The translations under genes and the position numbers were made by a program. DNA of 64,000 nucleotides. Origin: Scilla litardierei. Its lineage: Eukaryota; Streptophyta; Magnoliopsida; Asparagales; Asparagaceae. The DNA lies in assembly GCA_030789695.1 (NCBI GenBank), contig CM061141.1:195311689-195375688 (forward strand), read 5' to 3'. The notes under the pieces are model-generated. The model saw nothing but the letters and a program-made list of their open reading frames with translations. It had not been told where the DNA came from and did not search any database. How positions within the stretch are numbered: position 1 is the first letter of the stretch; the number at the start of each line of letters is the position of its first letter. Of this stretch, positions 1 to 64,000 are shown piece by piece.

Positions 1-1355
1 AACATCCTCAAGTTGAGACTTGAGATTTTCAATCTCATTTCTCAACCCATCAACAACGGTGTCGTTGTTGACGATGAAAGGCTTAGGCGAGTTTTTAAGA
101 CTATCTAATTCATTTTTAGTCTTCATAAACTTAGTAGCCATATTAGAAAACTTATTCCATAATTGTTCATTGGCTATTCTAAGTTCATCATTGGTTACCT
201 CTTCGCCTTCATCCTCGCTTCCATCCTGCTTTCATCGGAGGAAGTCTCTTCATCACGCTCCTCTTTTCCCATGAAGCACGTGTGTGCATTCTCCACTCTT
301 TCATCGTCCGACTCTCCACTTGAGGAGTCGGAGTCGGTGAAAGTGCCGACAAGCCCTTTCTTGTGCTTTCTTGACTTGTCGTGCTTGGATCCCTTCCATT
401 TTCCCTTGTGTTTGTAGGGAGGACAATCCGGCTTGATATGTCCTGGCTTGTTGCATTTGTAACACACGGGAGTAGAAACATTAGTCGAAATAAATTTAGA
501 TTTACGATTCAACTTACCTTGTCGGAAAAATCGGATGAATTTCTTTGCCATATTGGCCAATGTTTCCATGTCCAATTCTTCGTCCGATTCTTCTTCCGAT
601 TCTTCATCATCGGTAGAAGGAGCGGCCTTGAATGCAATTGCCTTTTTCTTTGGCTCGTCTTGCTTCAAGTACGCCTTCATCTTTTCCTTCATCCGGATCT
701 TACTCTCCTTGCGTACCTCATAAGACAACAAGGTACCCATTAGTTGTACGACGGTATATTTATTCATGTCATTACATTCCTCGATGGCGAAGGTACGCTT
801 CTCCCAACAAGAAGGAAGTCCATCGATTATCTTCGAGACTTTCTCCTTTTGGGTGTAGGTCTTTCCAAGAGCTTCCAAGTCGTTTGATATATCCACGAAG
901 CGAGCGTAATAATCCTTCATGGTTTCGCCCTGCTCCATATGAAACACCTCAAATTCTTTATTAGCAACGACGAGTTTAGAATCTTTTACCGTACTCGATC
1001 CTTCGTGCAATATGAGGAGTTAGTTCCATATTTGATATGCACTCTTACATGTGCATATCTTGTTGAAGTCCTCGGGCTCCAACGCACAATTCAAGGCATT
1101 CATTGCCTTGGCATTGGCAACTTCTGCGGTGACCTCCGCGGGTGTCCACTTTGTGAAATCTTCTTCGGAAGGCTCGACATACTCTGTCATGGTGGCTCTC
1201 CATAGTGAAGCGCTCCGGAGGAAAATTTGCATCCGGCATTTCCAGTACCCGTAGTTGGTACCGTTGAAGTGTGGAGGCCTGACGGAGGATAGTCCTTCCA
1301 TAACAGAAGAAGCTCCATCGCGGTTCTTGAAGACGTTGTAGTCGTTGTTGGTCAT
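1..1355 (-). pseudogene. gag polyprotein, copy A1 (3'-truncated by window edge, broken)
   Basis: This is a second copy of the copia-type gag found intact at 4377-6581, starting with the same residues MTNNDYNVFKNRDGASS. It has the UBN2-type gag domain, then the acidic linker and the CX2CX4HX4C zinc knuckle. Two lesions are visible against the intact copy. A TAA stop lies at 1020-1022, where the sibling has a Gln codon. A one-base deletion near 228 shifts the frame in the Ser/Asp-rich region after the knuckle. Only about 60 percent of the gene is inside the window. Otherwise it is nearly identical to the sibling, so the lesions are recent. Confidence 0.85.
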
Positions 1356-1377
1356 AGCTTTGAACTCGTAGCTTTAA

Positions 1378-1394
1378 CCTTGGCTCTGATACCA
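1378..1394 (-). other. Primer-binding site, array A left unit
   Basis: The minus strand reads TGGTATCAGAGCCAAGG two bases after the LTR end. This is the plant initiator-methionine tRNA primer site common in copia elements. Confidence 0.85.
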
Positions 1395-2110
1395 ATTGTT
1401 GTGCCCTGGGAAGCTACTGCACATGTACTAGAGGGGGGGTGAATAGTACTTTTAAATAATAAGGAGTGTTATTCCTAATTATCGTGCAATTAACAAACAA
1501 CGATGCGGAATAACTACAATCAAGAAATAATGCAAACGCAAACACAATGGTTTAATGGGTTCGGATCCACCCAAGTCTCCCCGACTTGTTCCCGGTGATC
1601 CTACGTCCCAACCACCCGGATCCCTTCCGGATACTTGAGTTAGAAACCCTAACTCAAGATTTCCAATATGACCACTTGCGAAAACCTCACAAGTGCAAAC
1701 GACCTACAATCGATGACCGTGACTCCCACAACCCGGGATCACGCAAAACCTCTCACAACCGAGAGTATACAATTCAAATATAACTGAAATGAAATGCTTA
1801 CCAACAAAATACCTATGCCTTGAGATTTCTTACCAAATTAGGGCAAAGAGGATTTTGATGGAGGAAGAGTCACCAAACCCTAGCTTCAAGAAGATGACCA
1901 GCAATGGAAGCCTATGGATGAGATGGATGACCTAGAATCAAGCCATTGGCTTGGAAGGCTCACAATCAATGAATCTCTCTTGAGGAATAAGAGTGAGGGA
2001 GAGATTCTTTGAGAATGGGAGAGCTTTGAAGATGAGAGTTGAAAGCTTCTCTTTGAATCAATAGAACTCTGGAATAGCAGCCTTGGATCCTATGAAATAA
2101 CCCCTCCAGG

Positions 2111-2119
2111 TATTTAAAG
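2111..2119 (-). promoter_or_regulatory. Probable TATA box of array A LTR copy 1
   Basis: The minus strand reads CTTTAAATACC about 65 bp downstream of the palindrome array. It is placed like the clearer TATATATA of the related B LTRs, and the same sequence recurs at 7337-7345. No start site can be fixed from sequence alone. Confidence 0.55.
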
Positions 2120-2183
2120 GATCAAGGGAAAAGAGAGGAAGAAACGTCGCTTTCAAAACTCCAACGGATCTAAATCTGAAGCA

Positions 2184-2725
2184 GACTAGTCGGTCAAAGA
2201 ACAACCACTGACCGACTAGTTCATCAACTAGTCGGTCGGTGAAACAACATGAACCGACTAAGAGGTGAACAGTGAACAGATGAAGATTTCAGACCTAGAT
2301 AACTAGTCGGTCCAAGAAGACTTTCTGACCGACTAGTTTCACAACTAGTCGGTCAGTCAGTGAACGTAGACCGACTGAGAGGCAAAATGAATAGTCTGAA
2401 TACAAATTGACTTAGTCGGTCCAAGAACAAAAGTTGACCGACTAGATTGTCAACTAGTCGGTCACCAAACATTCTTAGACCGACTAACGATAAACAGTAG
2501 CTTAGGAGAAATTTAGTATGAACAGTAAGTCACAACTAGTCGGTCAAAGAAGCATCACTGACCGACTAGTTCACAAACTAGTCGGTCGGTGAGTCAACGT
2601 AGACCGACTAACTGTAAACAGTAAAGTCCAAGAAATTAAGGAATCAAACTAGTCGGTCCAAGAAGAGTTGCCGACCGACTAGATCACCATCTAGTCGATC
2701 AGTACTTGTTCTTGTACCAACTAAC
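2184..2725. repeat. Palindromic ACTAGTCGGTC / GACCGACTAGT array in A LTR copy 1
   Basis: About a dozen copies of AGTCGGTC and its complement GACCGACT alternate in orientation, separated by roughly 12-15 variable bases. Neighbouring copies can therefore pair as hairpins. The array sits immediately upstream of the TATA box in sense direction. Palindrome arrays in this position are known from Sirevirus LTRs. Confidence 0.9.
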
Positions 2726-3125
2726 ATGCACAAACAAGTCCGAATCGAAGCGCGACGCTTCGAGGAAGTTAGAATGAACTTGTACTAAGATCCTAGAGCT
2801 ACGACATGAGCGAAACGAAGAATATAAAGTAAGTCCTACTCAAGGCTTAACATTCTAATCTATGAAGCTAGAAGACTATAAAATAAACCTTACGAGCCAT
2901 CTTCAAAGCTTCAATCTTCATTCCTCTTGACTTCCATATTGCTCCTTGAGCTTCAACGAAGCTCCAGGCACACGATCACGCGAATTGAGAAGTCTTGAGG
3001 CGTCGCTTTTGATGTTCGTATTCTTTTGGCGACGATCTCCATAAATGCGCTCACAAATAAGTTAGTATCCATTATTTATGTTTGCTCATCATCCAAAACC
3101 AAATCCGGGGAATCATATCACAACA

Positions 3126-4376
3126 TTCTCCCCCTTTTTGGTGATGACACACCAACATAAATAATAATCAATAATAATGATTCAATTGAAATTTACTTAC
3201 TCCCCCTGCATTGATGACACGTTAGTTCCATATATAATAATATGCATATGCATCAAGCAGCGAGGGAAGATATGAAATATGAACCACATATTGACATATA
3301 GGATCCTAATCCATTTTATATCTTTACTCCCCCTGAATCTAACACATCAAATTAGATTCATGGAAAATTCCTTTGAATTATTAATTAGCACATTGTCATT
3401 ATTATATCTCTCCCCCTTTGGCATTAGCAAAAAGAGCGGGAGGAGACAAAACCAATGGCTAAAAAATAACGCATGGGAGTCGAAGAATACGACCAAGGTC
3501 CAAAATAACACCAAAGCAAAATATCAAATACAAAATACCGAATAAAAGCAAAGCGTGTCAAGGTGACCAAAGTCGAAAATCGGAAACCGAAATCATCAAG
3601 CCATAGGCGAAAATCGAAATACGAAATCATCAAGCCATAGGCGAAAAACAAAATCCGAAATCATAAAATCATCGGTGAAAATCGGAAAACGAAATCACCA
3701 AGCCATAGGCGAAAATCGAAATACGAAATCATCAAGCCATAGGCGAAAAACGAAATCCGAAATCATCAAAGCTCAAATCGATTTCATTTATTGAGTTTTG
3801 GAACATACTCTCCAAAATCAATAGAATGCATGGAAAACAATTCTATGTTTTCATAGAAAGAATTCTATTAAATCCATAAAATCGTCGAACGACGAAATCA
3901 ATATCAGAGACAAAAATAATCCGATGTGCATACCAAATGTAGCATGCAAGAATGTTATGCCAAAAATAGATAGAACATCATATGACAATGGCATACACTA
4001 ATCTAGCATACCAAAAGAAGCAAAATGATACCAATCGTAATATATTCTACCAATGGATACCAATATGAATCAAAAGTATGAACATACTTACAACATTAAG
4101 CTCCCCCTACTTTGGTGCATCACTCAAGCACCATCAACTCCAATCGAATGAAAATCCTTGTAAATCACGGAGTTGGTAGGGTTGGTATCTCATGGTGGAT
4201 TTAACCTAGAGAATATCATTTTGGTATCCAAAAATCTTTTTGGATCCGATGGGTTAGGCAATAAATTTAGCTAACTAAATTCAAATTAAATGTAACCCAA
4301 TCAAACCACAATTGCTTTGGTACCCATAAAAATGAACTTAAACAAATGGTACCAAGCAATGAAGGGTCAAAGGAAA
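3126..4376 (-). other. Array A 3' non-coding tail with repeated polypurine motifs
   Basis: There is no credible ORF. On the minus strand, GGGGGAG-type polypurine motifs occur at about 3126 (next to the LTR), 3198, 3327, 3410 and 4102. Several polypurine tracts before the 3' LTR are a Sirevirus hallmark. The tract touching the LTR, AAAAAGGGGGAGAA, is the likely second-strand primer. A tandem repeat at 3567-3775 lies inside this tail. Confidence 0.8.
3567..3775 (-). repeat. Degenerate 32-34 bp tandem repeat
   Basis: About six imperfect units built around cgaaatcatcaagccatagg and cgaaaatcgaaatac. The same unit, in opposite orientation, occurs in the B tails with clearer 34-bp periodicity, so it predates the A/B split. 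Confidence 0.75.
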
Positions 4377-6581
4377 CTAACCCTTCGGAAACCAAGTCCA
4401 AGAGGAACTTGATTTCCCAACATAATCATCATTCAAGATAACATCATTAATAAACGATTTCACATACAAATTCTTATTATGCATGCTTGTGTTCTTCGGA
4501 CCCCAAATGGTGTATGTCTTGGGAGTCCTAATCCTATTGGGAACATGCATATGTTGTTGGTTTCTATGTGATGCATGTCGTGGGTAAGCATATGGAATTC
4601 GATGCAATGGTGCATGATGATAATTATTCATATGAGAATGAGGATGAACATATGAATGTGGAGGAACACGTGCATGAGTGTGTCTCACATGGTGTGCACG
4701 TGCTCGTGGGTGCGGAGCATAAAAATCATCATTTGTGCTAACATGTGGGGTAGGTTGTGTGTTCCTACGTGGCATGGTATACATGTAAGCATGACCCTTC
4801 TTTGGAGGTCCACCCAAAGTGGGTTTCTTTCCAAAAGGGGGCGTGTTCCTAGAGGAAACACCATTGGTAGAAGATCTACCCATGACGTGTTTACTTCCAC
4901 TAGTAGAAGCATCGGAAGATGGCCTAACAAAGGTGGCGGACGATTTGGATGACTCTCCCATCTTATACCCCAAACCAATGTGATGATTGGCCGGAAGTGA
5001 GTCATTTAGGATATCATCCAACTTGCCCTTACCTTTGTTGAATTCATGAATTCGGCCTAATGTGCTCTCATGCTTCTCGGTGAGAGAATGCAAAGAAGCA
5101 TCCAAAGTGGACACTTGCGATGCGAGTGCACAAACACGTGACTTGAGATTTTTATTCTCAATAATCAAAGTTGAGATTTGAGACGTCAAATCCGCTATCA
5201 CATGTTCATCCGAATCCTCGATATGAACATCCTCAAGTTGAGACTTGAGATTTTCAATCTCATTTCTCAACCCATCAACAACGGTGTCGTTGTTGACGAT
5301 GAAAGGCTTAGGCGAGTTTTTAAGACTATCTAATTCATTTTTAGTCTTCATAAACTTAGTAGCCATATTAGAAAACTTATTCCATAATTGTTCATTGGCT
5401 ATTCTAAGTTCATCATTGGTTACCTCTTCGCCTTCATCCTCGCTTCCATCCTCGCTTTCATCGGAGGAAGTCTCTTCATCACGCTCCTCTTTTCCCATGA
5501 AGCACGTGTGTGCATTCTCCACTCTTTCATCGTCCGACTCTCCACTTGAGGAGTCGGAGTCGGTGAAAGTGCCGACAAGCCCTTTCTTGTGCTTTCTTGA
5601 CTTGTCGTGCTTGGATCCCTTCCATTTTCCCTTGTGTTTGTAGGGAGGACAATCCGGCTTGATATGTCCTGGCTTGTTGCATTTGTAACACACGGGAGTA
5701 GAAACATTAGTCGAAATAAATTTAGATTTACGATTCAACTTACCTTGTCGGAAAAATCGGATGAATTTCTTTGCCATATTGGCCAATGTTTCCATGTCCA
5801 ATTCTTCGTCCGATTCTTCTTCCGATTCTTCATCATCGGTAGAAGGAGCGGCCTTGAATGCAATTGCCTTTTTCTTTGGCTCGTCTTGCTTCAAGTACGC
5901 CTTCATCTTTTCCTTCATCCGGATCTTACTCTCCTTGCGTACCTCATAAGACAACAAGGTACCCATTAGTTGTACGACGGTATATTTATTCATGTCATTA
6001 CCTTCCTCGATGGCGAAGGTACGCTTCTCCCAACAAGAAGGAAGTCCATCGATTATCTTCGAGACTTTCTCCTTTTGGGTGTAGGTCTTTCTAAGAGCTT
6101 CCAAGTCGTTTGATATATCCACGAAGCGAGCGTAATAATCCTTCATGGTTTCGCCCTGCTCCATATGAAACACCTCAAATTCTTTATTAGCAACGACGAG
6201 TTTAGAATCTTTTACCGTACTCGATCCTTCGTGCAATATGAGGAGTTGGTTCCATATTTGATATGCACTCTTACATGTGCATATCTTGTTGAAGTCCTCG
6301 GGCTCCAACGCACAATTCAAGGCATTCATTGCCTTGGCATTGGCAACTTCTGCGGTGACCTCCGCGGGTGTCCACTTTGTGAAATCTTCTTCGGAAGGCT
6401 CGACATACTCTGTCATGGTGGCTCTCCATAGTGAAGCGCTCCGGAGGAAAATTTGCATCCGGCATTTCCAGTACCCGTAGTTGGTACCGTTGAAGTGTGG
6501 AGGCCTGACGGAGGATAGTCCTTCCATAACAGAAGAAGCTCCATCGCGGTTCTTGAAGACGTTGTAGTCGTTGTTGGTCAT
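4377..6581 (-). CDS. gag: Gag polyprotein of gag-only Sirevirus-like element (734 aa, intact)
   Basis: This is the structural capsid/nucleocapsid protein of a copia-type retrotransposon. It packages element RNA in cytoplasmic virus-like particles. Residues about 30-220 match the UBN2 / copia gag family (YGYWKCRM, SAYQIWN, KIIDGLPSCWEKR, LMGTLLSYEVR). Acidic linkers follow. A perfect CX2CX4HX4C zinc knuckle (CYKCNKPGHIKPDC) is at residues 298-311. A leucine/isoleucine heptad region at about 400-540 looks like a coiled coil. A His/Pro/Tyr-rich tail lies at about 610-690. The protein ends SSSSWTWFPKG, resembling the segment just before protease in full Sirevirus Gag-Pol, so pol is missing from that point. 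The chosen ATG lies 23 bases after the primer site and is shared by all siblings. It is the only unbroken gag here and could act in trans. Confidence 0.92.
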   Translation of the reverse strand: MTNNDYNVFKNRDGASSVMEGLSSVRPPHFNGTNYGYWKCRMQIFLRSASLWRATMTEYVEPSEEDFTKWTPAEVTAEVANAKAMNALNCALEPEDFNKICTCKSAYQIWNQLLILHEGSSTVKDSKLVVANKEFEVFHMEQGETMKDYYARFVDISNDLEALRKTYTQKEKVSKIIDGLPSCWEKRTFAIEEGNDMNKYTVVQLMGTLLSYEVRKESKIRMKEKMKAYLKQDEPKKKAIAFKAAPSTDDEESEEESDEELDMETLANMAKKFIRFFRQGKLNRKSKFISTNVSTPVCYKCNKPGHIKPDCPPYKHKGKWKGSKHDKSRKHKKGLVGTFTDSDSSSGESDDERVENAHTCFMGKEERDEETSSDESEDGSEDEGEEVTNDELRIANEQLWNKFSNMATKFMKTKNELDSLKNSPKPFIVNNDTVVDGLRNEIENLKSQLEDVHIEDSDEHVIADLTSQISTLIIENKNLKSRVCALASQVSTLDASLHSLTEKHESTLGRIHEFNKGKGKLDDILNDSLPANHHIGLGYKMGESSKSSATFVRPSSDASTSGSKHVMGRSSTNGVSSRNTPPFGKKPTLGGPPKKGHAYMYTMPRRNTQPTPHVSTNDDFYAPHPRARAHHVRHTHARVPPHSYVHPHSHMNNYHHAPLHRIPYAYPRHASHRNQQHMHVPNRIRTPKTYTIWGPKNTSMHNKNLYVKSFINDVILNDDYVGKSSSSWTWFPKG

Positions 6582-6603
6582 AGCTTTGAACTCGTAGCTT
6601 TAA

Positions 6604-6620
6604 CCTTGGCTCTGATACCA
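6604..6620 (-). other. Primer-binding site, array A right unit
   Basis: The minus strand reads TGGTATCAGAGCCAAGG, two bases after the LTR end. It is complementary to initiator-methionine tRNA and identical to the copy at 1378-1394. Confidence 0.87.
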
Positions 6621-6622
6621 AT

Positions 6623-8351
6623 TGTTGTGCCCTGGGAAGCTACTGCACATGTACTAGAGGGGGGGTGAATAGTACTTTTAAATAATAAGGAGTGTTATTC
6701 CTAATTATCGTGCAATTAACAAACAACGATGCGGAATAACTACAATCAAGAAATAATGCAAACGCAAACACAATGGTTTAATGGGTTCGGATCCACCCAA
6801 GTCTCCCCGACTTGTTCCCGGTGATCCTACGTCCCAACCACCCGGATCCCTTCCGGATACTTGAGTTAGAAACCCTAACTCAAGATTTCCAATATGACCA
6901 CTTGCGAAAACCTCACAAGTGCAAACGACCTACAATCGATGACCGTGACTCCCACAACCCGGGATCACGCAAAACCTCTCACAACCGAGAGTATACAATT
7001 CAAATATAACTGAAATGAAATGCTTACCAACAAAATACCTATGCCTTGAGATTTCTTACCAAATTAGGGCAAAGAGGATTTTGATGGAGGAAGAGTCACC
7101 AAACCCTAGCTTCAAGAAGATGACCAGCAATGGAAGCCTATGGATGAGATGGATGACCTAGAATCAAGCCATTGGCTTGGAAGGCTCACAATCAATGAAT
7201 CTCTCTTGAGGAATAAGAGTGAGGGAGAGATTCTTTGAGAATGGGAGAGCTTTGAAGATGAGAGTTGAAAGCTTCTCTTTGAATCAATAGAACTCTGGAA
7301 TAGCAGCCTTGGATCCTATGAAATAACCCCTCCAGGTATTTAAAGGATCAAGGGAAAAGAGAGGAAGAAACGTCGCTTTCAAAACTCCAACGGATCTAAA
7401 TCTGAAGCAGACTAGTCGGTCAAAGAACAACCACTGACCGACTAGTTCATCAACTAGTCGGTCGGTGAAACAACATGAACCGACTAAGAGGTGAACAGTG
7501 AACAGATGAAGATTTCAGACCTAGATAACTAGTCGGTCCAAGAAGACTTTCTGACCGACTAGTTTCACAACTAGTCAGTCAGTCAGTGAACGTAGACCGA
7601 CTAAGAGGCAAAATGAATAGTCTGAATACAAATTGACTTAGTCGGTCCAAGAACAAAAGTTGACCGACTAGATTGTCAACTAGTCGGTCACCAAACGTTC
7701 TTAGACCGACTAACGATAAACAGTAGCTTAGGAGAAATTTAGTATGAACAGTAAGTCACAACTAGTCGGTCAAAGAAGCATCACTGACCGACTAGTTCAC
7801 AAACTAGTCGGTCGGTGAGTCAACGTAGACCGACTAACTGTAAACAGTAAAGTCCAAGAAATTAAGGAATCAAACTAGTCGGTCCAAGAAGAGTTGCCGA
7901 CCGACTAGATCACCATCTAGTCGGTCAGTACTTGTTCTTGTACCAACTAACATGCACAAACAAGTCCGAATCGAAGCGCGACGCTTCGAGGAAGTTAGAA
8001 TGAACTTGTACTAAGATCCTAGAGCTACGACATGAGCGAAACGAAGAATATAAAGTAAGTCCTACTCAAGGCTTAACATTCTAATCTATGAAGCTAGAAG
8101 ACTATAAAATAAACCTTACGAGCCGTCTTCAAAGCTTCAATCTTCATTCCTCTTGACTTCCATATTGCTCCTTGAGCTTCAACGAAGCTCCAGGCACACG
8201 ATCACGCGAATTGAGAAGTCTTGAGGCGTCGCTTTTGATGTTCGTATTCTTTTGGCGACGATCTCCATAACTGCGCTCACAAATAAGTTAGTATCCATTA
8301 TTTATGTTTGCTCATCATCCAAAACCAAATCCGGGGAATCATATCACAACA
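6623..8351 (-). repeat. Array A LTR, copy 2 (1729 bp, 5' LTR of the intact gag unit)
   Basis: Same length and same TGTTGTG/CACAACA termini as copy 1. It abuts Athila pol sequence at 8352. It contains the palindrome array at 7410-7951 and a TATA-like box at 7337-7345 that would drive the intact gag. Confidence 0.93.
7410..7951. repeat. Palindromic ACTAGTCGGTC array in A LTR copy 2
   Basis: Same array as at 2184-2725, with single-base differences inside motifs (for example TCAGTCAGTCAG where copy 1 keeps TCGGTCAGTCAG). Confidence 0.88.
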
Positions 8352-11300
8352 TTTTATTGGTGATTCTGATTACATATCTTTTGTGCAGGAGAACGTGAAG
8401 GAGCTCAATGCGGTATGGGAGCCTAGGTTTGAGGCTTTGCCACCTAATGCATCAATTCAAATTTCATCTGAGGTGGAGGATCCAAAGCCAGAGTTGAAGC
8501 CACTTCCTGACTATCTTAAGTATGCTTTTCTTGGAGATGAAAACAGCTTCCCTGTGGTAATATCTTCTAAACTTTCTTTAGAGCAGGAAAGCTCTTTACT
8601 TGATGTGCTGAGGAAACATAGAGGTGATATTGGTTGGTCCATTGCTGACATAAAAGGTATAAGCCCTATTGTATGCATGCATCATATTTATTTAGAGGAT
8701 GACGCCAAACCCACTCGAGAAATGCAACGTAGGTTAAATCCAACATTAAAAGAAGTGGTGAAAGGCGAGGTTTTAAAATTATTGGATGCAGGCATTATTT
8801 ATCCTATCTCTGACAGCAAGTGGGTTAGCCCTACACAGGTTGTTCCTAAAAAGTCTGGCCTCACCGTGGTTAAAAATGAGAATAATGAGCTTATCCCAGT
8901 TAGAGCCACCACAGGTTGGAGGATGTGTATAGACTATAGGAAGTTGAACTCCCGAACTAGAAAAGATCATTTCCCTCTTCCATTTCTTGACCAAATTTTA
9001 GAGAGGGTAGCTGGACATGAGTACTATTGCTTTCTAGACGGTTATTCAGGTTATTATCAGATTGAGATTGCACCCGAGGACCAGGAAAAGACTACTTTTA
9101 CCTGTCCCTTTGGTACTTTTGCATTTAAAAGAATGCCGTTTGGTTTATGTAATGCTCCAGCTACTTTTCAGCGATGCATGCTCAGTATTTTTGATGATAT
9201 GGTTGAGAAAATCGTTGAGGTATTTATGGATGATTTTTCAGTATATGGTAGCTCTTTTCATGATTGTTTAGCTAACTTGGCTCTTGTTCTTGACAGGTGC
9301 ATTGAAAAGAACCTCCTATTGAATTGGGAGAAGTGTCATTTTATGACCACAGAGGGACTTGTCCCAGGTCACCTGGTTTCTAAAGATGGTATACATGTAG
9401 ACAGAGCCAAGGTAGCAGTAATTGAGAAGATACCAAGTCCTAAATGCGTGAAGGACATCAGATCATTTTTGGGACATGCAGGATTTTATAGGCGGTTCAT
9501 CAAAGATTTTAGCGCTATATCTCGCCCTCTTTGCAACTTACTTACTTTAAATGTGGATTTTGTTTGGACACCTGAGTGTCAAATTTCTTTTGAAACTTTA
9601 AAGAAGTTGCTGATTTCTGCTCCTATTTTACAGGTACCAGACTGGTCCCTACCATTTGAAATAATGTGTGACGCAAGCAATTACGCAGTTGGAGCAGTCC
9701 TAGGCCAAAGAAAAGACAAAGTTCCAGTAGTGATTTACTACGCCAGCAAGACATTAAATGACGCTAAAAGGAATTATACAACAACAGAGAAGGAGTTGCT
9801 GGCAGTAGTCTTTGCGTTGGAAAAATTCAGGAGCTATATTTTGGGATCACCAATTTTGATTTATACTGATCACTCTGCTTTAAAATATCTATTGTCTAAA
9901 AAAGATGCTAAGCCCCGATTGATACGATGGATTTTATTGTTGCAGGAGTTCAATGTCACAATCAAGGACAAGAAAGGCGTGGAGAATCTAGTAGCTGATC
10001 ATTTATCACGATTGACAGTAGGCCTTGATTCAGCAGATGTGCCTTTGAAGGACTCCTTTCCTGACGAGCATCTTTTTAGCGTCTCCACCTCTCCATGGTA
10101 TGCCGATATCGTTAATTATTTGGTAACTGGTAAGACTCCTGACACTTGGTCTCTTCAAGACTTTAAAAGGTTCAAGTACGAGGTAAAATATTTCTTCTTT
10201 GATGATCCGTACTTATATAAATATTGTAGTGATCAAATTGTTAGGAGATGCATTCCTGATCATGAAATAACCAGTGTGATACAATTTTGCCATGATGGAG
10301 TATGTGGTGGACATTTTTCTGCGAACAAAACTGTGGCAAAAATCTCACAATGTGGCTTTTACTGGCCAACTATGTTTAAAGATACATTTCATTATTGCAA
10401 GACTTGTGCTGCATGCCAACAATTAGGGGGTATTACTAAACGTAACATGATGCCTTTAAACCCCATTTTGGAAATTGAAATATTTGATTGTTGGGGCATA
10501 GACTTCATGTGACCTTTCCCACCTTCATTTGGATATGCTTACATTTTGGTCTGTATTGATTATGTTTCTAAATGGGTGGAAGCTATTCCGTGCAGGTCGA
10601 ACGACACTTCCGTTGTGCTTAAGTTCCTCAAAGAGAACATTTTCTCTAGGTTTGGAGTGCCAAAGGCCTTGATTAGTGATGGATGGTCTCATTTTTGCAA
10701 CCGCACGTTCGCTACTTTAATGAAGAGGTTTGGGGTCACACATAAAGTTTCTACTCCGTATCACCCCCAAACCAATGGTCAAGCAGAGTTGGCAAATAGA
10801 GAGATCAAAGGAATTCTATAGAAAACGGTGAATCCATCAAGGAAAGATTGGAGTTTGCGCTTACCTGAAGCATTGTGGGCCTACAGGACGGCCTACAAAA
10901 CAATTTTGGGGATGTCACCGTACCGCCTTGTATTTGGGAAGTCTTGTCACTTACCTGTTGAGATAGAGCATAGATCTTATTGGGCTATAAAGAAAATGAA
11001 TTTTGATACTGATGTCTCTTTTTCTTCTCGCAGGTTGCAATTGTTGGAGCTGGAGGAGTTGAGGAGAAATGCGTACGACAACGCTAAAATATCAAAAGAG
11101 AGGATGAAATCCGTCCACGACATGATGATCTTGAGGAGGGAGTTGACCCCATGCCAAAAAGTATTGCTATACAATTCCAGGCTACACATCTTTCCTGGGA
11201 AGCTTCGCTCTAGGTGGTATGGACCTTTCGTCGTCAAAGAAGTTTTCCCACATGGCGATGTGCTCTTACTTAACGAAAAAGATGGAAGCGAGTTCAAGGT

Positions 11301-11391
11301 GAATGGCCAGAGATTGAAACATTTTCACGAGCCTTGGACCAAGGAAGCAAGCACCATGGATCTCACAGACCCACCTTCGGGTGGGAACTAA
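8352..11391 (+). pseudogene. pol: Athila-type pol fragment: RT, RNase H, integrase (two nonsense codons)
   Basis: One frame is kept throughout. Reverse transcriptase spans about 8850-9310: GWRMCIDYRKLN, FLDGYSGYYQI, FGLCNAPATFQRCM, and the active site VFMDDFSVYG with the Asp pair at about 9229-9234. RNase H spans about 9640-10020 (CDASNYAVGAVL, TTEKELLAVVFA, YTDHSALKYLL, ADHLSRL). The integrase zinc domain is at about 10270-10440 (HDG, GGHF, CKTCAAC). The integrase core has its first Asp in GIDFM and its second in LISDGWSHF, where the usual second Gly is Trp. The Glu is in NGQAELANREIK. A TGA at 10510-10512 and a TAG at 10819-10821 break the core. The N-terminal end is cut at 8351/8352 by the A LTR. 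The motif set is that of the Athila clade. No env-like ORF follows. Confidence 0.93.
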
Positions 11392-12736
11392 TCAGGTGTG
11401 TTCTTTCCATGATTCCCTCTTCCTAACATTGAGGACAATGTCTATTTTTCGTTGGGGGGAGGGTATAACTTTTAGGATTTTTCTTTTTTTCTTTTCTTTT
11501 TCTTTTAGGATTTTATTTTTTTTCTTTTCTTTTTCTTTTAGGATTTTATTTTTTTAGTTCCCTTTTTGCATTAAAAAAAATTTTGAGTTTAGAAATATCA
11601 CCAAAATCTATTTTACCTAGAAATGAACCGCATGTGATGAAATTTCTCGATATTTATTCACCACCATACACATATGATCTATTTTCCTCCACCACTATTG
11701 TTCAACATTTCAGTCTCATTATACATGAATTTGAGTGCTTGTGGTGAATCTCTTTTTACACATCTCAATGGCAAGATTAATCGATAACTTAATGAATCTA
11801 GAAATTATGGATTAGCAAGTGGTATGCCCTCATTGGAACACACCAAAGTTCATGCACCAATAATTCATAAATTAACTGGAGCATTGTTCTTTATCTCGTA
11901 TTCATTGCCATTTGCATGCTTGGTGTGATTTTGGGTAGAAAAACGTACCACGTCATTTGAAATGATTAGGATACCCATTCTTGTGAAAAATTAAAGAAGA
12001 GGAAGTTATCTTGCCACGTTGTTTATGCACACACAAAAGAAGAAAAAAAAAGAGATGAATGAGGAAGAAAAGAATGAATAAATGTGCTATTAAAGAAATA
12101 ACTTGGTTGGCTCGAGTAGTACAGTCCGAGGGGTCCTTCTTGGCCTAATGCCATATGATCGTCTGATTTGGGAGCCATTGACCGGAACCTCAATTATTTG
12201 ATGGAGCGATCCAAGTTATATACTTTTCCGCGAATGTTGCTTGATGCGCGTTACGCGGAACTATGGAAAAAAGGCGAAAGAAAATAGAGAATAAGTGTGC
12301 ATGATTAGCGAAGCAAGAGAACTTCCAAAGCTTAAAGAAAACACAAGATGTGGTGTGAGTCCCTATGAATAGAGATTGACGTGTGTACGCTTTAATACCA
12401 ATTTATTTTTAATGCTTGCTTTGCATGAAAAATTCACGCTCCAAGTTAAAATATGTGATTGAACAGGTGTGTGCCATTGATTTTGTCTACTATGAGCTAT
12501 GAAGTAATTGATAGTGAATTTGGGTCTATTTTATAACCATTTGAGATGCTTGACATTCATTTTTGAAAACCCACAAGTACCATTACTTGATGAGCTTGAA
12601 ATTTTGATATTAGTGTGCGGTTATCTCTTTTGTCGTAGTAGTATGATGGTGAGTAATTTGAGATCTGATAAGGTGATCTAGGCGTATTTTTAATCGCTCC
12701 TTTTTGCTAGAGACTAGCAAAACGCTAGTTGGGGGG
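11392..12736 (+). other. Element H 3' non-coding region and polypurine tract
   Basis: No coding signal. It contains the Athila-like phrase cattgaggacaatgt at about 11430 followed by a G-rich run at 11454-11462, a pyrimidine tandem repeat, and AT-rich sequence. It ends with the polypurine tract AGTTGGGGGG at 12727-12736, directly before the LTR. Confidence 0.75.
11474..11555 (+). repeat. Tandem pyrimidine-rich repeat (about 39-bp unit, two copies)
   Basis: TTTCTTTTCTTTTTCTTTT followed by aggattttattttt occurs twice in direct succession. Confidence 0.7.
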
Positions 12737-14522
12737 TGTGATTTGGGTTGAATATTGCGTATTTAACCCCTCATACTTTGTGCCCATATGATGCTACATT
12801 GTTCTCTAATTCATACATATTTTCTACACATTTATTTATTAGAGAAAACACACTATTTGAGCACAAAACAGAATTTAACGATGCAATTCTGCACATTTTA
12901 TATTTTTCCTAGCATCGTCTCGATCTCACGATTCCAACGACTATTTATTTGTATTTTTCTGAGAACTGTGCTAATTTCTATGAATTTTTGAATGCAGAAT
13001 ACATTTTAAATGGAGAAATACGCAAGAAATACGGATTATACGGCCGCCATCCAATCAGAAAGCGACACGTGGCACCATACTGTCGCTCCGTTGCTCATCA
13101 TACGGCTCTCAGCAAGGCGCAGCAGCAGGCAAACATCGACCGTTCGATCGAAGATCGGACGGTCGACGTTCACCCCATCACGCAAAAGATCTGCTCCGAT
13201 AAGGCCGGCCACATGTTTCATTTCTTGCCGTTGGATTCAGATCCGACGGCCTGCGCACGAGCGAGAAATCGACTTGAAAGCGGATCGCAAACACCACGTG
13301 TCGACATCACCTTCGTCCCGCGAACGATCTGACAGACGACATCGCTCCCGCATCGTATTCGGAAGGCAGCGATTCCCCATGCCACGTGGCCGAATATCAA
13401 GCCGCTCACGCAAGATCCAACGGTCCAAAGTTCTCCGAGCCGGATTCGGATGCGAACGACGCAGCAGCACGAATTTTGGAAGCCACGCGTCGCCCCCTCA
13501 GAAGATCCCGCTTGGATGAGTGGCCCACAGCTGCGTCGCTCCTGATCAACGGTTGAGATGATTCGGGCGCGTTTTTGAAGCGGATTTATACCCGTTAAGC
13601 ACAGTAAAACCCGCAATCTTATTATTTAAGCGGATTCTAGGGGTTTTGGGCGTATTATTGGCGTATTGGAGCACTTAGGAGCCGTATTTTCTTCTGCAAA
13701 AATTCTGTAAAATTCCAGAGCCTATTTTCTTATTTCCAGAGAGTTTTGAAGTCTTTTCAAGGAGAATTGGTGATATTTTCTTCAACTCTAGCTCGTATTT
13801 GGGTGTTTTAGCTTGTATTTTGCCCTTAAACTTCCGTATTTTGCTAATAAACTTATGAATTCTGATATGAAATTTGTGTATTTCTTCACCATGAGTAGCT
13901 AAATATTTTATGTGCATGGTATGGAGTAATTAGGTGATGTGAATCGTATTCATTGGTTGTATTATTGCGCTTAATCGCTATATTTGCTAAAGTTTAATCG
14001 TCGCTCTTAAAATCTACTTTTTCATATTCCAAAAGAATTGATCTAGTCGATGATCACCCCAGAAGGGTGAGATTTGATCTCTCCAAAAGAGAGTATCATA
14101 CTTCATATGTACGTTTACAACTTTAGCGATATACTATTAGAATTGATGCGCTAACTCCCAAAAGGACATCTTCCGACGATTCGCTCCCAAAAGGAGGTTT
14201 CGTTGTGTTATACTTGATCAACCAAAGCTTACGATTCGCTGATCCTAATGAACCCATGCCATGTACATGCCTTTTATATCCATTTTTCACAAACTAGAGT
14301 TCGTTGTTTGCATTGATCGCACGTAACAATCCCATCATCACACACTTTTCATACCATCTTCACCATCACTATTAAAGTGCTTAGATTTTATTCGTAGTTA
14401 CTCTAATTGATTTGGACTTGTGGTTTCAACAGATTCTCTCGAGGATTCGACATCTGGACTCCCAGATTTTACTACTTGAACGGACTCTTGCGCTTGAGAG
14501 AAGCACCTTTCGGAGCCCACCA
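12737..14522 (+). repeat. Element H 3' LTR (about 1786 bp)
   Basis: It starts TGTGATTTGG right after a polypurine tract and ends CACCA at the exact base where B LTR sequence resumes. The end is fixed by comparison with the uninterrupted B LTR around 19746. There is no second copy in the window. It carries one strong self-complementary site (CGACCGT near 13138 pairing with ACGGTCG near 13160) but no array like those in the other elements. Confidence 0.75.
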
Positions 14523-14551
14523 CTTGCTCATTTCAGCCTAGCTATGTTGAT

Positions 14552-14975
14552 CAATTAGTCGGTCAAAGAAGGTTCACCGACCGACTAGATGACGATCTAG
14601 TCGGTCAGGAGTCCTTCTCAGACCGACTAGTTATCATTGCCTCTGTACAGCCTGAGCTACTGTTTCGTGTTAGTCGGTCAAAGAACGTTTGTCGATCGAC
14701 TAGTTGATAAACTAGTCGGTCAGCATTTGTTCTTAAACCGACTAAGTCAACTTGAAGTCAGCCTATTCTATTTCGACTATTAGTCGGTCAAAGAGCATTC
14801 ACCGACCGACTAGTTGTGAAACTAGTCGGTCGGCATGTCTTCTTAGACCGACTAGTTGTCATCTCCTGTACTTCGACCTTTTGGCTGTTCAACTGTTAGT
14901 TGGTCTACGTTGAATCACGGACCGATTAGTTGATGAACTAGTCGGTCAGTGATCCTTCTTTGACCGACTAGTCGG
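14552..14975. repeat. Palindromic AGTCGGTC / GACCGACT array, B LTR a
   Basis: Alternating inverted copies with 12-15 bp spacers, ending about 70 bp before the TATA box. Equivalent arrays lie at about 19770-20200, 34255-34675 and 39545-39970 in the other B LTRs. Confidence 0.9.
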
Positions 14976-15041
14976 GTTCAGAATAGAGCCATTGGAGCTT
15001 TTATTGAAACGTTTTTCTCTCTCTCTCTCTTTCCTCTATCC

Positions 15042-15049
15042 TATATATA
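15042..15049 (+). promoter_or_regulatory. TATA box of B LTR a
   Basis: TATATATA follows a CT-rich run (ctctctctctttcc). Identical boxes sit at 20261-20268, 34741-34748 and 40033-40040. This is the likely element promoter. Confidence 0.75.
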
Positions 15050-15779
15050 CTTGGAGGGGTTCTCTCCTAGTATTCAAGGCTGCCATTTTAGAGGTTTAGA
15101 GAGATAAAAGAGAAGCTATTCAACTCCATTCCAAAGCTTTCTCTTCCTCACAAGAATCTCTCCCTCAACTCTTTGAGCCATATTCCTCAAGAGAGATTCT
15201 CTCCATTGTGAGCCTTCCAAGCAAAGAGCTTGATCCAAAGTCACCATCCTCCATCCTAGCCTTCGATCTCTGATCTTATTGGTGGAGCTTCGGTTTGGTG
15301 ACATTCTCTCCTCAAAATCCTTCTTGCCCTAATTTGGTAAGTTATACTCAAGGCATAGGATTTTGTGGTAAGTGTTCTTTACTTCATTTCAATCGTTATT
15401 TGATTTGTTCTCTCGGTTGTGAGAGAAGGGTGTGATCCCGATTTTTGGGAGTCACATGTCATTTGTATGATTTGGTCTTGTGAAGGTTTTTCACAAGAAT
15501 TTCATAGTGCTAAATCTTGAGTTAGGGTTTCTAACTCAAGTATCCGGAGGGGATCCAGGTGGTTGGGACGTAGGATCACCGGAAACAAGTCGGGGAGACT
15601 TGGGTGGATCCGAACCTGTTACATGCTTTGTTTGCGTTTGTCCATTCTTGTTGAATGTTGTTTATTCCGCATTGTCGTTTGTTTCTTGCAAAATAATTAG
15701 GAATAACTATCTTGATAATTTTAAAGTACTATTCACCCCCCTCTAGTACATGTGCAGTAGCTTCACATGGCACTACAAT

Positions 15780-15796
15780 TGGTATCAAATCCAAGG
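15780..15796 (+). other. Primer-binding site of unit B1
   Basis: TGGTATCAAATCCAAGG, two bases after the LTR end. It differs from the initiator-Met complement TGGTATCAGAGC at two positions, so priming may be weak. Confidence 0.8.
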
Positions 15797-15819
15797 TTAA
15801 AGCTACACGTTTCAAAGCT

Positions 15820-18036
15820 ATGACAAACAATGACTACACCGTCTTCAAGGATCGTCAAGGAGCTTCTTCAGTTTTGGAAGGGCAATCCTCAACTAGGCCT
15901 CCCTCCTTCAATGGTACCAATTACGGGTACTGGAAATGCCGGATGGAAACTTTCCTCCGGAGTGCTTCATTGTGGAGAGCCACGTTGACGGAATATGTCG
16001 AGCCCGTCGAAGAAGATTTTGCGAAGTGGACTCCCGCGGATGTCACCGCGGAGGTAAGCAAAGCCAAGGCAATGAACGCCTTGCAATGTGCTTTGGAGCC
16101 CGAGGACTTCAATAAGATATGCACATGTAAGAGTGCATATCAAATATGGAACTCCCTCCTCATCTTGCATGAAGAAACGAGTAGGGTAAGAGACTCTAAA
16201 CTCGTACTTGTAAATAAAGATTTCGAACTATTTCATAAGCAACAGGGTGAGAAGATGAAGGAGTATTATGATCGCTTTGTCGACATCACAAACGAGTTGA
16301 AAGCTCTTGGGAAAACCTACACCCAAAAGGAGAAAGTCTCAAAGATCATCGATGGACTTCCTTCTTGTTGGGAAAAGCGTACCTTCGCCATCGAGGAAGG
16401 TAATGATATGAGTAAGTACACTGTCATACAACTAATGGGTACCTTGATGTCTTATGAGGTACACAAGGACAATAATCTCATGATGAAAGAAAAGATGAAG
16501 TCGTACTTGAAGCAAGACGAGCCAAAGAAAAAGGCGATTGCGTACAAGGCCGCTCCATCTACCGATGATGAAGAATCGGAAGATGAATCGGAAGAAGAGT
16601 TGGACATGGAAACTTTGGCCGATTTGGCAAAGAAGTTCGACCGATGATTCCGAAAAGGTAAGTTTAAGAATCTATCTAAGTTTGGTTCTACTAATGCCTC
16701 CGCTCCCGTGTGTTATAAATGCAACAAGCCAGTACATCTCAAGCCGGATTGTCCTCTAAACAAACACAAGAAGAAGTGGAAGGCATCCAAGCACGACAAG
16801 TCAAGAAGGTACAAGAAAGGACTTGTGGGTACATTCATCGACTCCGAAGAGGACTCCTCAAGTGGAGAGTCAGATGACGAACGCGTGGAGAAAGCACACA
16901 TGTGCTTCATGGGAAAAGAGGAACGTGTTCAAGAGACTTCCTCCGATGAAAGTGATGAAAGCAAGGAAAGCGAGGATGAAGGCGGTAAGGTAACCATGGA
17001 TGAACTTAAATTAGCCAACGCACAACTTTGGTATAAGTTTTCTAAATTGGCTAGTAGATTTATTAAGACTAAAAATGAGTTAGATAGTCTTAAAACCTCG
17101 CCTAAGCCTTTCATCATCAACAACGACACCGTTGTTGAGGATTTGAGAAATGGGATTGTTAATCTCAAATCTAAACTTGAGCATGTTCATATCGAGGATT
17201 CGGATGAACATGTGATAGCGGATTTGACGTCTCAAATCTCAACTTTGAGTATTGAGAATAAGAATCTCAAGTCACGTGTTTGTGAACTCACATCGCAAGT
17301 GTCCACCTTGGATGCTTCGATGCATTCTCTCACCGAGAAGTATGAGTGCACATTAGGCCGAATTCATGAATTCAATAAGGGTAAGGGCCATTTGGATAAT
17401 ATCTTAAATGACTTACCTCCGGCCAATCATGACATTGGTTTGGGGTATAAGATGGGAGACTCATCCAAATCGTCCGGCACCTTTGTTAGGCCAACGTACG
17501 ATGCTTCGACTAGTGGGAGTAAACATCCCATGGGTAGTTCTTCTACCAATGGTGCTTCCGCTAGGTACACACCCCCATTTGGAAAGAAACCCACTTCGGG
17601 TTGACCTCCAAAGAAGGGTCATGCTTTCATGTATGCCATGCCACGTAGGAACACACATCCTACTACACATGTTAGCACATATGATGATTTTTATGCTCCG
17701 CATCCACGAGCACGTGCACACCATGTGAGACACACTCATTAACGTGTTCCTCTAGATGCATATGTTCACCCACATTCTCATATGAATCATTATCATCATG
17801 CTCCTTTGCATCATATGCCATATGCCTATCCACGATATGCATCACATAGAAATCAACAACGTATGCATGTTCCCAATAGGATTAGGACTCCCATGACATA
17901 CACTATTTGGGGTCCGAAGAACACAAGCATGCATGCTAAGGATATGTATGTGAAATTGTTTATTAATGATATTATTTTGAATGATGATTATGTTGGGAAA
18001 TCACGGTCCTCGTGGACTTGGTTTCCGAAGGGTTAG
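15820..18036 (+). pseudogene. gag polyprotein, copy B1 (three nonsense codons)
   Basis: A copia-type gag homologous along its whole length to the intact A gag: UBN2-type domain, acidic linker, knuckle CYKCNKPVHLKPDC, coiled-coil region, His-rich tail, ending SSWTWFPKG. One frame is kept. It is stopped by TGA at 16645-16647 (Cys in B2 and B3), TGA at 17602-17604 (Gly in B3) and TAA at 17740-17742 (Ala in its siblings). The stop at 17602 is shared with B2. The ATG is chosen by homology, 23 bases after the primer site. Confidence 0.88.
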
Positions 18037-19263
18037 TTTCCTTTGACCCTTCATTGCTTGGTACCATAAGTTTAATTTCATTTTATGGGTACCAACGCAA
18101 TTGTGGTAATAATTGGTTTATTTTTTATTTGCATATTAATCATGGATGTGCATGTTAATTTGAATTTAGTTAGGATATGGGTTACATTTAATATGTTAAA
18201 TTTGTTGCCTAACCCATAAAGATTTTTGGATACCAAAATGATATTCTCTAGGTTAAATCCACTATGGGATACCAACCCTACCAACTCATTGATTTGCAAG
18301 GGATTTTTCATTCAAATAGAGTTGATGGTGCTTAAGTGATGCACCAAAGTAGGGGGAGCTTAATGTTGTAAGTATATTCTTACTTTTGATTTACATTGGT
18401 ATCCATGTGTGTTAAATGCATCCATTGGTAGAATATCTACATTGGTATCATTTTCAATTAGTTTGCTAGAATTGCTTATGCCATTGGACTATGATGTTCT
18501 ATCTATGTTTGGCATAACACTTTTGCATGTTACTTTTGGTATTCATTGGATTTTTGTCTCTGATGTTAATTTCGTCGCTCGACGATTAACTTGGTTAAAT
18601 AGAAATTCTTTCTATGAATTCATAGAATTGTTTTCCATGCACTATTTAACTAAGAATGTTGATATTGGAGAGTATGTTCCAAAACTCAATAAGTGAAATT
18701 GATTTGAGTTTTGATGATTTCGTATTTCGATTTTCGCCTATGGCTTGATGATTTCGTTTTTCGATTTTCGCCTATGGTTTGATGATTTCGTTTTTCAATT
18801 TTCGACTTTGGTCATGATTGGCACGCTTTGTTTTTCTTCGGTATTTAACATTTGGTATTTTACTTTGGGGTCATTTGGACCATGGTCGTATTCTTAAACT
18901 CTCTTGCTTTAATTTCTAAGCCATTGAAATCTTGTTGTTTATCTCCTCCCACTCTTTTTGCTAATGCCAAAGGGGGAGAGAATTAATAATGACAATGTGC
19001 TAATTTATATCAAAGCAATTTACCATGAATCTAAGTTGATATGTTAGATTCAGGGGGAGTTAAGATATAAAATGGACTTAGAAATCCAAAATTACGATAA
19101 TAGGATTTATATTTTATATTTCCCTCGCCTGCTTGATGCGTATGATTATTGTTTAATACGGAACTAACGTGTCATCAATGCAGGGGGAGTAAGTAAATTT
19201 CTTTTGAATCATTATTATTGATTATTATTTATGTTGGTTTGTCATCACCAAAAAGGGGGAGAA
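18037..19263 (+). other. Array B unit 1, 3' non-coding tail
   Basis: There are five GGGGGAG polypurine motifs (about 18352, 18970, 19051, 19181, 19254). The last, AAAAAGGGGGAGAA at 19250-19263, touches the next LTR. Several perfect hairpins are present, for example TGGTGC pairing with GCACCA near 18328. A 95-codon open frame at 18409-18696 also occurs in the other two B units, but family A does not keep it, so it is not called a gene. Confidence 0.78.
18713..18814 (+). repeat. 34-bp tandem repeat, 3 units
   Basis: The units begin gatgatttcg and contain cgattttcgcctatgg. The corresponding array has four units in B2 and five in B3. Confidence 0.9.
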
Positions 19264-20995
19264 TGTTGAGTATTGATTCCCCGGATTTGGTTTTGGATGA
19301 TGAGCAAACATAAATATCTCGTACTAACTGTTTGTGAGCGCAGTTATGGAGATCGTCGCCAAAAGAATATGTACATCAAAAGCGACGTCTCAAGACTTCT
19401 CAATACACGTGATCGTGTGCCTAAAGCTTCGTTGAAGCTCAAGGAGTTTTATTGAAGTCAAGAGCGAAGATTGAAGCTAGCTTGGAAGACGGTTCGTCAT
19501 GTATTATTTATTGCCTTTTAGATTCGTAGATTAGAATGTTAAGCCTTGAGTCGGACTTACTTTATAATCTTCATTTCGCTCATATCTTAGAGCTAGGATT
19601 ATCATAGAAGCCATTAGAAACTTTCCCGAAGCATATCGCTTCTTCCCTCGGCTTCTAGTGCATGTTAGTTGGTTCAAGTAGAAGAACCAACCAACTAGAT
19701 GACGATCTAGTCCGTCGAAAATTCCTCTTGAACCGACTAGAATGTCTTGCTCATTTCAGCCTAGCTATGTTGATCAATTAGTCGGTCAAAGAAGGTTCAC
19801 TGACCGACTAGATGACGATCTAGTCGGTCAGGAGTCCTTCTCAGACCGACTAGTTATCATTGCCTCTGTACAGCCTGAGCTACTGTTTCGTGTTAGTCGG
19901 TCAAAGAACGTTTGGCGGCAGACTAGTTGACAAACTAGTCAGTCAGCATTTGTTCTTAAACCGACTAAGTCAACTTGAAGTCAGCCTATTCTATTTCGAC
20001 TATTAGTCGGTCAAAGAGCATTCACCGACAGACTAGTTATGAAACTAGTCGGTCGGCATGCCTTCTTAGACCGACTAGTTGTCATCTCCTGTACTTCGAC
20101 CTTTTGGTTGTTCAACCGTTAGTCGGTCTACGTTGAATCACCGACCGACTAGTTGATGAACTAGTCGGTCAGTGATCCTTCTTTGACCGACTAGTCTGGT
20201 TCAGAATTGAGCTGTTGGAGCTTTTATTGAAATGTTTTTCTCTCTCTCTTTCCTCTATCCTATATATACTTGGAGGGGTTCTCTCCTAGTATTCAAGCCT
20301 GCCATTTTAGAGGTTTAGAGAAATCAAAAAGAAGCTATTCAACTCCATTCCAAAGCTTTCTCTTCCTCACAAAAATCTCTCCCTCAACTCTTTGAGCCAT
20401 ATTCCTCAAGAGAGATTCTCTCCATTGTGAGCCTTCCAAGCAAAGAGCTTGATCCAAAGTCACCATCCTCCATCCTAGCCTTCGATCTCTGATCTTATAG
20501 GTGGAGCTTCGATTTGGTGACATTCTCTCCTCAAAATCATTCTTGCCCTAATTTGGTAAGTTATACTCAAGGCATAGGATTTTGTGGTAAGTGTTCTTTA
20601 CTTCATTTCAATCGTTATTTGATTTGTTCTCTCGGTTGTGAGAGAAGGGTGTGATCCCGGTTTGTGGGAGTCACATGTCATTTGTATGATTTGGTCTTGT
20701 GAAGGTTTTTCACAAGAATTTCATAGTGCTAAATCTTGAGTTAGGGTTTCTAACTCAAGTATCCGGAGGGGATCCAGGTGGTTGGGACGTAGGATCACCG
20801 GAAACAAGTCGGGGAGACTTGGGTGGATCCGAACCTGTTACATGCTTTGTTTGCGTTTGTCCATTCTTGTTGAATGTTGTTTATTCCGCATTGTCGTTTG
20901 TTTCTTGCACAATAATTAGGAATAACTATCTTGATAATTTTAAAGTACTATTCACCCCCTCTAGTACATGTGCAGTAGCTTCACAGGGCACTACA
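19264..20995 (+). repeat. Array B LTR b (1732 bp, full length)
   Basis: It starts TGTTGAGTATTG after the polypurine tract and ends GGCACTACA before a primer site, so it serves as 3' LTR of B1 and 5' LTR of B2. It has the same length as LTR c. Confidence 0.92.
20261..20268 (+). promoter_or_regulatory. TATA box of B LTR b
   Basis: TATATATA just downstream of the palindrome array at about 19770-20200 and a CT-rich run. Confidence 0.75.
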
Positions 20996-20997
20996 AT

Positions 20998-21014
20998 TGG
21001 TATCAAAGCCATGG
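20998..21014 (+). other. Primer-binding site of unit B2
   Basis: TGGTATCAAAGCCATGG, two bases after LTR b. It carries the same A for G change at the ninth base as the other B units. Confidence 0.82.
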
Positions 21015-22633
21015 TTAAAGCTACAAGTTTCAAAGCTATGACAAACAACGACTACATCGTCTTCAAGGATCGTCAAGGAGCTTCTTCAGTTTTGGAAGGG
21101 CAATCCTCAACTAGGCCTCCCTCCTTCAATGGTACCAATTACGGGTACTGGAAATACCGGATGGAAACTTTCCTCCGGAGTGCTTCATTGTGGAGAGCCA
21201 CGTTGACGGAATATGTCGAGCCCGCCAAAGAAGATTTTGCGAAGTGGACTCCCACGGAGGTCGCCGCGGAGGTAAGCAATGCCAAGGCAATGAACGCCTT
21301 GCAATGTGCTTTGGAGCCCGAGGACTTCAATAAGATATGCACATGTAAGAGTGCATATCAAATATGGAACTCCCTCCTCATCTTGCATGAAGGAACGAGT
21401 AGGGTAAGAGACTCTAAACTCGTAGTCGTAAATAAAGATTTCGAACTATTTCATATGAAACAGGGTGAGAAGATGAAGGAGTATTATGCTCGCTTCGTCG
21501 ACATCACAAACGAGTTGGAAGCTCTTGGGAAAACCTACACCCAAAAGGAGAAAGTCTCAAAGATCATCGATGGACTTTCTTCTTGTTGGGAAAAGCGTAC
21601 CTTCGCCATCGAGGAAGGTAATGATATGAGTAAGTACACTGTCATACAACTAATGGGTACCTTGATGTCTTATGAAGTACACACGGACAGTAAGCTCATG
21701 ATGAAAGAAAAGATGAAGTCGTACTTGAAGCAAGACGAGCCAAAGAAAAAGGCGATTGCGTACAAGGCCGCTCCATCTATCGATGATGAAGAATCGGAAG
21801 ATGAATCGAAAGAAGAGTTGGACATGGAAACTTTGGCCGATTTGGCAAAGAAGTTCGACCGATGCTTCCAAAAAGGTAAGTTTAAGAATCTATCTAAGTT
21901 TGGTTCTACTAATGCATCCGCTCCCGTGTGTTATAAATGCAACAAGCCAGTACATATCAACCTGGATTGTCCTCTAAACAAACACAAGAAGAAGTGGAAG
22001 ACATCCAAGCACGACAAGTCAAGAAGGCACAAGAAAGGACTTATAGGCACATTCACCGACTCCGAAGAGGACTCCTCAAGTGGAGAGTCGGATGACGAAC
22101 GCGTGGAGAAAGCACACATGTGCTTCATGGGAAAAGAGGAACGTGTTCAAGAGACTTCCTCCGATGAAAGCGATGAAAGCAAGGAAAGCGAGGATGAAGG
22201 CGGTGAGGTACCCATGGATGAACTTAAATTAGCCAACGCACAACTTTGGTATAAGTTTTCTAAATTGGCTAGTAGATTTATTAAGACTAAAAATGAGTTA
22301 GATAGTCTTTAAACCTCGCCAAAGCCTTTCATCATCAACAACGACACCATTGTTGAGGATTTGAGAAATGGGATTGTTAATCTCAAATCTCAACTTGAGC
22401 ATGTTCATATCGAGGATTCGGATGAACATGTGATAGCGGATTTGACGTCTCAAATCTCAACTTTGAGTATTGAGAATAAGAATCTCAAGTCACGTGTTTG
22501 TGAACTCACATCACAAGTGTCCACCTTGGATGCTTCGATGCATTCTCTCACCGAGAAGTATGAGTGCACATTAGGGCGAATTCATGAATTCAATAAGGGT
22601 AAGGGCCATTTGGATAATATCCTAAATGACTTA

Positions 22634-22638
22634 CCTCC
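22634..22638. repeat. Target site duplication of element G, left
   Basis: CCTCC before the G LTR, matched by CCTCT at 31851-31855. The uninterrupted B1 copy reads the single site at about 17414. Confidence 0.88.
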
Positions 22639-22883
22639 TGACGTGCGTTTATATTTCATATATTCACGCACGTTTTCTTTTGTGTTTCTCCGTATTTTCC
22701 GCCGTCTTTTATTTGTTTTCTTGTATTTTCTCGTTTTCTTTCACTTTTCTTTTTTTCTCCATGTTTGCATGAGATTGCCCACGTAGGGGACGTTTAACGA
22801 TGATATCATGTGTCCCCGGAGCAACGGGAGGAGTCACGCGTGATCTAGGGGGTCAAACGACGAAGAATACATCTTTCAGCCCC

Positions 22884-23252
22884 TCACCCGGTCGGTTGGT
22901 CATCTCCAACCGATCGGGTGATGCACGCGTGCACCACCCGGTCTCAGCCGGAGCTCAAGTGTAAGTCACCCGACCGGTTCACAGGCCGGTTCAACTGGGG
23001 CCAACTCTCTGTCTTCTCGAGCCAAATTTCAATCGATCGGGTGACTCTCACCCGATCGGTTCATCTGTAGCTGATGTTGAAGAGCCGAAGACACGGGCAC
23101 CCAACCGATCACTTCACCCGATGGCGCCAAGATCCAACCGGTCACTCCAAGAACTCAACCGACCGGTTCATATGACCGGGTGAAAGTTCGTCGTTTTCTG
23201 TTATTATCTGTAATGGATCACCCGATCGGTTGACTTGTCAACCGATCGGGTG
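22884..23252. repeat. Palindromic AACCGATCGG(GT) array, G 5' LTR
   Basis: Many copies of CCGATCGG and its variants CCGGTCGG / CCGACCGG, arranged as inverted pairs. The last pair has 16-bp perfect arms (first arm CACCCGATCGGTTGAC at 23219-23234) around a 2-base loop and ends 11 bp before the TATA box. Confidence 0.92.
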
Positions 23253-23263
23253 ATACGAGAGCC

Positions 23264-23271
23264 TATAAATA
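23264..23271 (+). promoter_or_regulatory. TATA box of G 5' LTR
   Basis: TATAAATA directly after the 16-bp-arm palindrome, with the same spacing as at the internal promoter of this element (27709) and in the 3' LTR (about 30902). Confidence 0.82.
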
Positions 23272-24219
23272 GAACCCCTAGGGTTCCAGAATCCGGGGGA
23301 GCTGCTAGTTTTTACTGTTTTCTCCTATTGTGACGGCTGTAATTACTGTTCTATTGTAAGTTTATGGATCTTTCTCAAACTTTAGTATTATCTTATTTGC
23401 TCTACTACCCTCGCATTTCAATCGCCTGATTATGATTTCAACGGTTCATTTTCGTTTAGATCGCTTTTTAATGAATTTTTGTGAGAAGTTCCCAAATCTG
23501 GGATTTTGGCGGAAACCCCTTCAGGGGCTCTTCCCGATGCATCCATAGGGTTAGGAAATCGATAGGGATTTGGATTCTAACGGTTACGCGGGGTGTTTCA
23601 TTGTCATCGGCGGGAAAAAGACCGCCTTTGACCGTTGGGCCAAGGGGGAATAAACTTGGCAGTTGACTCCCTAGCCATAGCTCACGCCCTTAGCGTAGAC
23701 GCCGAATCCTAGCGCGCGGGAGCGGCAGGATGAGACGTTGGGAGTTATCGTTGCGAGCTTAGTGCTCCCGGAATCGATCAGTGTTAATGGACACGGGAGT
23801 GCCCACTGATCGAATCCGGGAAGTCCGGTGTATCATCCTGGGCACCGACCGGAATATCGGGCCCATGGGATGCCGGTACCACTTTCAGAGGCAACGTCTC
23901 ACCATTAGACCCTAATTCCGATCGCTATCCTACCCGTAGGCCGTATCGGCAAGAGTCGCTCGTTGGAGTGGAAACCAAAGTCCCGGGTTTATTTTCTTAT
24001 TGTTCATACCTTGCATTACTTTCCGTGACAACCCATCAACCGATTCGGGCTAGCTCGCCCACGGGGTGATTTTGGTCCTCCTTGACACAAGCACATCCTA
24101 GCCTCCCTGTGTTCGACCCCCAAGCCACACTACAACACCGTGCGCTTGCGGTTACAAATATCTAAACCCCCACTATCACGCGGTCACCACCACTGGCGTG
24201 GCAGATCACGTCAAGTTTA

Positions 24220-24237
24220 TGGCGCCGTTACTGGGGA
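24220..24237 (+). other. Primer-binding site of element G
   Basis: TGGCGCCGTTACTGGGGA, six bases after the LTR end. It resembles the tRNA-Asp-type primer site used by Athila/Tat Ty3 elements. Confidence 0.82.
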
Positions 24238-24409
24238 GGCAACGTGCTTGTTATTTTAGGATCTCTTGAACCCTAGTGTCTAGCTCTTTCCCTACCTCAC
24301 GATAATTTTCGCATTCTCCTTTTTCCTTTTTATTTTCTTTTTTTATTTCTGTTTTCTATCTAATCTGTTTCTTTCCCACTTGTCGCTTCACGGGTGTTTG
24401 TTGTTTTTC

Positions 24410-27155
24410 ATGCGCAGGAGTTCAAGAAGTCTCGACGACTTGATCCCCGTTGATCCAGAGATTAACGCCACCCATAGGCGCTTGGCCGCTGAGAAGCGAA
24501 GAAGAGAGGATCCCGAATCCATGGAGGAGAACACCCCGCCTCACAAGTCCCTGTTGGAGTACTCGATGCCATCTATCGAGTCCACTTCCGCCATCCGTTC
24601 TCCAGCTATTACGGCCCAAAGCTTTGAGCTAAAGCCGTCTTTGGTGACATGGATCCAGCAGGACCAGTTTTTGGGTGCACCCATGGAGAGCCCGATCGAG
24701 CATCTAGACTCCTTCTTAGAGAAATGTGACACCTTCTGGATTAATGGTGTCACGACTGAGGCGATCCGTCTGAAGCTGTTCCCCTTCTCGTTGCGAGACA
24801 AAGCCAAGCAATGGCTTAGGGGGAAGGACCCCAACACTTTCAATACCTGGGAGAAGCTCTCCAACGCTTTTCTGACGAAGTTCTTTCCTCCGTGGAAGAC
24901 CATGAAGTTGAGGAGTGAGATCTCCTCCTTCTCCCAGGCCAGCCATGAGTCCTTGCATGAAGCTTGGACGAGGTACAAGGAGATGCAGAGAAGATGCCCT
25001 CACCATGAGCTTCCGAAGTGACAGATTATTAATCTGTTCTACAATGGGCTGAGGGATGACCTGAAATCTTCTATGGACGCCGCGGCTGGGTGTTCCTTCA
25101 TGTCAAGGAGCGAGGAAGATGCCGGACATATTCTGGAAAATATGGCATCCAACAATGAGCGGTGGTGTGACGAGAGAGCCACACCCAGGTCTGGGGGTAT
25201 ACACAGAGTCGAGGACGTCGACAAACTTTCAAGCAAGTTCGACTTGCTTTCGACCCAGATCTCCGCACTAATGGTAGGAGCCGGTGGGGCCGGTACACAG
25301 CAGATTTCAGCGGTAGAATCCGAATTCTTTGGGGAATTCGACGGTGGTGACGTCTCAGCACCGTTGGATCAGGCGAGCGCACTATTTTACAACCCCACGG
25401 GAAATGCGCCGTATCCACCAAGAACCAATTCCAACCCAGCCTACTCTCCAAACAACCGGAACCACCCTAACTTTGGTTACCGGCCACCATTCCCGCCCTC
25501 GCCGTCGCAGCAGCCGCAGCAATAAACATATCAGCCGACTAGGCCACAGTAGAGTCAGATTCAGCAGCAACAATATCAGCAGCAGCCTCAGCAACAATTT
25601 TACGCCCCCAGGAATCAGCAGCCAATCCAGCAGCAGCAGCAGTATGGCCAACAGAGGGCCGTCTCTCCGGTTGAGTCTCTCTTGACTCAATATATAACCA
25701 ACCAGGAGAAGATCAATCAAAAGCTGGAAATGGGTCAGCAGGCCCTCACGGACCAAGTAACCCAGCTGGGGTTACAAGTGGCGAACCTTTCAAGGTCACA
25801 AAACCAATTGCTGCCACAACCGGAGGTGAACCTGAGGGGAGCAACCCAAACGTCGGCACTCGTGCACGAGCACGTAAATGTGTCCGCTATCGTTCTGAGA
25901 AGCGGGACACAAATCCCTACTAGAGTGCCCCCTAACAGACCGGAAGCACCGTTGGTCGTCGAGCGACCGATCGAAAAATCAAACGACGCCGGTGCTTCGT
26001 CATCAAATCCTACGACTCCGGAGGGAGTCTCTGAAGAAGAGAAGAAGAAGAACGAGGAAGGGAGCCCGAAAGTGTTCAACCCGTTGTGTCTTTTCCACAA
26101 CGGTTAGCTCAGGCCAAAATCGACAAGAAATATGGCAAGTTCTTCGCCATGGTCAAGGACCTGAGCTTGCAAATCCCCTTCCTGGAAGCAATCGAAACAA
26201 TCCCCTCCTATGCGAAATTCCTGAAGGATTTGGTGACTAGAGGGTCTAGAAAGGAGAAAGTAGTGTTGACGGTGGAGTGTAGCGCTCTTATCCAGAGGGC
26301 AAATCCGCCGAAACTTAAAGACCCAGGGAGCTTCTCAATCCCTTGCACGATCGGGGCAGTAAAGATTCATCATGAACTCGTCGATCTCAGAGCGAGTGTA
26401 AGTTTGATGCCCCTGTCGATGTATAAAAGGATTGGAATGGGTGATTTGGAGCCCACCGGTATGACCCTACAACTAGCTGACCGGTCGGTCAAATATCCGA
26501 TGGGGATTGTGGATGACCTCCCCGTTAATGTAAAGGGGTGCATGTGCCAGTGGACTTCGTTGTTATGGACATGCCTAAAGACGCACACACTCCCATCATC
26601 CTGGGACGGCCTTTCATGGCCACTACTGGCGTTTTGATTGATGTGAAGAACGGAAAACTTTCGCTAAACGTCGGCGGAGAAAAAGTTGAATTTGATCTGG
26701 GGTTGTCCATGAAGTATCCCGATCCCCCAGATGACCCTCGGTGTAATTTGCTGGAGGTGGAAGAAGGTAAAGCTGCTGAAGAGAGCTCCTGGGAGATTCT
26801 CTTAAGAAACCCCCCCCCCCCCGATGACGTGGGGAATTCAGAAGACCAATACGGCCCCAAGAACAATGATGCTGCTGGGAAAGCGAGTGCAGCACGTACG
26901 ACCCCTCCCGGGTTCCCCAAGGCTCCTCCTGCGAGGAAAACGGGGAAAGAACCCATGGACCTCACCAAAGACGAGGTACGGATCCTTAAGAAGATGGCGG
27001 TAAACGCCAATACGAAAGAGAAGCCCCCGGATCCCAAGAACAAGGAGAGGGTAGTCGAGCAAATCTTTCTCCCGCTGTTGACTACTCAAAAGGCCGTAAG
27101 CTCCAATGAAGAAGAGATGCCGAACTTCGGGCATCACCCATATCAACCACCGTGA
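24410..27155 (+). pseudogene. Athila-type gag-protease region (nonsense codons and two frameshifts)
   Basis: The start ATG at 24410 begins MRRSSRSLDDLIPVDPEINA. A Retrotrans_gag-type capsid domain spans about 24680-25090 (PIEHLDSFLEKCDTF, RDKAKQWLRG, TWEKLSNAFLTKFFP, RCPHHELP). A Gln-rich stretch lies at about 25500-25670. The aspartic protease lies at about 26300-26700: DLRASVSLMPLSMYKRIG where DxGAS is usual, then LADRSVKYPMGIVDDL and ILGRPFMATTGVLIDV. Lesions seen: TGA at 25019-25021, TAA at 25523-25525 and a TAG near 25550. Frame changes fall near 26085 (before SFPQRL) and near 26535. A C homopolymer lies at about 26810-26822. The frame closes at 27153-27155 without entering reverse transcriptase, so pol is absent rather than merely decayed. 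Confidence 0.88.
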
Positions 27156-27351
27156 ACATCACTTGCGGGCGTCGAGCCAACGACGTTAACCAAGTGCGCT
27201 TCATGGGAGGCAACCCATGCTCTAAACTTTTGCCCCACTTTTTAGTGTTATTTTTGACTTTATTTTATCTATTTTTATAAATAAAATCAGCCGCGAGAAC
27301 ATCCGTTCAGGGACTAAGACAATCTGTTGGTTTTTACAGGAAACAAAGCCC

Positions 27352-27695
27352 TAACCGATCGGTTGATAACTCAACCGATCGGTTGGGCTGTATCAGATAC
27401 AAGCCGCAACTGTCCCTAAAGGAACCGGTCGGTTGAAGAATGGAGAGACCGGGTGACAGACCGGGTGATCTGGGGAGAATTCTCGGGAAATTTTTGGGGA
27501 ATATCAACCGATCGGTTGAGTTAGAGCACGATCGGTTGAGGCGACCGGGTGAGCAACCCTCAATTCTCGGGAAATGAGTGGAGCGGCCAACCGATCGGTT
27601 GACAAGTCAACCGACCGGTTCGCCTGTAGCACTTCTTCGGCAAGAATTTTTGACCTAACCGTCAACCGATCGGGTGACAAGTCACCCGATCGGTT
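27352..27695. repeat. Internal palindromic CCGATCGG array of element G
   Basis: Includes a perfect inverted pair with 15-bp arms (AACCGATCGGGTGAC at 27664-27678 and its complement at 27681-27695) around two bases. Confidence 0.9.
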
Positions 27696-27708
27696 CGACT
27701 TAAAACCC

Positions 27709-27716
27709 TATAAATA
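27709..27716 (+). promoter_or_regulatory. Internal TATA box of element G
   Basis: TATAAATA, 13 bp after the internal palindrome pair. The LTR has the same box 11 bp after its last palindrome. It would drive the ORF at 28143. Confidence 0.65.
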
Positions 27717-28142
27717 CCCCCGACCACCCGTTCGTTCCGCCCTCGCCAGTTTCGAATCCCAACCCGACATTTCGCCTCCTCCTCTTGCGCCGGACCCCGA
27801 TCTTCCCCAAAATCAACCCTAATCGACCTCCTCACCATCTCCATATCCATCCCACCATCGATTTCTCTCCATTCTCCTCGATTCCACCCACACACAAAAC
27901 CCTAACCTTCACCCGTTTTCCCCAATTTCGAAACTTGCTGAAGAAATCGCCGCGGCTTCACAGCGTGCTCCTGTCGAGTAGCATCGGGGCGTCTATGAGC
28001 AACGATCTTTATCCCATTTGGGTAAACTCGCTCATTAACTCAATTTTAATTTTGCCCTAAAATATTCCATTTGCTCGTTGGTCGTGTTTGTGTTTATTCA
28101 TTGTATTTTTGCATACTCTCGCACACACACGACACTCGCACA

Positions 28143-28499
28143 ATGCCTCCCCGCCGTGTTAAGCCCACCGACACCAGCTCTTCGAACCCTAGGTCCACCC
28201 GTCGTACTCGTCGCACACAGCCCCCCGCTCAACCCACCCCCTCCAACCCATCTACCCCCGCTCAATTCCAATCCGACGACCAAGCTGACCGATTCACGGC
28301 CATGATCCTCCTAGCTGGACAGGGTGGTCGGTTAACCGAGGAGTCCGTCGACCGAGACCTCCCCTTTCTTCAAAGCTTCATTCGCCACATCCGTGAAGAC
28401 CCACCCGATGTCTCCGAGCTCCACATTCCACCCCCCACGACTCCTGGGACCCAGCGCAGGCCCCCGTCACCACCCCCAGAGGGTGGTGCCCCTGCTTGA
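28143..28499 (+). CDS. Unrecognised 118-aa basic/proline-rich protein of element G
   Basis: I do not recognise this protein. It begins MPPRRVKPTDTSSSNPRSTR and has a Ser/Thr/Pro/Arg-rich N-terminal half. A more ordinary segment follows (DQADRFTAMILLAGQGGRL, LPFLQSFIRHIREDPPDVSEL), then a Pro-rich end (PPPEGGAPA). There is no signal peptide or membrane segment. It follows an internal TATA box by about 430 bp and lies where Athila elements carry their env-like gene, but it has no env features. The ATG at 28143 is chosen because it directly follows the leader; an open frame extends slightly upstream. It is a candidate extra ORF or the remnant of a longer one. Confidence 0.5.
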   Translation: MPPRRVKPTDTSSSNPRSTRRTRRTQPPAQPTPSNPSTPAQFQSDDQADRFTAMILLAGQGGRLTEESVDRDLPFLQSFIRHIREDPPDVSELHIPPPTTPGTQRRPPSPPPEGGAPA

Positions 28500-30277
28500 C
28501 TTTTCTTTCCCGCTTTTGCCCACCCCCGTATGTGTGCCCATCTGTCTTTTCGGGGCCATGCTTTGTCTCTGTCGGGGGTGGACCATTCACGTGTCGCACC
28601 ACTTCCTTTTTATTTTTTATTTTTTATTTTGATTTCACCTTGTTTGTTTTTGACTCCCCCTTGCATATCTCTGCATTTCACGATCACATTTTATTTGCTA
28701 GCACTGTCATGTCTAGCTTGGGGGACGTCTATTTTGGTGTGTTGTCGTGTTTTGTTGTTTTTCTCATTTTCGTGTGTGTGTGTGTGTGCTTGTTTTTGCC
28801 CTTTTGAGTGTCGTGTCGTGCGGTTTTATTTCTATTTTCGTGTCATGTGGCTTGATTTTAATCTTTCTTTATTTTTAATTTCATCTCTGTGTTTTCCTCA
28901 CTTTCATTTCTTTTTGTGTCGGTGCGTATTCCCCCCCCATCTTCATTGCCCTCACATACTCACTCATATTGCATTGAGGGCAATGCAAACTTAGCTTGGG
29001 GGAGTCGCACTGTGTGCGTCTTTTGAGTCTTTCTTTTTCGTTTTTGTGTTGTTTTCATCGTGTTTTTTATTTTTTCTTTTTTTCTCTTCTCTTCTTTTTA
29101 GCTCTTTCTCCTAGAGATGAACCCTATGATGAATTGCCACAAAATCACACACACCTAGCATGGCATCGATAATCACACTCACTGACCCTAGGATTTCGAG
29201 TCCTCTTGCATTTCACGCATCGTGGGTCCACTTAGCTTTTTGTGAGTCGTGCATCGTGCCTAGCTATTGGGTGTGCTTCTACTTTGTGATTCTACTTTAT
29301 ATACCAGTCCAGGAATGACCCCTAGATTATCATGCTTCGATTTGAATATGCGGTGTTTGCTTCTACTATATGCATGCTATATTTATATCGTATATTTCAA
29401 TTCGCATGCGTCGGGATTCCACAATTAAGGACTAGGATAACCCATTTAGCCTATGCTCTATTTAGCGAGAATAGTTTCCTTTGCCCAAGTGTTTAGATTT
29501 CGACTTCTTTTTTGTTTTACTTGGTGCAAATCCCCTCGTCGTGTACCGTTCTTCCACTTGGGAGAGTACACATGTATATAGCCAAAAACCCAAAAATCCA
29601 AAAAAAAAAGAGAAAAGAAAAAAAAACCCAAAAAGAAAAATTTTGTATAGCCAAAAAGCCAAAAAAAAAATACAAATACCCAAAACCCAAAAAAATTTCA
29701 AGTGTGATTATTTTTCCTACTTACCGAGAATAAAGGGAAGGCGAGAATTTGCACCGAGTGTCCTACTCCACATCATCTCAACCCCCATCGTTTTCGAAAA
29801 CACTTGGCTCAGGAACTTTTTAGCTAGTATCTAGGCTATAGTGGCGTGATTTCCTTAACCCTAGTTGTGGAGTACCCGATGCATGATACGTTTCACTTCT
29901 TATACTCCTCTCATGCATGCTCGAACTAATATTCACCGCAATTTCAAATTCGAATCGGTATTTGGGTCATTTCCTGGATTTGCGTATATGAGCTCATAGC
30001 ACATTGTAGAAAGCGACACCATTTGCTAGCACACGATCGCACTCATACGCGCTTCACCGCGTGGGCCCACGACACTTATTTGGACTCGTTTTCCTAGGTT
30101 TAGTGATGAGATTTGACGTTTGCTTGCTTGGTGTGTCGTTTTTGATTTTGTTGGCTCTGACGGACGATCTAGGATATAGAGTTTTCCTTTTCTCTCTTTC
30201 TCTATATTTTTCCCCTCCGAGCTCCTACTCTCGCTCGTCTTCCTCGAGGACGAGGAAGAGTTCAGCTTGGGGGATTT
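28500..30277 (+). other. Element G 3' non-coding tail
   Basis: There is no convincing gene. Features: T-rich sequence, a (GT)n run near 28772-28789, and Athila-like phrases (attgagggcaatgc followed by agcttgggggag near 28973-29003). An A-rich AAAACCC / AAAAAG stretch lies at about 29580-29700. The sequence cctcgaggacgaggaagag comes just before the polypurine tract AGCTTGGGGGATTT at 30264-30277. Confidence 0.78.
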
Positions 30278-31850
30278 TGACGTGCGTTTATATTTCATAT
30301 ATTCACGCACGTTTTCTTTTGTGTTTCTCCGTATTTTCAGCCGTCTTTTATTCGTTTTCTCGTATTTTCTCGTTTTCTTTCACTTTTCTTTGTTTCTCCA
30401 TGTTTGCAGGAGATTGCCCGCGTAGGGGACGTTTAACGATGATATCATGTGTCCCCGGAGCAACGGGAGGAGTCACGCGTGATCCAGGGGGTCAAACGAC
30501 GAAGAATACATCTTTCAGCCCCTCACCCGGTCGGTTGGTCATCTCCAACCGATCAGGTGATGCACGCGTGCACCACCCGGTCTCAGCAGGAGCTCAAGTG
30601 GAAGTCACCCGACCGGTTCACAGGCCGGTTCAACTGGGGCCAACTCTCTGTCTTCTCGAGCCAAATTCCAACCGATCGGGTGACTCTCACCCGATCGGTT
30701 CATCTGTAGCTGATGCTGAAGAGCCGAAGACACGGGCACCCAACCGATCACTTCACCCGATGGCGCCAAGATCCAACCGGTCACTCCAAGAACTCAACCG
30801 ATCGGTTCATATGACCGGGTGAAAGTTCGCCGTTTTCTGTTATTATCCGTAACGGATCACCCATCGGTTGACTTGTCAACCGATGGGGTGATACGAGAGC
30901 CTATAAATAGAACCCCTAGGGTTCCAGAATCCGGGGGAGCTGCTAGTTTTTACTGTTTTCTCCTATTGTGACGGCTGTAATTACTGCTCTATTGTAAGTT
31001 TTTGGATCTTTCTCAAACTTTAGTATTATCTTATTTGCTCTACTACCCTCGCATTTCAATCGCCTGATTATGATTTCAATGGTTCATTTTCGTTTAGATC
31101 GCTTTTTAATGAATTTTTGTGAGTAGTTCCCAAATCTGGGATTTTGGCGGAAACCCCTTCGGGGCTCTTCCCGATGCATCCATAGGGTTAGGAAATCGAT
31201 AGGGATTAGGATTCTAACGGTTACGCGGGGTGTTTCATTGTCATCGGCGGGAAAAAGACCGCCTTTGACCGTTGGGCCAAGGGGGAATAAACTTGGCGGT
31301 TGACTCCCTAGCCATAGCTCACGCCCTTAGCGTAGATGCCGAATCCTAGCACGCGGGAGCGGCAGGATGAGACGTTGGGAGTTATCATTGCGAGCTTAGT
31401 GCTCCCGGAATCGATCCGTGTTAATGGACACGGGAGTGCCCACTGATCGAATCCGGGAAGTCCAGTGTATCATCCTGGGCACCGACCGGAATATCGGGCC
31501 CATGGGATGCCGGTACCACTTTCAGAGGCAACATCTCACCATTAGACCCTAATTCCGATCGCTATCCTACCCGTAGGCCGTATCGGTAAGAGTCGCTCGT
31601 TGGAGTGGAAACCAAAGTCCCGGGTTTATTTTCTTATTGTTCATACCATGCATTACTTTCCGTGACAACCCATCAACCGATTCGGGCTAGCTCGCCCACG
31701 GGGTGATTTTGGTCCTCCTTGACACAAGCACATCCTAGCCTCCCTGTGTTCGACCCCCAAGCCACACTACAACACCGTGCGCTTGCGGTTACAAATATCT
31801 AAACCCCCGCTGCCACGCGGTCACCACAGCCGGCGTGGCAGATCACGTCA
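30278..31850 (+). repeat. Element G 3' LTR (1573 bp)
   Basis: Same ends and order as 22639-24213, with scattered single-base differences. The promoter-proximal palindrome at 30858-30890 has changed in both arms relative to the 5' LTR. It is followed by the target duplication CCTCT at 31851-31855. Confidence 0.93.
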
Positions 31851-31855
31851 CCTCT
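31851..31855. repeat. Target site duplication of element G, right
   Basis: CCTCT, one base different from CCTCC at 22634-22638. After it, the B2 gag resumes in frame. Confidence 0.85.
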
Positions 31856-32471
31856 GACCAATCATCACATTGGTTTGGGGTATAAGATGGGAGATTCATC
31901 CAAATCGTCCGGCACCTTTGTTAGGCCAACGTACGATGCTTCGACTAGTGGGAGTAAACATCCCATGGGTAGTTCTTCTACCAATGGTGCTTCCGCTAGG
32001 TACACACCCCCATTTGGAAAGAAACCCACTTCGGGTTGACCTCCAAAGAAGGGTCATGCTTTCATGTATGCCATGCCACGTAGGAACACACATCCTACTC
32101 CACATGTTAGCACATATGATGATTTTTATGCTCCGCATCCACGAGCACGTGCACACCATGTGAGACACACTCATGCACGTGTTCCTCTAGATGCATATGT
32201 TCACCCACATTCTCATATGAATCATTATCATCATGCTCCTTTGCATCATATGCCATATGCCTATCCACGATATGCATCACATAGAAATCAACAACGTATG
32301 CATGTTCCCAATAGGATTAGGACTCCCAAGACATACACTATTTGGGGTCCGAAGAACACAAGCATGCATGCTAAGGATATGTATGTGAAATCGTTTATTA
32401 ATGATATTATTTTGAATGATGATTATGTTGGGAAATCACGGTCCTCGTGGACTTGGTTTCCGAAGGGTTAG

Positions 32472-33741
32472 TTTCCTTTGACCCTTCATTGCTTGGTACC
32501 ATAAGTTTAATTTCATTTTATGGGTACTAACGCAATTGTGGTAATAATTGGTTTATTTTTTATTTGCATATTAATCATGGATGTGCATGTTAATTTGAAT
32601 TTAGTTAGGATATGGGTTACATTTAATATGTTAAATTTGTTGCCTAACCCATAAGATCCAAAAAGATTTTTGGATACCAAAATGATATTCTCTAGGTTAA
32701 ATCCACCATGGGATACCAACCCTACCAACTCATTGATTTGCAAGGGATTTTTCATTCAAATAGAGTTGATGGTGCTTAAGTGATGCACCAAAGTAGGGAG
32801 AGCTTAATGTTGTAAGTATATTCTTACTTTTGATTTACATTGGTATCCATGTGTGTTAAATGCATCCATTGGTAGAATATCTACATTGGTATCATTTTCA
32901 ATTAGTTTGCTAGAATTGCTTATGCCATTGGACTATGATGTTCTATCTATGTTTGGCATAACACTTTTGCATGTTACTTTTGGTATTCATTGGATTTTTG
33001 TCTCTGATGTTAATTTCGTCGCTCGACGATTAACTTGGTTAAATAGAAATTCTTTCTATGAATTCATAGAATTGTTTTCCATGCACTATTTAACTAAGAA
33101 TGTTGATATTGGAGAGTATGTTCCAAAACTCAATAAGTGAAATTGATTTGAGTTTTGATGATTTCGTATTTCGATTTTCGCCTATGGCTTGATGATTTCG
33201 TTTTTCGATTTTCGCCTATGGCTTGATGATTTCGTTTTTCGATTTTCGCCTATGGTTTGATGATTTCTTTTTTCGATTTTCGACTATGGTCATGATTGGC
33301 ACGCTTTGTTTTTCTTCGGTATTTAACATTTGGTATTTTACTTTGGGGTCATTTGGACAGTGGTCGTATTCTTAGACTCTCTTGCTTTAATTTCTTAGCC
33401 ATTGAAATCTTGTTGTTGATCTCCTCCCACTCTTTTTGCTAATGCCAAAGGGGAAGAGAATTAATAATGACAATGTGCTAATTGATATCAAAGCAATTTA
33501 CCATGAATCTAAGTTGATATGTTAGATTCAGGGGGAGTTAAGATATAAAATGGATTTAGAAATCCTAAATTACGATAATAGGATTCATATTTTATATTTC
33601 CCTCGCCTGCTTGATGCGTATGATTATTGTTTAATACGGAACTAACGTGTCATCAATGCAGGGGGAGTAAGTAAATTTCTTTTGAATCATTATTATTGAT
33701 TATTATTTATGTTGGTTTGTCATCACCAAAAAGGGGGAGAA
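32472..33741 (+). other. Array B unit 2, 3' non-coding tail
   Basis: Same content as 18037-19263: polypurine motifs (one now GGGAG near 32795, one GGGGAAG near 33450), the tandem repeat at 33157-33292, and the terminal AAAAAGGGGGAGAA before the LTR. Confidence 0.78.
33157..33292 (+). repeat. 34-bp tandem repeat, 4 units
   Basis: Same unit as at 18713, here four times in succession. Confidence 0.9.
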
Positions 33742-35473
33742 TGTTGAGTATTGATTCCCCGGATTTGGTTTTGGATGATGAGCAAACATAAATATCTCGT
33801 ACTAACTGTTTGTGAGCGCAGTTATGGAGATCGTCGCCAAAAGAATATGTACATCAAAAGCGACGTCTCAAGACTTCTCAATACGCGTGATCGTGTGCCT
33901 AAAGCTTCGTTGAAGCTCAAGGAGTTTTATTGAAGTCAAGAGCGAAGATTGAAGCTAGCTTGGAAGACGGTTCGTCATGTATTATTTATTGTCTTCTAGC
34001 TTCGTAGATTAGAATGTTAAGCCTTGAGTGGGACTTACTTTATAATATTCATTTCGCTCATATCTTAGAGCTAGGATTATCATAGAAGCCATTAGAAACT
34101 TTTCCGAAGCCTATCGCTTCTTCCCTCGGCTTCTAGTGCATGTTAGTTGGTTCAAGTAGAAGAACCAACTGACTAGATGACGATCTAGTCTGTCGAAAAT
34201 TCCTCTTGAACCGACTAGAATGTCTTGCTCATTTCAGCCTAGCTATGTTGATCAATTAGTCGGTCAAAGAAGGTTTACCGACCGACTAGATGACGATCTT
34301 GTCGGTCAGGAGTCCTTCTCAGACCGACTAGTTATAATTGCCTCTGTACAGCATGAGCTACTGTTTCGTGTTAGTCGGTCAAAGAACGTTTGTCGACCGA
34401 CTAGTTGATAAACTAGTCGGTCAACATTTGTTCTTAAACCGACTAAGTCAACTTGAAGTCAGCCTATTCTATTTCGACTATTAGTCGGTCAAAGAGCATT
34501 CACCGACCGACTAGTTGTGAAACTAGTCGATCGGCATGTCTTCTTAGACCGACTAGTTGTCATCTCCTGTACTTCGACCTTTTGGCTGTTCAACCGTTAG
34601 TCGGTCTACGTTGAATCACCGATCGACTAGTTGATGAACTAGTCGGTCAGTGATCCTTCTTTGACCGACTAGTCTGGTTCAGAATAGAGCCGTTGTAGCT
34701 TTTATTGAAACGTTTTTCTCTCTCTCTCTTTCCTCTATCCTATATATACTTGGAGGGGTTCTCTCATAGTATTCAAGGCTACCATTTTAGAGGTTTAGAG
34801 AAATCATAGAGAAGCTATTCAACTCCATTCCAAAGCTTTCTCTTCCTCACAAGAATCTCTCCCTCAACTCTTAGAGACATATTCCTCAAGAGAGATTCTC
34901 TCCATTGTGAGACTTCCAAGCAAAGAGCTTGATCCAAAGTCACCATCCTCCATCCTTGCCTTCGATCTCTGATCTTATTGATGGAGCTTCGGTTTGGTGA
35001 CATTCTCTCCTCAAAATCCTTCTTGCCCTAATTTGGTAAGTTATACTCAAGGCATAGGATTTTGTAAGTGTTCTTTACTTCATTTCAATCGTTATTTGAT
35101 TTGTTCTCTCGGTTGTGAGAGAAGGGTGTGATCCCGGTTTGTGGGAGTCACATGTCATTTGTATGATTTGGTCTTGTGAAGGTTTTTCACAAGAATTTCA
35201 TAGTGCTAAATCTTGAGTTAGGGTTTCTCACTCAAGTATCCGGAGGGGATCCGGGTGGTTGGGACGTAGGATCACCAGGAACAAGTCGGGGAGACTTGGG
35301 TGGATTCGAACCCGTTACATGCTTTGTTTGCGTTTGTCCATTCTTGTTGAATGTTGTTTATTCCGCATTGTCGTTTGTTTCTTGCACAATAATTAGGAAT
35401 AACTATCTTGATAATTTTAAAGTACTATTCACCCCCCTCTAGTACATGTGCAGTAGCTTCACAGGGCACTACA
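33742..35473 (+). repeat. Array B LTR c (1732 bp, full length)
   Basis: TGTTGAGTATTG to GGCACTACA. It carries a palindrome array at about 34255-34675, a TATA box at 34741-34748 and a leader with chained hairpins. Confidence 0.92.
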
Positions 35474-35475
35474 AT

Positions 35476-35492
35476 TGGTATCAAAGCCAAGG
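35476..35492 (+). other. Primer-binding site of unit B3
   Basis: TGGTATCAAAGCCAAGG, two bases after LTR c. Confidence 0.83.
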
Positions 35493-35515
35493 TTAAAGCT
35501 ACAAGTTTCAAAGCT

Positions 35516-37732
35516 ATGACAAACAACGACTACAGCGTCTTCAAGGATCGTCAAGGAGCTTCTTCAGTTTTGGAAGGGAAATCCTCAACTAGGCCTCCAT
35601 CCTTCAATGGTACCAATTACGGGTACTGGAAATGCCGGATGGAAACTTTCCTCTGGAGTGCTTCATTATGGAGAGCCACGTTGACGGAATATGTCGAGCC
35701 CGCCAAAGAAGATTTTGCGAAGTGGACTCTCGCGGAGGTCGCCGCGGAGGTAAGCAATGCCAAGGCAATGAACGCCTTGCAATGTGCTTTGGAGCCCGAG
35801 GACTTCAATAAGGTATGCACATGTAAGAGTGCATATCAAATATGGAACTCCCTCCTCATCTTGCATGAAGGAACGAGTAGGGTAAAAGACTCTAAACTCG
35901 TAGTCGTAAATAAAGATTTCGAACTATTTCATATGAAACAGGGTGAGAAGATGAAGGAGTATTATGCTCGCTTCGTCGACATCACAAACGAGTTGGAAGC
36001 TCTTGGGAAAACCTACACCCAAAAGGAGAAAGTCTCAAAGATCATCGATGGACTTTCTTCTTGTTGGGAAAAGCGTACCTTCGCCATCGAGGAAGGTAAT
36101 GATATGAGTAAGTACACTGTCATACAACTAATGGGTACCTTGATGTCTTATGAGGTACACAAGGACAGTAAGCTCATGATGAAAGAAAAGATGAAGTCGT
36201 ACTTGAAGCAAGACGAGCCAAAGAAAAAGGTGATTGCGTATAAGGCCGCTCCATCTACCGATGATGACGAATCGGAAGATGAATCGGAAGAAGAGTTGGA
36301 CATGGAAACTTTGGCCGATTTGGCAAAGAAGTTCGACCGATGCTTCCGAAAAGGTAAGTTTAAGAATCTATCTAAGTTTGGTTCTACTAATGCCTCCGCT
36401 CCCGTGTGTTATAAATGCAACAAGCCAGTACATATCAACCCAGATTGTCCTCTAAACAAACACAAGAAGAAGTGGAAGGCATCCAAGCACGACAAGTCAA
36501 GAAGGCACAAGAAAGGACTTGTAGGTACATTCACCGACTCCGAAGAGGACTCCTCAAGCGGAGAGTCGGATGACGAACGCGTGGAGAAAGCACACATGTG
36601 CTTTATGGGAAAAGAGGAACGTGTTCAAGAGACTTCCTCCGATGAAAGCGATGAAAGCAAGGAAATCGAGGATGAAGGCGGTGAGGTAACCATGGATAAA
36701 CTTAAATTAGCCAACGAACAACTTTGGTATAAGTTTTCTAAATTGGCTAGTAGATTTATTAAGACTAAAAATGAGTTAGATAGTCTTAAAACCTCGCCTA
36801 AGCCTTTCAACATCAACAACGACACCGTTGTTGAGGATTTGAGAAATGGGATTGCTAATCTCAAATCTCAACTTGAGCATGTTCATATCGAGGATTCGGA
36901 TGAACATGTGATAGCAGATTTGACGTCTCAAATCTCAACTTTGAGTATTGAGAATAAGAATCTCAAGTCACGTGTTTGTGCACTCACATCGCAAGTGTCC
37001 ACCTTGGATGCTTCGATGCATTCTCTCACCGAGAAGTATGAGTGCACATTAGGCCGAATTCATGAATTCAATAAGGGTAATGGCCATTTGGATAATACTC
37101 TAAATGACTTACCTACGGCCAATCATCACATTGGTTTGGGGTATAAGATGGGAGATTCATCCAAATCGTCCGGCACCTTTGTTAGGCCAACGTCCGATGC
37201 TTCGACCAGTGGGAGTAAACACCCCATGGGTAGTTCTTCTACCAATGGTGCTTCCGCTAGGTACACACCCCCATTTGGAAAGAAACCCAGTTCGGGTGGA
37301 CCTCCAAAGAAGGGTCATGCTTTAATGTATGCCATGCCATGTAGGAACACACATCCTACTCCACATGTTAGCACATATGATGATTTTTATGCTCCGCATC
37401 CACGAGCACGTGCACACCATGTGAGACGCACTCATGCACGTGTTCCTCCACATGCATATGTTCACCCACATTCTCATATGAATCATTATCATCATGCTCC
37501 TTTGCATCATATGCCATATGCCTATCCAGGACATGCATCACATAGAAATCAACAACGTATGCATGTTCCCAACAGGATTAGGACTCCCAAGACATACACT
37601 ATTTGGGGTCCGAAGAACACAAGCATGCATGCTACGGATATGTATGTGAAATAGTTTATTAATGATATTATTTTGAATGATGATTATGTTGGGAAAACAC
37701 GGTCCTCGTGGACTTGGTTTCCGAAGGGTTAG
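35516..37732 (+). pseudogene. gag polyprotein, copy B3 (one nonsense codon near the C-terminus)
   Basis: This is the best preserved B gag. It is open from the ATG at 35516 to a TAG at 37652-37654, where B1 and B2 encode Leu or Ser. In the same frame it then reaches the family end SSWTWFPKG at 37730-37732. The domains are as in the intact A gag: UBN2-type domain, knuckle CYKCNKPVHINPDC (about residues 300-313), Asp/Ser/Glu linkers, coiled coil, and a His-rich tail. A 713-codon product lacking only the last 25 or so residues is conceivable. Unlike B1 and B2 it has Gly, not a stop, after KKPSS. Confidence 0.86.
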
Positions 37733-39035
37733 TTTCCTTTAACCCTTCATTGCTTGGTACCATAAGTTTAATTTCATTTTATGGGTACCAACGCAATTGT
37801 GGTAATAATTGGTTTATTTTTTATTTGCATATTAATCATGGATGTGCTTGGTAATTTAAATTTAGTTAGGATATGGGTTACATTTAATATGTTAAATTTG
37901 TTGCCTAACCCATAGGATCCAAAAGATTTTTGGATACCAAAATGATATTCTCTAGGTTAAATCCACCATGGGATACCAACCCTACCAACTCATTGATTTG
38001 CAAGGGATTTTTCATTCAAATAGAGTTGATGGTGCTTAAGTGATGCACCAAAGTAGGGGGAGTTTAATGTTGTAAGTATATTCTTACTTTTGATTTACAT
38101 TTGTATCCATGTGTGTTAAATGCATCCATTGGTAGAATATCTACATTGGTATCATTTTCAATTAGTTTGCTAGAATTGCTTATGCCATTGGACTATGATG
38201 TTCTCTCTATGTTTGGCATAACACTTTTGCATGTTACTTTTGGTATTCATTGGATTTTTGTCTCTGATGTTGATTTCGTCGCTCAACGATTAACTTGGTT
38301 AAATAGAAATTCTTTCTATGAATTCATAGAATTGTTTTCCATGCACTATTTAACTAAGAATGTTAATATTGGAGAGTATGTTCCAAAACTCAATAAGTGA
38401 AATTGATTTGAGTTTTGATGATTTCGTATTTCGATTTTCGCCTATGGCTTGATGATTTCGTTTTTCGATTTTCGCCTATGGCTTGATGATTTCGTTTTTC
38501 GATTTTCGCCTATGGTTTGATGATTTCGTATTTCGATTTTCGCCTATGGTTTGATGATTTCGTTTTTCGATTTTCGACTATGGTCATGATTGGCACGCTT
38601 TGTTTTTCTTCGGTATTTAACATTTGGTATTTTACTTTGGGGTCATTTGGACCGTGGTCGTATTCTCAGACTCTCTTTCTTTAATTTCTTAGCCATTGAA
38701 ATCTTGTTGTTGATCTCCTCCCACTCTTTTTGCTAATGCCAAAGGGGAAGAGAATTAATAATGACAATGTGCTAATTGATATCAAAGCAATTTACCATGA
38801 ATCTAAGTTGATATGTTAGATTCAGGGGGAGTTAAGATATAAAATGGATTTAGAAATCCTAAATTACGATAATAGGATTCATATTTTATATTTCCCTCGC
38901 CTGCTTGATGCGTATGATTATTGTTTAATACGGAACTAACGTGTCATCAATGCAGGGGGAGTAAGTAAATTTCTTTTGAATCATTATTATTGATTATTAT
39001 TTATGTTGGTTTGTCATCACCAAAAAGGGGGAGAA
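37733..39035 (+). other. Array B unit 3, 3' non-coding tail
   Basis: Homologous to the other B tails. It contains the five-unit 34-bp repeat and ends in the polypurine tract at 39022-39035. Confidence 0.78.
38417..38586 (+). repeat. 34-bp tandem repeat, 5 units
   Basis: Same unit as at 18713 and 33157. Units 1 and 4 carry gtatttcg and the others gtttttcg, suggesting duplication of a block. Confidence 0.9.
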
Positions 39036-40393
39036 TGTTGAGTATTGATTCTTCGGATTTGGTTTTGGATGATGAGCAAACATAAATATCTCGTACTAAC
39101 TGTTTGTGAGCGCAGTTATGGAGATCGTCGCCAAAAGAATATGTACATCAAAAGCGACGTCTCAAGACTTCTCAATACGCGTGATCGTGTGCCTAAAGCT
39201 TCGTTGAAGCTCAAGGAGTTTTATTGAAGTCAAGATCGAAGATTGAAGCTAGCTTGGAAGACGGTTCGTCATGTATTATTTATTGTCTTCTAGCTTCGTA
39301 GATTAGAATGTTAAGCCTTGAGTAGGACTTACTTTATAATCTTCATTTCGCTCATATCTTAGAGCTAGGATTATCATAGAAGCCATTAGAAACTTTTCCG
39401 AAGCCTATCGCTTCTTCCCTCGGCTTCTAGTGCATGTTAGTTGGTTCAAGTAGAAGAACCAACCGACTAGATGACGATCTAGTCGGTCGGAAATTCCTCT
39501 TGAACCGACTAGAATGCCTTGCTCGTTTCTGCCTAGCTATGTTGATCAATTAGTCGGTCAAAGAAGGTTCACCGACCGACTAGATGACGATCTAGTCGGT
39601 CAGGAGTCCTTATCAGACCGACTAGTTATCATTGCCTCTGTACAGCCTGAGCTACTGTTTCGTGTTAGTCGGTCAAAGAACGTTTGTCGACCGACTAGTT
39701 GATAAACTAGTGGGTCAGCATTTGTTCTTAAACCGACTAAGTCAACTTGAAGTCAGCCTATTCTATTTCGACTATTAGTCGGTCAAAGAGCATTCACCGA
39801 CCGACTAGTTGTGAAACTAGTCGGTCGGCAAGTCTTCTTAGACCGACTAGTTGTCATCTCCTGTACTTCGACCTTTTGGCTGTTCAACCGTTAGTCGGTC
39901 TACGTTGAATCATCGACCGACTAGTTGATGAACTAGTCGGTCAGTGATCCTTCTTTGACCGACTAGTCTGGTTCAGAATAGAGCCGTTGGAGCTTTTATT
40001 GAAACGTTTTTCTCTCTCTCTTTCCTCTATCCTATATATACTTGGAGGGGTTCTCTCCTAGTATTCAAGGCTGCCATTTTAGAGGTTTAGAGAAATCATA
40101 GAGAAGCTATTCAACTCCATTCCAAAGCTTTCTCTTCCTCACAAGAATCTCTCCCTCAACTCTTTGAGCCATATTCCTCAAGAGAGATTCTCTCCATTGT
40201 GAGACTTCCAAGCAAAGAGCTTGATCCAAAGTCACCATCCTCCATCCTAGCCTTCGATCTCTGATCTTATTGGTGGAGCTTCGGTTTGGTGACATTCTCT
40301 CCTCAAAATCCTTCTTGCCCTAATTTGGTAAGTTATACTCAGGGCATAGGATTTTGTGGTAAGTGTTCTTTACTTGATTTCAATCGTCATTTC
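39036..40393 (+). repeat. Array B LTR d (3'-truncated)
   Basis: Starts TGTTGAGTATTG. It follows the B LTR through the palindrome array (39545-39970) and TATA box (40033-40040). The match is lost near 40390, where family C sequence in the opposite orientation begins. Confidence 0.85.
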
Positions 40394-40414
40394 AATCGGT
40401 TTGGTGTTCTTTAC

Positions 40415-41098
40415 TTCAAAATCCTTCTTCATCTCTCTCGGGCTTGGTTGGTTGAATCTCATTCTTGTGTTAAAGCTTCACTTCGTATGCCATGATATTC
40501 TCAACGCACTCCTCAACGGTATATTTGGACGTGTCGTTAGACTCCAAAATCTCGTTGGCCTTTGACTCCCATTTGGGCGTAAGAGAGTAAAGGATCGTCT
40601 CCACTTGATCCTCTTGGGAAATCACCTTCCCATGTCCTTCCAAAGCGTTCACGATGTCTGTGAATCTTGTGAACATTTTTGAGATGCTTTCTCCTTCCTG
40701 CATCTTAAACATTTCATAATTAAATCTAAACACACTTTGTTTAGATTTCTTTACCTTGGAAGTCCCTTCAAAAGTAATCTCCAAGATATGCCAGGTTTCA
40801 TTGGCCGATTTGCATATGGAGATGCGGTTGAACTCATTCGGAGTGAGGGCGCAATGGAATGCATTCATAGCCCTCGCATTGACTCTGATCAAGTCCTTCT
40901 CCGCCTTAGTTCTTGAAGCCATAGGTGAAGTAGGCTCCTCAAATGGCAACTCCGTGATGTCCCAAAGGTCTTGACCCTTCATGTAGATCATCATCCTGAC
41001 CTTCTAACTTGGATAGTTGGTTCTGTTGAAGAGCGGGTGTCGAACGGTAGAGTGACCTTCTTTATGAGACACGGATGTAGCGTAGAATGACGTCGTTG
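40415..41098 (-). pseudogene. gag N-terminal fragment, family C
   Basis: A copia-type gag (UBN2) fragment: FNRTNYPS then KVRMMIYMKGQDLWD, ARAMNAFHCALTPNEFNRI, SANETWHILEITFEGTSKVK, MQEGESISKMFTRFTDIVNAL, ILYSLTPKWESKANEI and CVENIMAYEVKL. This aligns motif for motif with the A gag but is strongly diverged. There is a TAG at 41004-41006 where the family has Trp, and a TAA near 40467. The 5' ATG seen in A and B is not recognisable. The zinc knuckle half is missing because of the junction with B LTR d. Confidence 0.8.
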
Positions 41099-41111
41099 CA
41101 GTATGCTATAA

Positions 41112-41127
41112 CCTTGCTCTGATACCA
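41112..41127 (-). other. Primer-binding site, family C
   Basis: Minus strand TGGTATCAGAGCAAGG, two bases from the LTR end; initiator-Met tRNA type. Confidence 0.82.
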
Positions 41128-41813
41128 ATTGTAAGGACTGTCTACCTTGCAATACTAACAACAAACATTCTAGAGGGGGGGTGAATAGAATTATGGCAAT
41201 AAATTGTGCAATTAAAATTTAACTTGCAAATGCGGAATAAAAAATGCAAGAGGAATTAATCAACACAATCAATGCAAAGGCAAACACAAGATATTACACT
41301 GGTTCCCAAAACATGAGTACGTCCAGTCACACCAATATTCACTATATTTCTCACAAAGAGAAGTGAATACAAATCCCACAAAGAGATACTTCACACAGAG
41401 GATTTTGTCCTACACAAGAACCAAACAACCCTATACAAGGGTCTAACTCCCACACAGAGAATTAGGGTTAGCCCAACGCTAGGACACCAAACTCCCACAA
41501 AGAGAGTAACTCCCACAAAGAGAGTATCTAATTCCCACAAAGAGAATTAGGTTACAAAGAAACACAAAGTAAAACAAATACTCTTGCATACGCCTTGAGA
41601 TGCTTACCCATAGATGAATGCAAGGCACGGAAGAGGATCTCCAAGTGATGAGATTAGCTTGAAAGCACTTGGATGATTTCTCTTGAGCATGACTTCAATG
41701 CATGAAGGAGATTTTGAGCTCTAAGAGGGAAATGAGAGAGTTTTAGAGTGGCTTATTTAATCTCTAATGATTTGCAATAGAGCCAAGAAGTTCCAATGAA
41801 CTCAGCCCTTTCA

Positions 41814-41821
41814 TATATATA
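41814..41821 (-). promoter_or_regulatory. TATA box of family C LTR
   Basis: TATATATA on the minus strand (GGTTCCTATATATATGAAAGG context), about 85 bp downstream of the nearest CAGTCGACTG palindrome. Confidence 0.68.
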
Positions 41822-41904
41822 GGAACCCTATAGGAACTCTCAAAAGCAAAGAAAACAGCCAAAAACAAAAGGCTGCAACGGCTAGATTTTGGGCTGAAAC
41901 GTCA

Positions 41905-42020
41905 CTGACAGTCGACTGATGAAATAATGACAGTCGACTATTCAACGGCTGGAAAAATCCCAACGACAATAATTTGAACCAGGACAGTCGACTGTAACAG
42001 ACTACACAGGCGACTGTAAA
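41905..42020. repeat. CAGTCGACTG palindrome array, family C LTR (left part)
   Basis: CAGTCGACTG and the half-forms CAGTCGACT / GGCGACTG occur about every 20-40 bp. The array continues after the E insertion at 55653-55953. Confidence 0.88.
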
Positions 42021-42023
42021 ACA

Positions 42024-42028
42024 GACAA
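42024..42028. repeat. Target site duplication of element E, left
   Basis: GACAA, matched with one difference by GACAG at 55650-55654. Confidence 0.6.
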
Positions 42029-42402
42029 TGTCACGTCCCGTTTCCCATTATACTTGGGAGCGAGGACGTGAGCGGGCCCGCTTGGGCTGGAACGGTGAAC
42101 TCCAACCCAATAAGCGCCTGTGGGCAAACCGTAATCAGGTTCTTGCATTCAAACTCGGAACAAAAAGGAAATTTCATTATCATTATATTGATGCCCAGAT
42201 TTACAAGTACACAAATAAGGCCAACTTGGCCATTAGATACAGAAACGCAAACAGAATTACACCTGAATATAAATACAACAAATATTATTCTTAAGCAGCG
42301 TTGCGAAGGCACATTGTTCTCCAGCGGCAGATCTCAGCGTCTGGGCACCCTGGTCAAGCTGCTCAGTCTCAAGCCTTGCTCCTCTGCAAATCTGTCTAAT
42401 AC

Positions 42403-42439
42403 CTGACGTATATTTCACAAGACAAGAAATATACGTCAG
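42403..42439. repeat. Perfect 14-bp inverted repeat in element E
   Basis: CTGACGTATATTTC at 42403-42416 and its exact complement at 42426-42439, with a 9-base loop. Confidence 0.9.
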
Positions 42440-42592
42440 CGAGGGTCGCTCGGCAAGATTTAAAAATGTTAGTAGTAAAATGACCCTCGGCAAGATTTAA
42501 TATAATTTACAAAACTTTAGAAATGAAAGACACAATATGTTTCCAAAAAGATGAAACATGGCAGCATGAAGCAACATGGGAACATAACATCG

Positions 42593-42780
42593 TGTAGTGA
42601 GTAAAGTAGTGAGCAAGTGGAGTGTGGTGCGTAAAGTAGCCGGCACAACAAGGTGTAGTGTGTAAGGTAACCAGCATGGCAAGTGTAGTGTATACATCAA
42701 TAGTCGTGACGGTGTAGTGTGTACAGCAATATGTATGGCAAGTGTGGTGTGTACAGCAATAGTCGATCGTGACAACAATT
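42593..42780. repeat. Degenerate GTGTAGTGTGTA tandem repeat in element E
   Basis: Roughly five to six imperfect units of about 30-40 bp built on ggcaagtgtagtgtgtacagcaata. The rest of 42440-43860 is non-coding LTR-like sequence. Confidence 0.7.
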
Positions 42781-43860
42781 TTAGCAGTTTACGCTGTAGC
42801 TTCAATAGAGGTAAAGAGAAGGGTGCATCAATCAATCAATCAATCTCCTATCTAGTGACAAAGCCCAGTGTCTGAGGGGGAGGTGACCAGCATCACACCC
42901 AAGTCGACGGGAGCTACCCGTGACTCTATACTCACCGACCCGGCCAGGTGTCGGTCAAGTTCACCACTAGAGTGCAATCCAGCTTTCCAGCCTCTACTAC
43001 ACTAGACTACCCCACCCAAGTGTTCTTGCTGGAACACGAGCCAGCCTAATCCATATTACAAGCACGCCCGAGTTTGTCAACTTGCATGACATCACGATTT
43101 CACGATTTCACCTCTTGGGCGCACGATTCATAATTTCACGATTTTTCTCAAGTTATGTCATTCCGTAATTGCCCGAAAGCCCAATGATCCGTAAATTGTC
43201 CGAAGACCCAAATATCTGTAATTGCCCCGAGGGCTCGGTTTTCACAATTCGATAGGGTGCACAGCACATGATAAATCGAATGACAAGAAAGAATAGCATT
43301 TCATGTGTATCGTTTAAGTGCTAAAACAACCAATACATTAAAAGGATTCATTAAAGACTTTTCCGAATATGAAAGTTGCTTACAAGGCAGTACCAAGATG
43401 TGCGTTATTTTTTAAGTTTAGTACACGATAAAATACTTGCGTCTTTGGAAAAAGTCTGAAGAAAGTAATATACTTGCGCCATCAAAAGTTGTAGGAAAGA
43501 AACCATATATTTGCAGGTTGTATATACTTGCCTGAAGCGACGCGATTTTGGGGTGCCCAGTGATCATAAGATAGGCACGAATTAATCTGCGAAATCGAGT
43601 TTGTGATATCAGTCTCATATTATTAACCAATTATAAGACCTAAAACTAACCCATTATAATTTTTACTTAACTTATAACAGAAAAATCTTAGCTTAGTAAC
43701 CTACAAGGAAAATAAAAATCTTAACTTTATAACTTAAAAATAATAATAGTTATAATAATAAACTTATAACTAATAATAATAATAATAAATAATAATCTTA
43801 CATTAAATACTCTCCCCCCTCTCTTATTCTCTCCTCTGCTCTTCGTTTCCCCCTTTTCTC

Positions 43861-44224
43861 TTCTTTCATTTCGTTCGCAGGTGAAGGGTGAAACGAGGCG
43901 GCGACGATCGGAGTTGAGCGGCGGGCTCCTGGGGATCGTACGGCTCCGGATCAGCGGCGGCGGTGAGATCGGGGCGGCGACGGATCTGGGGAGCTGGAAC
44001 GGCGGCGACGAGATCTGGAGTCGGAGGCGGCGTTTGGGGCGGAGATCTGGTGGCGGGATCGGAGGTCTGGCGTCGGCGGCGCTTCGACACGGAGCGGCGG
44101 CGGCTGTGATTGAGGAAGGGAGAGCGATCCGAGGCGATGATGTGGGCGGCGGGCGCTGGGCCAGTGGCGAGATCGGGGCGGCCTGGCGGTTGTGTGGGCG
44201 GCCTCCGTCGGCGATGGGAGGGAG
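43861..44224. other. GC-rich leader-like stretch of element E, left part
   Basis: CpG-rich GGCGGCG-type sequence after a CT-rich block. Open frames exist on both strands but look like composition effects. It is interrupted at the GGGAG duplicated by element D and continues at 53344. Confidence 0.6.
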
Positions 44225-44404
44225 TGTTGGGAATTGGGCGGTCCCTTAGGGCACAAAAACTCTAGTCCCGTCCTAAGTCGGACGGAACATAGACACAAAA
44301 ATCATAGCAGCGGAAGAAAAACTATGTTAACTAAATTAACATGCAGTTAAAACAATTTTAACTTAGCCCTAAGGTCCAAGACCCTATGCCAAGATCTATG
44401 CCGA

Positions 44405-44430
44405 CTTGGGATGGATCTGACCATCCCAAG
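44405..44430. repeat. Perfect 10-bp stem-loop in D LTR
   Basis: CTTGGGATGG and CCATCCCAAG around a 6-base loop. It is conserved at 50955-50980 in the other LTR. Confidence 0.9.
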
Positions 44431-45235
44431 AAGGATCTAGCCTACTGCGATTAAACTAAACTAATGCTAATAAAATAATTTAACCACATACCCAGAATCT
44501 CAGCCCTGGAGCAGGCGAGATGTTCCGCGCCGTCTTCCGAGCTGCTTCCGTCCCACGCCGAGCCGCTCCTTGAACCGCTCCCCGAACCGCTCCTTGAACT
44601 GCTCCGCATCCCGAGGCGATCAATCCACGTGCCGCCGAGCCAACCACGCGCCGAAGAAATTTTCACGCGAGTGAAACCTCCGCCTAGATTTCGGATCCAG
44701 AATCCGAACTCCTTTGTGGCTTTGCTAGAGCCCGCAGGAGTAAGGAAGAAATTTAGGGAGATAGAGAAATATTTATTTAAGCCTAGATCCGAGCGTGCTC
44801 CAACATTTACGAGAGCCGCTCAGATCTAGAGCTTGGGACGAGTTTTGAGAAAGGGGGGAGACCCCTATTTATATAGGCGGCGGACTCTCCCCTTTTCTCA
44901 AAATCCGATGTGGGACTAAATAATGAGTTAATTAAAATCAAGTTAGTTTGCACTTCACAAAGTGTAAACTTCCGTGAATTTTAACTCACTCACCGTTGAT
45001 CTTCAGGATCGATACAACCTATCAATACGACAAGCGTTCAACGGTGAACGCATAGGAAAAAACCGTTCGTCAATCGGAGTTCGTTTGACCCTCCAATTGA
45101 GTGTCCAAAGATCAGCCCTAGGCTAGTTTTTCGCAAAAACTGAGCCGTCATTTGATTCAGCACACTTAGGGTTCAAAACCCTAGAGGTGGGGCCCATGGG
45201 TGGGCCCCACGCATCCAACGCGTGCCAATATTGCC

Positions 45236-45500
45236 CTAGACGCGCCTGGGCAGAGCCCAGGTCGCGCCTGGGCTCGCCCAGCCGCCTGGGCGAGCCCAGG
45301 ACCACGCCTGGGCTCGCCCAGGCGGCCTGGGCGAGCCTAGGCCTGCGCCTGGGCTCTGCCCAGGCGCGGGGCAGAGCCCAGGCGGGCCTGGGCTTGCCCA
45401 GGCCCGCGCCTGGGCGGGCCCAGGCGCTGGGCAGAGCCCAGGCGGGCCTGGGCTTGCCCAGTCCTGCGCCTGGGCTTGCCCAGGCCACCTGGGCAGTTGC
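45236..45500. repeat. GC-rich palindrome array GCCTGGGC(N2)GCCCAGGC, D 3' LTR
   Basis: A dozen or so near-palindromes such as CGCCTGGGCTTGCCCAGGC in tandem. The 5' LTR has a shorter version at 51790-51985. It lies upstream of the TATA box in sense direction. Open frames across it (Gly/Ala/Pro/Arg repeats) are composition artefacts. Confidence 0.9.
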
Positions 45501-45766
45501 ACAGGCCCTGGGCAGGTCCAGGCCAGTGCCTGGGCTTGTCCAGGTCTGTCTTTTCTGGGCTTGACCAGCAGACTAGACCAGACTGGTCTGGGTCTGCCTT
45601 GTCTGACTCGTTGGGCTGTTTTGGCTCTAACTTGAGCATTTGGTGTCCGATTTGGACGTCGTTCGAACCTGGGTCTAGACCGGAATATTTCCGTCTTACG
45701 CGTGAACTTTTCCTTGCGTTTATATTATTAAATATTGTATTAAACAATTTAATACACATTTAATCG

Positions 45767-45858
45767 CTTTTGCATCAAATGCAAAATAGTCCCTATCTAA
45801 GCTTAAATTACCATATTGCATCAAATGCAATTATCTCTTCTTTTGCATCAAATGCAAA
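45767..45858. repeat. Three TTGCATCAAATGCAA stem-loops
   Basis: At 45767-45785, 45815-45831 and 45842-45858. The core TGCAtcaaaTGCA-type hairpin is constant while the flanking pairs differ together (TTTT/AAAA, AT/AT, TT/AA). The same trio is in the other LTR at about 52219-52310. Confidence 0.85.
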
Positions 45859-48382
45859 TATTCTCCCTAACTATTTTCTACCTATTACTAGACGAAGCGT
45901 TGCACTCTGTGTGAGACCCTACAGCCTGACCCTTACAACAGGTTGGGCTCGAAGCCCTATACGGCAGTGACCACGAGCAGTGGTTGCCGTCCCTGCTTCA
46001 GGAATCATCATTATGTGGTTAACTCATTGACATGAGTATTGTCGGGACCACCCTGACTGTTTCCGTGATGAATTCTGCAGTTATAGTCTCTTCGTCTTAA
46101 ATATGTCGTGTAGATCAAGTCTAGGGTACGGTCAAACTGTCAACCCCAATAACTTGACTCCGGTTAGTTTCTATCGATCTTTAGTCAACTAATGTTGGAC
46201 TTCTTCCAACATACTCTGCGCAGAGTTTTTACTAAAGACCTAACTAACTCTACGACACTAACTCCCATTGACCGGGAGAGACGAATCCTCTCTTGGTCAT
46301 TACTTGCCTCGTACGTTTCAAGTGACACCCAATCAAAAAACCTTTCGACAGGCATTGCCTCGAAGCTAGGTCAGTTGATATAAGTGGCACCGTTCACGCA
46401 CAGGTTTGTCAAAATGACCTCAAGTCAAAAGACCAACTATCCTATCATCACTCAGAGTTATCACTGACAGATTGGTCAATATAACCATGTGATAACTCTA
46501 GTGGATCGTTCAGTGAACTCATTCTAATGAGCACCTGTGTCTCGTCTTCGACTTCGCCAAGTCAAGCGATCATGAGATCATCGCCACCGCTAAACGGTGA
46601 AGACTAAGACACAATGGTCTATCCGATGTTTCGATATCCTTGTCTCGGAACATCTACGACCACGAACCATTTTAGACTTATGCTACAGACGGTCAAACGT
46701 TTCTCCATGATCGAGATACTCATCTCGATACCTGTTTGGCCTTGCATAAAGTCTCAGGACTTTACCTAAGTCGATATCTAATTATAAAATAACTTAGATA
46801 AATCATTACCAAACAGCTTACTGTTATTTCGAACAAGATGTTTGTGCTATTCACACAGGAATAAATGGCCTCGAGGGCATAATATTCCTACATCTCCCAC
46901 TTGCACTCAGGCCCATTTATCTCGATATCTAATATCGTTTTCACACATAAGTTTTCCCGACTTCATGTGGTAGAGCCTTCGTGAGTGGATCTGCTAAAAC
47001 CGTCTACACTATAGACTTAAGGGGTTTTTATGTTTATGTCAGACCAACTATTTGAATCTTATTCAAATAATTCATTTGGTCTGTCGGAATCCATAATATT
47101 TTATTTTACTTGGATCTTATCCAGTTTATCGTACCTTACGATAATCATTTAAATTTGTTAATGGTCATTTTAAATGGCTCATATCTATTCTTGATAATGT
47201 ATCAAACCTTTTGATTACTTTGTCAAAATGTATGTTCCATCCCTTTGATGATTCGCATGTAATTTATACGCTCCCACTGACCTTGAAAACTATCTGGCTA
47301 ATTCATATAAGTTGGTTCGTCTAAATCATATTTAGAAAAACGAACTTATAAGTGAATGCGCAAATTTTCGTGGTCAACTTGAGCGTTTACATCGAGCTTT
47401 GGTCCGAGTAGATCTGTACACATCTGTTGGCGAAACCGGTTTCATCATAATCCGTTTTATAGGAATTAGGATGAAAAACCGTTCTCGACCAACATGATTG
47501 TACTTCACTATTTTCTTTCTGCACCAACCTTTCAACTTAAAGATTTACTTGCAGAAAGTGAGGAAACATTTTCCTTGGGTACGTAAACTAAATTCTCAAT
47601 TTATTTACGCACACGGACCTGCATCAAGTTTTAAATCGGAGTTACTACTCCGAATTTCATCCTAGAAGTTGACTAAGTCATCATCAGTTATGATGTCTAA
47701 CTCGACAATCCGTCTCACGAGATTCGAGTAATAATACAACTTCCTTACGATTGATTTATTGAATATATTATTGATAATGTCCTCATAGAACTTTATCAAA
47801 ACCTAGGCATTACTATCTGGGACTTAACCCAGAGGGAGGACTTAACTCAGAGTCACTTACAATGGATCACACTAAATCTAATTAAGTGTGATTCATACCT
47901 TTTAACATACCGATGTGTTAACGGACTTGATCTGAGAGAAAATCACATTTTCTTTTAATTACACAAGATTTTATGTAGCTAAGTATTTGACCATTCGATC
48001 TAATCGAATCAGTTTAAATACTTTCGTCATTTCGTTCTTTATTTTATCAGACTTGCGTTTCATCAAGAACACGTGTCTTAGTAAAATATACGAATAAATT
48101 ATTTTGTTAAAAATAGACTCGGGTACATCAGTATGTACGAGACTGAGTTCGACAACTCATTCTCCCACTGTCTTACAGATGGGTTTCGGCCATTGTATCT
48201 AAGAGGCTAAGACTCACAAGTGTCCGTAGACTTCATAATACGAGAGGTCAGACCCCTCTTTATGTGACTTGTGAAGCTTAATCTCTTGATATGGCCTAGT
48301 CTAATTTTACCATATAAGTTTGCTACTATCTTGTGTATTTATATATTAACATTTAATATATATATAGTTATTTACAAATTAC

Positions 48383-48438
48383 TTAACACAAAACATTACT
48401 TCAGAAGCAATGTGACGACATTCGTCAAAATGTGTTAA
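48383..48438. repeat. Three-way-junction-like inverted repeat in D interior
   Basis: The outer stem TTAACACA / TGTGTTAA encloses two adjacent hairpins: ACATT...AATGT (48393-48413) and GACG-acatt-CGTC (48414-48426). Confidence 0.7.
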
Positions 48439-48616
48439 ACGTCTTTTGTATAACAATTTATTCTGAAATCGTGACATCAAAATATGACACATTTTCATTT
48501 CCTCCTACTTATGCCTTTACTAATGATAAATTAAACTATTTAACTCGATTGACTTTCCGGAGTGCCTTCTTCCTTTTTCTAAATCACATTTAGATATCAA
48601 CATAAATAAATAGCTA

Positions 48617-48718
48617 TGCAAGCAACTTATGTATCCAAACGCTTGAGCTTTGCAATCTTGAGTGTAGCTCAAGAAATTGCTTGTCTCAAGATCCGGTTGG
48701 GATACATAGTCTTGCATC
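48617..48718. repeat. Long imperfect hairpin in D interior (about 100 nt)
   Basis: The arms share, in mirrored order, ATGCAAG, ATGTATCC, CTTGAG, GCAAT and CTTGAG around the apex TGTAG. This is the largest member of the TTGAG-TGTAG-CTCAA family; the others are at 48776-48839, 49234-49280, 49355-49383 and 49522-49563. Confidence 0.78.
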
Positions 48719-50757
48719 GCTCATGCACTCGTATTCGACTCAAACGGTTTAATCGAATTCTCGAACTTTGTGGATCAAAATTGTTTGTCCATACAACCTT
48801 GAGGGTAGCTCGACAAGTTGTAGGGAGAAACATACTTTGAATGTCCTATATGTTCAAGCTGCCTCATATAGAGACGAGTGACATGTAGTTTTAATTTATT
48901 TATTGGACCCATAACTTAATGAAATCATATTTCTTAAGTCTGTTCTTTAGAAGGTCATTTAATGTCAATGAGAATATAGTTTAATTACATCAATTAGAAT
49001 TTAACTTGATATTCAATTAATCAACTTATTGACCAGTTAACTAATTCCATTATTATCAATTGATTCTTTCGGTAAACATGGTCTTGCCCTAGTTTTAGCA
49101 TATGTTCTATATTAAATATAGGTAGATTGGCTTTTATCTATCTATATCCTCCCACTATTTTTACGAACGTTTTAAAGCTTAATAACGAACGATTTAATCG
49201 AATTAAAAATTAATGGGTAAGAGTTCCAATCACCTTGAGTCTAAACAACCTTGAGTGTAGCTCAACAAGTTGATTGACTCTGCGATCGGAAGATGACTCT
49301 TCATCGATCATATCGAATGTGACTCTCTTAATCGGTTTTTGCCCCTAGCCATTCGTGATCATGAGTGTGCTCATCCAAATCACAATGTCTAGTCTAGTCG
49401 GACCCTTGTTTTCATGTCTAGCCTGACTTGCCCCTCAGCTCGGTGTATGCACGACACGTTGGTTTGGGTCAGGTCTTAGACTACATCTTATGTATTTAAG
49501 AAGTTGGTTTCTACAAGGTTGCCATGTCACAGCTTGAGTGTATCTCAACAACTGTAACACTGGCCCTATAGTTGCTAACCCCTAAAACAAGGAGGGTTAC
49601 GGCTAATCTTGAAAAAGATCATTAACGTATTTGACTTAGATATAGTTCATGGTGTCATACAATCATGATTCGCGACATTGCGGTCCAGCGGAACTCAGCC
49701 AGGGAATTGACTAAGCCAGGATCACTATCCCTTAAAGGGTGATCCAGAACTCTTAGCCAAGCACATTGACTGGATCATGGTCCATTGAATGAAGCTTGTC
49801 ATTTTTGTATGTATGCCATAGACTAAACAGCTTTTATTAACAACTAATTAATCCTATCAACTAGTTGAATCCTTAAATTCAAAATTTTAGGATTTGTTTA
49901 ATAACTTTTATTAAGTCCTTATCAACTATAAGGTTCACGTGCTACCCTAATCGTTATTAGGATTTTAATAAATTTTATTTACAACGCTAGAAGCGAAGTC
50001 CTTTAATGAAAATTAATTATAACAATTAGAATTGAAAAATTCATTTAAAGGACTACCCTAATCAGGAATTAGGTCTTAATATTGTTGTTAATGATTTATT
50101 AAAACATAGCATGTCATTAAAATTCAAGTAATAAATTTTAATCATTTTTAATGGCTAACCTAAAGGGTTGTCTTGTGTTATCAAATAAGGGACAAGATTA
50201 ACAAGCCATTAAAATAAAGCTACACTAATTTTATCAACATAAAATGAAAGTGTATATCTATTTAACAATTAAATATACCAAGTTTATCGCATAAACAATT
50301 TTTAGATTTTTAAAATCAGTTTTAAAAATATCTTATAAATTTAAAACATTGCTTTAAAAATTTTCCACGTTCAAAAATTTATCATATACAATTTTTAAAC
50401 ATCTAACATATTTTAAACTTATCGCATAAATTTAAAGCCTTAAAATCAATTTTAAAATTTATCACATAAATTTAAAAATACTATTTTAAAATTTCCATGC
50501 TTAAAAAATTTATCATATAAAAAATTTTAGGCATCCAAAATAATTTTAAACTTTTAAATATTTAAAATTTGTTTTAAAATTATCACATAAATTTTAAAAT
50601 GTCATTTTAAAAATTTTCATGTTCAAAAAATTTATCACATAGAATTTTGAACTTCAAAAACATTTTTAAAATTATCTAATAACTTTAAAAATTTAAAAGT
50701 ATTTAAAAAGGCATTAACAGGTTTAATGAAATCGCAGTGCTAGATCGACTACGCAAA

Positions 50758-50774
50758 CCTAGGCTCTGATACCA
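50758..50774 (-). other. Primer-binding site of element D
   Basis: Minus strand TGGTATCAGAGCCTAGG, one base from the LTR; initiator-Met tRNA type. Confidence 0.85.
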
Positions 50775-50775
50775 C

Positions 50776-53343
50776 CGTTGGGAATTGGGCGGTCCCTTAG
50801 GGCACAAAAACTCTAGTCCCGTCCTAAGTCGGACGGAACATAGACACAAAAATCATAGCAGCGGAAGAAAAACTATGTTAACTAAATTAACATGCAGTTA
50901 AAACAATTTTAACTTAGCCCTAAGGTCCAGACCCTATGCCAAGATCTATGCCGACTTGGGATGGATCTGACCATCCCAAGAAGGATCTAGCCTACTGCGA
51001 TTAAACTAAACTAATGCTAATAAAATACTTTAACCACATACCCGGAATCTCAGCCCTGGAGCAGGCGAGATGTTCCGCGCCGTCTTCCGAGCTGCTCCCG
51101 TCCCACGCCGAGCCGCTCCTTGAACCGCTCCCCGAACCGCTCCTTGAACTGCTCCGCATCCCAAGGCGATCAATCCCCGTGCCGCCGAGCCAACCACGCG
51201 CCGAAGAAAGTTTCACGCGAGTGAAACCTCCGCCTAGATTTCGGATCCAGAATCCGAACTCCTTTGTGGCTTTGCTAGAGCCCGCAGGAGTAAGGAAGAA
51301 ATTTAGGGAGATAGAGAAATATTTATTTAAGCCTAGATCCGAGCGTGCTCCAACATTTACGAGAGCCGCTCAGATCTAGAGCTTGGGACAAGTTTTGAGA
51401 AAGGGGGGAGACCCCTATTTATATAGGCGGCGGACTCTCCCCTTTTCTCAAAATCCGATGTGTGACTAAATAATGAGTTAATTAAAATCAAGTTAGTTTG
51501 CACTTCACAAAGTGTAAACTTCCGTGAATTTTAACTCACTTACCGTTAAGCTTCAGCATCGATACAACCTATCAATACGACAAGCGTTCAACGGTGAACG
51601 CATAGGAAAAAACCGTTCGTCAATCGGAGTTCGTTTGACCCTCCAATTGAGTGTCCAAAGATCAGCCCTAGGCTAGTTTTTCGCAAAAACTGAGCCGTCA
51701 TTTGATTCAGCACACTTAGGGTTCAAACCCCTAGAGGTGGGGCCCATGGGTGGGCCCCACACATCCAACGCGTGCCAATATTGCCCTAGACGCCCCTGGG
51801 CAGAGCCCAGGTCGCGCCTGGGCTCGCCCAGCCGCCTGGCCGAGCCCAGGTCCACGCCTGGGCTCGCCCAGGTGGCCTGGGCGGGCCCAGGCCCGCGCCT
51901 GGGCTTGCCCAGGCCCGCGCCTGGGCTTGCCCAGGCCACCTGGGCAGTTGCACAGGCCCTGGGCAGGTCCAGGCCAGTGCCTGGGCTTGTCCGGGTCTGT
52001 CTTTTCTGGGCTTGACCAGCAGACTAGACCAGACTGGTCTGGGTCTGCCTTGTCTGACTCGTTGGGCTGTTTTGGCTCTAACTTGAGCATTTGGTGTCCG
52101 ATTTGGACGCCGTTCGAACCTGGGTCTAGACCGGAATATTTCCGTCTTACGCGTGAACTTTTCCTTGCGTTTATATTATTAAATATTGTATTAAACAATT
52201 TAATACACATTTAATCGCTTTTGCATCAAATGCAAAATAGTCCCTATCTAAGCTTAAATTACCATATTGCATCAAATGCAATTATCTCTTCTTTTGCATC
52301 AAATGCAAATATTCTCCCTAACTATTTTCTACCTATTACTAGACGAAGCGTTGCACTCTGTGTGAGACCCTACAGCCTGACCCTTACAACAGGTTGGGCT
52401 CGAAGCCCTATACGGCAGTGACCACGAGCAGTGGTTGCCGTCCCTGCTTCAGGAATCATCATTATGTGGTTAACTCATTGACATGAGTATTGTCGGGACC
52501 ACCCTGACTGTTTCCGTGATGAATTCTGCAGTTATAGTCTCTTCGTCTTAAATATGTCGTGTAGATCAAGTCTAGGGTACGGTCAAACTGTCAACCCCAA
52601 TAACTTGACTCCGGTTAGTTTCTATCGATCTTTAGTCAACTAATGTTGGACTTCTTCCAACATACTCTGCGCAGAGTTTTTACTAAAGACCTAACTAACT
52701 CTACGACACTAACTCCCATTGACCGGGAGAGACGAATCCTCTCTTGGTCATTACTTGCCTCGTACGTTTCAAGTGACACCCAATCAAAAAACCTTTCGAC
52801 AGGCATTGCCTCGAAGCTAGGTCAGTTGATATAAGTGGCACCGTTCACGCACAGGTTTGTCAAAATGACCTCAAGTCAAAAGACCAACTATCCTATCATC
52901 ACTCAGAGTTATCACTGACAGATTGGTCAATATAACCATGTGATAACTCTAGTGGATCGTTCAGTGAACTCATTCTAATGAGCACCTGTGTCTCATCTTC
53001 GACTTCGTCAAGTCAAGCGATCATGAGATCATCGCCACCGCTAAACGGTGAAGACTAAGACACAATGGTCTATCCGATGTTTCGATATCCTTGTCTCGGA
53101 ACATCTACGACCACGAACCATTTTAGACTTATGCTACATACGGTCAAACGTTTCTCCATGATCGAGATACTCATCTCGATACCCGTTTGACCTTGCATAA
53201 AGTCTCAGGACTTTACCTAAGTCGATATCTAATTATAAAATAACTTAGATAAATCATTACCAAACAGCTTACTGTTATTTCGAACAAGATGTTTGTGCTA
53301 TTCACACAGGAATAAATGGCCTCGAGGGCATAATATTCCTACA
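50776..53343 (-). repeat. Element D 5' LTR (2568 bp)
   Basis: A near-identical partner of 44225-46892. Its first plus-strand base is C where the other LTR has T (CGTTGGG against TGTTGGG). It has fewer GCCTGGGC units. Confidence 0.9.
51416..51425 (-). promoter_or_regulatory. TATA box of element D 5' LTR
   Basis: TATATAAATA on the minus strand, downstream of the GC palindrome array at 51790-51985 in sense direction. It is the probable promoter of the non-coding RNA. Confidence 0.7.
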
Positions 53344-54060
53344 GGGAGGAGGTGCTCCGGGATCGGTGGTTGCTCGGAGAAGCCAACCGGAGCTCGGGGG
53401 CGGTGGGTTGTCGAGATCTGGGGTGGAGATCGGTGTTGGGGGGGTTCCTCTGTTACGAACAGGGGAATGGATCTGAGACAGGGGAGAGGATATGAACGGA
53501 GAAAGCGGGCTCGAAGGAGAAGATCTCAGAGCGGAGGGCGACCGGAGGTGCCGCCGGCGTGGGGGTGAGGTTGGTGGAGGTTCTGGGCTACGTCGAGTGG
53601 AAATTGAGAGAGGGGCGAAGTTGGTGGCGGGGAGATTGTTGGGTGATGAGAGGGCGGAGATTGGGGATGTCGAAGTTGGCGGTGAGGTTGGTTAGAGGTG
53701 TGTTCGGGGGCTGGAGAGATGTGGCAATGGCGGCGTAGCTGTCGAGGGGGGGTTGTGAGGAAGATGAAGTCGCCTCATGGGTCGAGGGCGGAGATCGGAG
53801 AGGAAGTCTGGGGAAGAGGATGGTGGCGTGGCAAAGTCAGGGCCTGTGGTTGTTTGGTGTTGGGGAATCGATGATTGCGGGAAGAAGAAAGAGGGGGCAC
53901 TGTGTCGGAGTTGGTCGGAGAAATGACTCGGCTCGTCGGAGTTGTTGGGTCCCAGCGGAGGGTGGAATGAGGTTGCTGGGTTTCGGGCTGAGGGAGGCGC
54001 ACGGCAAAACCTCGGGTTCGTTGGGTTTAAGGGGAAGAAGAATCGAAGGAGGAGTGGAGA
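53344..54060. other. GC-rich stretch of element E, right part
   Basis: Continues the CpG-rich block broken off at 44224, beginning with the GGGAG target duplication of D. Open frames on both strands (for example 53692-54105 minus) show no family motif and follow the base composition. Confidence 0.55.
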
Positions 54061-54114
54061 AAAGAAATGAGTGCGGGCTTTTATAAAATGTATGCCTGGG
54101 TTCATAGAGTTTGT

Positions 54115-54181
54115 AGGGTGATTGGCCTAGATCAGTGCGTGAGTAATTGGGTGATTGGCCTAGATCAGTGCGTGAGTAATT
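54115..54181. repeat. 33-bp tandem duplication in element E
   Basis: gggtgattggcctagatcag followed by tgcgtgagtaatt occurs twice head to tail. Confidence 0.9.
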
Positions 54182-55649
54182 GGCTTAGGGTAGGTTAGGG
54201 GAAGAATTAGGAAATAATGAGAATGGAAATGGGTTTAAATAAAGAAAATATTTATGAGGTAAAATTGATTAGGGGAAAAATTAATATTAAGGGTTCATTA
54301 GGAAAGTTTTTGAATTCAAATAAAAATTCGTATTTAATAGTAATTATTAGAGAGAATTAAAAGCAATCTAAATAGTAAGGTTTTTTGAATAAAAACAATT
54401 AGAGGAAATAAAGAGGGTTGAATGAGTAAAATATTTCCTAAATAGTTATAATTTAATTAGGGTTTAAAGAGGAATGTTTTTTATATAAACAAATTTGAAA
54501 TTTGATTCTTTTGAAAACATTCAAATTTTATAACTTTTGGGTTTGAATTTGAATAACCACCGACATGAAATCAAATAATAACATGTTCACAGGAATGAGT
54601 AAGAGGAAATAAGAGGAAAATGAAAGGTTTGAAAATTTAAAAGATTTGTTTTAAATAATAACTGATTAGGAAAATTAATAAAAATAATAGGGAAAGTGTT
54701 TCAAATTAAAACATTTGCTTTTAAAACAATATTTATCATGGAAATTAAAAACGAATGCAATAAGGAAAATTGAATAATAATGAGGTTTAATTTCAGGATA
54801 ATCCCCAATTAGTCATAGACTTTATTACGGTAACAAAAATAGGAAAGTTTGAAACATATTAATAATTCGGGATTTAAAGCTAGGTAATTTAGGAAGTTCT
54901 TAAACAGGAAAGTTTTTAAAATGAATTTGAAATTGGAAAATATTTGAATAACAACATTAATAGGGGAGATTAATACTAAGGAATAATTAGGAAAGTTTTT
55001 GAATGATAACATTAATTGGAGAAATTACGAGTAAGATAAAAAGGAAGGTTGAATAAAAATAATTAGGGAAATTAAAAGGGTTTGAATGAGTAAATATTTC
55101 TAAAATTAAATTAGGAATATATAAAGAAGGTTTTTAAATGAATTCGAATTTAAATTTCAAAAACATTTTAACTTTTAAAACATTTAAAATTTAAATCTCA
55201 AATCATTAATAACATTATTAATAACTTAACTAACAAGTATATTAATAGTACCCATACATCAAAGTATATTAATGAAAGACTTAAATTAATGGGTTTTAAA
55301 AATTTGGAAGGTTTAGAAAATTAGAATTTAAAAGAGAGGGTTTAATGGGAGAATACTTATAAATTAGTTATGATTTAATAAGGAGATACAAAGAGGAACC
55401 ATTTGAATTCGGGTTTGAGAATATTTGAACTTCTTAAAACATTTGAATTTGAATTTTGAATAACTATTTATATGAAATCAAATAATAACATTTTTTTATG
55501 TATAAATATAGCTACTTAAAATAAAATACGTATTAAGCATTTGAAGTTAATTAAAATACGTTCGAAATTCAAATACGTATAAGATACGAAAAATCATGAA
55601 ACCGAATATACGAATCAAAAATACGTACCATTAAATACCGGCAGTTACA
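54182..55649. other. AT-rich end of element E
   Basis: Purine- and AT-rich, with many gaattaggaaa / tttgaatttaaa phrases and no gene. It ends GGCAGTTACA at the GACAG target duplication. Confidence 0.6.
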
Positions 55650-55652
55650 GAC

Positions 55653-55953
55653 AGTCGACTGTATAACCTCCATCAGGCGACTGGTGCAGGGATGGAAGAA
55701 AAACAGAGAGAGAATGCAAATTGGGATGAAGGCCCAGAGAATGCAAGATGCGCACAGTCGATTGTCGACCAATTCACAGACGACTGTAGAAACACATGCG
55801 ACTGTAAATTGAACATCAGTCGATTGATGTGAAAAGCTCAAGAAGAGTCAATAGAAATGTTGACTTGAGCTATGCACCACAGTCGACTGTAGAAGGCTCG
55901 ACAGGCGACTGGAATCACCCAGTCGACTGTAAAACCTCCATCAGGCGACTGTT
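55653..55953. repeat. CAGTCGACTG palindrome array, family C LTR (right part)
   Basis: CAGTCGACTG at about 55653, 55871 and 55918, with variants (CAGTCGATTG, GGCGACTG, AGACGACTG) between. It continues the array at 41905-42020. Confidence 0.87.
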
Positions 55954-56390
55954 GGAGAGCCAAAGACTCCAAATTAGTCCTTGGGATAGATGAACCTATT
56001 GGGTTGGATTCTATGATAATCCTAAGGCTCACTAAGATGTTGAAATGCATATGCATGAGAGTATGCCATCTATCAAGGCATTACATAAACCTAGACTCAA
56101 AAAGAGAGAAAACAATAAATGAAATTACATGGATTACAATGCTTTCCTTAGAGTATATGTCTTCAATCTGGATGCCTTGATGCTCACCATCATCTCCAAG
56201 CTTTGGCACCCCTTGAGTCCAAGCATTGGCCCTTCTCCACTTGATGTTCATCCTTGCACCAAGTGTTTAGTCTCCAAAAATGATATTCTTGAAAAGTAAC
56301 TAAGAGACTAAAACAAGAGGGTCATTAGAAACAACATAATGTTGTGATCATCATCAAAATAACAATGGTATGAAACACCAATACTCAACA

Positions 56391-57417
56391 ATCTCCTCCT
56401 TTTTGATGATGACACACATTATGTAAAACATAAAAAAATAAATCACAATGCTAATAAGCTCCCACTACTTATATGCACCAATTGTAAAATAAGATACACA
56501 ATTGTAAATACTCATTATACCAAATGAAATAATGAGACATCATGGTGACATATAATAGACATGGATTACATAAACCAATTGCACTAGAAAATAACCATGC
56601 ACACATGAATGGTTTATACAATCCCACATATCTCTCCCTAAATGCATATGTATGAAATAAAATAATTACAATTACATAATGCACATATCTCTCCCCCTTG
56701 ACATCGTCAAAAAGGCGGACATCATAAATATCCCATTGACATCTTAATCAAAGATGTGACAATATGCAAGAGTAAAGAAATGTATGATACCAAGTTGTAA
56801 AAATTTAGTGGGTATCAATCACTATCCCATGCTCCCCCTAGATCATAGAAATGGTCAAATTTTGACTTCTAGGATCTAATACCAATTGTAAAGTAGGAGA
56901 TAAACAATCTCTAACAATTGAGGTAATACCAATTGTAGAAAAAGAATCTTGAAAATTAATCCTCTTTACCAAATGTAAACATTGATTGGAGCCATGGGCC
57001 AAAAGTGTATCAAATCCATAGATATGGAAAAATCAAGCTTCAATGATACACAATGACATTGCCAAAAATATAATATAACATGTAACATGTTGGCAATATC
57101 AATGAGTTAAGATCAAGATCATAATAACCAAGTGTAAATAATGATCTTTATCAAAACCCAAAATTAGAGTTAAATTATGTTTTAAAAATATTTTAAACAT
57201 ACAACATATTAACTCCCCCATTGTCATACGTATGGATCAAAGAATGCATGCATGACAATGTATTCTCCAAGGTCCCCATTTTCATGATAAATAAATTTGA
57301 AAACATTTTCAAAATCATGAAACACAAACAAACAATGGGTATGCTAAAAATAAACATTTAAGCACAATACCCATGCAATATGCATATGTGTAAGGAACCT
57401 AAACATTATGGAACCAA
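56391..57417 (-). other. Family C 3' non-coding tail
   Basis: Minus-strand polypurine motifs: AAAAAGGAGGAGAT next to the LTR, and GGGGGAG-like runs near 56692 and 56825 with a weaker one near 57208. The arrangement is as in the A and B tails, without the 34-bp repeat. No gene. Confidence 0.72.
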
Positions 57418-58640
57418 ACCCAAGAGGAGTTTGATTTCCTAATGTAATCACATGAGGTGACCACATCCCTAACTAGATAGTTGATGTATCTATCCCTCTC
57501 TTGCACACTACACATAGTGAAAATCCATAATCTCAAGGATTTCCTAGGCAAGGGTTTTAACTTTGCAAGAGGGGTGGATTTGGCATGCTTAGGTGTAGAA
57601 AATATTTTCTTAGCATGCATGAAGTGAGGATTTTGCTTCTTAGCAAAAAATGAAGAGTTTTCATTTTTTCCTCACCACCTTGTGATTTACATGCTTCTTG
57701 TTGGTGTTATTGTTATACAAGAAGGCATGGTGATTCTTCTTAGGTGCTTTAGCAATATGTCTTGTATTTGCACCAAAAGAAGAATTAGAGGTGGGTTTGG
57801 TAACCGTCTTTGGAGTGTATCCCAAACCTCCTCTATGGTTTTCCGGATGTTTTTCAAGCAAACCGTAGAATAAACAAAGCTTTTGAGCTTTTGGGATTCC
57901 TCTGCGTATTTCAACGTAAGTTGTTGAATGCGAGTTTCTAAGCTAAGGTTTTGAGCTACTAATTTTTATTGGTTATGCTCAAATTCTTAATTTGTGAGAG
58001 AAGTGTGTCTCTCTCACTAGTGTCACATACATGCAAAGCATCATTATCATTTACATTAGTAGATTCTAAAGCATGCAACCTACTCATAGCATTTTTAAAT
58101 TTAGCTTTCAATTTAGCATATGAGTCGATGCATTTACTTGCCCCATTGGAGACCACATTGAAGCGGTATTAGAGCTCCTCGTATGATAGCTTCTCCTCCT
58201 CAACTTCCTCGTCGCTTTACTCCTCACTAGAGCTAGACGAAGACTCTTCCCCCTTTGCCATGTAGCACATTTCCTTGTTGGGGTTGAGCCACGCCTCCAC
58301 CTCTTCATCACTTGAACTCGATGAGATAGATGAAGACTCATCAAAAGCCGTGAAGCACATATGAGCTCGCTCCTTGTCATCCTCTTCTTCATCACTTGAT
58401 ATGTCCTCATCTGAGTCATCAAAAGTGCCGACAAGTCCCTTCTTTTGGTTCTTGAACTTGGACTTGCCTTTCCCATGCTTCTTCCCTTTACCCTTATAAG
58501 TCTCGTTAGTGGGTTTGGAAGGGCACTCGGTGGAGCGATAACCTTTGCCACTGCAAGTGTGACAAGTAGGAATCTTGTTAGAATTGGAGGCAAACTTTGA
58601 AGAAGATTTACTGATCGCACCCGGATATACATCCGAAAAA
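57418..58640 (-). pseudogene. gag C-terminal fragment, family C
   Basis: Read on the minus strand, a variant zinc knuckle (CHTCSGKGYRSTEC, Tyr where His is usual) lies at about 58520-58560. Asp/Ser/Glu linkers (DDSDEDISSDEEEDD, AHMCFTA) and a coiled-coil-like part (IDSYAKLKAKFKNAMSRLHALE) follow. The tail ends SNSSWVWFHNV, the counterpart of SSSSWTWFPKG in A. Several stops and frame changes are visible (for example near 58150, 58213 and 57960). The N-terminal half is cut off by element F at 58640. The shared tail shows that C also lost pol at the gag end. Confidence 0.75.
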
Positions 58641-59675
58641 TGATTGTAGTCTCATCGCAAGCGCACGGTGTAGGGGCAAGCGGGTATCAAACATGAGGAG
58701 GTGGTGTTGGCTCCAATCTATCCTAGATTGGTTTGACTACGAATGTATTATTGGTGGAGATGGGTATGATGTGATATAATGGAAATGGTGATGAATGTCG
58801 GTGTAGGTGATAAAGACGTCGGTCATATATCGATTCAAACACAATATAATAAAAGTGTCTAGGGCTAGGGAATCCACACTACAGATCGCCATACATCATT
58901 GTAAATAGTGAATCTTAATATTACTAGACTTGTGTTGAGGTGAACTAGTTGTAACTGAATAGAGAACCAAGCTCATGCTCTCGTGCTATTGCCGGTCTAT
59001 AGCAACCTAGATTAGAACCCACTCTCGTGCAAACCCTAACCTAAGCCGCTAGCATGAAGATCGACATCATCGTGCAATCGCACCTCGAGCCCACTCTCGT
59101 GCAAACTCGAGTTACAATCTAGGTTGTGATAGTTCGTATTTGTCCAATCTCCTACAAACGAATATGTGTATAGATTTATAATAAAAATGCTAGCTTTGGT
59201 CCAATCCCTTGCAAACCAAGTCTAGTGGATTTCAATTATAAACCTAATTCGGATATCTAGGTTTTCCCATCGAGAGGAATCTAATCTCTTGCAAACCCAA
59301 ATCGATGGAAATTCCTAGATATCTGTGATAAATCAACCACAACCTAACCCCTTTAGCAATTCTAGCAACATATGAACCCATTCATCACAATTCTAAAATC
59401 GAATCCTAGTCCATCCACGTGCCCTAGAACAGTGAATCTACTCAAGCATAGCAATAACGATAGAGAAATCGATAAAAAAGATTGCTTGCATATATAAAGA
59501 TATCAAATCAAAGATTCAAATATTAAGAACAAAGATACTTAGCTTTGATAAAGAACTTCAATCCCAATTACAAGCTGTTAGATCTAAGAAGGGGCCTAGG
59601 GCATGGCCTAACCACTAAAATAATCCCTAAGAAAACATAATAGGAACCCCCCCTCTAATGACGGCTACAAATCTC

Positions 59676-59682
59676 TTATATA
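59676..59682 (-). promoter_or_regulatory. TATA box of element F LTR
   Basis: Minus strand GGCTATATAAGAG, about 110 bp downstream of the nearest CGGCCGAGTG palindrome in sense direction. Confidence 0.62.
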
Positions 59683-59789
59683 GCCCCCCCTCAAAAAAAA
59701 CCTAGCAAATAACCCTAGAAAACCTCTGAAATTTGTGTCCAAAGACAGCTCTGGCTGCAACTTAAGTTCTGGGCCCGCAGTCACTAGGG

Positions 59790-60420
59790 CCGAGTGGGAA
59801 TATGACTCGGCCGAGTGGAAATTCCAACACTGTTGCATCAACTTGCAAAAATTTTCCTGATTTTAACCGACCTCCGATTGGCACATTCTTGGCGGTGTTG
59901 GAACCGTCATGAAGTCTACTATCCATAAAAATATGAGAAAAATACTTTGTATACTGGAATGATAGAAGATTTCAAAAGAGTGAGTGGCTGTCTGAAAATC
60001 TGGACGCTCATGTCATTCGGCCGTGTGGAAGTATGACTCGGCCGAGTGAGAAGTGTGTCTCGGCCGAGTAGGAACTTCTAATGTTCTCCCAAAACTCCAG
60101 AGAGTCTGCTTTGAAGTTGGGGTTTGGGCACTCTGGCACTCTGCGTCACTCGGCCGAGTGGGATTCATCACTTGGCCAAGTGGGTCTTCTGCTGTGCTCC
60201 CCAGAATTCCAGAGAGTTCTCTTTGATTTCCTTCAGAAATTCTGACTCACTCGGACGAGTGGAGTTCACTACTCGGCCGAGTGGAGTTCTCCACTCAGCC
60301 GAGTGCATTGTGGCACTCTGGTCAGGCAGATGTTCTTCGTATCAGGCGTACTCGGCCGAGTACGCTGCTTCACTCGAGAGAGTGACTAGCGTGACTCGAC
60401 TGAGTGTCCTATTTCTGGAA
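59790..60420. repeat. ACTCGGCCGAGTG palindrome array, element F LTR
   Basis: About fifteen copies of (C)ACTCGGCCGAGT(G) and decayed forms, unevenly spaced, upstream of the TATA box. Confidence 0.9.
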
Positions 60421-60710
60421 TCCTTCCTTCTCCTCCTCACCTCCTCGATGATTCCTTCAACGTTCTTCTTCTTCCACTGATCGTCAAGCGCCGTTAGCTC
60501 CTCAATAAGGCCATGGGCGACGCTCCGATACGCGTGCAAGTCCCTTAAGCTCATTTTTGCTCCCGATTGATCCATATTTCTTGAACTTCGACAAAAACAA
60601 GAAATAGTGAAAAGTAAAGCAATATCATCGAGTAATCATGAAAATCGCAATATGAGCAATCAAAATGGCGTGCATACATGCAGAAAAAGGTGTAAAATAT
60701 GGACTGATCA

Positions 60711-62691
60711 AAATCCCCCAAGCTTACCCCTTACTCGTCCTCGAGGAAGATAAGTGGAGAGACGAACTCGGAAAATGAAAACAAAGGAAATGAAATGAAA
60801 TAAAAAGAATACGAAGTACAAGGGGTCGCTAGATTTTTCTCTCAGATCTCAAGACATAAGATACACATCACGATAACTTGGAAAATACGAATCACATGCT
60901 ATAAAGCTTTCATATCTTACTTAAACATGGTACTTGCAAGATTTTAAGAACAACAAATGGGACTCTCTAAATTCATACAATCAATTCATATCCACATCAC
61001 GCATTTCATAGAATTTAATATACAAATATTGGCGATGCACTTTTCAATTAAGAGTTATAACAGAAGCATATAAGAATCACACCAAGCATGCAATAGAGTG
61101 TGTAATAAAAGGCATGTCATTCACATTTTCATATCAATTCATAAGAAATATCCATAACTAAAGTATTTTTCTAAGTTTCAGCATTATCAAACTTTCCCAT
61201 ACGTGCACCTCTCTACTCTATCGCACTCACTCATCTGGTCAAGTGAATTCACCCCCCAAGCTTAGCTTGAGGCATCTCATCTAAAGGAATATGATAGTGG
61301 AAAATGGGATTTTTGCCTTTGTTTTCCCAAGAGTTTTGTGGCTTCAATAATGAGATAAAGAAATATCTTTCTTTTTTGTTTTTAAACTTTTTGTTTCTCA
61401 TTTTTCTTTTTGGATTTTTGTAGGAGCTATTTGATTTGTATTTTTGGTTTTTGGTTCCTTTTTGGCTTTTTGGATTTTCTTGGAGCTAACTTTTTATTTT
61501 GTAGGAATTTTTGGGAAATAGATACGATATAAGTAGCTTTAGGTGGTGGACTTGAGTGACGTGTAGAGAATAAAAATATATATGTGAAGAAGGAAATGGT
61601 GTAACGCTCGGTTCACTCTAAGATGTACACAAATGGTTCAATAAGATAATACATCAACTAAACTCATATGTAAGCATGGATATTCTCAATCATTTCAATA
61701 AATAGTGAAGTCAAGCAGTAAAGGATACAATCATATCAAGCATGCAACAGAAGGTGAATATGATAACAAGGCAGATGCTTCTGTTATACAATTGATGCGT
61801 GAATCTTGGTGCACTTCCAACAAAAGCATACTAAACACTAATCCATACATTCAGTTTCAATTAATATCATGCATTCATATAGAGGAATTATAAGAGAAAA
61901 AGATTTACAAGCACATGTGAATAGCAAGACTATGGAATACACTAAGTAGCATGGCATGGAATAATAAGCATCGTGATGGTTGCTAAAGCACTAAGAGATA
62001 TCATCAAACGAAATTCATCTAGCGGAAGAAGAGAAAAGGAAAATAAAGAAATAAAAAAATAAAAGAAAGGAAAGAAAATAAAATCAAGCACACAACATGA
62101 TGCATGAATACACATAAAAGAAAAATAAGATGGAAAAATTAAAAAGATGATGCTAAATTTTTGAAAAATTCTAAAAACCCTAAAAATGAAGTAAAAATGC
62201 AACTAATGCGTCTAAATGGCATGGAAATGCACTCCTCCAAGCTTAAACTTCATATTGTCCTCAATGTAATCATAATGGAAGAATATGAGGAACAACGATA
62301 ATACTAAGGGGGTGAATGAAAAATGATGAAATGAATGACATGAAGTCCTAATGCAATTACAAGCACATGCAATGATGCATGAGAGCGCCTTCCCCCAAGC
62401 TTATACCAAACAATCCTATTCAAATGACTCGATCAAAAATGTCACGGCTTTGATAAGCGAGATCGAGTCAAATGAATAAGAATGTGAGTATTCACTTGAA
62501 AGAGATGTGCGATGGGTGCTGAGCAAAAGGGATGCGACACATCAAAATGTGAAGAGGGCAATTAATATAGCATATAAAGGGTAGGGTGTAAATGATTATT
62601 GTTGCCGTTATATGAGGTGATATTTATTCAATCAAATCTATACGGTCCTCTCACTGTCGAGAGGATTCGTGTTTATTGAAAGCATAAAATA
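60711..62691 (-). other. Element F 3' non-coding tail
   Basis: The polypurine tract (plus strand aaatcccccaagct, 60711-60724) is followed by AT-rich sequence, a T/G-rich run at 61360-61520, and CCCCAAGCTT motifs near 61253 and 62393. A minus-strand attgaggacaat lies near 62250. No gene is supported. Confidence 0.7.
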
Positions 62692-63990
62692 CTACACTAC
62701 TGGATTGATATCACCTATAGCAAAAGGCGGATCCAGTATCTTTGCCGGTGCAGGCAACTGCTCCAACTGTTCCAACTGCTCCTTCCGTGGCTCCGCCAAG
62801 TGCATGTGTCCACTGACTCCATCAGATTCCAGTAATGCGGCTCCCAGCACATCTCCAAGGACTCCACCTGTACCCTGCAAGAGATAAGCCGCATCAATCT
62901 GATGTGAAAAATTCTTCCCCAAAATAAATGTATTCCAAATATGGTCATCAAAATAAGTATTTAAAATTAAAGACGGTTGACAACACTTACCTGGAAATAA
63001 ATCTCTACTCTCGTGAACCACGTCGATCAACTCCTTGTTGTTTGCCTCCAGTTGTTCAGGTAGCTTTGGCATATAAGCGGGGGTCTCATTAGGCAACTCC
63101 TTATTATCGTCAGACTTATCCCATTGACCTCCTGATCATATCCAATAGCATCCATGGGTACTAACTCCTCGCTCTCCTCCTCGTATACGTCCCATTGGGC
63201 CTCTTGATCATATGTATGTGTATCCTGCAAAAGGTGCAATGAATCGTCAAAATCTGAATCATAGTAAACATCATACACGGGAGGGGAATCAAATGTAAAG
63301 GGCGAGGGAGTAAAGAGATCTCCTTGAAGGGGATCCATAAGCTCTGTAGGATAGCCCTCGGCATCAGGGGAAGGGTGGTCCTCTGAGGGATGCTCAGCCT
63401 CTGTAGAAGGTGGTGATGGCTGCGGCAGCTCGAAAGGAGGGGGCACAATTCGGGCTCCATCTGTGTGTAGATGTCATCGTCCCAAGTCACGACCTCCTCG
63501 ATGGTCTGCTCTGTTACTGTAGGCATGACCTCCTCAATAATATTCTCTGATGGTATAGACTACTCTGACTCATGTAGGTGGCAAGGGGAGGTGACAATGG
63601 CACAAGGTGGCTCTATAGGCTCATGTATCTCGACCGTGGTGTAAAAATGGGTCTTGTGTCCCTCAACTAGGCATAGACTCCATCATCAATTGTGCCTGTA
63701 GGAGAGATACAATGAGTAATAAAGTGTTGAAATTCGATCTCAAAAGGATCACGTACCGTTATTGTTAATGGACCGGTTTCTCAAACTACGTCGACAATGT
63801 TTCTCAATATGTCCAGATATGTGTCCTCCTTCGACGGCTCAGATGTCTCTATTTGTGGAGTGTTAATGGTGTAAAGGTGAACACAATCAACTTCAAGTGA
63901 AACATGCACTCCGTCTACGATAGTACTTGCATCAGAGACAATAGCCATAACAAAATCGATGAATACTTGGTTGGTGGTTTACATACCATA
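62692..63990 (-). pseudogene. Degenerate acidic coding region of element F, family unknown
   Basis: I do not recognise the product. Minus-strand frames give MAIVSDASTIVDGVHVSLEV (stopping near 63780), VEGHKTHFYTTVEIHEPIEP, IEEVVTWDDDIYTQMEPEL, and a Pro/Asp/Glu-rich frame (PPPFELPQPSPPSTEAEHP, DSPPVYDVYYDSDFDDSL). The C-terminal piece ends DPPFAIGDINPVV at 62692. Frame changes and stops separate the pieces. The phrases VDGVHVSLEV...HLYTI and DDGVY..LVEG...HFYTT look like two decayed repeats of one module. A canonical intron-like segment (GTAAGT...TTGCAG) lies at 62875-62990. It could be a decayed extra ORF of the element or a captured host gene fragment. Confidence 0.4.
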
Positions 63991-64000
63991 ACGGTTAGCG

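Follow-up and report, generated by a model that had tools for sequence, protein, structure and literature searches.

G-ended triloops and a five-fold hairpin module in a LARD-like LTR retrotransposon of Scilla litardierei

Described non-coding LTR elements and the anatomy of element D

LARDs have kilobase-long LTRs, which serve as a length criterion, and their interior measures about 3.5 kb. Sukkula and other LARDs consist of LTRs and a core domain, yield no protein products, and are said to depend on autonomous elements (available part of PMC7215508). The same part of that source gives TRIMs short LTRs and almost no interior and says that LARDs and TRIMs specify well-conserved RNA structures (PMC7215508), so that structure alone would not make a non-coding element new. 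In retrozymes, the LTRs measure about 350 bp and contain hammerhead ribozymes (PMC4918200). BARE2 is defective; its RNA is packaged in the particles of its relative BARE1, and it has kept packaging and dimerisation signals (PMC3735527, available portion). In the packaging leaders of HIV-1 and HIV-2, Gag reads unpaired guanosines in structured RNA, according to the accessible text of PMC12031250.

Here, we analyzed element D, at 44225-53343 of the window, which is the whole stretch of 64,000 nt under analysis. D is a young LTR retrotransposon and is read on the minus strand. Its interior spans about 3.9 kb between the LTRs. The features of D are as follows.

44220..44224, no strand: left target-site duplication GGGAG, read from the sequence, copy of 53344-53348
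44225..46892, minus strand: 3' LTR, 2668 bp, from alignment with the 5' LTR
44835..44906, minus strand: long hairpin with the TATA-like box CCTATATAAATA near its tip, from the fold (-32.9 kcal/mol)
45236..45609 (as masked in counts), minus strand: GC-rich LTR array built of palindromic CCTGGGC/GCCCAGG units; the right-LTR copy lies at about 51795-51986
46893..46902, minus strand: polypurine tract AAGTGGGAGA, read from the sequence, adjoining the left LTR
46893..48470, minus strand: triloop domain, where the interior fold places 17 of its 24 G-ended triloops
49801..50750, minus strand: AT-rich domain with diverged repeats of about 120-130 bp and long AU hairpins, adjoining the PBS
50763..50774, minus strand: PBS TGGTATCAGAGC, adjoining the right LTR
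50776..53343, minus strand: 5' LTR, with a shorter GC-rich array and first base C, against T in the 3' LTR
53344..53348, no strand: right target-site duplication GGGAG, read from the sequence, copy of 44220-44224

The PBS motif TGGTATCAGAGC, which we take to be of the initiator tRNA-Met type, lies on the minus strand, and the transcript strand of D is therefore minus. From PBS to polypurine tract, the transcript runs through the AT-rich domain (about 50750-49800), a set of hairpin modules (about 49600-48600), and the triloops (about 48470-46900). The two LTRs differ by 30 substitutions over 2567 aligned sites (98.8% identical), 20 of them outside the GC-rich array, plus 101 gap columns. At the commonly used plant rate of 1.3e-8 substitutions per site and year, the insertion would be roughly 0.3-0.5 million years old. 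The array itself folds locally to -107 and -129 kcal/mol, each over about 120 nt. The TATA-like hairpin is a possible promoter; if so, about 2 kb of the LTR would be U3 and would lie in the RNA's 3' portion.

Thirteen stop-to-stop ORFs of at least 50 aa overlap the interior, the longest of 76 aa. A Pfam scan of 10 of the 13 found no family above cut-off, which agrees with the earlier claim, made from the sequence alone, that D has no protein coding. On the same result we rejected a coding remnant, within a search limited to these 10 intact ORFs of at least 50 aa. D shares no DNA similarity with the rest of the window beyond AT-rich stretches, and a scan of viral contigs for D relatives gave no match. 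An Rfam scan inside D brought no family to its gathering score. Of 25 matches with E up to 1, the GC-rich array holds 23 and the TATA hairpin 2; nearly all are to microRNA models, and as all 25 fall below gathering scores, a known structured RNA in D was rejected.

Set against LARDs, D has kilobase-long LTRs, a target-site duplication, a PBS, and a polypurine tract, and its several-kilobase core is without retrotransposon proteins on the Pfam scan of 10 of the 13 ORFs. As an LTR element with a core domain and no recognized protein, D looks like a LARD. It differs in its G-ended triloops and in a repeated module with differing stems, which go unmentioned for LARDs in the available part of PMC7215508. 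We found no triloop signature like that of D described in the literature searched, which is weak evidence of absence; on that basis, the signature and the module whose stems are exchanged seem to be new. Like BARE2, D may be read as a defective element that would use a relative's particles. However, BARE2 lacks Gag expression while its remainder is perhaps translatable (available portion of PMC3735527), whereas no coding was detected in D. With retrozymes, D shares the character of a non-coding plant LTR retroelement with important RNA structure, but we rejected that assignment because the D LTRs measure 2668 bp and Rfam scans gave no hammerhead match. A TRIM was likewise rejected on the 2668-bp LTR and the interior of about 3.9 kb. 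HIV has a coding genome with its signal in one 5' leader, whereas D would spread its sites over kilobases.

Hairpin density and folding energy

We counted perfect hairpins with stems of at least 7 bp and loops of 3-12 nt and compared them with 60 shuffles that kept dinucleotides in 200-base blocks. The D interior (46893-50764) holds 22 hairpins against 6.6±2.1 in shuffled sequence (maximum 11), and 46893-49800 alone holds 11 against 2.7. The left LTR has 22 against 2.55±1.27 and the right LTR 21 against 1.8. The sequence-only reading had named a stem density no higher than that of shuffled sequence as speaking against it; the density found is higher in the interior and both LTRs. All 10 hairpins it quoted fold where it placed them (as plus-strand structures, with both-strand energies of -3.4 to -17.6 kcal/mol). 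Its estimate of two or three hairpins by chance was low for the AT-rich part, but the excess holds.

The rest of the window also exceeds chance, 2- to 4-fold by the same count: 36 against 9.2 in 1-13000, 48 against 11.3 in 13001-31000, 34 against 11.1 in 31001-44000, and 21 against 10.3 in 53344-64000. Per kilobase, there are 5.7 hairpins in the D interior and 8.2 in the D LTR, against 2.0-2.8 in the window outside D. Of 37 interior hairpins, 7 lie within an outer stem of at least 6 bp (shuffled flanks: mean 2.2, maximum 7) and 5 within one of at least 7 bp (mean 0.8, maximum 3). Outer stems accompany 0 of 8 and 1 of 8 hairpins in the two non-array LTR parts. The two-tier hairpins reported earlier are thus enriched in the interior, but shuffles give some as well, against an accompanying expectation of none by chance. 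To call the element built almost entirely of stem-loops was an overstatement, since 66% of the bases of 46893-49800 are paired in the model against 58% in shuffles.

Next, we folded each region with a pairing span of up to 200 nt and 20 shuffles per region. The segment 46893-49800 reached a z score of -11.2 for the minus strand and -14.5 for the plus strand, with an energy about 1.3 times the shuffle mean. The AT-rich part (49801-50764) gave -7.2 and the two non-array LTR parts -7.2 and -7.8. Elements with a gag gene gave -10.6 in the coding part and -11.9 and -12.2 in other parts. Among controls, z was 0.1 for a gypsy pol, -0.8 for 61101-64000, -2.6 for 58700-61600, -3.8 for 41000-43800, and -7.1 for 54200-57100. 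Mean z in scans with 120-nt windows was -1.4 to -1.6 in the D interior, -2.7 to -3.1 in the D LTRs, -1.6 to -2.0 in gag-element regions, and -0.3 to -0.5 in 58501-64000; by this measure, the D interior does not exceed neighboring regions. Because the gag elements reach similar z scores, strong folding is a trait of several LTR elements here and not of D alone. The proposal that folding marks out a non-coding element is not supported, as the gag-bearing neighbors fold equally strongly, coding part included. The whole interior folds somewhat better as the transcript, at -975 kcal/mol, than as the other strand, at -885 kcal/mol. As a side observation on the gag-element copies, three are nearly identical, and the el2a stretch chosen aligns poorly (alignment A2). 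A protein search with a gag, covering the 7994 best candidates, yielded two distant proteins, of which one is from Telopea.

Triloops ending in G and the repeated module

Loop lengths were counted over stems of at least 6 bp. Triloops number 14 in 46893-49800 against 0.7 expected, tetraloops 4 against 1.0, and loops of 0-2 nt 2 against 3.2. With the non-array LTR added, the counts are 21 against 1.3, 10 against 1.6, and 4 against 5.2, and loops of 13-30 nt are also two-fold over (52 against 25). There is no excess in D at 0-2 nt; the short-loop excess begins at 3 nt. What is favored is not the perfect palindrome as such but only a palindrome foldable by a single strand. In the gag elements, the excess falls mainly on tetraloops and on loops of 13-20 nt.

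The transcript strand had been set from the PBS and polypurine tract before loops were analyzed. On that strand, 24 of 28 triloop hairpins end in G, comprising 17 of 21 in the interior (46893-50776) and 7 of 7 in the non-array LTR. Shuffled triloops end in G in 16% of cases (p 1.6e-15); the triloop p-values are post hoc, since the G pattern was noticed after the loops had been listed. The mirror-image signature, a C as the first base, is seen in 1 of the 28. These hairpins are partly dependent, as GCAT-TTG-ATGC recurs in three of the LTR hairpins and TCTAAAT arms in two of the interior ones; with each related set counted once by hand, 21 of 25 end in G.

Stem-length classes and folded controls were run after the pattern had been noticed. 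The G-ended share of triloops is 12/45 at stems of 4 bp, 8/14 at 5, 7/10 at 6, 10/10 at 7, and 7/8 at 8 bp or more. Folding the whole interior to minimum energy gives 71 hairpin loops, of which 31 are triloops (40 shuffles: 8.9±2.5, maximum 15), and 24 of those 31 end in G (1.3±0.9, maximum 3, in the same number of shuffles). Nine control folds contain 0-2 G-ended triloops each. The folded LTR shows the signature less strongly, as 8 of its 16 triloops end in G (3/9 and 5/7 in the two non-array parts). Tetraloops on stems of at least 6 bp show no bias (4/17). Pentaloops end in G in 7 of 8 perfect hairpins with such stems, but in 2 of 10 in the interior fold. The gag elements are without the signature (2/6, 0/3, and 0/6). 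For 823 triloops gathered over 1349 structures of natural RNAs, the available portion of PMC4615370 names UAA, GCA, UUU, AUA, and GAA as commonest; as these do not end in G, the G end in D is not the usual RNA preference.

Five hairpins within 48652-49556 were picked by a common tip, UUGAG-CUACA-CUCAA or a near variant. These tips are not G-ended.

48652..48680, minus strand: module c1, tip UUGAG-CUACA-CUCAA, lower stem GCAAU/AUUGC
48793..48821, minus strand: module c2, lower stem ACAAC/GUUGU
49245..49273, minus strand: module c3, lower stem UCAAC/GUUGU, with one U-U end cell and otherwise identical to c2
49355..49383, minus strand: module c5, lower stem GUGAU/AUCAC, tip AUGAG-CACA-CUCAU
49528..49556, minus strand: module c4, lower stem UACAG/CUGUG

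We spotted the differing lower stems by eye before the formal count. Standard pairs fill 24 of their 25 cells, 23 of them Watson-Crick, and both sides change in 4 of 5 pairs, which 17 of 500 shuffles reach. Covariation is 1.08 against 0.27±0.15, a value reached by 0 of 500 shuffles, for five paralogues within one element; structures slid out of register give 0-0.75, the top value coming from two pairs only. When 3' arms were swapped and Watson-Crick pairs alone were scored, 2 of 120 permutations score equally well, one of them being the real arrangement. The tie arises because c2 and c3 share a stem, and leaving c3 out makes the real pairing the sole best among 24. A covariance model built from the five modules recovers all five at E < 1e-5, as it must, and finds no further copy, the next match being in the el3 LTR region at E 0.02.

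Maintenance of the pairing and its possible use

We then compared how often G·U and A·C mismatches occur, as read on the transcript strand, in hairpins taken from a strand-neutral method. Composition alone can shift this ratio, and shuffles were therefore used as the reference for D. The D count is 54:26 (shuffled share 0.57, p 0.04), or 110:52 under laxer scoring (shuffled share 0.56, p 0.0009), so the G·U excess is modest and depends on scoring. Elsewhere, the first scheme gave 27:14 in el1, 22:23 in el2, 17:22 in el3, and 12:24 on the plus strand of 53344-58100. Because the triloop signature belongs to one strand, the G·U excess is present if modest, and the lower stems of the modules are compensatory, maintenance of pairing at the RNA level rather than the DNA level is well supported, though not proven. 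The same three lines favor the earlier idea that the folded RNA is the selected feature.

The minus-strand transcript, by computation and statistics, would fold into a string of hairpins. From its LTRs, PBS, polypurine tract, and target-site duplication, and with no recognizable coding, D is probably a non-autonomous LARD-like element mobilized by the proteins of an autonomous relative. An RNA-binding protein may read its loops repeatedly, most likely the helper's Gag. The many unpaired loop guanosines and five copies of one tip would then offer many Gag sites on a parasitic RNA, which may favor efficient packaging or retention in helper particles. We give a probability of about one half to this reading, a LARD-like parasite whose RNA bears many protein-recognition hairpins, likely for Gag. 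A more specific version is tentative: two to three dozen triloop hairpins, their stems turning over while the fold and the 3'-terminal G of the loop persist, would form a dispersed array that, together with the five-fold module, helps the parasitic RNA compete for helper Gag. By analogy, Ty1 would count against Gag sites dispersed over D, as the determinants known for its packaging all fall in the first 580 nt from the 5' end (PMC4974528, accessible part). That part also says that the packaging sequences of yeast Ty elements are not precisely defined (PMC4974528).

Other origins would give some of the same features. Structure could keep the RNA stable or compact, or help it to escape RNA surveillance by the host, in the manner of the genome-scale ordered RNA structure of viruses and with no specific protein involved. 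The fold excess does span the D interior and LTR as well as the gag elements, including their coding part, but such a function predicts neither the G at the triloop end nor a tip repeated five times, and we consider it rather unlikely. Repeated template switching, raised earlier as the alternative to a selected fold, would have made the hairpins by snap-back during reverse transcription, leaving a fold of no function and a loop bias that is an enzyme's preference on one strand. Many apical stems are perfect and short-looped, in keeping with this, and an enzyme acting on one strand could yield a one-strand bias. Loops of 0-2 nt are not in excess, however, and single snap-backs yield neither multi-tier hairpins with unequal internal loops nor common tips over different complementary lower stems; an RNA-strand G·U excess is not predicted either. 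The compensatory module stems and the modest G·U excess favor RNA-level selection over template-switch debris, which we regard as unlikely.

The loops might instead be read by a host RNA-binding or processing factor, in export, splicing avoidance, or decay. Loops whose identity is strand-specific and a module tip that recurs would suit any loop-reading protein, but no Rfam family reaches its gathering score inside D, and a host factor in place of Gag seems very unlikely. The signature, G-ended triloops and one repeated tip, is concrete and countable and could be searched for in other genomes.

Comparison of the two LTRs gave no signal of structural constraint on substitutions since insertion, and unconstrained substitutions are as expected for an integrated copy. 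Outside the array, the 20 substitutions comprise 6 at unpaired positions, 7 that keep a pair, and 7 that break one; inside the array, 5 are unpaired and 5 break a pair.

Palindromic features of the D LTRs

Both LTRs of D, the LTR retrotransposon at 44225-53343 (transcript strand minus), carry two palindromic features.

Palindromic features in the LTRs of D
46213-46226 and 52664-52677: 14-bp perfect palindrome, ACTCTGCGCAGAGT
45236-45609 and about 51795-51986: GC-rich array of palindromic units, one per LTR

In a folded transcript, the tip GCGC of the palindrome could allow pairing between two RNAs. The GC-rich array contains 10 of the 30 substitutions between the LTRs, and its length is unequal between these two LTRs of one young element.

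Heptaloop hairpins with stems of at least 5 bp show no clear excess in 44225-50776 (10 versus 8.1 expected); the first base of the loop, read on the transcript strand, is G in 9 of 10. In the right flank of D, a 33-bp unit is perfectly duplicated in tandem (54116-54183).

Gag-bearing neighbours

Repeated units in the window carry Copia-type gag ORFs (Retrotran_gag_2), spaced ~5.2-5.3 kb apart.

Regions that hold the gag-ORF units
1-8200, minus strand
13500-22300, plus strand
31000-40400, plus strand

Among the ORFs listed for these units, there was no pol ORF of at least 150 aa. Direct copies are 89-100% identical, and the first unit is inverted, complementary to the others at 78-92%. Parts of the units fold as strongly as D. 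Among their tetraloop hairpins on the gag strand (13500-20690, 33000-40400, 2001-8200), the form U[GNNR]A is frequent, counted in copies that are not independent; this signature is unlike that of D, whose triloops mostly end in G.

Model matches outside D

The covariance model built from the five D module hairpins weakly matches 34745-34773 (+), with copies at 15046, 20265 and 40037. With E = 0.02 and 0.26, these matches fall within the gag elements' LTR region and are oriented along the transcript strand of those elements. A borderline Rfam match to snoR71 at 24905-25011 (-), at 41.6 bits against a gathering score of 40, is possibly spurious; it overlaps a retrotransposon gag ORF on the opposite strand.
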